Below are positions 1-64,000 of a stretch of 64,000 bases of DNA, one piece after another. Position numbers and translations under genes: made by a program. Source of the DNA: Chrysogorgia sp. JL179-B06 (Eukaryota > Cnidaria > Anthozoa > Scleralcyonacea > Chrysogorgiidae); contig JAYKKM010000496.1 in NCBI GenBank assembly GCA_035772405.1, positions 784,501-848,500 of the forward strand, in the 5' to 3' direction. The first letter of the stretch is position 1. The number at the start of each line of letters is the position of its first letter. The notes beneath the pieces were generated by a model. The model was not told where the DNA came from. It did not search any database and saw nothing but the letters and a program-made list of their open reading frames with translations.

Positions 1-3000
1 CCCTTTACTTTATGGCCAAATTTGGCCATTTTTGCCAATTTTTTGGATGTCAAAAAATGACTAAATTTACGCTAGTTTCTGCTCAGATTAATACCTAAGG
101 CATTATTTAGGCTATATTTTCATATTTTAAGCTTATTTTGACAAGTTAAAAGTGGTCGAAAATCGTCAAAAAGTTAAGGTTAACCCCTTTACTTTTTGGC
201 CAAATTTGGCCATTTTTGCCAATTTTTTGGATGTCAAAAAATGACTAAATTTACGCTAGTTTCTGCTCAGATTAATACCTAAGGCATTATTTAGGCTATA
301 TTTTCATATTTTAAGCTTATTTTGACAAGTTAAAAGTGGTCGAAAATCGTCAAAAATTAAGGTTAACCCCTTTACTTTTTGGCCAAATTTGGCCATTTTT
401 GTCAATTTTTTGGATGTCAAAAAATGACTAAATTTACGCTAGTTTCTGCTCAGATTAATACCTAAGGCATTATTTAGGCTATATTTTCATATTTTAAGCT
501 TATTTTGACAAGTTAAAAGTGGTCGAAAATCGTCAAAAAGTTAAGGTTAACCCCTTTACTTTTTGGCCAAATTTGGCCATTTTTGCCTATTTTTTGGATG
601 TCAAAAAATGACTAAATTTACGCTAGTTTATGCTCAGATTAATACCTAAGGCATTATTTAGGCTATATTTTCATATTTTAAGCTTATTTTGACAAGTTAA
701 AAATGGTCGAAAATCGTCAAAAAGTTTAACCCCTTTACTTTTTGGCCAAATTTGGCCATTTTTGCCAATTTTTTGGATGTCAAAAAATGACTAAATTTAC
801 GCTAGTTTCTGCTCAGATTAATACCTAAGGCATTATTTAGGCTATATTTTCATATTTTAAGCTTATTTTGACAAGTTAAAAGTGGTCGAAAATCGTCAAA
901 AAGTTAAGGTTAACCCCTTTACTTTTTGGCCAAATTTGGCCATTTTTGCCAATTTTTTGGATGTCAAAAAATGACTAAATTTACGCTAGTTTCTGCTCAG
1001 ATTAATACCTAAGGCATTATTTAGGCTATATTTTGATATTTTAAGCTTATTTTGACAAGTTAAAAGTGGTCGAAAATCGTCAAAAATTAAGGTTAACCCC
1101 TTTACTTTTTGGCCAAATTTGGCCATTTTTGTCAATTTTTTGGATGTCAAAAAATGACTAAATTTACGCTAGTTTCTGCTCAGATTAATACCTAAGGCAT
1201 TATTTAGGCTATATTTTCATATTTTAAGCTTATTTTGACAAGTTAAAAGTGGTCGAAAATCGTCAAAAAGTTAAGGTTAACCCCTTTACTTTTTGGCCAA
1301 ATTTGGCCATTTTTGCCTATTTTTTGGATGTCAAAAAATGACTAAATTTACGCTAGTTTCTGCTCAGATTAATACCTAAGGCATTATTTAGGCTATATTT
1401 TCATATTTTAAGCTTATTTTGACAAGTTAAAAGTGGTCGAAAATCGTCAAAAAGTTAAGGTTAACCCCTTTACTTTTTGGCCAAATTTGGCCATTTTTGC
1501 CAATTTTTTGGATGTCAAAAAATGACTAAATTTACGCTAGTTTCTGCTCAGATTAATACCTAAGGCATTATTTAGGCTATATTTTCATATTTTAAGCTTA
1601 TTTTGACAAGTTAAAAATGGTCGAAAATCGTCAAAAAGTTAAGGTTAACCCCTTTACTTTTTGGCCAAATTTGGCCATTTTTGCCAATTTTTGGATGTCA
1701 AAAAATGACTAAATTTACGCTAGTTTCTGCTCAGATTAATACCTAAGTCATTATTAAGGCTATATTTTCATATTTTAAGCTTATTTTGACAAGTTAAAAA
1801 TGGTCGAAAATCGTCAAAAAGTTAAGGTTAACCCCTTTACTTTTTGGCCAAATTTGGCCATTTTTGCCAATTTTTTGGATGTCAAAAAATGACTAAATTT
1901 ACGCTAGTTTCTGCTCAGATTAATATCTAAGGCATTATTTAGGCTATATTTTCATATTTTAAGCTTATTTTGACAAGTTAAAAGTGGTCGAAAATCGTCA
2001 AAAAGTTAAGGTTAACCCCTTTACTTTTTGGCCAAATTTGGCCATTTTTGTCAATTTTTTGGATGTCAAAAAATGACTAAATTTACGCTAGTTTCTGCTC
2101 AGATTAATACCTAAGGCATTATTTAGGCTATATTTTCATATTTTAAGCTTATTTTGACAAGTTAAAAATGGTCGAAAATCGTCAAAAAGTTAAGGTTAAC
2201 CCCTTTACTTTTTGGCCAAATTTGGCCATTTTTGGCAATTTTTTGAATGTCGAAAAAATTACTAAATTTACGCTAGTTTCTGCTCAGATTAATACCTAAG
2301 GCATTATTTAGGCTATATTTTCATATTTTAAGCTTATTTTGACAAGTTAAAAGTGGTCGAAAATCGTCAAAAAGTTAAGGTTAACCCCTTTACTTTTTGG
2401 TCAAATTTGGCCATTTTTGCCAATTTTTTGGATGTCAAAAAATGACTAAATTTACGCTAGTTTCTGCTCAGATTAATACCTAAGGCATTATTTAGGCTAT
2501 ATTTTCATATTTTAAGCTTATTTTGACAAGTTAAAAGTGGTCGAAAATCGTCAAAAAGTTAAGGTTAACCCCTTTACTTTTTGGCAAAATTTGGCCATTT
2601 TTGCCAATTTTTTGGATGTCAAAAAATGACTAAATTTACGCTAGTTTCTGCTCAGATTAATACCTAAGGCATTATTTAGGCTATATTTTCATATTTTAAG
2701 CTTATTTTGACAAGTTAAAAATGGTCGAAAATCGTCAAAAAGTTAAGATTAACCCCTTTACTTTTTGGCCAAATTTGGCCATTTTTGCCAATTTTTTGGA
2801 TGTCAAAAAATGACTAAATTTACGCTAGTTTCTGCTCAGATTAATATCTAAGGCATTATTTAGGCTATATTTTCATATTTTAAGCTTATTTTGACAAGTT
2901 AAAAGTGGTCGAAAATCGTCAAAAAGTTAAGGTTAACCCCTTTACTTTATGGCCAAATTTGGCCATTTTTGCCAATTTTTTGGATGTCAAAAAATGACTA

Positions 3001-5035
3001 AATTTACGCTAGTTTCTGCTCAGATTAATACCTAAGGCATTATTTAGGCTATATTTTCATATTTTAAGCTTATTTTGACAAGTTAAAAGTGGTCGAAAAT
3101 CGTCAAAAAGTTAAGGTTAACCCCTTTACTTTTTGGCCAAATTTGGCCATTTTTGCCAATTTTTTGGATGTCAAAAAATGACTAAATTTACGCTAGTTTC
3201 TGCTCAGATTAATACCTAAGGCATTATTTAGGCTATATTTTCATATTTTAAGCTTATTTTGACAAGTTAAAAGTGGTCGAAAATCGTCAAAAATTAAGGT
3301 TAACCCCTTTACTTTTTGGCCAAATTTGGCCATTTTTGTCAATTTTTTGGATGTCAAAAAATGACTAAATTTACGCTAGTTTCTGCTCAGATTAATACCT
3401 AAGGCATTATTTAGGCTATATTTTCATATTTTAAGCTTATTTTGACAAGTTAAAAGTGGTCGAAAATCGTCAAAAAGTTAAGGTTAACCCCTTTACTTTT
3501 TGGCCAAATTTGGCCATTTTTGCCTATTTTTTGGATGTCAAAAAATGACTAAATTTACGCTAGTTTATGCTCAGATTAATACCTAAGGCATTATTTAGGC
3601 TATATTTTCATATTTTAAGCTTATTTTGACAAGTTAAAAATGGTCGAAAATCGTCAAAAAGTTTAACCCCTTTACTTTTTGGCCAAATTTGGCCATTTTT
3701 GCCAATTTTTTGGATGTCAAAAAATGACTAAATTTACGCTAGTTTCTGCTCAGATTAATACCTAAGGCATTATTTAGGCTATATTTTCATATTTTAAGCT
3801 TATTTTGACAAGTTAAAAGTGGTCGAAAATCGTCAAAAAGTTAAGGTTAACCCCTTTACTTTTTGGCCAAATTTGGCCATTTTTGCCAATTTTTTGGATA
3901 TCAAAAAATGACTAAATTTACGCTAGTTTCTGCTCAGATTAATACCTAAGGCATTATTTAGGCTATATTTTCATATTTTAAGCTTATTTTGACAAGTTAA
4001 AAGTGGTCGAAAATCGTCAAAAAGTTAAGGTTAACCCCTTTACTTTTTGGCCAAATTTGGCCATTTTTGCCAATTTTTTGGATGTCAAAAAATGACTAAA
4101 TTTACGCTAGTTTCTGCTCAGATTAATACCTAAGGCATTATTTAGGCTATATTTTCATATTTTAAGCTTATTTTGACAAGTTAAAAGTGGTCGAAAATCG
4201 TCAAAAAGTTAAGGTTAACCCCTTTACTTTTTGGCCAAATTTCGCCATTTTTGCCAATTTTTTTGATGTCAAAAAATGACTACATTTACGCTAGTTTCTG
4301 CTCAGATTAATACCTATTATTTAGGCTATATTTTAAGCTTATTTTGACAAGTTAAAAGTGGTCAAAAATCGTCAAAAAGTTAAGGTGTTAACCCCTTTAC
4401 TTTTTGGCCAAATTTGGCCATTTTTGCCAATTTTTTGGATGTCAAAAAATGACTAAATTTACGCTAGTTTCTGCTCAGATTAATACCTAAGGCATTATTT
4501 AGGCTATATTTTCATATTTTAAGCTTATTTTGACAAGTTAAAAGTGGTCGAAAATCGTCAAAAAGTTAAGGTGTTAACCCCTTTACTTTTTGGCCAAATT
4601 TGGCCATTTTTGCCAATTTTTTGGATGTCAAAAAATGACTAAATTTACGCTAGTTTCTGCTCAGATTAATACCTAAGGCATTATTTAGGCTATATTTTCA
4701 TATTTTAAGCTTATTTTGACAAGTTAAAAATGGTCGAAAATCGTCAAAAAGTTAAGGTTAACCCCTTTACTTTTTGGCCAAATTTGGCAATTTTTGCCAA
4801 TTTTTTGGATGTCAAAAAATGACTAAATTTACGCTAGTTTCTGCTCAGATTAATACCTAAGGCATTATTTAGGCTATATTTTCATATTTTAAGCTTATTT
4901 TGACAAGTTAAAAGTGGTCGAAAATCGTCAAAAAGTTAAGGTTAACCCCTTTACTTTTTGGCCAAATTTGGCCATTTTTGCCAATTTTTTGGATGTCAAA
5001 AAATGACTAAATTTACGCTAGTTTCTGCTCAGATT
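1..5035 (+). repeat. Satellite array, forward orientation, ~184-bp monomer
   Basis: About 27 head-to-tail copies of an AT-rich monomer, recognisable by TTAACCCCTTTACTTTTTGG at each start. Spacing between starts is mostly 183-185 bp, with one short copy of 179 bp. Variant copies recur in order. The TTTACTTTATGG variant lies at the very start and again at 2937, and the short GTTTAACCCC junction at ~727 recurs at ~3664, so a block of about 1 kb repeats with a 2937-bp period (16 monomers). A smaller four-monomer block (~733 bp) is repeated inside it. No coding potential is seen. Confidence 0.97.
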
Positions 5036-8000
5036 TGGCAAAAATGGCCAAATTTGGCCAAAAAGTAAAGGGGTTAACCTTAACTTTTTGACGATTTTCG
5101 ACCATTTTTAACTTGTCAAGATAAGCTTAAAATATGAAAATATAGCCTAAATAATGCCTTAGATATTAATCTGAGCAGAAACTAGCGTAAATTTAGTCAT
5201 TTTTTCACATCCAAAAAGTTGGCAAAAATTGCCAAATTTGGCCAAAAAGTAAAGGGGTTAACCTTAACTTTTTGACGATTTTCGACCATTTTTAACTTGT
5301 CAAAATAAGCTTAAAATATGAAAATATAGCCTAAATAATGCCTTAGATATTAATCTGAGCAGAAACTAGCGTAAATTTAGTCATTTTTTGACATCCAAAA
5401 ATTTGGCAAAAATGACCAAATTTGGCCAAATGACGATTTTCGACCATTTTTAACTTGTCAAAATAAGCTTAAAATATGAAAATATAGCCTAAATAATGCC
5501 TTAGATATTAATATGAGCAGAAACTAGCGTAAATTTAGTCATTTTTTGACATCCAAAAAATTGGCAAAAATGGCTAAATTTGGCCAAAAAGTAAAGGGGT
5601 TAACGTTAACTTTTTGACGATTTTCGACCATTTTTAACTAGTCAAAATAAGCTTAAAATATGAAAATATAGCCTAAATAATGCCTTAGATATTAATATGA
5701 GCAGAAAATAGCGTAAATTTAGTCATTTTTTGACATCCAAAAAATTGGCAAAAATGGCCAAATTTGGCCAAAAAGTAAAGGGGTTAACGTTAACTTTTTG
5801 ACGATTTTCGAGCATTTTTAACAAGTCAAAATAAGCTTAAAATATGAAAATATAGCCTAAATAATGCCTTAGATATTAATCTGAGCAGAAACTAGCGTAA
5901 ATTTAGTCATTTTGTGACATCCAAAAAATTGGCAAAAATGGCCAAATTTGGCCAAAAAGTAAAGGGGTTAACCTTAACTTTTTGACGATTTTCGACCATT
6001 TTTAACTTGTCAAAATAAGCTTAAAATATGAAAATATAGCCTAAATAATGCCTTAGATATTAATCTGAGCAGAAACTAGCGTAAATTTAGTCATTTTTTC
6101 ACATCCAAAAAGTTGGCAAAAATATCCAAATTTGGCCAAAAAGTAAAGGGGTTAACCTTAACTTTTTGACAATTTTCGACCATTTTTAACTAGTCAAAAT
6201 AAGCTTAAAATATGAAAATATTGCCTAAATAATGCCTTAGATATTAATCTGAGCAGAAACTAGCGTATATTTAATCATTTTTTGACATCCAAAAAGTTGG
6301 CAAAAATTGCCAAATTTGGCCAAAAAGTAAAGGGGTTAACCTTAACTTTTTGACGATTTTCGACCATTTTTAACTTGTCAAAATAAGCTTAAAATATGAA
6401 AATATAGCCTAAATAATGCCTTAGATATTAATCTGAGCAGAAACTAGCGTAAATTTAGTCATTTTTTGACATCCAAAAATTTGGCAAAAATGACCAAATT
6501 TGGCCAAATGACGATTTTCGACCATTTTTAACTTGTCAAAATAAGCTTAAAATATGAAAATATAGCCTAAATAATGCCTTAGATATTAATATGAGCAGAA
6601 ACTAGCGTAAATTTAGTCATTTTTTGACATCCAAAAAATTGGCAAAAATGGCTAAATTTGGCCAAAAAGTAAAGGGGTTAACGTTAACTTTTTGACGATT
6701 TTCGACCATTTTTAACTAGTCAAAATAAGCTTAAAATATGAAAATATAGCCTAAATAATGCCTTAGATATTAATATGAGCAGAAAATAGCGTAAATTTAG
6801 TCATTTTTTGACATCCAAAAAATTGGCAAAAATGGCCAAATTTGGCCAAAAAGTAAAGGGGTTAACGTTAACTTTTTGACGATTTTCGAGCATTTTTAAC
6901 AAGTCAAAATAAGCTTAAAATATGAAAATATAGCCTAAATAATGCCTTAGATATTAATCTGAGCAGAAACTAGCGTAAATTTAGTCATTTTGTGACATCC
7001 AAAAAATTGGCACAAATGGCCAAATTTGGTCAAAAAGTAAAGGGGTTAACCTTAACTTTTTGACGATTTTCGACCATTTTTAACTTGTCAAAATAAGCTT
7101 AAAATATGAAAATATAGCCTAAATAATGCCTTAGATATTAATCTGAGCAGAAACTAGCGTAAATTTAGTCATTTTTTCACATCCAAAAAGTTGGCAAAAA
7201 TTGCCAAATTTGGCCAAAAAGTAAAGGGGTTAACCTTAACTTTTTGACGATTTTCGACCATTTTTAACTTGTCAAAATAAGCTTAAAATATGAAAATATA
7301 GCCTAAATAATGCCTTAGATATTAATCTGAGCAGAAACTAGCGTAAATTTAGTCATTTTTTGACATCCAAAAATTTGGCAAAAATGACCAAATTTGGCCA
7401 AATGACGATTTTCGACCATTTTTAACTTGTCAAAATAAGCTTAAAATATGAAAATATAGCCTAAATAATGCCTTAGATATTAATATGAGCAGAAACTAGC
7501 GTAAATTTAGTCATTTTTTGACATCCAAAAAATTGGCAAAAATGGCTAAATTTGGCCAAAAAGTAAAGGGGTTAACGTTAACTTTTTGACGATTTTCGAC
7601 CATTTTTAACTAGTCAAAATAAGCTTAAAATATGAAAATATAGCCTAAATAATGCCTTAGATATTAATATGAGCAGAAAATAGCGTAAATTTAGTCATTT
7701 TTTGACATCCAAAAAATTGGCAAAAATGGCCAAATTTGGCCAAAAAGTAAAGGGGTTAACGTTAACTTTTTGACGATTTTCGAGCATTTTTAACAAGTCA
7801 AAATAAGCTTAAAATATGAAAATATAGCCTAAATAATGCCTTAGATATTAATCTGAGCAGAAACTAGCGTAAATTTAGTCATTTTGTGACATCCAAAAAA
7901 TTGGCAAAAATGGCCAAATTTGGCCAAAAAGTAAAGGGGTTAACCTTAACTTTTTGACGATTTTCGACCATTTTTAACTTGTCAAAATAAGCTTAAAATA

Positions 8001-9606
8001 TGAAAATATAGCCTAAATAATGCCTTAGATATTAATCTGAGCAGAAACTAGCGTAAATTTAGTCATTTTTTCACATCCAAAAAGTTGGCAAAAATATCCA
8101 AATTTGGCCAAAAAGTAAAGGGGTTAACCTTAACTTTTTGACAATTTTCGACCATTTTTAACTAGTCAAAATAAGCTTAAAATATGAAAATATTGCCTAA
8201 ATAATGCCTTAGATATTAATCTGAGCAGAAACTAGCGTATATTTAATCATTTTTTGACATCCAAAAAGTTGGCAAAAATTGCCAAATTTGGCCAAAAAGT
8301 AAAGGGGTTAACCTTAACTTTTTGACGATTTTCGACCATTTTTAACTTGTCAAAATAAGCTTAAAATATGAAAATATAGCCTAAATAATGCCTTAGATAT
8401 TAATCTGAGCAGAAACTAGCGTAAATTTAGTCATTTTTTGACATCCAAAAATTTGGCAAAAAATGACCAAATTTGGCCAAATGACGATTTTCGACCATTT
8501 TTAACTTGTCAAAATAAGCTTAAAATATGAAAATATAGCCTAAATAATGCCTTAGATATTAATATGAGCAGAAACTAGCGTAAATTTAGTCATTTTTTGA
8601 CATCCAAAAAATTGGCAAAAATGGCTAAATTTGGCCAAAAAGTAAAGGGGTTAACGTTAACTTTTTGACGATTTTCGACCATTTTTAACTAGTCAAAATA
8701 AGCTTAAAATATGAAAATATAGCCTAAATAATGCCTTAGATATTAATATGAGCAGAAAATAGCGTAAATTTAGTCATTTTTTGACATCCAAAAAATTGGC
8801 AAAAATGGCCAAATTTGGCCAAAAAGTAAAGGGGTTAACGTTAACTTTTTGACGATTTTCGAGCATTTTTAACAAGTCAAAATAAGCTTAAAATATGAAA
8901 ATATAGCCTAAATAATGCCTTAGATATTAATCTGAGCAGAAACTAGCGTAAATTTAGTCATTTTGTGACATCCAAAAAATTGGCACAAATGGCCAAATTT
9001 GGTCAAAAAGTAAAGGGGTTAACCTTAACTTTTTGACGATTTTCGACCATTTTTAACTTGTCAAAATAAGCTTAAAATATGAAAATATAGCCTAAATAAT
9101 GTCTTAGATATTAATCTGAGCAGAAACTAGCGTAAATTTAGTCATTTTTTCACATCCAAAAAGTTGGCAAAAATGGCCAAATTTGGCCAAAAAGTAAAGG
9201 GGTTAACCTTAACTTTTTGACAATTTTCGACCATTTTTAACTAGTCAAAATAAGCTTAAAATATGAAAATATTGCCTAAATAATGCCTTAGATATTAATC
9301 TGAGGAGAAACTAGCGTATATTTAATCATTTTTTGACATCCAAAAATTTGGCAAAAATGGCCAAATTTGGCCCAAAAGTAAAGGGGTTAACCTTAACTTT
9401 TTGACGATTTTCGACCATTTTTAACTAGTCAAAATAAGCTTAAAATATGAAAATATTGCCTAAATAATGCCTTAGATATTAATCTGAGCAGAAACTAGCG
9501 TATATTTAATCATTTTTTGACATCCAAAAATTTGGCAAAAATGGCCAAATTTGGCCAAAAAGTAAAGGGGTTAACCTTAACTTTTTGACGATTTTCGACC
9601 ATTTTT
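5036..9606 (-). repeat. Same satellite, inverted block
   Basis: The monomer continues in reverse complement from the junction TCAGATT/TGGCAAAAATGG at 5035/5036. Copies here mostly carry AGATATTAATCTGAGC, whereas most forward copies read the complement of AGGTATTAATCTGAGC. The block is therefore a different subfamily, not a simple recent flip. A deleted monomer (CCAAATTTGGCCAAATGACG) recurs at ~5431, 6509, 7403 and 8482, giving alternating spacings of 1078, 894 and 1079 bp, a higher-order period of ~1973 bp. Confidence 0.96.
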
Positions 9607-9638
9607 GCTTAAATAAGACTAAAATAATAAAATAAAAA

Positions 9639-10195
9639 AATGACTAAATATACGCTAGTTTCTGCTCAGATTAATATCTAAGGCATTATTTAGGCTATAT
9701 TTTCATATTTTAAGCTTATTTTGACAAGTTAAAACTGGTCGAAAATCGTCAAAAAGTTAAGGTTTAACCCCTTTACTTTTTGGCCAAATTTGGCCATTTT
9801 TGCCAAATTTTTGGATGTCAAAAAATGGCTAAATTTACGCTAGTTTCTGCTCATATTAATATCTAAGGCATTATTTAGGCTATATTTTCATATTTTAAGC
9901 TTATTATGACAAGTTAAAAATGGTCGAAAATCGTCAAAAAGTTATGGTTTAACCCCTTTACTTTTTGGCCAAATTTGGCTATTTTTGCCAAATTTTTGGA
10001 TGTCAAAAAATGACTAAATTTACGCTAGTTTCTGCTCAGATTAATATCTAAGGCATTATTTAGGCTATATTTTCATATTTTAAGCTTATTTTGACAAGTT
10101 AAAAATGGTCGAAAATCGTCAAAAAGTTAAGACTTTTTTAAAAAGTTTTGCTTTTTTGCCAATTTTTTGGATGTCTAAAAATGACTAAATTTACG
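9639..10195 (+). repeat. Satellite, terminal forward copies
   Basis: After a ~32-bp A/T-rich spacer (9607-9638) about three degenerate monomers return to the forward orientation. The array then decays 48 bp before the first visible exon of gene A. Confidence 0.93.
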
Positions 10196-10242
10196 GTTGT
10201 ATTAATACAAAACACATTTCTAATATTGCAATGTTTTTTTAG

Positions 10243-13200
10243 CACTCGGAGCTCATGGTGTTAACTTGGAAGTATGGTTCGATATGGAGGGTAGTTCCAT
10301 TAAGTCGCTTGAGAAGAACTTCAGATATCCTAAAACTCCTGACTTAAAAACATTGACTCATAAATTCAAGGAACCACCAAATATCGGAGAGAGTTTTGGT
10401 TCTCGGTTGTACGCTTGGTTTTCTCCACCATCGACGGGACATTTCGTTTTCTTTATTGGTATACATTATCACATTATTATTATATTAATTAAGATTACAG
10501 AGGATTTAATATAGTCAAATACATATATGGAAAAAAGTGACTGCCCCAACCGCGAATCGAACCCTGGTCTCCGAATCAACGTTTCGGCGCTCTAACCTTT
10601 GAGCTATTGAGACACAGTCAGAACAGTCAGAGATTTCTCCATATACATATTAAATTCGGTGCTTTTACTCGACACTAACAGGCAGACATCGCATCTAACC
10701 ATAACGTGGAGCAAGGCCTCTCGAGCGCACTTCCCAAAGTAGCGAAGCGATACAGAACTTATTGTATACAGAGGGCTTTAAGAATAATAATTAATATTAG
10801 AGAGGATTTAATATAGTCAAATACATATATGGAAAAAAGTGACTGCCTCAATCGGGAATCGAACCCTGAGTGAGAAATCACTGACTGTTCTGACCTAGTG
10901 TCTCAATAGCTCAAAGGTTAGAGCGCCAAAACGTTGATTCGGAGACCAGGATTCCCGGTTGGCCATCTCTGTGGACTGCCTAGCATTTACGCCTGAGATA
11001 AACACAAGAGTTTTAACTTATTATGTTTATTTTAACTTTTTCTGTGTGTATCTTAAATCTAAAACATGAATTTTAATAAACGTTTCCATTATTGTTATTA
11101 GCCAGTAACCAAGATGGAAGACTTTATATAAGTACTGATGATGATCCAAAGAATAAGAGATTGGTTTCTGAAATTGCTAACCATGACTACACATCCAAGG
11201 GAGATTGGTTTAAGTACGTAACATTTTTGAGAATAATTCCCTTGCTTCGTTATAGGATAATATAATGTTTTATTGCTTACATTATATCGCATAATAATGA
11301 ACAAGACATAGGAGGACCCATCATGCCGGATGAGTGGTGAGAAAGGGAAGACAGTGTGGCATAGTGGGTTGAAGTAAGTTGGCACAAACGGAGTATAAGA
11401 AGAGGTATGATGCAGTGGCAAGGATTGTGCACTGGAACATGAGTGGAAAATATGGGTTGAAAGAACTGACAAGTGGTACGAACATGAGGCTGAGGGAGTC
11501 ATGGAGAATGAGGAGGCGAAGGTGTTGTGGGATTTTATGGTGTAGTGTGATAGAAAGATCAAACATAGAAAACCAGACATTGTGTTGATAGAAAAAAAGA
11601 AGAAGAAGTGTGTGATAGTTGATGTGGCAATCCTTGAGGACGGTAAAGTAGCAACAAGGGATGACGAGAAGGTTGACAGGTATGAGGAGTTGAGGAGTGA
11701 AAGTAGAAAATAAAGAAGGTGGAGGTTGTGCCGGTGGTGATAGGAGCACTTGGATATGTCAGCAAGAGACTCGGAAATTGGATAGAGAAACTAGACCTAA
11801 GATACCACAGGTACAAAAGACATCCTTACTTGGTACAGCGCACATTCTAAGAAAGGTATTGCAACAATGCAGTAAGGACGGAGCTTAGTCTACAGGCAGT
11901 AGACAGTCCCGCTCTGAGGTATCCAGCGATAACATCTACACTGTGCGAATTTTTCATAATAATAATAATAAATCAAATAAGATAAAGATGCTTTGGGATT
12001 TTATGATTCAATGTGACCACTACATAGAGTGTAGAAGACCAGATATAATCGAGTAGACAAACAAGAAGGGAAATGCATGATAATCGATATTGCTATCCCG
12101 GGAGACAACAGAGTCGGAAAGAAGGAAGGAGAAAAGATAGAGAAATATGATGAATTGAAACGCGAGGTTAAACAGCTGTGGTCGATGAGGAAGGTAGAAT
12201 TCGGTTCCAGTTGTAGTTGGAGCTCTAGGAGCTGTGAGTAAAAAGTTTGAACAGTGGATAGAAAAGATTGGAATCAAGGTGAAGATTGAGCAAATCCAGA
12301 AAACGACGCTGCTTGGAACAGCAATTTAGGATACTACATGTAAGAAAAACATTAGAAAGCTAAACAACCCACTGTCACCTTAGTCTACTGGTTGTAGACA
12401 GCTGTCACTGATGAACACCAACCGAACATCAAGTTGTGCGAAGAAGACAAATAATAATAATAATAATGTTCAACAATGTGTTAGCTCGTTTCCTATAAAA
12501 GGTATGATGGCGTCATCTTTAAAAGTCGTCACTAAGCAGTGTTGAGTTTTTTTATTTTTTATTAGGTATGACAGCCAAAGATCGCCTCCTATTCCCATGA
12601 TAAAAGGGAACTATTACTACATAGAGGCTGTTCACAAAGAGCTTTTTGGAGAAGATAATCTTGAAGTCGGTGTTAAAATGCAAGATGGTAGATTTATTGG
12701 ACCAATTGAAGAACGCTACCTTTTTTATTATTACAAGAGTTCAAAAAGTAAAGGAGGTAAGCTTGATGACCCGATGGACGCTGGAGTTGCAGCTGGGATA
12801 AAAGCTGGAGAAGATGTCTTAAAGAAAGCGAAGAAAAACGCGGCAGAGGCGGCAAAGGAAGCGGCAGAAGAAGCCGTCAAACAAGCCATGCACGTCTTAG
12901 AGTTACCCACAGGTGATGGCAAGAGGAAAGCGGTGAAGTATATTGAAGAAGTGAATATTACAGCTGCTGCAGAGGGAATGATGTTGGGACTAAAACCTTC
13001 ATTAATACAAGGATGGAAAGCTACAGGTAATTAGGTAAATATATTTGTATTTATTCGTATAAAAAATATATTTAAAAAATATATGTAAATATATTTGTAT
13101 ATTTGTATTTATTTATTTATTCTGTACTGTACTGTACTGTACTGTACTGTACTGTACTGTACTGTACTGTACTGTACTGTACTGTACTGTACTGTACTGT

Positions 13201-13642
13201 GCTGCGCTGCGCTGCACTGTACAACTATGTCTGATTTATCACTTGGTTGTGTTGGGAAATTATTTGATGTCACAATAATTACTTTTGACATCCTTTCTGC
13301 GTAGTTTACGGCATTTCTTTAAACAAGAACAATGTTTTACAGGACACCATGGTCCCATCCGTCTCTACTCCATGGACTTCCCAGCTCCGCAAGACGATCA
13401 TATAAAAAATCTCGCCATCACGGTGTATAAAAATAAACTCATTCTTGGACAGTTTGGCTCTTGCTGGATTCCTCACACTCCTGGAAATTTACCGAAAGAA
13501 TCACATTACAATGAAAGTCAGACGGTGTCTTTTGAATTGATGAACAGCGATGGGTATTTTATAATGCAAAAAAAATATGGATTTGTGGTGGAAAAAGGAA
13601 ACCGGAAGAATAGTCGATTTGGTAAGTTGGAGATGGTTTTTA

Positions 13643-13693
<51 letters not shown>

Positions 13694-16600
13694 ATATATA
13701 TATAACTCGCCCAGTACCGACATTCCATCATTTTTAAGGCGCTATTTACAAGAATCCGGATTGAGTTTCATTCCGGATTGAACTCATACCGGTTCTGTTA
13801 AAATCCCTTTAGGTGTTTACATGAATCCGGAATGAGATGCAGCTCAATCCGGATTGAGTTCATTCCAGTTCTCATTCCGGAATGAAATTTCATTCGAGAT
13901 TGAAATTTCATTCCGGTTTCATGTAAAGGCAGTGCGAGATTTCATTCCGGAGTGAAAAATAAGACCTAGAGACTGAAAAGAACAACACATGCGTGCTTTT
14001 AACATTTATAGACGAGAATTTGCAGGCAGAGATAGGAATTGCGCCGACGTCATAATTAACAATTAGACAACGAGCCCGCGTTTTCTATGAGCAGATAGTC
14101 AACGAGGCGGAGCCGAGTTGACTATCTCGCTCATAGAAAACAAGGGCGAGTTGTCTAATTGTTTTAGTATAAATTTACAACTTTCTAACCCAAGAAATAA
14201 CTTTTATTTCGCATTTTCATGGAAAAAAAGTAAATATTCTTTCGAAATCAGGCGACTTTTACCCCAGAGGTTTATATCAGCGGATAGTAACTCCTGCGAT
14301 AGCCAATGAAAATTGAGGATTTGTGATATAAACTTGTCAATTTATACTAATGTTCAATATAAATAGCTCTTTGTCGACGACGTTATAAATTAAAGGTGAA
14401 TTAAATGCTTATTTACTTGCGACCGCATCGATTATCGTTGCGAGCAATGCTTTTCCCCTTTATGTTTTCTTTTCCCCTTTTCCCCTTTCCCCTTTCCAAA
14501 TTATCAGTTTAAGGCACATGTTGAAATGTACAAGCGCAGAAATCGTTGAAAGAAATTCCGCCGCTATATATAATGTTATTGATTGCCATCTTGAAATTTC
14601 AGATTTCGCACGATTTTCGATCCTGGGATAGAATTCCTATGTAAACGCGGTTTGAATTCATGTTCAATCCGGAATGAAATTGAATCCGGATCAGCGCCTT
14701 ATATAATCTTTGATTGTAGTAAATAAGTATTTTCAAAGGTTACGATAGTTTTCAATATCCAAATGTATTTTTTTAGAACTTGAAACATCGTTCACGGAGC
14801 GAAAACGTGTGAGTGCCCCAAGGACATCGTTCTTTACTTTAACAGCCGCTGACCATTGGGGGTGGGCTCTCTGTGTTGGCGACGAGATTGGAAAATTAAG
14901 ATACAATATGAAGTTCTTGTTTGACGATGACAGCAAAAAATATATAAGAAATTGTTCATTCTATGTCGAGCCAGTAGATAACTGTACACAAAGTAAATAC
15001 AGTCCTCCAGTGAAAGAAAAAACAAAGACGATAAATAAAACTCATGAACCAGGTAATTATGGTGGTGATGATGGTGGTGATAATGATGGTGATGATGATG
15101 GTGATGATGATGGTGATGATTATGGTGATGATGATGGTGGTGATGATGATGATGGTGATGATTATGGTGATGATGATGGTGATGATGGTGATGATGATGG
15201 TGATGATGGTGATGATGATGGTGATGATGGTGATGATGATGATGATGATGGTGATGATGGTGATGATGATGGTGATGATGATGATTATGGTGATTATGGT
15301 GATGATGGTGATGATGGTGATGATGATGGTGATGATGGTGATGATGATGGTGATGATGGTGATGATGATGATGATGATGGTGATGATGGTGATGATGATG
15401 GTGATGATGATGATTATGGTGATTATGGTGATGATGGTGATGATGGTGATGATGATGGTGATGATGGTGATGATGATGGTGATGATTATGGTGATTATGG
15501 TGATGATGGTGATGATGGTGATGATGATGGTGATGATGGTGATGATTATGGTGATGATGATGGTGATGATGGTGATGATGATGGTGATGATGGTGATGAT
15601 GATGGTGATGATGATGGTGATGATGATGATGATGATGGTGATGATGGTGATGATGATGGTGATGATGATGATTATGGTGATTATGGTGATGATGGTGATG
15701 ATGGTGATGATGATGGTGATGATGGTGATGATTATGGTGATGATGATGATGGTGATGATTATGGTGATGATGGTGATGATGATGATGATGGTGATGATGA
15801 TGGTGATGATGATGATGATGATGGTGATGATGGTGGTGATGATGATGATGGTGGTGATGATGATGGTGGTGATGATGATGGTGATGATGATGGTGATGAT
15901 AATGATGATGGTGATGATGATGGTGATGATGATGATGGGTATGAAACTAAAAATACAATAATTACATATATTACTGATATCAAACGTGTTATTAAAGGTT
16001 AAACTCACTGATCTCTATATTAAAACTTAATATAACGAAGTCTTAATATAGAGATCAGTGGTTAAACTACATATTCCCATCAGAACCTAACTTTCTAATT
16101 CTATTTTAAAACTCTTTATTCCTTTTAGAAACTTGTCTGCAGCTTTCCTTCACCAACCAAGCCAACACAGCCATTCTTATTCAAAGTTCAGTAAAACCTA
16201 CCCCATATAAAATAACAGATAAGACGTTTGAATTGAAAATGAAGTTTCAACCACCAAACTACGCCCCAGTTACCTTCAACGCATCAGATCCAGAGTTCAC
16301 TCAGAGACAATGTTTTATCAACGGAAGATTATTTTTGACAAGTTTACCAACGAACAACTGTAATAACATCAATGTTGTAATAACTTGCGAATACAAAGGT
16401 ATGTATGACGTATGATTTATTTAGAGTCAATCACACAGGATAAGGTTGCCCTATTTATCCAAGCCAGAGGCTCATGTTTTAAGCGCTCGAGTATTCAGTT
16501 TATCACTCTTAGGTGAACGAAAAACCCAACTGATAGGGATTCCGAGGGCTTACGATTTAAGGTCGTTTTCCAAGAAGACCCGAACCCCGGATTTCAACAC

Positions 16601-18045
16601 AACAGCTGACGTCACTCGAGAACTAGACCACAACAGCTGACGTCACTCGAGAACTAGACCACAACAGCTGACGTCACTCGAGAACTAGACCACAACAGCT
16701 GACGTCACTCGAGAACTAGACCACAACAGCTGACGTCACTCGAGAAATTAACCACAACAGCTGACGTCACTCGAGAACTAGACCACAACAGCTGACGTCA
16801 CTCGAGAACTAGACCACAACAGCTGACGTCACTCGAAAATGTGACGTCACTCGAGAATGGCGTGCTATGAACAAAATTGATCTTAATGGCATCTTTGTTC
16901 TTCGTTCTTTATTTAAATTATTGACAATATTTCTTTCTTCCTCAGCTATCTCACCAACACAAGCTCCTACAGTGGTACCGATGACCGCTGCTCCACCAAT
17001 CAAGCCAAAAGAACACAAAAAGTTAAAAACAAAGCTACCAACAAAAAAAATTATAATAATATGCCCAGGACCTCCTGGACCTCCGGGACCATCAGGAAAA
17101 CCAGGAACAATGGGGCCACCGGGGATACGAGGACTACGTGGGATAGCTGGACCACTAGGACCACCAGGAGCACCTGGTCAAAAAGGTTCAGCAGCCGGAA
17201 GTGCAAAAATAGATACACCGTCAAAGTTAGACACAAACTGTTTATGTGTGGATCCTAAATGCTTAAATCCATTATGTAGAGACAAGGAGGAGGTATTAGT
17301 TAGTCATTCAGAGTCCCAACAATCTCCATTGAATGATAATCCTAAAGAAGCAACAATTATTACACAAAGGTCAGACATACCAAGCTCAAACACGTCTAAG
17401 TATTTTTATACATCTCCATTAAGATTCCTTGCAATACCAGTATGCACAAGTTATGGACCACCGGGTCCCGCTGGACCTCCGGGATCACCGGGGATACCAG
17501 GACAACAAGGACCACCAGGACCTGCTGGTCCACCAGGGCAAGCAGGACGTCCAGGACATCCGGGGCCACCAGGTCCTCCGGGATACAAACACTCAAGCCC
17601 ATGCGAGAGCTCGTCTGATAATAAACTATGTAAGCTAAAGATTATAATAGTACATGCATCTCCACCACGATCACCACCGACATCACCACCACCACCACCA
17701 CCACCATCATCACCACCACCATCATCATCATCATCATCATCACCACCACCACCACCACCACCACCACCACCACCACCACCACCACCACCACCACCACCAC
17801 CACCACCACCATCACCACCATCCCCACCACCACCACCACCACCTCCCCCACCACCATGCCCTATCACGTGCCCTGTCACGTGTAGCTATGGTTGTCCCTC
17901 TTACTGCTGCTCAAGTCAACAACCTTATCAAGACACGTACACTAATGATCAGAAATGCCAGTGTCGTAATGTTTGTGATAATGGCATTCCGAGAACTTGT
18001 AAAAAAGTATGCAGTTGCGAAAATACGGAAATTGTAAAGAAATAA
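10243..18045 (+). CDS. Gene A: PA14-minicollagen multidomain secreted protein (5' partial)
   Basis: Seven exons: 10243-10458, 11102-11213, 12566-13026, 13343-13621, 14777-15052, 16129-16398 and 16946-18045 (stop). All have AG/GT borders and joining phases. About 904 residues are visible. Order: PA14 domain (exons 1-3), Ala-rich helical stretch, two exons of unknown fold, a module shared with gene B (exon 6), then the last exon with 13 Gly-X-Y triplets, a Cys-containing linker, 14 Gly-X-Y triplets, a Ser/Pro and polyproline run, the minicollagen [21 protein letters not shown] and a Cys-rich tail. Known minicollagens are short capsule-wall proteins with 12-16 triplets flanked by polyproline and CRDs. 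Here those parts sit on a large adhesive N-terminus. The start and signal peptide are not visible: exon 1 begins in phase 1, 48 bp after the satellite, so upstream exons lie beyond it. AATAAA overlaps the stop codon. Confidence 0.85.
10500..10975. repeat. Two tRNA-derived SINE copies in opposite orientation
   Basis: The tRNA-like core (GAGCTATTGAGACAC on this strand at 10600-10620, and CTCAATAGCTCAAAGGTTAG at ~10902-10921) has A-box-like GCTCAAAGGTTAGAGC and B-box-like GGTTCGATTC sequence. Each copy is next to AGAGGATTTAATATAGTCAA. The copies are inverted relative to each other in intron 1 of gene A. The same element is present at 34985-35360. The anticodon arm does not fold properly, so these are not called tRNA genes. 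Confidence 0.75.
11330..11910 (+). pseudogene. Decayed non-LTR retrotransposon fragment (RT C-terminal region), copy 1
   Basis: Pieces such as [31 protein letters not shown] and [11 protein letters not shown] can be read in shifting frames on the plus strand, followed by [12 protein letters not shown]. This is the C-terminal tail commonly found in animal LINE polyproteins. Stops and frameshifts break it, and no intact domain remains. It lies in intron 2 of gene A. The LINE clade is not resolved by eye. Confidence 0.65.
11985..12465 (+). pseudogene. Decayed non-LTR retrotransposon fragment, copy 2
   Basis: A second degenerate copy of the same region as 11330-11910 ([17 protein letters not shown], then KTTLLGTA further on), ending in AATAATAATAATAATAAT near 12452-12466 as a 3' tail. 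Its tandem position beside copy 1 suggests two insertions or one local duplication. Confidence 0.6.
13122..13220. repeat. (ACTGT)n pentanucleotide microsatellite
   Basis: About 16 perfect ACTGT units followed by GCTGC-type variants, in intron 3 of gene A. Open frames across it are artefacts of the repeat. Confidence 0.97.
13643..13703. repeat. (AC)n(AT)n compound microsatellite
   Basis: About 14 AC dinucleotides run directly into AT dinucleotides, 22 bp after the exon 4 donor of gene A. Confidence 0.97.
13735..14702. mobile_element. MITE-like element with inverted ends
   Basis: The left end AAGGCGCTATTTACAAGAAT and the right-end motif CCGGATCAGCGCCTTATA form imperfect inverted ends. CCGGATTGA/CCGGAATGA motifs recur near both ends. 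An internal palindrome at ~14050-14165 (GACAACGAG...CTATGAGC and complement) can fold into a hairpin. No transposase frame is seen. It fills most of intron 4 of gene A. Confidence 0.65.
15056..15940. repeat. ~880-bp (GAT/GGT) trinucleotide tract
   Basis: An almost pure trinucleotide tract of GAT, GGT and TAT triplets begins four bases after the exon 5 donor of gene A (CCAG/GTAATT at 15052). It is stop-free in several frames, including in phase with exon 5, where it would encode Asp/Gly-rich sequence ending at 16002. The clean donor and the phase-matched next exon at 16129 indicate that it is intronic. Confidence 0.95.
16410..16595 (-). repeat. Dispersed tRNA-derived SINE, truncated copy
   Basis: Shares GTGAACGGAAAACCCAACTG-type sequence and GGGATTCCGAGGGC with copies at ~42830, ~47330, ~50090 and ~55730. 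Better copies end in the complement of TGGTCTAGTGGTTACCAC (A-box-like) and GGTTCAAACCC (B-box-like), giving a minus-strand SINE. This copy lacks most of the tRNA head and runs into the 31-bp tandem repeat. Confidence 0.7.
16596..16850. repeat. 31-bp minisatellite with TGACGTCA in every copy
   Basis: About eight near-identical copies of a unit containing CACAACAGCTGACGTCACTC and then GAGAACTAGAC. Each has the palindromic CRE octamer TGACGTCA next to an E-box CAGCTG and near CTCGAG. It seems to have expanded from the end of the adjoining SINE (compare CTAGACCACAACAGCTGG at ~55970). It lies 96 bp upstream of the last exon of gene A. Confidence 0.93.
17068..17187 (+). other. Gene A collagen block 1
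   Basis: Thirteen uninterrupted Gly-X-Y triplets starting [15 protein letters not shown], right after ICP. Thirteen triplets is within the 12-16 range of minicollagens. Confidence 0.9.
17455..17583 (+). other. Gene A collagen block 2
   Basis: Fourteen uninterrupted Gly-X-Y triplets starting [15 protein letters not shown], separated from block 1 by ~90 residues that include [13 protein letters not shown]. Proline often fills Y, as expected for stable triple helices. Confidence 0.9.
17660..17910 (+). other. Gene A polyproline run and minicollagen cysteine-rich domain
   Basis: A CCA-repeat-encoded Ser/Pro then polyproline run leads into [18 protein letters not shown] (17857-17910), the exact C-x3-C-x3-C-x3-C-x3-CC spacing of the minicollagen CRD. 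In known minicollagens these cysteines reshuffle to intermolecular disulfides when the capsule hardens. Seen: spacing and context. Inferred: the same use here. Confidence 0.92.
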
Positions 18046-18873
18046 ATGCTTTATAGGCAAGTCAATTTTTTAAATATAATTTTAAAACAACGCATCGTCA
18101 CAATATCCTTTGACGTCTGTTATATCATAATGTAGGAGGTTTCTAAGAGGGGGGGTGTGTTTACATGAAGGAGGGCTAGCCCTAGTAAAAGGGATGGATT
18201 CTCGCGTTTACATGCCCTTCTAGGAGGGCTGACTTGTTTACCGAGTTGACAACATGTATTTTCCAACGTAACCCGCTGAATCTCATTTTCCCGCACAAGT
18301 TTTCAATTTAAAACCTACGTATGAACAAACAGAACTTGTGAAATAAAGAGTTGTCTTAAAATATACGGGCGAAGACCAACTTTGTCGCGTGTATAGCCTA
18401 CGAGGGCCAGCCTCTTGAGTGCGTTTACATGGAAAATTTCCAGCCCTCGTAGACGAGATCCCGTCTATCTTCAGACCTGACCAGGACATATCATCCAAAA
18501 TACCGTCAATATGTAAATAGTTTTACTTAAGTATTTTTCAAAATATTGAAGTTCGTTTATATCTCTTTAATATATCAAAAAGGCAACAAAAGCCACGACA
18601 GCATCCTTATTGCCACCCGTTTTTCGAACAACCAAGCTAGCGTGAGATCACAAGATTTGTTCTTCTATATATTCATCCACCTGCACCCAATGTTCATATC
18701 TGAAAGTCATAATTCCAGTAGAGTTTCCGGCGTTCGAAGAAACAAAATGGATTAAACATATATTTAGTTTTGAGTTCATGGTTTGAGTCTGCGACAAAAT
18801 GGTTTTTCTCAGTGACATTTGTGGAAGATTACGAGTTATCTCATGTTTATAATGAACATTTTTATGAGTGATT
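18046..18873. other. Gene A-gene B spacer
   Basis: 3' end of gene A followed by ~830 bp without a recognisable gene. 18128-18490 has repeated GTTTACATG words and partly complementary AGGGCT/AGCCCT segments, suggesting a degraded fold-back element. The promoter of gene B should be near 18500-18870, but no core motif stands out. Confidence 0.5.
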
Positions 18874-20290
18874 ATGGGTTGTGCGACTACAATGAAAACA
18901 AGTCATCCTTGGAAATTTATAATACTGATATTTTGGTTTCTTTCCGTCGCTGGAATTACAAGATCAACAAGTATTCCAACCGATAATCAATGTAAGTAAA
19001 ACTGAACTTTAACCAACATTTTATACAAACTTTAACAAGAAAATAGTATGGCTGTCAGACTCTCGTATCTATATTTAAATCTCACGCATGGCACGTGTCA
19101 GTTGAGTCTCATGATTACATTTTACCGACATATTATTTTCCAATAGCGAGCGTTATCTCCATTATGTTATCTCCATTATGACGTTATCTCCATTATGACG
19201 GTTGCATGTATTCATATATGTGAGATTTATGTGTTTATGATATGTATTATATGTTAAAGTGGTACTACGATCAAATTTTTACTTATCGATATTTTACGTA
19301 TTTATAAAGCGGAGCTGCTAAATATTTATACTCGGTCGAAACCGTTTTGCGATTCGACGATGGCAAGTATTATTTTTCTGACTCCGAATCTGGAGTTGTT
19401 ATGTCCGCCATTAATCGATCTGAAAGTGACGAAAAAAGACTCCACATGGCTAATTCTTAGTACAGTAAATCCATTAGTGATCAAGGTCCTTTTTTCAAAT
19501 TCTTCGTCTGATAGGCTGGACATTTCATCTACTTCTCGAAGAAAACAAGTAACCTCGACTTAAATTCAGGCGTAGCATTTGAGAGTCTGACGTCACAAAC
19601 AATATTACTTTTGAAATAGCGGGCTCACTTGGAACACGTTCTTAGTAATGGTGGCCTAAATAGTAGTGATTTCAGAGCTCAAAATACTTACTTCAAAATA
19701 CCATTTTTTAGTGTTTTTTTACATCGATAATCACTTTCGACCCTGAAATACTATTCTATGCTAAAGAAAATCTAATAAACGAGAGTGAATTTTCATCGTA
19801 GTGCCACTTTAAACTATAATGTGTTTGATGTAATGAGCGTATAACATACCATGGGATACATATTTTAGATAAATGTATTGCTCTCCGCTTTCTAAACCAC
19901 GTTGGAGGCAACTTCATGGTAATTTCAACAATGAAACCTGACGGATACTCAGTGACAACAGACGAATATAAATTAAAGACGATATTCAGACACTCTCAGT
20001 TACGACATTTTGTCATATTCCATGGAGCAGACGTTGATAGTAAAAAGGAGATTTTACTAGACGGTGAAAAAACTATTTCTGTTTCTCCGCAAGCAGATTG
20101 TAATAATTTCTCTGATGTGATTGTAACAGCAAAGGAAGGTAAGATGTGCAGGAAATACATCTTCAGAACAGGCTGAACATTGTCAATTAGATTTTGCTCA
20201 CTACATGAGGATTTGAGCTTGAAGATCGCCCATTTATCGTCTGTCTACCCCAAGCTCTCCCACACTAGCAGTGTACATCCTCAAGCATTA

Positions 20291-20343
<53 letters not shown>

Positions 20344-20579
20344 GAAAGTATACAATGTGCCCTACCGGCTATCACCATATGGCTTTATGGTAACTGTGGA
20401 CTTGGGACCCACTATGTACGGCTACACATTGTTGGATTGCATTGTGGAGTCACCAGAGTGCTCAAACTGCGAGCAGTGAGCAATGCATAATGCTAACAGT
20501 AAACGTCTCATTGAGAGAGACTCTCCGCCCAATCCATGAGAGTGCTCAAACCACACGAGCGGTGAGCGTAATATATACG

Positions 20580-20658
<79 letters not shown>

Positions 20659-23600
20659 AGTACATAATTTAAAGTGTCTATCTCATGTTTGGGGATTTTA
20701 CATATTCGTAATATTTGGGTCTTCCTGAGCAAAATCATAATATATTTTGTCAGCCGAAAATTTCATCTTCATGGAGTTTTTTGCTGTTAAAGTTATCGGA
20801 TGTGATGTCACAAGAGGTATTTTAAGTAACAAAAGAAAACTGGTTTGGAATGCCTCTTGTAACATCACATCCGGTAACTTTGACAGCGAAAAACTCCACG
20901 AATATGAAATGATGGCAGAGCAATACATTCGGGACAGGATAGGCTGCAGCATCATTAAATAAAGTACTAAAGCTTGATGCGATCTTTAGCACTTCGCAGT
21001 TTCCAACTAAATAGGACTCATCGAACGGTTCCCTAAGTTGAGAAAGACGTCACTGGATACTGGCAACATCTACCAGGGATAAACCATACGTCTACTGTTA
21101 GATTGTTGCACCCGATAGCCTGCTGCCACTATCTTCACCCCTGCCATGTAATCTGTGACCCAGGTAGGGAAGCTTAGGGGTTGCTATCACTTGCTCAAGG
21201 TGAAACCCCAGGCTAGTGGAGTGGGGAAGGAGATGCCTTACTTCTACATTGAAGGGCGATCAGGTGTTAACCTAATGGCCACTGTCCACTGCCCATAATA
21301 TATGTATATATATACTGTACAACATTCCCAAGCATTACTTATATATATAGTGACTGCTACATAAGCAGTACATATATCAATCGAACCAGTGCATCATTGT
21401 AACCTTCGCTCTTCATCCGGTAGCTCAATGGTTAGAGTATCTCACTGAGGACACATTATCGTCTTAAAGTATAGTACTATGACATATGTTGTCAACAAAT
21501 GGACTCAAATATATAGGTATAAAAGTTGAATTATGCAGTTTTTCTACAATACGCGTTTAGGTACACTGTTTAGGCACACTTTTGATTTTGCAACTTACCA
21601 ATGTTTTTTAATTCATTCTTCCAATTCTTTGATTGCCAGTCATTAATTTTCTCTTTCTCAGGATCTCCTACAAAAGAAAAGACATCTCCATTATTTTCTG
21701 AAACTCATCTTCCAGGGGACTCTTCTGCAACAGATGAAATAAACCAAGCAATACCACCAGTTATCCATAAGAAGACCTCTTCTCTTAGTACAGGTATATT
21801 AATGCAGCTTATTCAAAAATAAATAAAATGCCTTAACCTCAAAGTAATTGTCTTGCTTGAAGACTTTATCAAAGGAGAAGGAGAGCTGTATAGACAATAG
21901 TTTGTAAACTATTGTCTATACAGCTCTCCTTCTCCTTTGATAAAGTCTTCAAGTAAGACAATTACTTTGAGGTTAAGGCATTTTATAACAGCCACCCTTA
22001 GTTATCAATGCTTAGCCTTAAGCAAGTAACATGTGCTTACTCTATATAATTTATACTGCGAATTCAAACAGTAAAGGTTGCTGACATTAGTCAGCAACCT
22101 TTACTGTTTGAATTCGCAGTATAAATTATATAGAGTAAGCACATGTTACTTGCTTAAGGCTAAGCATTGATAACTAAGGGTGGCTGTTCTTTATGAAAGC
22201 ATAATGAACAGGAATGAATAGATAATATCATAATAATAAATATAGAATATAGCCAAGGGGCTTCGTGCTATAATTGTCAATAGCTGTCTGTATTAAGATG
22301 GCCTTTGTTGTAGAACAATTGTACCTCTGAACACAGAGAGTAAAGACCTTATATTGATAAATGGATGTATGTTGTATAGAAGCACACAACACGTTGATAT
22401 CATTCAGTTTGTATATAAGAGTTGTTTTTACTCTATTTCCCCTGGTCAAACAAGAATGAGAGTCGATGAACTCTTATTTGATTCTGCCGGTCAAAACTCC
22501 TGTTGACTGTCATCGACACTTTCTTATAGATAGAAAAAAGTCAATTTCACAACAAATAAAAGATACTGATAAAAAAGGTTAGCTTGGCATTGCTTCTTTC
22601 TTTCCCTTGCTTTATCTTTAATTCATTAATTTAAAATCAAACTTTACTTCAAATGTCGTGAATTAATGCACCATACATAAACAACAGAATCCCAAACAAT
22701 ATGGTTGGTCGTGTGAATTCAACAAACAAAATTACATTGACGTTTTATTCGTTTCCAAGGTAACATTGATGACGACAACAACGAGGAACAATACAAGAAA
22801 GTAGTAAAAAAAACCGAAGACATTCCGACAATATCCAACAGAAAAACTCTAAGACAACTGACAGTGACGAAAGACTTTGAACTGGGTGCTGACCATGCAA
22901 GTAAACGAAACGATACGACTGACAAGGATAATGACAAACATAACAGTTTATCTGAACATCTTTTGACGACGAATAACGACGGTGAAACGAACATGTCGTA
23001 CGTTGACCAGGACTTCCAATACAGAAAACCGATCTTCAATCATTTCTGGAAAAATGACAATAAGAGTTCTCGTTTGAAGAATAGAAATTCACACGAAAAA
23101 GAAAGAAAGGGACGGAAATTATTTAAAAATAATGAGAAGAGACCTTTATCAATAAACATACAAGGAAACGAAATGAAATCTCAAAGAAAACGCCATAGAA
23201 AACAAGAGGTTAAACTACTGAAAAAAATGTGGGCAATGATGCCCGTATACCAATCACAAAAAGACAGCGAGCGTGGAGAAGAAATGAGCAATGATGGTGA
23301 AGGAGTTTTGTTGAAGAACAGTAAATTAATGAAAGGGGAAACTGGCGGGACACAGATGTTAAACAAAGGTGTAACAACTACGGGAAAGGATAGGGGAATG
23401 AGCAAAGACCTCCAAGGAATGAAAAAAACAAGAACTTCTGGTACTCAGCAAGTGCAGTCCTCTGACTCGCCCAACAGAACCCACAATTCTAGAAACGCAG
23501 ACGAAAAACAGACTTTCATTTTGAAAGGATCCCATAGTCCTAAATCTGTTCATCGCACAAGCTTCATTCATAAAGACAGTAGATTATATATTGTCAATGT

Positions 23601-26600
23601 AATACCAGAGAACTTGGGTTCGAGTGAGAAGTCGAAGATAAGTCAACCAAGATTCATCCATTCCAAGGCCGAAGCAATTGAAGAAATCGTTAAAGCACTT
23701 GGGAGTAAAAGCAAGATTGTGAAGGATGCGAATGGTTTGTATTTAATCACAGGAAAACACGTAAAGATTATACATCGAAATAAACACAGAAATAAAACAA
23801 AGACAGGATTGACAGAGAACTTTAAAAAGATGTCTGCAATGCCAAAAGAGAAGTCGAGTTTATCTTCCAGAAAATTAGCACCTGATCTCACAATAAGGAC
23901 AAGGAAACCATTAGAAAGTCCCCAAGCTTTTTCACAGAGTTTAATTCGTGGTATAAAAAAGAAAGTCGGCCCACAATTTTCTGTTTTTAACGCGAAGGAT
24001 CTTGAGAAAAAGCTACGAAAGAAATTCGCAGATAAAGATGAAAATAAACATCAGAAGAGGAAAGACAAAATGATTCTATCATTTAAAGAAATTGATCAAG
24101 TTGGGAGAAAACAGTCTCAAAACGCTGTAGATCCCACGAGAGAGAGATCCCACGAGAGCAAAGCTAAACATCACAAGGTTTCTAGGCAACGTATTGGTGT
24201 AAACAAAGACGTTATTAACCATGGTGATTATTTCCAGGATCGCAGTGGTAATAATTCTGAGAATTTGAAGTCAATATCCCCCAAAACACAATCTTTCTCA
24301 GCAATAAAGAATGAAAATAAACAAGAACCATTGCCAAAGCCGTCGACAACAAATGGTAACTACGTCACAGGAGCAAGTGGTTTAGAAAGTTATTGGGTAC
24401 CACGTGATAGCTCACGTGAGAGAGCGAGCGACGTCCATGTTGAGGTTGTGGACGAGGAGAAACAGAACGAGCTCACTCAAGAGAGCTCTAAACAAGGAGA
24501 CGTTGAAGGCGACATGGAAGATGTTGAGATCATCGACGATGATGTTTTAACACAAAATAAAAGTCTAAACCTTCAAGATATTAAGTCGATGTTGCATGGA
24601 TCCCTTGGTGAGGAATCAGCAGGTATCACTAAACAACTGGGGGTTAGTGAGGAAGCCATTGGATCATCGGGAAACATTGGGTCAACAGTGGGATCACCAG
24701 GTATTACAGGGTCAAAGGAAAAGGCACTATCACTTGGAACCAAAGTATCGCTGGAAACAACTAAATCATCGGGTAACACGGGATCTACAGGAACCACTGC
24801 GTCTTTGGGTACCAAGGCAATATCAGGAACCACAGGATCACCTGGAACCACAGGATCACCTGGAGCCACAGCATCACCTGGAACCACAGGATCACCAGGA
24901 ACAACAGGATCACCAGGAACCACAGGATCACCTGGAGCCACAGGATTACCTGGAACAACAGGATCACCAGGAACAACAGGATCACCTGGAACCGCAGGAT
25001 CACCTGAAACAACAGGATCACCTGGAACCACAGGATCACCTGGAACCACAGGATCACCTGGAACCACAGGATCACCTGGAACCACAGGATCACCTGGAAC
25101 CACAGGATCACCTGGAACAGGATCACCAGGAACACCTGGAACCACAGAATCACCAGGAACCACAGGAACACCAGGAACCACAGGATCACCTGGAACCACA
25201 GGATCACCAGGAACAACAGGATCACCAGGAACCACAGAATCACCTGGAACCACAGGATCACCAGGAACCACAGGATTACCTGGAACCACAGGATTACCTG
25301 GAACCACAGAATCACCAGGAACCACTGAGTCACCGAGTACCACAGCATCAGGAGGGATCAAGGATTTGCATACACTAAGTGCTAGTCAGTTCTCAAATGC
25401 TATCCAGGTTCTTGTTAATCGTCAGGCAGAGGCAACAACTCACTTTCCACGCAAAATTGAGACAGGAGTGAATTATGAGCTAGTAAATCCCATCTATCAC
25501 ACTAATAAGGCATTAGTAAATCAAACAAACAACAGAGAAAATCAAAATACAGCAGTAGCACAAGCAAATAATGTATTAAACAGCACAAAGACCATCATTG
25601 ATGATAAGGAGCATAGGGAGCAAATGGTGCCAAAACGTATCGTGGATGCACTTTTGACGAGTCTGGTTAAAGATTTAGGAGAGAAATCATACGAGAAATT
25701 TAAGATTGAAACTATTGGTAAACTTAAAGAGACCCCAGTGGATCTCAGTGTGGACAAGTTGGATAGCTCTGGATCAAAATTATCACCTAAAGAAAACCCT
25801 CTTAGTGAAGAAAAAACAGATGAAAGTAGGATGAATGAAATGAATTATGATAAACTCCACAACAGACCCCAAGAAAGTCCAAAGCAAGCTGCAGATAACG
25901 GAAAGTTGGATAGTTTACTAGAAACATTTGTGGAATTACTTCACAAACGGTTGAAAAAGATGGATAAAAAAGCAATATCAAGTGAAACGCACCGAGTGTC
26001 ACCGCAGGACACAAAGCCCCCGACAGATGATACAATTGCTCTATTAAAATACCAAGAGGGGTTGCTATGGAGACAACAACGACGACTAGAGCATCAGCTT
26101 GCTGTGGAAGAACAAATGTTGGGAAAGAACTTGGCTTTACCAATGAGTAAGAAATTAACTACAAAAATAATGCCAGAAACAGCACGAGTTGACAATGTTA
26201 ACAAAAGAGTGCCTGTCTTAAGAAAACTGAAAACAAAAATTCGTAAACTGCATCAAGAAAAGGAACATCTTTTAGAAAAGCTTCGAATGATCCAGCTAGA
26301 AAGTGATATGAAGTCCTTTGGAGATGTCGACGTTGCCAAGGATACAACGAGCGTCGGGGAGTCATCGGTGACGGACATTTACGATGATCACGCTAAGGGA
26401 ACTGATACTGCTCCATATATGAACTCAAGAATCACTTACAAAATCCTCAAGGACGAGCAACCAAATGAAGAGACTGGGGGGAACTCTGATACAAATCTAG
26501 AACCCGGATATCATGGACCCGAGCGCTCTGTAAATCATTACGAACATATGACGACAGGAGCCGAGGTGCGTCCGGAAGTACATAGCCGTGAAAGGACTGG

Positions 26601-27603
26601 AAAAGAGAACAAGGCTTACTTGGATAACGTGATATCAAAAGATCTTGGAAAGTCTGAAGAGCTTTCACCATATGGTCACGAGGTGAGAAAAGAGACTTCT
26701 AGGGACTTCGCGATCAATGTACAAGACAGAGAGGGATATCAAGGACAGACTTCTCAATACAGCTCTAGTCTATCCCCAGAGGTTCCTTCTTATCCTACAC
26801 CGTCCTTTATGGCAGCAAATCATGTGTCAAATACGGCAGAAATGTTCACACATCCATTTTCAAACGAAGATGCACAGCAAGACATGAAGTACCAGGACAA
26901 TGTAAACCAACTCAGAACAACCCACAATAACCCACGACCATCCCTAAACCTCCCTACTTATCCTATACCAGACTTTGTTAATAAAGAAGCAAGCTATGCG
27001 TGGAATACGGCAAACATGTTTACAAAACCCTTCGTAAAACAAGAGACACAAAGAACCCAGAGCTGGACACCATCTTTTAATGAACAAAATAATAGAGCTG
27101 ACAATACTGCAACTAGACAAATAGTCAAAAAGACACGAAATGTATTCCCAGGGATCTACAGTTACGGTGCGGACCCAACGGGAAACCAGAAAGGGACACC
27201 AGGAGCGTCACAATGGCGTCAAGAAGATACACAATTAATGAAAGAAATGCCGGAGTATGCACCTCAAGATAACACAATAGAAAATAGACCATCCCTGAGA
27301 CAATATACTGGGCTTACAACAGAAAGGCAATCCAGGATACAACCTCAACAGCCGGCCACAAATACTGTCGGATCAGATTACCACCAAGAAGAGCATGGGG
27401 ACGAGAATGAGGAATTTTCTAAAATGACGGAAGATAAAACTCAAACTGCTTTCGAGACTGTTGACGAAGCAGATATTCCAACGATGAGAAGAACAACTGA
27501 GAACCCAGAAGATGGGGTTGATCAAACATTTATTAATGGAGATGAATATCATTTACAGAAAAAATATTCAGTTGAAAAGAAAGATAATAAGAAAGACCAA
27601 TAA
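18874..27603 (+). CDS. Gene B: large secreted protein with collagen-like GTTGSP repeat
   Basis: Four exons: 18874-18991, 19869-20138, 21662-21793 and 22760-27603, all joined in phase 1, giving ~1787 residues. Exon 1 encodes a signal peptide with core FIILIFWFLSVAG. The ATG at 18874 or the in-frame one at 18892 could be used. Exon 2 is a 90-codon module homologous to exon 6 of gene A. Exon 3 is Ser/Thr/Pro-rich. Exon 4 (4.8 kb) is Lys/Arg-rich and low-complexity at first, has an acidic stretch (EVVDEEK, EIIDDD), then ~170 residues of GTTGSPGTTGSP, which is Gly-X-Y periodic. Next come likely coiled coils (RRLEHQLAVEEQM, LHQEKEHLLEKLRM) and two ~50-residue repeats each containing NTA-MFT-PF. The C-terminus is charged. 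No enzyme motifs. The full function is unknown; a capsule or matrix structural role is inferred from the shared module and location. Confidence 0.8.
19869..20138 (+). other. 90-codon module shared by genes A and B (gene B copy)
   Basis: This exon and gene A exon 6 (16129-16398) are both exactly 270 nt, both phase 1-1, and align without gaps. 19 of 90 residues are identical, including C3, L6, F8, N10, K23-P24, Y27, L36-K37, F40, G66, P74, C78-N79-N80 and V84-I85. The two conserved cysteines could pair. I do not recognise the family. It looks like an all-beta extracellular domain. Confidence 0.75.
20294..20341. repeat. (AT)n microsatellite
   Basis: Uninterrupted AT dinucleotides in intron 2 of gene B. 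Confidence 0.98.
20580..20657. repeat. (AT)n microsatellite
   Basis: Uninterrupted AT dinucleotides in intron 2 of gene B. GAGTGCTCAAAC flanking words occur on both sides of the interval 20455-20560. Confidence 0.98.
20668..20968. mobile_element. Fold-back (MITE-like) element
   Basis: GGGGATTTTACATATTCGTA begins the left part. GGATGTGATGTCACAAGAGG and CCTCTTGTAACATCACATCC are complementary around a short centre. Relatives with the same ends lie at 28985-29466 and 59862-60180. No transposase. Confidence 0.75.
21335..21450 (+). repeat. tRNA-derived SINE fragment
   Basis: Contains GGTAGCTCAATGGTTAGAGT, the A-box/D-arm of the family seen better at 40245-40350, next to GTAACCTTCGCTCT and ATATCAATCGAACCAGT, which recur inverted at 44300-44350 and 47615-47665. 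The T-arm is missing. The rest of intron 2 (20969-21334) shows nothing I recognise. Confidence 0.6.
21824..21986. repeat. Near-perfect 163-bp palindrome
   Basis: Left arm TAAAATGCCTTAACCTCAAA... is matched by the right arm ending ...TTTGAGGTTAAGGCATTTTA. I see one mismatch in ~80 bp arms and a loop of a few bases. It is 31 bp downstream of the exon 3 donor of gene B. Confidence 0.95.
21987..22188. repeat. Perfect ~202-bp palindrome directly abutting the previous one
   Basis: Arms AACAGCCACCCTTAGTTATC... and ...GATAACTAAGGGTGGCTGTT are perfect complements around a ~6-bp centre (GCTGACATTAGTCAGC). With 21824-21986 it forms two adjacent cruciform or hairpin units. The rest of intron 3 (22189-22759) has no recognisable feature. 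Confidence 0.95.
24820..25350 (+). repeat. Coding 18-bp minisatellite (collagen-like GTTGSP)
   Basis: About 29 copies of GGATCACCTGGAACCACA and variants stay in frame inside exon 4 of gene B. The protein period GTT-GSP keeps glycine at every third residue, with GAT, GLP, ESP and GTP variants. Long antisense frames over it are shadows. Confidence 0.95.
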
Positions 27604-28141
27604 GAGAAATGATGATGTTATTTTTTTTAGAAAAAAAGCATTTTTTTAGAATTGTCAAATAATAAGTTTTGTTTTTAGAATATTTAATTTATACCAAAAA
27701 TACATTAAATATTGTATTAAATTTCAAAATACCATGTCTGACTGTGTTGAGCTGAAGACTACTGAAGACTACCGAAGACTACCGAAGACTATCGTAAACT
27801 ACCATAGACTACCGTAGATTACCGAAGAATACCGAAGACTACCGTATTCTGACAAAAACTACCGAAAACTGCCGAAGACTATCGAAGATTACCGAAAACT
27901 ACTGTAGACTACCGTTGACAAAAACTACCGAAAACTGCCGTGGACTACCGAAAACTACCGTAGACCACCGAAGACTAACGAAGACTACCGTAGACTACGA
28001 TAGACTGACGAAAACTACCGTAGACTGACGAAAACTACCGTAGACTACCAAAAACTACAGAAAACTGCCGAAGACTACCGAAGATTACCGAAACCTACCG
28101 AAACTACCGAAGACTAAAGATGTTTTTGTCGCTACTTTAAG
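27604..28141. repeat. Gene B-gene C spacer with decamer repeat
   Basis: After a possible ATTAAA polyadenylation signal near 27704, 27745-28115 is a degenerate tandem array of a ten-base unit close to ACCGAAGACT or ACCGTAGACT. No signal-peptide exon for gene C can be found in this 538-bp interval. Confidence 0.85.
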
Positions 28142-30782
28142 GATGTCATGTGACACACGGTGGAAACGCAGGAGGAGCTTGTTGTCGGTTTCCGTTCATT
28201 TATCGAGACTCGGTTTACGATCGTTGTACGAAGGCTGGCCGAGATAACAAGATATGGTGCGCAACTACAGTAGATTATGACAGGGACCATCAGTGGGGAT
28301 ATTGTCAGGGTAAGTTGTAAGATATTGTAAAGAGTAGAGTAGAGTAGAGTAGAGTAGAGTAGAGTAGAGTAGAGTAGAGTAGAGTAGAGTAGAGTAGAGT
28401 AGAGTATGTAGAGCAGAGCAAAGTAGAGAGTAGAGTAGAGTAGAGTAGAGTAGAGTAGAGTAGAGTAGAGTAGAGTAGAGTAGGGTAGGGTAGAGTAGGG
28501 TAGGGTAGAGTAGAGTAGAGTAGAGTAGAGTAGAGCAGAGCAGAGTAGAGTAGAGTAGAGTAGAGTAGAGTAGAGTAGAGTAGAGTAGCAGAGTAGAGTA
28601 GAGTAGAGTAGAGCAGATTGAGTACCGTACAAACAGATACAGTAATTTCCAATACTGTAAACCATATTTAATCTAGATTGTATCAGTACTAATGGAGGTA
28701 ACGCACATGGTGGCTGTTGTCAACTACCCTTCCTTTATCACAAGAAATTACGTCATCATTGCGTAGTTGACGGCGACTCCCGACCTTGGTGTTCGTTGAC
28801 GAGTGATTACGACAATGATGGGGCCTGGGGATATTGTGTAGGTAAGTTAAAGTATTGACAGGTATGTCTTCTTACAAGAAAAGAAGAATATGAATACTTT
28901 ATACCAAGGATTGTTCAGAAAAATGGCCACCAGCGAGATGCGTCAGACTCTTAAAAACCCATCAAATAAACAGTTTTGATCTCATTATTAAAGTACCTAT
29001 CCGGGGACTTTACATATTCGTAATCTTTGGGTTCTATACCAAGAAGAAATATAATATATCTTGTCGTTGGAAAATTTCAGCTTCATGCCTTTTCGCCTTG
29101 TTAAAGTTGATTTACTATTCACAGGAAATGACGTCAAAGCAGGGACACGCGAAGTCCTTGCACACTAATTCAACAGTGAAATACAAAGAAAGTTTGGCTC
29201 TGAACTTTAAACACACCTGTTTAGACAAAATTCGCTCAATTCCCAAACTTTCATTGTATTTCACTGCTGAATCAATGTGCGTGCAATGTTTTTGCGTGTC
29301 CCTGCTTTGACGTCATTTCCTGTGAATAGTAAATCAGTTTAGCATTGGTAAAAGACATGAAGATGAAATTTTCGCACGACAAGATGTTTTACAATTCTTC
29401 GCAAGAGATTCCAAAATCCAAAGATCAGAAATATGTAAAATCCCCAAACTCCGTATAGGTACTTTAACATCCAACCAGTTTTCTCACCTTTTATCTCACA
29501 TCTTTCTTCAGGAAAAAACATTAACATTCATCCTTCCCATGAACACCAGGTGGTAGAGAAGTCCTTTTTACAAACCAATACAGCAGCAGCAACGAACGAC
29601 AATGCCGAGGAGTCGTGTTCTGCAAACTGTCAAGTTCATTGTACGACGGAATGTCCTCAGTCCTGTTGCTCTTTTATAAATCACGTTACATCCTCCTCTA
29701 TTCCGTGTCCTGATATTTGCAAAAGGAGCTGCATTGGTGAATGTCCAGTGAAATGCTGCCCAGATATCAACAAACTCTTACTACGAAGCGAATCGTCCGC
29801 CTCATCACAGCCATCCTACATGCCAACAAACGAAAATTATTTTACACCGTTAAACAATCAGTACTCGGTCTACTCTAGCCCACCACCTTCACCACAACCC
29901 TATATACCCCCTCCTCGTTACCAACAAGCTCCCTCTCCCCCACCTCCTCCCCCACCACCACCCCCACCGCCACCCCCACCTCCACCCTTACCTCCACCTT
30001 ATACATCGCCACGTCCTCATTACCAACCCTCTCCCCCACCTCTCCCTCCTCCCCCACCTCCTCGACCCCCTCCTCCTTCACCGCGCTCTCCTTATATCAC
30101 ACCAACACCATACTCTTCCCCCAAGGATCCCTCTTCAATGTATTCCTGGTGCCCCATAATATGTAAAGACCATTGTCTCGCCCTTTGTCCTCAAGTATGT
30201 TGTCACATCGCGATAAAGAAGTCTCAAAGACCGTGTTCTCCAAGTTGTTCTTCAAGATATTGTTCTCCTTATTGTGATGCACGTTGCTGTAACGTGAACC
30301 CACGTGCAGTCCAGCCCCAACGCATTCCCACGCCCGTTGCTCAACCGCTAGCGACCGCATGCCCTTATAACTGCAGACTTCACTGCTCGTACCAATGCCC
30401 CTGGCATTGCTGTTTCACTCGACGAACATTAATCCCTCCCAAACCAGGAGGTATAAACCAAAACAATCTTCCTATACCACGAACAGTTAATACATTCCAA
30501 AATAAGGCAATACTTAAACAGATTCATCCCAAAGCTAACGACAAATGTCTGTCGATCTGTAAGATACATTGCACAGCGCACTGCCCCCCGTCCTGTTGTT
30601 ATCTGCCTTACAGAAAGCTTGGAAAAAGTACTTATATACAGGAAAAGTATACCCGGAGTTCTTTACCAGGAACGCATGCTCCCGGGGGTGTGAAGGCACA
30701 AAGATGCCCAGGGGGGTGTAGACAGAAATGCAGAACATACTGTCCGTGGGAATGCTGTGACATTCCTTATAGACGAACATGA
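28142..30782 (+). CDS. Gene C: FN2-FN2-polyproline-seven-CRD secreted protein (5' partial)
   Basis: Three visible exons: 28142-28309, 28677-28841 and 29512-30782 (stop), joined in phase 1, ~534 residues. Exons 1 and 2 each encode one fibronectin type II domain with the full cysteine pattern (CRFPFIYRDSVYDRC, WCATTVDY, WGYC; and CQLPFLY, WCSLTSDY, WGYC). The last exon has seven minicollagen-type CRDs, first CSANCQVHCTTECPQSCC and last CPGGCRQKCRTYCPWECC. The fourth (CSPSCSSRYCSPYCDARCC) has one extra residue. A proline-rich region with an 18-Pro run lies between CRD2 and CRD3. Multiple CRDs recall NOWA (eight CRDs after SCP and C-type lectin domains) and cnidarian proline-rich capsule proteins, but FN2 domains are unexpected. 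FN2 binds collagen in other animals, which would suit a linker to minicollagens. The start is missing. Confidence 0.87.
28325..28616. repeat. (AGAGT)n pentanucleotide microsatellite
   Basis: About 55 AGAGT units with GGGT and GCAG variants, filling the intron between the two FN2 exons of gene C. Confidence 0.97.
28985..29466. mobile_element. Fold-back (MITE-like) element, ~480 bp
   Basis: Ends AAAGTACCTATCCGGGGACT and its imperfect complement near 29440-29466. The inner arms (ACTATTCACAGGAAATGACG and CGTCATTTCCTGTGAATAGT) are nearly perfect. Same family as 20668-20968 and 59862-60180. It occupies the last intron of gene C. Confidence 0.85.
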
Positions 30783-31752
30783 AAAAACACGCGCGAGTGT
30801 AACACGCACGACAACCGTATTTAGCGAACCCAGTCACTTGTAAATCTCGTATCAAATATCGTATTAAGGTGGCTTGATCTCCAATTGCATTTTTCCGCAT
30901 AAAAATGTTCGTAATGCAGATATATAATATATAATACAGTATATACCCTCAAAGTTTACCTGAGTGGAGAAATCGTGTTTCCAATAAATGCAGAAAACTA
31001 ATTTGCATAAAATCTGCCGCTTATCATAAACACAATCTCTCTAGATACGATTCTGAACGGATTTACAATAGTGGCAAAATAAAATGAAATATAATTTTAG
31101 TATTTTACCAGTCTCTCTCCATTTTATTATTAATTATTATTGCCATTAATGTTTCAATGTTTTATTGTATATACACATATGGATGATTTAAAAAAGATAC
31201 GTTTTTAGACTACATCAGGAATTTATACAAGAATCACATGGTTCAACCTTTATTTTTACTTGTTAACTCTTGTTACAGTTAAAACTCGACAGATTAATTA
31301 TTTTATACACCGATTTTTAATTTACCGTATTGCTTTTAATTAGATTAGTTTACATTTATTAAGTTTAATATTCTAAGTTATCATTATCATTTAATTAGAT
31401 GTGTGAAGTTGATCGTCCAGGTTATTGTAGTCTTGAGAAAGACTATTGTTGGTGACTGACGTTTCAACGGTCTCAAGATGACCGCCGCTGAGGCCGTCGA
31501 AACGTCAGTCACCAACAATTGTCTTTCTCAAGACTTACAACAACCTGGACGATCAACTTCACACATCTAATGATACTCCTATGTTCAAACCATTTACTTT
31601 AACATTTATCTAAGCAAAAAAGATTAAAAACGTTTTTATAGAAAAGAAACTGTATTACTAAAAGATGTTGACAGCTACAATGCCAAGACAATAACCCCGT
31701 TTAAGAAAAGTTAAGAACTACATCAATGACCTGAAATCTTTGTGTTTAAGGT
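30783..31752. other. Convergent spacer between genes C and D
   Basis: 3' ends of two genes face each other. 30865-31045 resembles the middle and one end of the MITE at 49203-49583 (shared words CTCAAAGTTTACCTGAGTGG and GTGTTTCCAATAAAT). AATAAA at ~31079 could serve gene C. Confidence 0.6.
31395..31571. mobile_element. MITE with long terminal inverted repeats
   Basis: TTAGATGTGTGAAGTTGATC at the left is the complement of the right end GATCAACTTCACACATCTAA. Arms extend ~70 bp through CCAGGTT-TTGTAGTCTTGAG and ACTGACGTTTC. The same element is at 37079-37450 (rearranged, nested copies) and 62853-63042, with a fragment at ~38215-38253. Confidence 0.88.
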
Positions 31753-34700
31753 TTAGGTTTCGCCACCATCGCTGGATTCTTTGAGGTTCTTCAAAATATC
31801 CTCTTCAGCTGAAATAAAATAAAACAATTGCGTTTAAAATGTGTTACAAAATCATACAAAAAAATGTAATTAACTCTTTCCTGTCCGGCTGAAAAACATC
31901 CAAAATTGAACTACCTCTTTGTTCTATTGATATCTTGGGAAATATCCATAACTGTTGCGAAACCTATACCTTTTCTGAAAGCCCAATAAACCGGCTGTTA
32001 CCAATGCTTTTGAATTTTCCGAACAAGACACATTATGTTAATATAAATTAACATTAATTATCATAAATCAGGTTGAAAAACTTCCATTTTTCTAGAAAAG
32101 GCCATCTTGCACGCCCGCGTAGCATCATGAAAATTCAAAATGCCACCAATCGCAGAGTTGTTTATGAAATCAAATAAAATTTGGCGTGTGAGTGGATTTC
32201 ATGTCCCTGGCGCTTGTCGAATTTCAATATTTAATCTTGCGTTACCGTGTGCCGTGTTTTTCGATAGACGACTTCGGGGGTCTTCTATGGCCCCTTTTGA
32301 CTGGGTCGGACAGAAAAGAGTTAAGGGAGATGTCATTAATTCCACCCGGGAGGGGGCAGAAGGAAAACCGAAAATTCTTGTTAAAGTTTGGTGACCCAAC
32401 CAAATTTCCCTGGATGGTTTCATACCTACAACACAGGAGTGCTGGCAACTGAGGGTAGTCTGCCATATAGAGCAAGGGAAACAATCAACTTTGTTTTCAG
32501 CCAGGTTTTTGCATTCCTGAACTCTTAGTCTCGAACCACTGAAATCCAAACTATATATACATGTACATAATTTCTGGGGATAAGGGATTCTCAATACAAC
32601 TTTTCTTTGGGTGTGATATGGATATTTCTTGGACTTACATAGCGTATATATCAATTCCTATGTTATGAATATTTGTTTTCTTCGATTACTTTTGATACTA
32701 ATCAAAAGGTTTTCCTAGCCCCACCAAATTTTGATTTATAGTTTCATAGCCCAGCACTTTTCCTTCGCCATATCGAGAAGATTCAAACGAGGTATAACAA
32801 AGCTTTAAACAAATAAATGTTACCTTCAAGTTCTTTGCTTAGTTTTTCAAATTCTTTCCACTGTCGATCTTGTTCCTCTTCCATTATCTTTTGAAGCTCG
32901 TTCATTTTCTTCATTTGTTTCAGCTGTTGCAACATCTGAATCTGTTGCATTTGTTTCAATTGAGAAGGTTTTACATCTTTACCTTTCTCTAACAGTTTCA
33001 TTCCACCAGCACTAAGCTAAAACACAACATAAAATACAGTTTATGTTTCACTTTATTATGTTTCAAGGAATCGTTATCGAGACACTGATTATCGTGATAA
33101 CCCACCTAATACAGCTCATGTTATCTCCATTGTCTCACATACCTTGCCAAGCATGCCCTTTCCAAGACCTTGCAGTTGACCGAAAGCTCCCATTCCCATT
33201 CCTTTGGCTTGTCCAAGAGCATCCATCCCGGTCTTCTTCAGATTACTAAAAGCTCCCATTCCAGCGCCTTTTGCTTTATCTATAAAGTACCCAAAGAACT
33301 AGTCAAGAAGGAAGGAAGCTATAGGAAGGAAGGAAGGAAGGAAGGAAGGAAGGAAGGAAGGAAGGAAAGAAGGAAGGAAAGGAAGAAAGGAGGAAGGAAA
33401 GGGAGGAAGGAAGGAAGGAAAGAAGGAAGGAAAGGAAGAAAGGAGGAAGGAAAGGGAGGAAGGAAGGAAGGAAGGGAGGGAGGAAAGAAGGAAGGAAGGA
33501 AAGGAAGAAAGGAGGAAGGAAAGGGAGGAAGGAAGGAAGGGAGGGAGGAAAGAAGGAAGGAAGGAAAGGAAGAAAGGAGGAAGGAAAGGGAGGAAGGAAG
33601 GAAGGAAGGGAGGGAGGAAAGAAGGAAGGAAGGAAAGGAAGAAAGGAGGAAGGAAAGGGAGGAAGGAAGGAAGGAAGGGAGGAAAGAAGGAAGGAAGGAA
33701 AGGAAGAAAGGAGGAAGGAAAGGGAGGAAGGAAGGAAGGGAGGGAGGAAAGAAGGAAGGAAGGAAAGGAAGAAAGGATGAAGGAAAGGGAGGAAGGAAGG
33801 AAGGAAGGGAGGGAGGAAAGAAGGAAGGAAGGAAAGGAAGAAAGGAGGAAGGAAGCTATAGGAAGGAAGGAAGGAAGGAAGGAAGGGTGGGAGGAAGGAA
33901 GGAAGGAGGGAGGGAAGGAATGTGGGAAGGAAGGAAGGAGGGAGGGAAGGAAAGAAGGAGGGAGGAAGGAGGGAAGGAAGGAAGGAAGAAAGGAGGGAAG
34001 GAAGGAAGGAGGGAAGCAGAGAGGGCAGGAAGGGAAGGAGAGGAGGGAAGGAAGGAGGTAAAGGAGAGAAGGAAGGAGGGAAGCTTACAGGAAGGAAGGA
34101 AGTTATAGGAAGGAATGAAGTGCAGAGTTTCTCTTACTTAAAGCACCCATCCCAGCAGCCTTTGCTTTATTCAAAGCACCCATCCCAGCATCCTTCGCCT
34201 TATTAACGGCAGACATGCCAGCTTCTTTTGCCTTATTAACGGCAGACATGCCAGCTTCTTTTGCTTTATTAACGGCAGACATCCCAGCATCCTTTGCCTT
34301 ATTAACGGCAGACATGCCTGCTTCTTTTGCTTTATTAGCAGCTTTCATTCCAACATCTTTCGCCTTGTCCGCCATCTTTTTTCCCATAGACGTCGCTTTT
34401 CCAGCTACATTCTTCCCCATGCTCGTCGCCTGGTCAGCGGCAGACTTCGCCTAAATACGTAAAGGAAATTACATCAAAAAGAGCACGAAGAATGAAGGGC
34501 AGGGGCACCACCTATGTCACACATAGAGAAAGCCTCGTTATGACGTCGCATTTTGAGTAACCCTCATCATGACGTCACACCTCAATGTCCCTCATCATGA
34601 CGTCACACCAAAAATGTATGTCTTGTTGTGAAACCAACCTCGCTTTCAATTTCTTTCTTCGCTTGTTTCCCTTTCTCAATGGCCAAATCAATATACTTTT

Positions 34701-37700
34701 TGGCTAGTCGTTGCATTTCCTCAATGAAATCAGCGATTTTCGGTTTTGCTTCTCCCTACAAAATGTTTAACAGCAGGGGCATCTATGTCATCAAGAAGAC
34801 CTTTGACGTCACTTGTGTCGTATTCACCTAGGGTTGTTATTTGTTTCGTCATATCACTACCAATACTTCCCATTGATTCCATCATCTTCCCCTGAATATT
34901 AGCAATAGCATCCATTGTCATACCAAGTCCCACGTCGATATAACCTGAAGAAACAAAATACACTTCGCACTACTTTTCATAATTCCCTGTTGGGACAGTC
35001 ACTTTTTCCATAAATGTATTTCACTATATTAAATCCTCTCTAATATTAATTATTATTCTTAAAAGCCCTCTGTATACAAGAAGTTGTATATCGCTTCGCT
35101 TCCTTGAAAGTGCGCTCGAGAGGGCTTGCTCCACGTTATGGTTAAATGAGATGTCTGCCTGTTGGTGTCGAGTGAAAGCAGCGAATTTAATCTGTCGGTA
35201 TATAGAGAAATCACTGACTGTTCTGACCGTGTCTCAATAGCTCAAAGGTTAGAGCGCCGAAACGTTGATTCAGAGACCCAGGGTTCGATTCCCGGTTCGG
35301 GCAGTCACTTTTTCCATATATGTATTTGACTACATTAAATCCTCTCTAATATTAATTAATAAAGCAGTTATAAAAATATAAAAAGTTTGTAAACAAAAAA
35401 ATTAGTTAAGTTCGGGAGACTGGAAATTGACTGTTACAACACCACTTGTAGTCCATGTTCTTGTGAACACACGGCACGACTCGTTCGAGATTTAAATACC
35501 GTAATTAACCTTGCTCTGCCTAGAGTTAGGTCGAGAACTAAGGACCCCCGACCCAGTGAGGCTCCTGCCAAAAATGGAGTGGAAGATTAAAATGAAAAAT
35601 TACGGCGTAACAGCGACATTACTGACATATATTTCATCGTCATGTTTAGTTAGAACTAATTTACGGGGCCCCCGATAATCGATTCTCCCGGATCAACCCC
35701 GGCTTCCTGTGAATCTGCGATTTATGGTAAATAATCATTAATGTCCTGGGTGGGAGATTGTCCTTCAGTTGATAATTAAGAAAGAGCTTATTTACCGATT
35801 TGCCAACGTTAAATCGAGGAGGAAGGAATATATAGGTGTCTAGGTATTCATGATTGTTTAACATTGTACTGTGTTGTGATAATATAGAAGTTATAGTTGA
35901 GCCTTCATGGGGCCCCAGACCCAAGACATGTAGAAGGGCCCAGTCTACCTCTGTTACGTCACTGGCTCTGTCATATGAGTTCTAGTGGCTCAATGGTTGG
36001 AGCATTCAGAAGGTTGCGGGTTCGAGTGCTGTCACTCTGCTCAGTGTTGTTTTGGTATTGGTAACTTAGCACAGCTTGCACAGCAAAACCTTTGTATTGC
36101 TTGCTTTTCGTAATATGAATGAAGTCAGTACAGAGATCACACTCGGTTAATAAGTCGTTATTATTTAATCTTTTTATTATTTCATTTATTATTAAAGGTA
36201 AACATACGTTTTCCTGTTTCTATATAACCTTTCTTCTTAAACTTTTCCATTTCATCCTGTCCAATCTTTAAATACTTTTTGCCCTAAAAATACAAAGTAA
36301 CTTTATCCTGCGAAATCGTTTGCAACAATTAGAAAACGGAAAATTTCAGAATTTTAAACCTCTACATACCAATTTCAAAAATTCTTTCAACTGAATGAAG
36401 AACAAAAAAGAAACAAAACATTGAGTAAACAGGATATAATTACATCTAATATCATCACAATGGAGGACCAAGTGGGTGTCGAAGTCTAGTTAGGAATATT
36501 ATTGCCCATAAGCAAATGGCTTTCGTCAGATAGTATAGGGAAGGGCCTTCGTCAGATAGTAGAGAACGCCCTTCGTCAGATAGTAGGGAAGGGCCTTCGT
36601 CAGATAGTAGTAGGGAAGGGCCTTCGTCAGATAGTAGGGTAGGGCCTTCGTCAGATAGTAGAGAACGCCCTTCGTCAGATAGTAGGGAAGGGCCTTCGTC
36701 AGATAGTAGAGAACGCCCTTCGTCAGATAGTAGGGAAGGGCCTTCATCAGATAGTAGCTAAGGCCCTTCATCAGATAGTAGGGAAGGCCCTTCGTCAGAT
36801 AGTAGAGAAGGCCCTTCGTCAGATAGTAGCTAAGGGCCTTCGTCAGATAGTAGCTAAGGCCCTTCGTCAGATAGTAGGGAAGGCCCTTCGTCAGATAGTA
36901 GGGAAGGAGTCAGATAGTGACTTCTTATAGCTAATTCCAACATCCTGTTGACTCGGGTCTTCTTCAGAGCAAATACCAACATGCCACAGCAATAAATGAA
37001 AAATGTGCTGTACCCAAAAGTCACACCTTATACTACAATAACTATTCTCGTAAATGGTTTGAACATATAGGAGTATCATTAGATGTGTGAAGTTGATCGT
37101 CCAGGTTGTTGTAGTCTTGAGAAAGACTATTGTTGGTGACTGACGTTTCGACGGCCTCAGCGGCGGTCATCTTCAGAAGATGACTGAATATGACCGCCGC
37201 TGAGATGACTGACTCTGAGATGACTGACTCTGAAGATGACCGCCGCTGAGGCCGTCGAAACGTCAGTCATCAACAATTGTCTTTCTCAAGACTACAACAA
37301 CCTGGACGATCAACTTCAACATCTAATAACTATTCTAAAGATGACTGACTCTGAATATGACCGCCGCTGAGGCCGTCGAAACGTCAGTCATCAACAATTG
37401 TCTTTCTCAAGACTACAACAACCTGGACGATCAACTTCACACATCTAATAACTATTCTCACCATACAAACAATCAAGGAATTAATAGTAATAATTATTGA
37501 GTATTTGAAAGATGAAAGATCTATTACCTTCTTTTTAAACTTATCTTGCTGTTTATTCATCTGTCCCTGCATATCACCGACCATAGCCATACCTTGTTTT
37601 TGTAAATAAAACATCATAAATTCATTGATTTAATTGTTCGCCTATTGCATATCCGATTTATAATAAACAATTTTATGTACTGCCTTTATAAGCACACATA

Positions 37701-40700
37701 AATATATTAGAGAGGTTTATATTTGACTATTAATACTATTAGTTCAATTCGTATCTCCAAGCGGTCATGTAGTATTTAAAACACGAGAAGGAGCGTTTTA
37801 TCATATTTAAAATGCGAGCGCGCAGCGCGAGCATTTTAGATATGATAAAACGCGAGTTCGAGTGTTTTAAATAGCTTCAAAAACAATTGATTGTAATCAC
37901 TAGGGAGTGTACTGGTTTTTATTTTCTATTAGAGGTAAATTGGGTTGATGTATGAAATGCAAATTAGCAGGAATTTTATATAAAGTTCGTAAAGACTTTA
38001 TATAATTTTCATGCTGATTAGTATTCATGGATTTTATCAGGTATAAAAGCCTTGCGCGTGACTAAATACGGAAATGTGATTGGACAATTTGGTTAATGAA
38101 TATTAATGAGTTTTTGAAGTCTGTTTATAATAATACACTAATTATGACACAAACAAACGATGACGTAATGAACCAGACGTATATAGACAAACCATGACAA
38201 ACACGCTTTACTTGACTCAAGACTACAACAACCTGGACGATCAACTTCTCACATTTTTCTGAAACGGAAAAATCCTGCTAGTTCGTCGATATCTATATAA
38301 GTTTGTTTATCTCATGACACACTCACAATTCATTGTTTCAAATGAAGCATTAAATCCTTTTTCAACTGATTATAGCATGTATAGCGAACCATTCAAATAG
38401 TATCATAACCACTTTTGATATCCGCATTAATCGATCAACGATATATTTACAACAACAGCTAATTCCCACACCTTGTCCCGTTTAATTTGTTCGCCATTTC
38501 CATACCTTGTTCTTTAGCCTTATTCGCCATTTCCATTCCTTGTTCTTTAGCTTTATTTGCCATTTCCATACCTTGTTCTTTAGCCTTATTCGCCATTTCC
38601 ATTCCTTGTTCTTTAGCTTTATTTGCCATCTTCATTGCTTGTTCTTTAGCTTTGTTAGCCATCTCTAACCCTTGTTCTTTCATTTTGTTAGCCATCTCTA
38701 ACCCTTGTTCTTTCATTTTGTTCGCCATTTCCAACCCTTGTCCCTTTAATTTATTTGCCATCTCCATTCCTTGTCCTTTTAGTTTGTTCGCCATTCCCAA
38801 ACCTTGTCCTTTAAGATTGTTTAACATTCCCATCCCCTGGCCTTTCAAGTTGTTCAGCATTCCCATCCCTTGGCCCTGTAGTTGACCCAACATGCCACCA
38901 CCTTAGTAAGATTAAGATTAAAGATAAGGAATCAGGATAAGAAATCTACTACATAACATGCATTAGGATAAGATACCTAGCATTCCTTTGACTTGTCCCA
39001 GAAGACCTCCGAGAACATTTTGAACTTCACCCATCTTGTCAGTAACAGCTCCAGTTTGAAGACTGTTTGCGATATCTTCGAGACCTAACTTCACAATGGT
39101 CTCAGCTAGAAGAATATAAACCAGGAAGAACTGATTAAACGTGCAGAGAACATGGGTCATTGAGTAGTGTCAATAGAGTACTTAGTGTTTTCATAGACGA
39201 CGTTTCAGACGATTTCCTTCCTTCCCTCCCCCTCCCTCCCTCCTTCCTTCCTTCATTCCTCCTTCCTTCCTTCTTTCCTTCCTTCCTTCCTTCCTTCCTT
39301 CCTTTTTTCCTTCCTTCCTTCTTTCTTTCTTTCTTTCTTTCTTTCCTTCCTTCTTTCTTTCTTTCTTTCCTTCCTTCCTTCCTTCCTTCCTTCCTTCCTT
39401 CCTTCCTTCCTTCCTTCCTTCCTTCCTTCCTTCCTTCCTTCCTTCCTTCCTTCCTTCCTTCCTTCCTTCCTTCCTTCCTTCCTTCCTTCCTTCCTTCCTT
39501 CCTTCCTTCCTTCCTTCCTTCCTTCCTTCCTTCCTTCCTTCCTTCCTTCCTTCCTTCCTTCCTTTTTTCCTTCCCTCCTCCCTTCCTCCCTCCCTTGCTT
39601 CCTTTTTCCCTTCTTCATACGTCATGCATGGGCCAATATTGTTCCTCATCGGTTGTTTTCTGTCATAATCAATGTGAGTGGGTGTTGCGTCATGCGTGGG
39701 TGTATTGTTTGTCGGTAGGTCTATTGTTCGTTGGTGCGTGCGAAGAAGTCTTTTGTTTGGTGTCGGTAATTGTTGTGATCTGTTAAGTGGTTTATGTTCC
39801 AAGTTGGTATACCATACTCCTTACCAACTCCAATCACAGCCACCTCGCACAGTCCTAAGGTACTAGCTTCCCGTGGAATACGAATATTGACATAGCGACC
39901 AAAAGTTCCATTTTTGCAAACTATGGTTTTAATCTCTCCTGCATCCACTGTTTGTAACGCGCGAGTGCAGTTGGGGTTATCGTTCCCCTCGTTCTCCAGG
40001 CTTCTTCCCACACGAACTTCAAAGTCTCGAAGGTCTCTTCCAGCTTGGTGTTTATGGTTCGAAATGATGATTTCTTTCACTTGATAAACGCGACGTAGGT
40101 CAATACGTAGCCAGGGAGAATTCTGACGATGAGTGTGTGTACATGTATCTAGGAGAAAGAAACAAGATATTTATGGTGCCTATGTCATCTGTGGTTTTTT
40201 TATATATTTATAATCTATGGTACATTCTGATATTTGCCATCTGAGTTCTGGTAGCTCAATGGTTAGAGCATCTAACCGGAGATCATGAAGGTTGCGGGTT
40301 CGATTCCCGTCTGAGTTTGCGTTAAAGCTTGAGTAGCAAGGAATTTAGTATAACTTTAAGAATTTAAAAGCAAAGAAACTTAAGTTACTTTAAGAATGTT
40401 GTAAGAGCATTGAGACTATTGTAGAATGCTCCTAAAACGTCTTATTCAAGAAACAATATTCACCATTCTCTCATGAAATTGACGGGACACAACCAGAAAA
40501 AGTTTACGATATATCGAGATAAAACTCATAATATCCACAAGACATACCATTTTTAAGATCATGAATAAAGTCTCCATCAACAGCTTTTGATGACGTCAAG
40601 TTATGTTTGGTGCTCGACTGTGCTGTAGGTTGATTCTTGGCGACATTCACTGAAAGAAGATAGAGAAAATTTGTTACCGTTCATTGAGAATAAAACATTC

Positions 40701-43700
40701 ATAAATCACATAAAATATTGTGATTTATCTTATCAACGTACCAGTGTCGGGATCACAACCAATAGCTTCAACCCTCATGCAAATTAATTTCCCATGATAA
40801 GACTTGGGTGTGATCTTGATAAACCTCGTAGCGATACGGTGAGGAAAACTGGCAACAGCAACTGAATTACGGTCTTTATTCCCTTTAAAAACCTTAAAAA
40901 ATCCACCAGGATTATAATCATTATTTATAAATGATTTACCAGATAATTAACGATAGAAAACGCAGACTCAAGGAAAATCATGTTCAAGAGAAACTATTAT
41001 AAAATATATATTAAATGTGACTTGCAAGTTATTTCAATATGGTAAATTGTTTGCTACTCAAGCTTTAACACAAACTCGAAAAAATATTCCTGAGTCTTAA
41101 CTGACGCAAGGTTGTGGGTTCGATTCCCGTCTGGGGCTCAGAAACATTTTCAGAGTCTGTGTCAAAGATCCAGTAGCAAACAATTTACTATATTATAAAA
41201 TACGTTGCATTTTACGCAAGCTCTGATCCTATCCCATCCTATATATCCCATCTCATCCTATATATCCCATCCCATCCTTTTTATCCCATCCCATCCTTTT
41301 TATCCATCCCATCCTATATATCCCATCCCATCCTATATATCCCATCCTATGTGTCTCATCCTATCCTATCCCATCCCATCCTATCCCATCTTATCGCATC
41401 CTATCCTATCTTATCCCATCCCATCCCATCTTATCCTATCGCATCCCATATTATCGCATCCAATCTTATCCTATCCCATCCCATCTTATCCTATCCTATC
41501 CCATCCCATCCCATCTTATACCATCCCATCTCATCCTATCCTATCCCATCCCATCTTATACCATCCCATCTTATCCTATCCTATCCCATCCCATCCCATC
41601 TTATACCATCCCATCTCATCCTATCCCATCCCATCCTATCCCATCTCATCTTATCCTATCCCATCTCATCCCATCCCATCCTATTCAATCCCATCTTATC
41701 CCATCCTATCCCATCTTATCCCATATTATCCTATCCCATCCTATCGTTCCTCCAAAAAACGAACGGTGTCGTCACGGAGACTGTAACTGAAAAATAATAA
41801 CATGAAATCAAATGTATATATATGCGTTATACTGATACTATTTAATAAACCATCTTACCATAACTTGACCATTTTTCTGTACTGGGTGCCATGTTTTCTT
41901 GGTACTGCTATGAGATACAGTGTAGTTCGTTACCCAGTTGTCTGAATCTGATCTTCCTTGCGTCATCAACCCTTCCAAGATTTTCACATGGCCTATGTTA
42001 GAAAAGAAAATTGAAAATCTCCATCCGTCCGTTTATTAACGATATTAAACCATACCTCGACTAAATCTGTTTGTCGGAGGGTTACCAATATATTCGTCCT
42101 TTGTACTTACCCGTTATGGTTTGTTGGTCAACAGGCAGTCACTTGGAATAGGATCAGATTGATTGGTCCTGTTGATCCTGATCTGGTTACCAATCGGAGC
42201 TTACCTATACCCTTCAAACATCAGTTGCGGAATTGGATGGTGGGTGGGTATTTTGTCCGCGTTGAGCACTGTGCGCTGCGTCGTCTGCGCTTATTGCGTG
42301 ACAATAACTTCGGATGTTATCGGATTACGGTTGCGTTGTATTCGAGTGTCATACTCTTGTGCGTCATCGATATCCTGGGGCGTATGCATCGTAGCGTGTC
42401 TCCTTTGATTTAAAATTGGTTATGACTAACATCATTAAAATAAAATATAACTCTATTTTTCATACCTAAATCAACAACCAAATGTTGATCACCATCATCA
42501 CCGTCTACACTAGCACACCATGATCCAACAGGGTTTCCAAGGCGACCATCGTGAGCACCAGTTAAGTTTCCTTTAATGGTATAGTTTGATTGCACGTTAG
42601 TTGCAGTAGAATTCCTCGTTGAATTTTGCAGTGTTTCTTCCAAGCTATCGTTAATGAGTCTCGATAGTTTCTGGATTTCATGAACAGAGCTAGCAGACAT
42701 CTGACGATCTTTAATCACCTGTCTATTACTAACGCCAACATATCCGCTACAAACTGTAAAAAAACCCGTAATAAATCAGTGTTATAATGGTACGAATTGT
42801 ACACAAATATTTTTCTTTCCTAGCTTTGAGTATGATTTATTTAGAGTCGATCACACAGGATAGGGTTACTCTATTCATCCGAGAGGCTCATGTTTTAAGC
42901 GCTCGACTATTCAGTTTATCACTCTTAGGTGAACGGAAAACCCAACTGATAGGGATTCCGAGGGCCTACGATTTAAGGTCGTTTTCCGAGTCTTACCATT
43001 TGCTGATATTATTGCAAAGGCAGCACCTTCTCCTCAATTATTTTAAGACCAAGAGTGGTGGTCCGACCCAGGATTTGAACACGGGACTCCCAGCTCATAG
43101 ACATGTGTGGTAACAAGCGAATATACAAGCCATGTCTGATCATTCAGACTCTTTTCTCATCTACACGAAACTTTCAAAAATTCCTTTTTACCTGGATAGA
43201 GTATATTACTTGGTCCATCTTCTTTTTCCACTTTACCCTTCTCTGCCACTTTCGTCTCATTCACTTTCGTTACATTCAGTTTTTCTTTAACAACTTGCTC
43301 GACTTTTGTTTCATTGATTGAAGTTGAAGACACATGTAGAACTAAACAATATAGAAATAACGATCAAAAATCCTCATAAAATGCTTCTGAGAACTGGACA
43401 AGGATTGAAGTGTGTAATAATGGTTCGAATTTTTCTTTCCTAGATTTAGGAATATATATGAGCCATGCCCGATCATTTATTCTCTTTTCTCATCCACACA
43501 AAACATTCAGAAATTTCTTCTTACCTATATAACTTGGTCCATCTTTTTCCTCTTCCATTTCCTCCGCCACTTTCGTTTCATTCACTTTCGTTACATTCAG
43601 TTCTTCTTTAACAACTAGTTCGACTTTTGTTCCATTGAGTGAACTTGTACCTTTGAAAAAAGTAAGACAAACGTAGAAGCACTAAACAATAATAGAAATA

Positions 43701-45137
43701 ACAATAAAAAAATTTCATCAAATGTTTCTGAGTCTTGGACAAATATTGAACCTGCATGTAACCTTCTGATTGCCGGTGAGACGCTCTAACCATTGAGCAG
43801 GCTTGGACTAGGCACAATTGGCCTTGCCATGTTAGCCGGGAAGGGGCCCCGTCTATGCATGTAAACAGGTAATATTTTCAATTTAAGCCGAACCGGATCC
43901 AGAACAAATAAGAAAAGAAAGTTTCAACATTTAGAACAAAACATTTTTAACATTTCAGAACATAAGAAGCTGTTCCATCTCCGAGGACTTTGACGCAAGT
44001 TTTTGATACACTGCCTCGTTATCAACATCAGTAAATCAACTTCTACAGAACAAATTATTACTGCTTCCAAATGGTGTCGACTAAGCAGAGATCTCAGTTG
44101 ATTCTTGATGAAGGGCAACTTTGAGAATGTTCTCTCGCAGGACTCAACTGTGCATGGGAGGATGAACGCAGTTCGTATAGACATTGGGTGTGTGACATTA
44201 TGGGTGTGTCTGGCCAGTCCCCCATTTCGATGTCCCCGAAAGGGGCTCGTGTGCCATGGCACAATGGCACATGACCAGTGCAAGCCTGTCATTGAGCTAC
44301 CAAGACTCAGATGGAGAGCGAAGGTTACAATGTACTGGTTCGATTGAAATATGTATTGTCAATGCGGCAGTCACTATATATCAATAATACTTGAAATAAT
44401 AGAAATAACGGTGGAAATGAATAACAATTGTTTTACGAAACGACGCATAAATAAGACTCATACAGCACGTCAGCACTTGTTCCCCAAACCGCAAACTTTG
44501 AAAAAACAACGCTTAAACGAATATATATTTAAAAAAAACAAGAATAACCTTGTTTAATTTCTTAAATATAGTCTTGTAGATAAGGCTCTTATAGCTATTC
44601 GTTGAGAAAACCAGGAATAGCGCAGGAATCTTATGTTTTTATTTTTCTTCTTAAATATGTTTTGTATACGCTATATAGTATAAAAAAATAACCTATGAAT
44701 TGTTTAGGGAATTGGATTTCTCCTTGATATATCATTAACTATGAAATGAATTTAACTCCAATTTAAGTTTATGAATTTAACTTATATTTAAGTTTATGTT
44801 ACAGCACGGATACGGAACAGTTTTTTCGATCATTGCACAACTAAAGATCTAAAAAGACTAGTTCTACACCGAGCATATACAAAAGATAGTATACTTGATA
44901 AGAGTTAGTATAATCAGAGTTTGAAAGAAGCATTTCTGCTAGTAGACGGCGACAAAAAAGAGGGCTAAACACCATATACGTTAACAATAAAACTGTAATC
45001 TTGAATGAATGAAACTGTTGATAAAGACGAACGCTAAACACGAAACACTCACTGTTTGTTCTGTTCATTGGCATACCATAATTACAATGAGCAATAAAAG
45101 CCAATACTATGACCAAAACGAAACGAAACCTCGCCAT
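31753..45137 (-). CDS. Gene D: F5/8C-FTP lectin-LEA-like repeat secreted protein
   Basis: Nineteen exons on the minus strand: 45137-45053, 43650-43525, 43341-43192, 42753-42466, 41992-41859, 40892-40742, 40649-40548, 40148-39825, 39105-38977, 38901-38472, 37592-37528, 36390-36370, 36283-36208, 34944-34828, 34751-34639, 34450-34138, 33279-33143, 33016-32824, 31808-31753. About 1002 residues if one base is discounted in exon 10. Order: signal peptide (MARFRFVLVIVLAFIAHCNYG), two similar Asn-glycosylatable linkers, an F5/8 type C domain (CSGYVGVSNRQVIKDRQMSA; ends RVEAIGC), an FTP/fucolectin-like domain (NVAKNQPTAQSS, AVDG, CTHTH, WLRIDL, LCEVAVIG), then helical sequence with two arrays of 11-residue repeats and a Gln/Met coiled coil. 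Both N-terminal domains bind glycans or lipid head groups in other animals. This order is not one I know. Confidence 0.87.
33143..34450 (-). other. LEA-like 11-residue repeat array 2 (gene D exons 16 and 17)
   Basis: About thirteen units (ATSMGKKMADK, AKEAGMSAVNK, AKDAGMGALNK, AKGAGMGAFSN and so on) run across the intron between 34450-34138 and 33279-33143 without losing register. Lys/Ala/Gly-rich and amphipathic. Confidence 0.85.
33305..34085. repeat. ~780-bp polypurine (GGAA)n tract
   Basis: Nearly pure GGAAG/GGAAA/GGGA purine run on the plus strand in the intron between gene D exons 16 and 17. It includes five or six copies of a ~68-bp higher-order block (GGAAAGGAAGAAAGGAGGAA). Open frames (KEGRKEGR) are artefacts. 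Confidence 0.97.
34985..35360 (+). repeat. tRNA-derived SINE in a larger repeat
   Basis: The core GTGTCTCAATAGCTCAAAGG...GGTTCGATTCCCGG at ~35228-35305 is flanked on both sides by GGCAGTCACTTTTTCCATA-type ends and ATTAAATCCTCTCTAATATT. Same family as 10500-10975. It lies in an intron of gene D. The 35361-35960 stretch that follows has no recognised feature. Confidence 0.7.
35965..36065 (+). repeat. tRNA-derived SINE fragment
   Basis: GTGGCTCAATGGTTGGAGCA and GGTTGCGGGTTCGAG, the A- and B-box parts of the family at 40245-40350. Degenerate. Confidence 0.55.
36515..36910. repeat. 24-bp minisatellite
   Basis: About sixteen copies of CTTCGTCAGATAGTAGGGAA plus GGGC and variants (GAGAACGC, CTAAGGC). 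It lies between gene D exons 11 and 12. Confidence 0.95.
37079..37450. mobile_element. Rearranged cluster of the TTAGATGTGTGAAG MITE
   Basis: One complete copy with both inverted ends (37079 to ~37328), then a second right half ending at ~37449, with duplicated GACCGCCGCTGAGGCCGTCG segments between. Suggests nested insertion or unequal exchange within the element. Confidence 0.8.
37780..37880. repeat. ~95-bp imperfect palindrome
   Basis: TTAAAACACGAGAAGGAGCG...CGCGAGTTCGAGTGTTTTAA around GCGAGCGCGCAGCGCGAGC. A stable hairpin in an intron of gene D. Confidence 0.8.
38472..38901 (-). other. LEA-like 11-residue repeat array 1 (gene D exon 10)
   Basis: Twelve full 11-residue units of the type LKGQGMGMLNN grading to AKEQGMEMANK. 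The period fits an amphipathic 11/3 helix as in LEA group 3 proteins and apolipoprotein or synuclein-like helices. The exon carries one base too many for the next exon: the last unit reads TTAAACGGGACAAG, where other copies predict TTAAAGGGACAAG. Confidence 0.85.
39205..39605. repeat. ~400-bp polypyrimidine (TTCC)n tract
   Basis: Pure CCTT repeat on the plus strand in the intron between gene D exons 8 and 9. In the gene D transcript it reads AAGG, complementary to the CCTT that the 33305-34085 tract gives in the same transcript. Confidence 0.97.
39825..40649 (-). other. Fucolectin-tachylectin-pentraxin (FTP)-like domain of gene D, two exons
   Basis: Exons 40649-40548 and 40148-39825 encode NVAKNQPTAQSS, KAVDG, DTCTHTH, PWLRIDLRRVYQVKEIIISN, EVRVG, and FGRYVNIRIP followed by LCEVAVIG, matching the FTP fold of F-type lectins. 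Family members bind fucose. Whether the sugar-binding residues are kept cannot be settled by eye. Confidence 0.85.
40245..40350 (+). repeat. tRNA-derived SINE
   Basis: GGTAGCTCAATGGTTAGAGC (D-arm, A box) and GGTTCGATTCCCGTCTGAG (T-arm, B box) are both good, but no 5-bp anticodon stem forms between them and the flanks do not pair as an acceptor stem. It is called a SINE, not a tRNA gene. A related tail and T-arm are at 41050-41195. Confidence 0.75.
40742..42753 (-). other. F5/8 type C (discoidin) domain of gene D, three exons
   Basis: Exons 42753-42466, 41992-41859 and 40892-40742 give one complete discoidin domain: N-terminal Cys, SWCA, LVVDLG, TQGR, WVTNYTVSHS, VFKGN, ATRFIKITP, RVEAIGC. 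The two framing cysteines (CSGY and IGC) match the family's single disulfide. Confidence 0.92.
41215..41745. repeat. (YYATC)n pentanucleotide tract
   Basis: About 100 units of CCATC, CTATC and TTATC in the intron between gene D exons 5 and 6. Ser/His/Pro/Ile-rich open frames over it are artefacts. Confidence 0.97.
42830..43110 (-). repeat. tRNA-derived SINE, fuller copy
   Basis: Read on the minus strand it begins near CATGTCTATGAGCTGGGA with GGTTCAAATCCTGGGTCGG-like B-box sequence and ends in the CCTATCCTGTGTGATCGACT tail. It lies between gene D exons 3 and 4. Confidence 0.75.
43730..43805 (-). repeat. tRNA-derived SINE fragment
   Basis: Complement of GCTCAATGGTTAGAGCGTCT and of the ACCGGCAATCAGAAGGTTAC arm, as in 47540-47665. 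It lies in gene D intron 1. Confidence 0.6.
43925..44190 (-). pseudogene. hAT-type transposase C-terminal fragment
   Basis: Minus-strand sequence reads CERTFSKLPFIKNQLRSLLS, then RHHLEAVIICSVEVDLL, matching the hAT dimerisation segment (C/AERSFSKLKLIKNYLRS... followed by LSIE). Only this segment remains, with no upstream catalytic domain. It lies in intron 1 of gene D, followed at 44295-44400 by a piece of the tRNA-derived SINE. Confidence 0.7.
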
Positions 45138-46430
45138 CTTTTTGGTGTCTTCTCTGACGCGTGTCTCCACACTCCTGATAAACGCCTTCTGATCTACCCT
45201 TAGTTCTAAACCAAGCCAAGATGCTGGTGTACGACCGAAGGACGCACTGACGAGGTATGGAAAAACAGTTGCAGGTGGCCTAATGAATTATGAAGCAAAA
45301 AACCTGTATGATTTGAATAAATGTGGATACCATCAAAATACTATGAACACATGAAAATAATGACATATGAAAATAACATGAAATATGTTAAAATTTGATG
45401 TTAGTTTTCATTTATACCATGCGTAAAATAAGGCTAGAACGTTCCCATTTTTTCTTATTACTGGTAATAAGGAATCGCGTGAAAAGATGTCATAGCATCG
45501 ATATTCCTCGCGTATGCAGTGGCCACTAGGTATGTCCAAATGTTTGGGATAACACGCGAGATTTGTTAAAGTTACTATCGCAAGGGAAGTGCTGCCTCGA
45601 AATCCAAGGCAGTTGTGATATTGTGGAAAATTGCAAAAAATTAGTGGTGGGCTTATTGAAGTCAATGTCGCAGCGGAAGTAGTACAGCCTTGTACCCATG
45701 CGGTTATGGTTTAGGTAAGACCAGAGCAGTGAGTTCTACATATATATGGAGCTCACAATGAGCTTGCTGGACCATAGGTACTCTGGGGCAGTAGACATCT
45801 ACCTAGGGTAAGACATTCGTTATTGCACAGCCACTGATGAAGCATGTGCTGGGGCCCCTGGCACATTTGCAGATGCCTCGCATCTGCCCCCTCTCTTGTT
45901 GACCGCCCTTAGTTCATGAACATGTGTAATATTAAACAGATGTAATTTACAATTAATCTGTAAGTTTGGACAACTAAATTGAGGAGTCGATGGGGTGAGG
46001 GTTTAGGATATTTGAGAATGGGCAATTCATCACCTTAGTCCATTCAGCTAGTACAAGGCTGGTATCCAGTTGTCATAGTTCCAGATCTCTACGCGGCCAT
46101 GTCACATGGATTTTGGATATAACATTCTACAGAAAAATACTTAGCTCATGGTATCTTCTTCGTGTACTGCACACACAATGGACACAGACTATGTCATAGA
46201 CACATCAAGGTTATTTTCTCAAGATTCAGAAGCTTTACAAGAACAAGAACCCTAACCATAATCCAAATAAAAACTCTAGTCCTCACCCTGAAATAAAGGA
46301 ATACTAACCCTACTTTTAAACTAAATATTTCAATGATGTGCCTACCAATGCCTTCAACGAACAATATAGTCCTTTTTGGAAAAATTAATATTTTAATATA
46401 ATATAATATCATATAACTTTCATTTTCATA
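45138..46430. other. Spacer with no recognised gene
   Basis: Upstream of gene D. Its promoter should be just above 45137, but no TATA or initiator stands out. 45200-46430 holds no coherent coding frame, tandem repeat or known element that I can support. Confidence 0.4.
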
Positions 46431-46434
46431 TAAT

Positions 46435-46960
46435 AATAATAATAATAATAATATTTATTTATATAGCGCCTATCCAGGTCTGCTCAATTAAAGAGACTTA
46501 AATAAATGTGTTTTTATTTTATAAATGTGATTTAACAATAAAAAGACTTGGTGAATATCTGATGCTTCTAGGTAAAGTGTTCCAAAGTTCGAGAGCGGCA
46601 ACGGAGAAGGATCGATGGCCATAATTAGAGAGTAGATTAAAATTGACACGGTTGAGAAGAATTTCGGATGAAGAGCGGAGAGTTTTTCGTGGAATGTAGC
46701 GTGTGATCAGGTCGGAGATATAGACAGGAGCTTGGCCCATTAAGAGATTTGAATGTAAGAATGAGGATTTTAAACTTGATACGTTCTGCAACTGGTAGCC
46801 AATGGATATCCATAAGGATAGGAGTGATGTGATCACGTTTGCAGGAAAAGTAGTAAAAATTATAGTAAAAATTATTGTACTGTGTAGGTAGTGTAGAAAT
46901 AAAAATGGAATACTGTGTACTGCTAAAATAGTGTGGAGGATGTGTAACATTTAAAAAGTA
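46435..46960 (-). pseudogene. 3' fragment of a non-LTR retrotransposon
   Basis: On the minus strand: LPVAERIKFKILILTFKSL, then after a frame change QAPVYISDLITRYIPRKTLR, YGHRSFSVAALELWNTLP and IRYSPSLFIVKSHL. This is the characteristic end of CR1/jockey-like reverse transcriptases. The plus-strand (AAT)n and TTTATATAGCGCC at 46430-46475 is its 3' tail. Frameshifted and 5' truncated. Confidence 0.85.
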
Positions 46961-47127
46961 GCTGAAAAGTCGCCTAAAAATAACCTAAAAGGTAGCCTGT
47001 CATGGTTAGCAATTTACCCATTGAACCGCAACAAAGAAGCACAGTGCGTTTTTGAAACAAATTTACTGAAACGTACGACACCGCGTTCTTTAGGTAATTG
47101 ACAGATTACCACAGGTATTTCTTGAAG

Positions 47128-49181
47128 ATGAGACATGATTCATGGCCTGCCGTAATACTGGCGTGTTTAACTACACTGATTTATTTTCTCGTCAAGGACA
47201 TCAAAGGTAAGAAAGTCATGAAAACCAGTATTGAAATCAAAGTTAATAATTTTCAGGGTTCACACCAGGCTTGGTGATGATACATGGCATGGATGATCGA
47301 TCATGGATTTAATTTAGGTTTTTTTTATTTGATTTATCACTCTTGGGTGAACGGAATACCCCCAACAGGCTAGAAGTTCAATTACAGGGGTTCCGAGGGC
47401 CCGTATGATTTAAGGTCGTTATCCGAGAAGACCCGAAAGTCTTACCATTGCTGATATTATTGCAAAGGCAGCACTTTCTCCTAAATTATTTTTAAGACCC
47501 TGAGTCTTAATTGTTGCTCGTATCCTCAGAAAAATGATTCTGAGTCCCAGACAGGAATTGAACCTGTAACCTTCTGATTGCCGGTGAGATGCTCTAACCA
47601 TTGAGCTACCGAGACTCAGATGGAGAGCGAAGGTTACAGTGATGTACTGGTTTGATTGATATATGTACTGCTATGTATGGGAAAGCTATTTAGGCGAAAA
47701 AAACTGGGTTTTATTGAGGCGGGGAACTCTCGCATCTTAATTGTTGGACAGTTTGAGAAGGGAAAGTAGATGGTTAAATTTGAAGCAACGATATATAAGG
47801 AAAAATTAACAGAACAATTGGTTTACATCGGTTTAAATAACAACCACCAGTCAAAACAATAATTCCACCTGTAATATACGATATTCATTGCTCTCGTCAA
47901 ATCCGAACTCCTCAGATAAACATCTCACATTCTTAGCAATCTAAACAGAATCAAATATCTAAAAAGGTTGGTGTATACCGCCGAAATAGCGTGTAAGTTG
48001 TCTAACGTTTCGAGCGAAGGCCCTTCGTCAGAGAGTGAAACGTAAAGTCATGTAAAGAGCCTTCACTCAAAACGTAAGACTACTTACACGCTATTTCAGC
48101 AGTACACCAACCTTTTTAGATATTTGATTTGTATTTCTACATTGTCTACGCAGCACAACACGTTTTATGACTTAAACGGAATCAAGATTGTTTAAAAGGA
48201 GGGGGGAACAAACAAAATACAACATGAATGATATTAAAAGTGTTGTCCGGCGTAGGCAGTGTAAAAGTACAAATCAAATACTCGAAAAGTACTGCCGAAA
48301 TTCTATATCACTCTGACGAACTAGGGCCTTCACTTGAAACGTTAAACCTCCTACACACTATTTCGGAAGTACATCAACCTTTTAAAGTATTTCATTTATG
48401 AGAGTAAATATGAATGGATGTTGCATTATTAAGGATGTGTTTCGTCGGACAATATGTTGACTATTTTCAGGAGAAACTCTTACGCAGGACAGAGAAGATA
48501 CGAATGTTACAAGGGAGACAATAGAGGAGTTACGCTATAATCTGAAGAAAGTTTTACGCTTCATTGACGATTTAAGTACAGGGAATGAAGCTGGAGGGAA
48601 CAAAACAACAGGTAACTACTGATAGTAGTTGTTGTTTAACGTAAAGGGATACCCACCAAAATACAAATGTAATTCATATGAAAGATCTTACTGACTTTAG
48701 TTTATTTCCAAAATTTCAGCATTCCTATCAATTTAGTTAAGAAGATATGGCTAGTTGAAGTTGGAGAATTTGTCCAATTTCGACGCCATATTTGTTTCTC
48801 AAATATGACGTCACTGAGTGATTCTATCTCGTGTTATGCCTAAGAAGCTCCTCTACTTTCCTGCATGAGGAACTAAATAGTTTATATTTTTCTCAGGATT
48901 CAGAAGGTTTACTGGAATAAAAACTCTAACCCGCAATAATGTTGTTTACTTTTGCAGAAGATAAAGGCAGATCAGGCATACCACCGGATGGGGAATCGGA
49001 AGGATGGCATTTATTGGCTGACGAGTCTGTGATAAAAGCAACAGCCCAGAAAGCTGCCAAAGCTGTGAAGGAGAGTTATTCAGCAACACTCAAGACACAA
49101 AAAGGAATGAAACAAATATCTAAAGGACTTGTAGAACTTAAGAAATGTTTAGAAACTTTTGAAAAAACTGTTAAAGTGTAG
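47128..49181 (+). CDS. Gene E: small secreted or type II membrane helical protein
   Basis: Three exons: 47128-47206, 48471-48611 and 48958-49181, phase 1-1, about 147 residues. The N-terminus MRHDSWPAVILACLTTLIYF is a signal peptide or signal anchor. The rest is charged and helical, with VTRETIEELRYNLKKVLRFI and later ATAQKAAKAVKESYSATLKT, KGMKQISKGLVELKKCLETF. One N-x-T site, one mature cysteine. I do not recognise a family. The exon phases match its neighbours A-D, but nothing else ties it to them. An alternative is that the first exon belongs to another transcript. Confidence 0.6.
47320..47665 (-). repeat. Composite of two SINE families
   Basis: 47320-47520 is the GTGAACGGAATACCCC family without its tRNA head. 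47540-47665 is the CTCAATGGTTAGAGC-type family on the minus strand. The junction lies at CCCTGAGTCTTAATTG. It lies in intron 1 of gene E. Confidence 0.7.
47955..48135. mobile_element. Fold-back MITE
   Basis: AAATATCTAAAAAGGTTGGT pairs with ACCAACCTTTTTAGATATTT, and the inner arms pair imperfectly through AGCGTGTAAG/CTTACACGCT. Partial relatives at 48285-48395, 52865-52930 and 61395-61470. Confidence 0.85.
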
Positions 49182-49199
49182 AAGGAACGCCAAGATATT

Positions 49200-49583
49200 T
49201 TAAGGTGACTCGATAGTCTAAATCATGAGAAATAAAAATTCCGCATAAAAATGTTTAGTTCAGATCTGAGCTTCATTCGTGGTTCATTGCATAGCTCTAG
49301 TGGTGGTCTTGTTTACTGAAGAGTTTTATACCCTCAAAGTTTACCTGAGTGGAGAAATCGTGTTTCCAATAAATCCAGAAAACTAATTTGCATAAAATAT
49401 GCCGCTTATTATAAACACAATTGCTCTAGATATACAAAAGCTACAAGTGTGAAACGTTTCAATAATCAAGACCACCGCTAGAGCTATGCAATGAACCAAA
49501 ATAAAGCTCAGATCTGCATTGGAAAACTTTTTATGGGGAAAAAGGCAATTTCTCGTGATTTAGACTATCGAGCCACCTTAAAT
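49200..49583. mobile_element. MITE with TTAA flanks
   Basis: TTTAAGGTGACTCGATAGTC at the left and GACTATCGAGCCACCTTAAA at the right are inverted repeats bounded by TTAA. Arms also include TCTAAATCATGAGAAAT/ATTTCTCGTGATTTAGA. Length ~380 bp, no coding. A diverged relative is at 30865-31045. Confidence 0.87.
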
Positions 49584-50084
49584 ATAAGGAAGGATTTTCT
49601 AGATTTAACACAGAGGGAAGAATGTGCAAGAAGTAGCAGCGAAGATGACAGCAAAGTGTGCGGTAGAAGGGAAGAAAATTAGAGAATGAAACCCGAATGA
49701 TTATAGGGAATGATTTAATAAGTTGCAAATATGGTCCACAGGAAGGATTACAGGGGATACGAAGGAACTATGACATTACGAGAGGACAAATTAGATGTTT
49801 AATGTTTAATTACAATTTATAATACATTGTATTGTACAACATTTACAGCTAGAAAACACTGCTCTGTTACTTAGCACGGATGTTAAATTGCCTATGAAAT
49901 GAAAATTAAGTTTTTAGTTATTTAAATGACTCCTAAAATATCAGGAATGGTAATCAAGAAAATCAAGAAATAGTCTATTCATTTGGGATCGATATTCCGA
50001 TGTAATGATGTTAGGTGTCACGACGTGTCGTACTGTGCAAAGTTTCAAGTGATTTCGTTTAATAATCTCAAAGATATACGTTAG

Positions 50085-50358
50085 TTTAATTTAGTTTATT
50101 AGAATTATCACTCTTAGGTGAACGGAATATCCCAACAGGCTAGAAGCCCAATTATAGGGGTTCCGAGGGCCTACGATTTAAGGTCGTTTATCCGAGAAGA
50201 CCCGAAAGTCTTACCATTTGCTGATATTATTACAAAGGTAGCACTTTCTCCTCCATTATTTTTAAGACCCTGAGTGGTGGTCCAACCCAGGGTTTGAACC
50301 TGTGTCTCCCAGCTCATAGACATGTGTGGTAACCACTAGAGCACAACAGCTGGTTTTT
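50085..50358 (-). repeat. tRNA-derived SINE, near full-length
   Basis: On the minus strand: CCAGCTGTTGTGCTCTAGTG, GTTACCACACATGTCTATGA, then GGTTCAAACCCTGGGTTGGA (B box) and the shared body ending near GATAATTCTAATAAACTAA. Best copy of this family with 55725-55990. Confidence 0.82.
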
Positions 50359-50439
50359 AAAGATGTACAAACATCTTGCCGTCATAGGTTATCTCATTTG
50401 CATATCACAATAGTCTAAATAAAGACTTTAAGATCCGAC

Positions 50440-50912
50440 GACGCAGGCCAGCACGACGACGCAAATTTCGAAACCGTAGACGGTCGGACACCTCATTGAT
50501 GGTTGGACACCTCAGGTGGATGCTATTTCAGAGTACGGTAGAGCACCAAACCCAACCCCAACACAACAAAGATCCTAACCAGGGTTGCCAGCAGATCTGA
50601 GCCCGAAGTAGCCAAATTCAAGATCAAAAGAAGCCAAAAAAAGCCAAACTCAAACCCAATCTCCTACCTAGAGGATCGCGCCTAAGGTAGCTGAATTACG
50701 TAATTTTTAAGCGTAATGGCATGATAGAACAACTCAGAAATCTGTTTATTGCATCTTTAAATAAGAAGAAATTTTGACGAAATCTATATAAAACGAAAAT
50801 AACTTTATTATTTGACAACATTTCGATATTTTACACTCTTAATGAGGTGTCCGACCGTCTACGGTTTCGAAATTGGCCACGACGACGTCGATGCCGAGTG
50901 GGATTGGGTATA
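50440..50912. mobile_element. Inverted-repeat element
   Basis: TTTCGAAACCGTAGACGGTC at ~50468 is matched in complement by GACCGTCTACGGTTTCGAAA at ~50852, with GGACACCTCATT/AATGAGGTGTCC continuing inside and CGACGACGC-like ends. The centre includes an AAGCCAAA repeat. No transposase. Confidence 0.75.
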
Positions 50913-51189
50913 GAACTACGCGCGAGATAGAACTCTAAATTACCATTCCTAATAATTTTCGAAGTGCGTTGAAATAAGACAAACTTAATTTTCATTTCAT
51001 AAGGCACTCTATATGATAGATCTAACTTAGATAACCATGCTTAGACAAATATTTATAATAAATATATACAATGATACTGTACATGGATGTGTGGAAATAT
51101 GAACTATATATCGAGTGTTGTACAGGATATATCAAGAGCGAGTGAAGAGGACGAGTAAGATATCCAATTTAACACGAGTCTGAAAAAAC

Positions 51190-51690
51190 ATACTGTCAGT
51201 CTTAAGCCGCTGTTATACACTATGCAATTCGTGTAACTTGTCTTGCAATGTCGTTGCAAAGTGTTACATGAACCATTGCAAAGTGTAACACCTTTCAACG
51301 GCGAAAATTGTTGCGACACAAGTTGCTGTAATCGTTGCAGAAAGTAGAATCAAGTTCTACTTTCTGCAATAATTGCAACAACTATTTTCAGCGTTGCACA
51401 ATGTAACACCCCCATCTGCAACTTGTCTCGCAATTTTCCTGGCGACTCAGTGCACATGTATACCTTGTCATAAACACAAAGATGGTGAACCTTGCACAAA
51501 ACGTTACCTAGTGTAACACCTCCTTTCATGCAGCTGCAACGTAGCAGATCAAGCCGTTGAGAGACAAGTTGCATGAAACGTTGCCTAGTGTAACACCTCC
51601 TTTCATGCAACTGCAACGTAGCAGATTAAGCCATTGAGAGACAAGTTGCATGAAAACGTTGCCTAGTGTAATCTACTGTATATCATTTAT
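51190..51690. mobile_element. Fold-back element with internal tandem units
   Basis: Words GTTGCAAAGTGTTACA, GTAACACCTCCTTTCATGCA and TTGCCTAGTGTAA repeat. GAAAGTAGAA/TTCTACTTTC forms a central hairpin at ~51340-51365. Two ~68-bp direct copies end the element (51510-51670). It lies just below the CDC7 stop, so it may be in its 3' UTR. Confidence 0.75.
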
Positions 51691-51718
51691 CTACTGTACA
51701 TCATTTCTATATACTGTA

Positions 51719-56729
<5,011 letters not shown>

Positions 56730-56743
<14 letters not shown>

Positions 56744-56924
56744 TTTCGGATTTTTCGGGGAACCACAATGCCGCTTCTTTGATTTTTAATATATCAACAT
56801 TATCATCAATTTCCTCTTGTTTTGGCAAAGGAAAGTGTTCATTACCCGACCCAGCTCGTGAATTGACCTGCGAGGACTCTACCTCTATAACACTGACTTC
56901 CGAAAGGCATTCTTCGTTGGACAT
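56730..56924 (-). CDS. 64-residue open frame overlapping the CDC7 start (uORF or frameshifted N-terminus)
   Basis: Begins MSNEECLSEVSVIEVE, is acidic and kinase-tail-like, and ends KSENELK-stop 14 bases past the CDC7 ATG in the other frame. It could be a real upstream ORF that tunes CDC7 translation, or the true CDC7 N-terminus broken by one extra base. Removing one A from the GAAAAATCC run at ~56750-56755 would join it to NNGDAEELFKHIP. Both readings fit what is visible. Confidence 0.55.
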
Positions 56925-57099
56925 TATTCGTTCAAGAAATGAAATTATTATAGTTCTTGTCGAATATCTCGACTGCTTCGTCTTTGGCAGCAAACAAAAT
57001 GGCCGACTTTCGCGCGCTTTTTTCGATTCTTTAAATCACCTGACTTCCCAACACGTTGTCCTAACAATCGAATGACAACCCCCCCGGCAAACATCTCAT

Positions 57100-57560
57100 G
57101 AGCCTTGTTTTGTCAGCTCGCGAATGAGCCTGACGAGGTTGGGGATTTCATTGCAAGCTTGTGAGACATTGAGTCAACCTATCTTGCTCCGCAGGCAACT
57201 CTGTTAGTGTTTGGAAGACACATAGTTGCCTGCAGAGGTGACTCGGCGCGCTTTCTCGATATATGAACAAACCGAAATTCAAACAATCGCTAACCCTAAT
57301 CCTAACCCTAACCCTAACTCTAACTCAAATCCTAACCCTAAAACTGACTTGAGTTGATGTTATAATAATTTTAAATTTCGGTTGCTCATATATCGAGAAA
57401 GGGCCGTGACTCTGACACAGAGTTGCCTGCGGAGGAGGCTAGAGTCAACCATTGCTGGCCTGCACCACCCCACCTGCACACTCCCGATTAAGGAGAGCCT
57501 GCAGAGCCACAGAGGTCAGGAGGCAGATTTCGTGTAGCATGCTTGGGTTGCTGTGCAAAG
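57100..57560. repeat. CDC7-UXT spacer with interstitial telomere-like repeats in a fold-back
   Basis: 57291-57345 has about seven CCTAAC/CCTAACC units. They sit inside a 57251-57400 inverted repeat (TTTCTCGATATATGA and TCATATATCGAGAAA). GGCAACT and AGTTGCCTGC words flank it. 57560-57996 shows no other feature except the UXT 3' end. Confidence 0.8.
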
Positions 57561-57996
57561 GTATCTAATAATGAAAGTATTTCAATAAGTGTTCCTGATC
57601 AGTTCAATAGCCCTTTAAGCGGTTGCTATTAATAGCTCAAAATGGAGACAAACAAAGCAAATTTGACTCACAAATGATTGCAAATGAGCTATTTTCTTTT
57701 GTTATGGAATTATGGGTAAATGCGGACAAACATGGATACTGACATTTTCAGGTGTACTATCTAGTATGCCTAATTTGGGCAAAATTTTTTAAATAAAAAA
57801 ATAAATGATGTCATCTGGACAAAGTGCTATTTATAATCTACTAGCTAAATTAGTATTTCATGAGTTAAACACACACAATTCCAGAATTTTCTTAAAATCC
57901 TTCTTCAAAAAATCCTAGTCACCACTGTTCTTTAAGATAACTACATTGTCATTACTGGAGTAGAGAAGATAAGAAGATATTCACACAGGAAAATGG

Positions 57997-58488
57997 TCAC
58001 TGTTTCTTGGTTTCAACATTTAACATCTGTAGTTCCTTTAACCCTTGCAAAGCAAGCTTAACATTAGCCTTGATGTTGGCAGAATCTTTTGTTAAATTCT
58101 CCAATTGTTTTGTTAAATGAGCAATTTTCACATGAATAAAATCCACTGCTTCATCTAAAGTGAATTCAATATAAAATCCATAGCCAACAGCTACAAGAAT
58201 CATTCTCGTATCCTTCACCTCTGCTTGACAGTAAAAATTACATCCAAGATCAACTTGGGTCTTCATTTTTCCACCATTAAAATCATTCATTTTTAAAATC
58301 GTATCTTTCAACTGCATATAGTCAGCTATCATTGAATATAATTTCTCTCTTTGCGTATGAACTTTGTTGAGATCTTGCATCAAATTATTGTATATAAACT
58401 CCTCGTACTTCCTAACCTTATCAGGGATATTAAACTCAGCCCTTTCTCGTTCTTTCTTGTCCGAAATATTCGCTTGTTTCGACGCCAT
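57997..58488 (-). CDS. UXT, prefoldin alpha-like subunit
   Basis: Single exon, 163 residues (human ~157). Two ATGs are in frame. I take 58488 because its context CAAGATGGCG is strong; the upstream one at 58509 would add seven residues. The protein has long helices flanking a beta core, with VDLGCNFYCQAEV and VGYGFYIEFTLDEAVDFI, then LTKDSANIKANVKLALQGLKELQ, closely matching UXT. UXT is part of the URI/R2TP prefoldin-like complex and acts as a transcription cofactor. No introns, unlike its neighbours. Confidence 0.95.
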   Translation of the reverse strand: MASKQANISDKKERERAEFNIPDKVRKYEEFIYNNLMQDLNKVHTQREKLYSMIADYMQLKDTILKMNDFNGGKMKTQVDLGCNFYCQAEVKDTRMILVAVGYGFYIEFTLDEAVDFIHVKIAHLTKQLENLTKDSANIKANVKLALQGLKELQMLNVETKKQ

Positions 58489-58954
58489 CTTGATTCCTGA
58501 GCTGGTCAATTACTCAGTTCCAAGAAATGAATGAAGGTCGCCATATGATTTCTAAACAGGTATTTTGGCATGGAGTTTTAATGTTTTTATTGAGGTTTTA
58601 GGACTGGGTATGATAGCAGAATAAATTCACAATATCTCCCGAAATACTAACGATGTTATGTTCCTAAATATGCGCTTCGTGGTAGAAATAAAAATAGCTT
58701 TAGTTTCAGGAAGTTTGTCCATATAATATAATATATTTCTGAGAATTACTGTATGGCGCAATGCATTTCGGGAAGGATTTAAAATGGTCAAAATTTCGGC
58801 GAGAAGTAAAGACATGCGCACTCGGCTTCGGCCGATGTCCGCCTTCATGGCGTAAAATTTATATCCTGGAAAAAATTGATAAAATGTTGTGTTTAATGAT
58901 ATCCGATTCTTGACAAAACACTGTCTTTGTGTAGCTTTAACGTCTTTTATCAAA
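58489..58954. promoter_or_regulatory. Divergent UXT-NELFB promoter region
   Basis: 466 bp separate the two start codons, and no gene lies between them. Contains GAAGTAAAGACATGCGCACT (NRF1-like core TGCGCA at ~58815) and GGCTTCGGCC. No TATA box is visible, as is common for divergent housekeeping promoters. Transcription start sites are not known. Confidence 0.55.
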
Positions 58955-61900
58955 ATGGCAGGATTTGAAGAGGCTGGCCTTTCTGGTTGCGAGTATATTC
59001 GTGAACATTTGTCCAACTGTAGTGAGTTGACTATTGCGATGTTTTTGGAGTCTTTTCAACAAGATAATGGGATCCTTTTACCTTCATTGATCCCGGCTTT
59101 GCCGCTCTTGGACCTTCATAGTATTCCCAGGCACGAGTTTCATGTTACAGTTATAGAAAATCTGCGAGAAAAAATGCTCTCAAGGTTTGATGTTATTGGG
59201 AGTGAGAAGTTAATGCAGTTATTGGAACAGTCATTTTCTTTTATCAGAGTTCCAGCATTAAGGCCTGTTATTATGGATATGTTAAAAAGACTACCAACAG
59301 TACCAGAGAGGTTCATCAAGGTCCTTGCTAATGAATCTGAACTGTACAACAGTTGCTCGTTGGAAGTCAAACGACAAATTTGGATCAAGCATCAGCCTTT
59401 ATTTGGTGATGCGGTTGGACCATTACTGAATGAATATCTCAAAGATAAGAATGGTTTGATATTCAACACCGACGAATTAAATGGTCAAGATTTTTTGAGC
59501 TTCCGTCCAAAGGTCCGACGACAGCATAGTGTCGTCCAGCGGCTTGCCGAGATGATTGGTCGTTCCTTGGAACTTTACAACTTGGTGTTACAGTTCTTGA
59601 GGACGTTATTCTTACGTACCAAGGAAGCTCATTATTGTACCCTAAGGGCTGAACTGTTGATGGCGATCCATGATTTGGACATTAAAGAAATCAAGGATGT
59701 TGATCCTTGTCATAAGTTCACTTGGTGTCTAGATGCTTGTATCAGAAGTCAACTTATTGATTCAAAAAAGATTAAAGATCTGAAAGGTTATATGAAAGCA
59801 GCTAGAGCAGCAGAAGAACAAGTCTTAGGGTATAATTAAATTAATAATCATCACCCAAGATTGCTGTCTCCAATCTCACGTTTGAGGATTTTACATATCC
59901 GTAATATTTAGGTCATCCTTAAGTCATCTTATTAGGTCATCATATTTGGGTCATCTTCATAGAGTTTTTCGCTGTCAAAGTTACTGGATGTGATGTCACT
60001 AGAGGCATTCTAAACCAGTTTTCTTTATAAAAATACCAAGCTTGTGACATCACATCTGGTAACTTTAACAGCAAAAAAGTTCATGAAGATGAAATTTTTA
60101 ACTGACAATATATATTATGATTTTGCTCATGAAGACCCAAATATTATGAATTTGCAAAATTCCCAAACATCATGGTTAGGTCCAAACACAGTGTCTTTTT
60201 TATTCCCTGCAAGCCAATTGGCTATGCTACCTTCTATCTATTGGCCGATAGATATTGAAATAACAAAAAATAAGTTGTAGTTTCTACTAAACCAAATCTA
60301 TCACGAGCTTGAAATTTTCAGTTAAAATTGTTAAATAGAAACAGCTTTTAACCAATCACAGTGTAGGATTTCAAAATCTTATTTTGTCAATTATTATGTG
60401 GTACTTGTCTCATTTCATTATTGTGTTTTGTTGTAGAGACGTTGCCATGGTTTTGTGTGATCCATTTGCTATAAATGTCATTGGTAAAAGTATCATAAAA
60501 GTACTACATCATCTGGTTGCTACAGAGGCACTACCAAGGGTTAGGTCCTTGCTGATTGACAGTATTTTTAAAATTTTAATAAGCAACAAATATCTGAACA
60601 AACTGCTTGTGTTCTTTTAACTCATTCACCTTTTTTGAGAGCTTTTTTCAGGTGAATACGAATGCTAACATGATGAATGATTTTGAATTTTTAGAGTAGC
60701 TCTGACTTAACATTTTTATTAAGTCTTCTTCAATTGGGATTGGGAGCTTGGACAATGATTGAAAGCCAGGTGTTTACGGAGAACTTGTTGGTAAGTCACT
60801 GTAGGTAGATGTTATGGTAGAATGAATATGAAAGCTGCTAAGTTCTCAAAAGAACTGGATATAATACGAAAAGAAGAATTAATATAACTTTAATGTGTTG
60901 AAAAAAGAGTACTTTAATATATTTATTAATGGACGACATTTCGGACAATGTGTCCTGACCTGAAGAAGGACATATCGTCCAAAACGTCAGCCATGAATAT
61001 ACCTAAGTACTCTTACTTAAGTATTTTTCGACACATTGAAGTTCTCTTATTTCTCCTTATCATATTATATCCAGATGTTATGTCAGTACTAGTTACTGAA
61101 TATCTTAACCTAAATTCAACCTAAGCATCGAATGAACTTTTTACTAAAATGTATTGTTACATTTCCAGAGCAACGATCTCCTTGTAAGGTTCATTCCAAT
61201 TGTCATGGCAACCATGGTTGAAGATTCTGTCTATCGGGTTGAGCAGAAACTAACGAACAAAAAAACAAAAACTGGCATTGAACTTCATCATTCATTTGAA
61301 CAGTCTTTGTCAGAATACAGTATTTGTTTTACCATTGCATTTTATCTTGCTCTCTATATGGTCAAACATAAACAGAAGTAAGTAAAGATTCAAATAAAAA
61401 ATACTAAAAGATTGAAGTACAGTACTACCAAAATAGCATGTAGGAGGTTTAGCAGTAAAGTTACAAGTGACGGCATTTTGTCCGTGAGTGAAACATTAGC
61501 TTAGTCAAGCCTGGAAATAATTATTTTTGTTGTAACTGTCAGAATGACAAGCACAAATAAATTTGTAACATACACACAAAATATTGTACCTGTCAGTTGT
61601 CTCCGAACTTAGTGTAATGTCTCCAAACTTAGCACAGTCCATTCAACACAAAAAATATTTTACTTTCACAAAAAGTTGAGTATAATCTTTGGACAAGATG
61701 AGCATCGGACAAAATGACAGACACAATTGCAATTGACCAACTCCCATGCTAAAAGCCCCATCTTGTAAAACTAGTACGTATCAGGCCTCGTACTTTAATC
61801 ACATTGCAAAGTTATGGAACAGTGTTTGTAAAGTAGCTCCACCTAGTAGTTTATCCAGTATAACTATATTTAAGAGTTTCCTTTCCTGCCATTACAGATT

Positions 61901-62811
61901 ACTCAGCACTTTTGCTCTCTGTATTTGACGTGGATAGGACCTGTACCTGGATTAAGACTAAGTTGTGTTCAGCTGTGACTGTTTTCTATGTGTTTTCCCT
62001 TTCAGGCATCTACTTGGCCCATTCCTACCAGCACTCTCATCAGCGTATGGTAACCATCTACTACATGATGCCCATCTTCATTCTCTTATTACATCACTAG
62101 CCACGTGGCAAGATGAGTTTGCTAATGCTGACTTTTGTGATGTTGTATTTGATAACTTCTTACTGACCATGTTAAATCAAGAAAGTATCCTTAGACATAC
62201 TCTCAGACTGCTTCACTTTGTTAACCCCAAGATGGACTCCAACAAAGTCGTAGCAATGTTAACAGCAACTCAACCATCCCCCGAGGTACATTATGCTGTA
62301 TTATGTATAATAACATACATAAGAATAAATATGAAAGCTGCTAATGTCTCAAAAGAACTGGATATTATAATATGAAAAGGAGAAATAAGAGAACGTCAAT
62401 GTGTTGAAAAATACGTAAGAGTACTTACGTATATTAATGGACGACGTTTCGGATGGTGTGTCGTTCTTCAGGTCAGATAGAGAATGAGAACAACGCGAGC
62501 TCTCTCTACATATGTGTGTGGATGACATAATGATGTCATACATATCCTGTTTATTAACTATGGTAGAAAATGTTCAAGACAGTTGGATTGTATTTTTCAT
62601 TTTGGTTACCATAACTCTTTTTGTTTACTCGTTTTTATTTCAGAACTCTGAGGTGATTCATGAGTTGCATTCATCAATCGTCGACAAAGTGGCAGGAACT
62701 AACTCATCTACACCCAATTCTTCATCAATTGAGCAACCGTTGTCTGCTTCATCTTCAGGAAATTCTGCTATGTCGTCACCACTGAACTATCTCCCACCTT
62801 CTTCTGTGTAG
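58955..62811 (+). CDS. NELF-B (COBRA1), promoter-proximal pausing factor subunit
   Basis: Six exons: 58955-59829, 60437-60539, 60695-60790, 61169-61377, 62006-62285 and 62644-62811, 576 residues (human ~580). NELF-B binds NELF-C and NELF-E in the complex that holds RNA polymerase II near promoters. Collinear with the family from LPSLIPALPLLDLHS through EVKRQIWIKHQPLFGD, VLQFLRTLFLRTKEAHYCTL, VDPCHKFTWCLDACIR, VLCDPFAIN, LGLGAWTMIESQVF, HLLGPFLPAL and the Ser/Pro tail. Start: M at 58955 gives MAGFEE, matching the family length. An upstream in-frame ATG at 58889 would add 22 residues. Polyadenylation signal AATAAA at 63249. Confidence 0.97.
59862..60180. mobile_element. Fold-back element in NELFB intron 1
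   Basis: Same family as 20668-20968: GAGGATTTTACATATCCGTA, AAAGTTACTGGATGTGATGT and the complementary ACATCACATCTGGTAACTTT, with the outer complement near 60180. The centre has TTCTAAACCAGTTTTCTT. Confidence 0.75.
60850..61078. mobile_element. Fold-back element in NELFB intron 3
   Basis: CTGGATATAATACGAAAAGA near the left pairs with CTTATCATATTATATCCAG at the right, with TTAATGTGTTGAAAAA and TTTTTCGACACATTGAAG inside. A relative at 62330-62500 lacks the right arm. Confidence 0.7.
61740..61985 (+). pseudogene. LINE C-terminal fragment in NELFB intron 4
   Basis: Reads KAPSCKTSTYQASYFNHIAK, LWNSVCKVAPPSSLSSITIF and later CTWIKTKLC, the typical end of L2/CR1-like reverse transcriptase proteins (YQxSFF...LWN...FK...CTW). 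Only the tail is present. Confidence 0.75.
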
Positions 62812-62852
62812 ATAGGAGATGGAGTATTACAAATAATGTTAACTTGATTCAT

Positions 62853-63042
62853 TAGATGTGTGAAGTTGATTGTCCAGGTTGTTGTAGACTAAGTCTTGAG
62901 AAAGACTATTGTTGGTGACTGACGTTTCAATGGCCTCAGTGGCGAAGATGATGATTGCTGCTTAAGCCGTCGAAACATCAGTCACCAACAATAGTCTTTC
63001 TCAAGACTACAACAACCTGGACGATCAACTTCACACATCTTA
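62853..63042. mobile_element. MITE of the TTAGATGTGTGAAG family in the NELFB 3' UTR
   Basis: Both inverted ends are present (TTAGATGTGTGAAGTTGATT and GATCAACTTCACACATCTTA). It lies between the NELFB stop (62811) and the AATAAA at 63249, so it is probably transcribed in the mRNA. Confidence 0.85.
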
Positions 63043-63248
63043 TTAATAATTTGTGCAACAGTTGTAGCATACAATGTGTTTTATATAGACAGAGTGTTTT
63101 TTATTACAGCCACTCATTGTGAAAGATATTCAACCAAGAATATAGCTGGTGCAATTAGGTCTTGCACCAGTATGTTACTCCTTATTAAATGTAACTAATG
63201 ACATAAATTTTACAAAATTTCCAGTGTAAATAATAGTGTTGTAAAAGC

Positions 63249-63254
63249 AATAAA
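63249..63254 (+). terminator. NELFB polyadenylation signal
   Basis: AATAAA 438 bp after the stop, with a second AATAAA-like word 16 bp on. The best candidate for NELFB 3' end formation. Confidence 0.6.
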
Positions 63255-63344
63255 GAATGTCATAAATAAAAAAATTAATATAATATTATTACAAGAACTT
63301 CTACAGTATATTTTCACCGGAAATCAACTGAAGCAACAATGAAA

Positions 63345-63534
63345 ACTTCCGCCGGAAATGAAAGCGCACGCGCTAATTACGTGACGTAACATGATTGTCA
63401 TAGCAACGTCAAAACAGTCCGCCTGAGTTTATTCTGGATTCCTGGACAGATCGAAGAAAGTTGGAAAATAAGCAGCAAACACTTTTTCTTTCGCATAAAA
63501 AACAAACGGACTAGCTAAAAGGTACTCTGAGAGA
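63345..63534 (+). promoter_or_regulatory. Candidate promoter of the next gene
   Basis: Clustered sites: ETS-like palindrome TTCCGCCGGAAAT at ~63348, CRE-like TGACGTAA at ~63382, and X-box-like GTCATAGCAAC at ~63397, a half of the RFX site found upstream of ciliary genes. Order and spacing suggest a promoter. No TATA box. Confidence 0.45.
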
Positions 63535-63586
63535 ATGCCAAGACCAAGGTTGAAGTTCCTTTGCTGGGGAACGGTCACTGGGGCAG
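63535..63586 (+). CDS. Possible first exon of an unidentified gene (runs off the window)
   Basis: ATG at 63535 opens MPRPRLKFLCWGTVTGA and meets a GCAG/GTAGGA donor at 63586 (phase 1). The rest of the window (63587-64000) would be its first intron. Too short to identify. An upstream regulatory cluster supports a transcript here, but the exon itself is weakly supported. Confidence 0.3.
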
Positions 63587-64000
63587 GTAGGACTGAACAA
63601 ATACTTGTTAATTTTGAGCTGTTTTACCGCAAAGTGGCTACTTTGCAACTTTAAATTTCAGCGAATCAGCCGTATCATTCCAAAATAAGTTAGGGAAACA
63701 TTGTTCAAAGAGATATTTATTTTGTTACAATGAAAAAACCGATGCGCGCGTTCTATTTTTTACAAACTTGAACAGACAAAGTACGCGGAATACAACAAAA
63801 AATGCGCGAATTTATAAATCTAGTTTCATATCTTGCGCGAATTTATAAATCTAGTTTTGTTACAAAACGAGGAAATTTTCTGGAAAACTTGCATGCCGCT
63901 AGTTTCAAAGCTGAAAAGAAATATTACAGGCTGCCGTTGGTTTTCAAAAGGTTCATTTCCAAGTTGTTGTTTGAGCTACAATGAAATGATATTACAAAGG

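Follow-up and report, generated by a model that had tools for sequence, protein, structure and literature searches.

A predicted minicollagen-type protein with PA14 and AbfB head domains in Chrysogorgia sp. JL179-B06

The window, that is the whole stretch of 64,000 nucleotides analysed here, comprises positions 784501-848500 of contig JAYKKM010000496.1 (C496:784501-848500) of Chrysogorgia sp. JL179-B06, and searches of the species' own genome covered an assembly of 781 Mb in 522 contigs. Positions given without a contig refer to the window. Two predicted genes with minicollagen-type CRDs follow each other on its forward strand, gene A and gene B, and gene A has a collinear second copy, A', before the start of the window. 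A further CRD gene, gene C, lies unlinked on another contig.

Exon model of gene A

Gene A extends over seven exons with AG/GT borders between 10243 and 18045 on the forward strand:

10243..10458, + strand: exon 1, first part of the PA14 domain; starts mid-domain with a phase-1 acceptor; counterpart in A' at C496:764936-765151, 58% identical
11102..11213, + strand: exon 2, middle of PA14, with N-Q-D at the place of the DcisD motif; counterpart in A' at C496:765716-765827
12566..13026, + strand: exon 3, end of PA14 (12566-12756) and an Ala/Lys/Glu-rich, helical-looking stretch (12757-13026)
13343..13621, + strand: exon 4, first half of an AbfB (CBM42) beta-trefoil
14777..15052, + strand: exon 5, second half of the AbfB beta-trefoil
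16129..16398, + strand: exon 6, a domain of ~90 amino acids common to A', gene B and gene C
16946..18045, + strand: exon 7, Ser/Thr-Lys stretch, collagen block 1, Cys linker, collagen block 2, polyproline, CRD, Cys tail and stop

Reading frames, exon borders and phases were calculated anew from the nucleotide sequence. The exons hold 903 codons without an internal stop, and the phases (1, 2, 1, 1, 1 and 1) are equal at all six junctions, which upholds the phase match on which the preliminary description had rested the joining of the modules. Under random phases, such a match has a chance value of 0.0014, which is not a strict probability, since the borders were picked by eye among candidates. 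Phase-1 introns are typical of shuffled extracellular modules, and five of the six introns of gene A are of this phase. The elements originally listed for the gene (PA14, further modules, two collagen blocks, polyproline and a canonical CRD) are all present where they had been placed. The single transcript model agrees with the phases and with the collinear order in A' and in gene C, but the first exon does not lie within 10243-18045, because exon 1 begins inside the PA14 domain.

A putative signal-peptide exon of gene A was found outside the window at C496:775808-775952 or C496:775808-775985, and a satellite sits between this candidate first exon and exon 1. The satellite measures ~17 kb (C496 about 777700-794600; window 1-10131), has a unit of 184 bp and turns its orientation within the window. 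Intron 5 contains a GAT/GGT microsatellite (15059-15937), through which an Asp/Gly frame on the forward strand continues from exon 5 without stops; a longer exon 5 is compatible with this open frame. A donor at 12756, which would drop 270 nt of exon 3 in frame, was rejected as the main form, because the corresponding stretch of A' forms a coding exon. It could reflect alternative splicing; at this border, gene A has GTAAGC left where A' has an intron.

Head modules and collagen-CRD end

The PA14 profile scores 21.7 bits (E 2e-4) on the corresponding piece of gene A, against a Pfam cut-off of 24 bits, and 17.1 bits in the whole gene A product and 18.8 bits in A', both likewise below 24. By phmmer, the domain matches a protein for which PF07691 is precomputed (E 1.4e-17, 32% identity). 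Searched against the PDB, it retrieves PA14/flocculin entries as the top six and in 7 of the 13 rows, with every E above 0.2. The predicted PA14 assignment leans on phmmer more than on Pfam. When the first 560 residues of gene A were compared with 7942 candidates, three proteins were found at E <= 1e-3; all three carry PF07691, and collagen is absent from their Pfam lists. In the own genome, a profile search with PF07691 matches at two other places and at neither A nor A'. A search of exons 1-6 as a single sequence against the PDB returned a lone row, BfpC at E 0.81, which was discarded as meaningless. PA14 lectins are described as gripping sugar through calcium and two neighbouring aspartates of the DcisD motif (PMC8092209). 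In two alignments this pair is absent from both copies, with N-Q-D in A and N-H-E in A'.

The modules that had been left as unknown could be assigned: exons 4-5 correspond to an AbfB (CBM42) beta-trefoil and exon 6 to the ~90-residue domain of CRD genes. Over exons 4-5, the AbfB profile PF05270 (cut-off 22.8 bits) scores 25.3 bits in A' and 13.9 bits in A. A two-row profile of A and A' matches 3akf in the PDB at E 3e-4, followed by three more AbfB rows at E 0.07-1.1 among seven rows in total, and the domain of gene A matches the AbfB domain of gene C, itself at 58.9 bits, at E 7.5e-12 by BLASTP. Genome-wide at E <= 1, PF05270 matches at four places, two over the cut-off (gene C and C96:2638742) and two under it (C96:2636669 and C496:752375); A and A' are missing because their AbfB domain is split. 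The CBM42 pockets are described as using His, Tyr and Asp (PMC12493170). In the beta pocket of A and A', His is replaced by Gln and Asp by Glu while Tyr is kept; in the gamma pocket, which adjoins an alignment gap, His is kept and Asn/Tyr are replaced by Gly/Trp. An early assignment of exon 5 to an IL-1-type trefoil was dropped, as Pfam and PDB indicate AbfB instead. Fold models were unusable (pLDDT 34.5 for exon 6 alone and 42.9 for exon 5 with 13 relatives).

Exon 6 of gene A has no Pfam match. By BLASTP, homologous exons are found in gene B (E 1.7e-11) and gene C (E 1.5e-8). The gene B domain, searched against the genome, gave three matches, to B itself, C and A, but none to A'. Within the own genome, the domain is seen in A, A', B and C, all of them CRD genes, and nowhere else; it can readily serve to flag further capsule proteins.

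The adhesive or glycan-binding head that had been suggested is possible in view of these carbohydrate-binding-type domains, but weakened by the loss of DcisD and the partly kept AbfB pockets. With these replacements glycan binding stays possible, and a protein partner is equally conceivable.

Exon 7 holds the following features:

17068..17193, + strand: collagen block 1, 14 Gly-X-Y triplets by strict count
17239..17277, + strand: Cys linker with four Cys, all kept in the relative P0017 (CSCQNPKCTRPIC)
17455..17589, + strand: collagen block 2, 15 Gly-X-Y triplets by strict count
17662..17856, + strand: polyproline run, a CCA microsatellite of period 3 and 65 copies, largely missing in P0017
17857..17910, + strand: minicollagen-type CRD with the canonical spacing CX3CX3CX3CX3CC
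17956..18042, + strand: Cys tail with six Cys, conserved in A' and P0017

The two blocks are of minicollagen length, as had been claimed, although strict counting corrects their triplets from 13 and 14 to 14 and 15. P0017 has 14 and 14 and A' 11 and 11, compared to the 12-16 usual for minicollagens. In 60 first-order Markov shuffles of window 10000-18100, read in six frames, neither a CRD pattern nor a run of at least 12 GXY triplets appeared. The Cys tail was found only in A and A' in a search of the own genome.

The C-terminal CRD of minicollagens is present in all three sequences, canonical in A and P0017 and with CX4, one extra residue, in loop 2 of A'. An N-terminal CRD is found neither in exons 1-7 of gene A nor in the complete A', and no KR propeptide site was seen after the signal peptide of A'. 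Instead of a single collagen block flanked by polyproline, A, A' and P0017 each have two blocks; polyproline precedes no collagen block in A or A' and stands only after block 2, where it is short in P0017. The description as a giant minicollagen is thus apt for the C-terminal half, with its CRD and block length, but not for the N-terminal half.

According to PMC4863159, C-type CRDs form at least two links each, a single such CRD being enough to polymerise a fusion protein, N-type CRDs are monovalent, and Val/Ile at position 4 together with Pro at position 14 favour the C-type fold. A and P0017 both have Pro14 and Thr4, Pro11 is present only in P0017, and A has neither Pro11 nor Val/Ile4. With one CRD, four linker Cys and six tail Cys, the C-terminal half of the gene A product would fit a function in cross-linking.

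Copy A', related genes and relatives in public contigs

The best evidence that A may be one gene comes from A'. This copy, collinear with A, occupies C496:764057-773598, so that it begins 20.4 kb and ends 10.9 kb ahead of the window, and encodes 847 amino acids in ten exons with all nine junctions in phase. Its order is a signal-peptide exon (MARHGTNLVIIFWFVMVFVEMRS...), PA14 in three exons, the helical stretch in an exon of its own, AbfB in two exons, the exon-6 domain, a collagen-polyproline exon and a CRD exon. Two of its introns, which by position fall within exons 3 and 7 of A, are absent from A. A tblastn search with A over 173.7 kb revealed no third copy; the one additional row, weak at E 0.16 and on the reverse strand, contains a stop.

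A and A' are 49% identical over 778 codons, with a dN of 0.47 and a dS of 3.9 by NG86. Such a saturated dS means that the two reading frames have long been maintained. The NG86 dS is undefined over exons 1-6 and, exon by exon, for exons 1, 2, 5 and 6, while YN00 gives 0.58/0.87 on exon 7 from a poor global alignment in which the CRDs are misaligned; any argument for selection on the two copies would be qualitative.

Genes B and C are predicted exon lists, each on one strand:

18892-30779, + strand: gene B, with a signal-peptide exon (18892-18991) and an exon-6-type domain (19868-20137)
22741-27600, + strand: middle of gene B, a frame of 1,620 codons with GTTGSP collagen-like repeats
29439-30779, + strand: last exon of gene B, six canonical CRDs and one with CX4
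C76:409725-414414, one strand: gene C, with AbfB, exon-6 domain, INGDTPKP repeats, TSP1 and a canonical CRD (CHPMCFHSCVINCPKHCC)

Gene C contains AbfB, the exon-6 domain and the CRD in the order of A within 5 kb. The intron between its two AbfB exons has the same phase as in A, and its TSP1 domain scores 27.2 bits (cut-off 21.6). No PA14 was seen in the surrounding 40 kb. Before A' lie an AbfB-like exon (C496:752192-752594; 19.5 bits, under the cut-off) and TSP1-like exons (C496:757027-758118), which might belong to a further gene assembled from these modules.

Because gene calls made exon by exon fall short of the full-length protein, relatives in public contigs were sought with exon 5. Its A and A' versions, used as queries, retrieved 13 proteins at E <= 10 among 17 candidates, at 51-75% identity and E 2.5e-41 to 1.6e-28. 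In the exon-5 tree they separate into an A clade (six sequences and A) and an A' clade (seven and A'), with a support of 100/99 for the parting branch. In the own genome, exon 5 occurs only in A and A' (two matches at E <= 1), so the 13 relatives come from elsewhere unless the assembly is incomplete. On the same proviso, the duplication of A and A' would have preceded the divergence of several source genomes.

A query made of the CRD plus the tail from exon 7 gave one candidate and one match, P0017 (E 4.6e-12), on a contig of 1.38 Mb. P0017 is 58% identical to exon 7 of A in the alignment and contains, in one frame, two blocks of 14 triplets, the four-Cys linker, a canonical CRD (CPSTCTQTCTPSCPAYCC) and the Cys tail. 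The long polyproline run is not conserved in it. P0017 and the exon-5 relatives are single exons, from which a joining of PA14 and CRD is not visible.

Proposed role and alternative readings

The modules, their order, the phase-matched exons, copy A' and the relatives can be read directly from the DNA. Beyond this, we give a modest preference to the view that gene A encodes one chain joining PA14, AbfB, the ~90-residue domain, two collagen blocks and a CRD, and that this chain acts as a cross-linker between the disulfide-bonded wall of the stinging capsule and the glycan or protein matrix on its inside. The signal peptide, seen in A' and a candidate in A, would send the chain into the nematocyst vesicle, and the collagen blocks would gather three chains as in minicollagens, which in Nematostella are described as confined to cnidocytes (PMC12549020). 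The CRD, Cys linker and Cys tail would then enter the disulfide network of minicollagens and NOWA, and the trimer would display three copies of each head, holding either matrix glycans or a protein partner; the best described candidate ligand would be non-sulfated chondroitin. Nematogalectin has been described as a scaffold linking minicollagens to the chondroitin sheath (PMC9205923), and A might accomplish as one chain what nematogalectin and a minicollagen are supposed to do as two proteins. Points against a linker are the lost DcisD pair, the changes in the AbfB pockets, the deviating CRD residues, the blocks of 11 triplets in A', the merely putative first exon of A and a possible start immediately ahead of exon 7.

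An unlikely alternative places the product outside the cnidocytes, secreted into a cuticle, mucus or adhesive layer with the CRD borrowed as a cross-linker. AbfB-domain transcripts are reported as basal-disc-specific in Hydra (PMC5080974), which would suit such a location, whereas every minicollagen found in Nematostella is described as aligning with the cnidocyte lineage (PMC12549020) and the AbfB proteins known from the accessible literature have no CRD.

It is also rather improbable that gene A yields, besides the full headed protein, a shorter product of ~390 residues, a minicollagen with two blocks that would start internally at 16867 and might be driven by the TGACGTCA sites before this start. 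At 16867..16945 (+ strand), an in-frame ATG opens a signal-peptide-like hydrophobic stretch that runs into exon 7. Just ahead of it, at 16607-16842 in intron 6, there are nine CRE-like TGACGTCA sites, compared to eight in the rest of the window; a 31-bp tandem repeat of 7.7 copies, with the bases next to it, occupies 16598-16842 of the same intron. However, the possible start before exon 7 scores 1.99 in a test in which 13 of 243 acceptor-like sites reach at least 2.0, and another acceptor, that of exon 2 in A', where an unspliced start from an in-frame Met is conceivable, scores 2.16. Furthermore, in A' a stop lies seven codons ahead of the collagen exon and the intron there contains no TGACGTCA site, and the called start of P0017 falls within the exon. 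The ATG stretch of gene A may be due to chance.

A misjoining of neighbours, namely a secreted protein of PA14, AbfB and exon-6 domain and a separate minicollagen in exon 7, is highly doubtful. The single-gene model was predicted from genomic DNA alone and exon 7 has a possible start of its own, but A' keeps the order with a collagen exon that cannot start alone and a CRD on a further exon, gene C repeats the order of AbfB, exon-6 domain and CRD, and all borders are phase-matched. Finally, the missing first exon in the window and the ~17 kb satellite against exon 1 could suggest a 5'-truncated copy that no longer yields a secreted protein, which is scarcely credible given 903 open codons, undamaged splice sites, six further sequences in the A-type clade, P0017 in addition, and the candidate signal-peptide exon beyond the satellite.

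For the favoured linker, several known systems offer comparisons. Nematogalectin carries a collagen-type part and a lectin fold other than that of A and is not known to have a minicollagen CRD; NOWA consists of a C-type lectin and a series of CRDs and is not known to have a PA14-AbfB head. By its own series of CRDs, gene B is nearer to NOWA than A is. A shares with nematogalectin a lectin-type part in a nematocyst protein and the proposed link between glycan and minicollagen (PMC9205923), and with NOWA the nature of a CRD-bearing capsule protein with a lectin-type domain, there a C-type lectin (PMC9589958). With minicollagens such as Hydra NCol-1 and Nematostella NvNCol-1, -3 and -4 it has in common a canonical C-terminal CRD, polyproline before the CRD and short blocks; in contrast to them it has no N-terminal CRD, two blocks, a head of several hundred residues and an extra Cys linker and tail, and published NvNCol proteins measure 143-190 amino acids (PMC3145756). 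NvNCol-7 of Nematostella, likewise very long and of minicollagen type, also has several collagen blocks, but it carries a CRD at either terminus and its blocks number 25 over ~1000 residues, and PA14 or AbfB are not mentioned in the accessible part of its description (PMC12549020). Since NvNCol-7 is already very long, the size of A is not new in itself, whereas its heads are. The PA14 lectin domains of MpPA14 and Flo5 are similar over the domain and differ by the DcisD pair that A does not have. AbfB/CBM42 beta-trefoils are similar over the beta and gamma repeats, whereas A has no glycosidase and partly replaced pocket residues.

Neither a protein combining a minicollagen with PA14 nor a nematocyst PA14-domain protein is described in the literature covered, a scope largely outside subscription journals, preprints and supplements. 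Minicollagen and AbfB occur together, among the papers listed, only in PMC9589958, in unrelated passages of its accessible text. As far as searched, a PA14/AbfB-headed protein of minicollagen type is undescribed in print.

Gene A touches on how a capsule under ~150 bar is attached to its lining of glycans, and on the origin of protein parts in a cell type limited to one phylum. If the linker reading is true, carbohydrate-binding-type heads and a minicollagen cross-linking tail would form a direct physical link in one chain. More broadly, A, A', B and C would represent one building set in which various heads were put on CRD tails by phase-1 exon shuffling. At slightly below even chances, we consider them part of a cnidarian family of lectin-headed minicollagens, with the old A/A' split kept in several genomes, that welds glycan-binding-type heads to the capsule wall and, with B and C, arose by shuffling of phase-1 head exons (PA14, AbfB, exon-6 domain and TSP1) onto CRD tails. 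As a set with shared head modules, these genes allow the origin of organelle proteins through exon shuffling to be tested.

The remaining features noted in the window are ordinary neighbours, a COBRA1 (NELF-B) exon at 58883-59836 (+ strand; E 4e-86) and an exon with an F5/8 type C domain at 39724-40170 (- strand).
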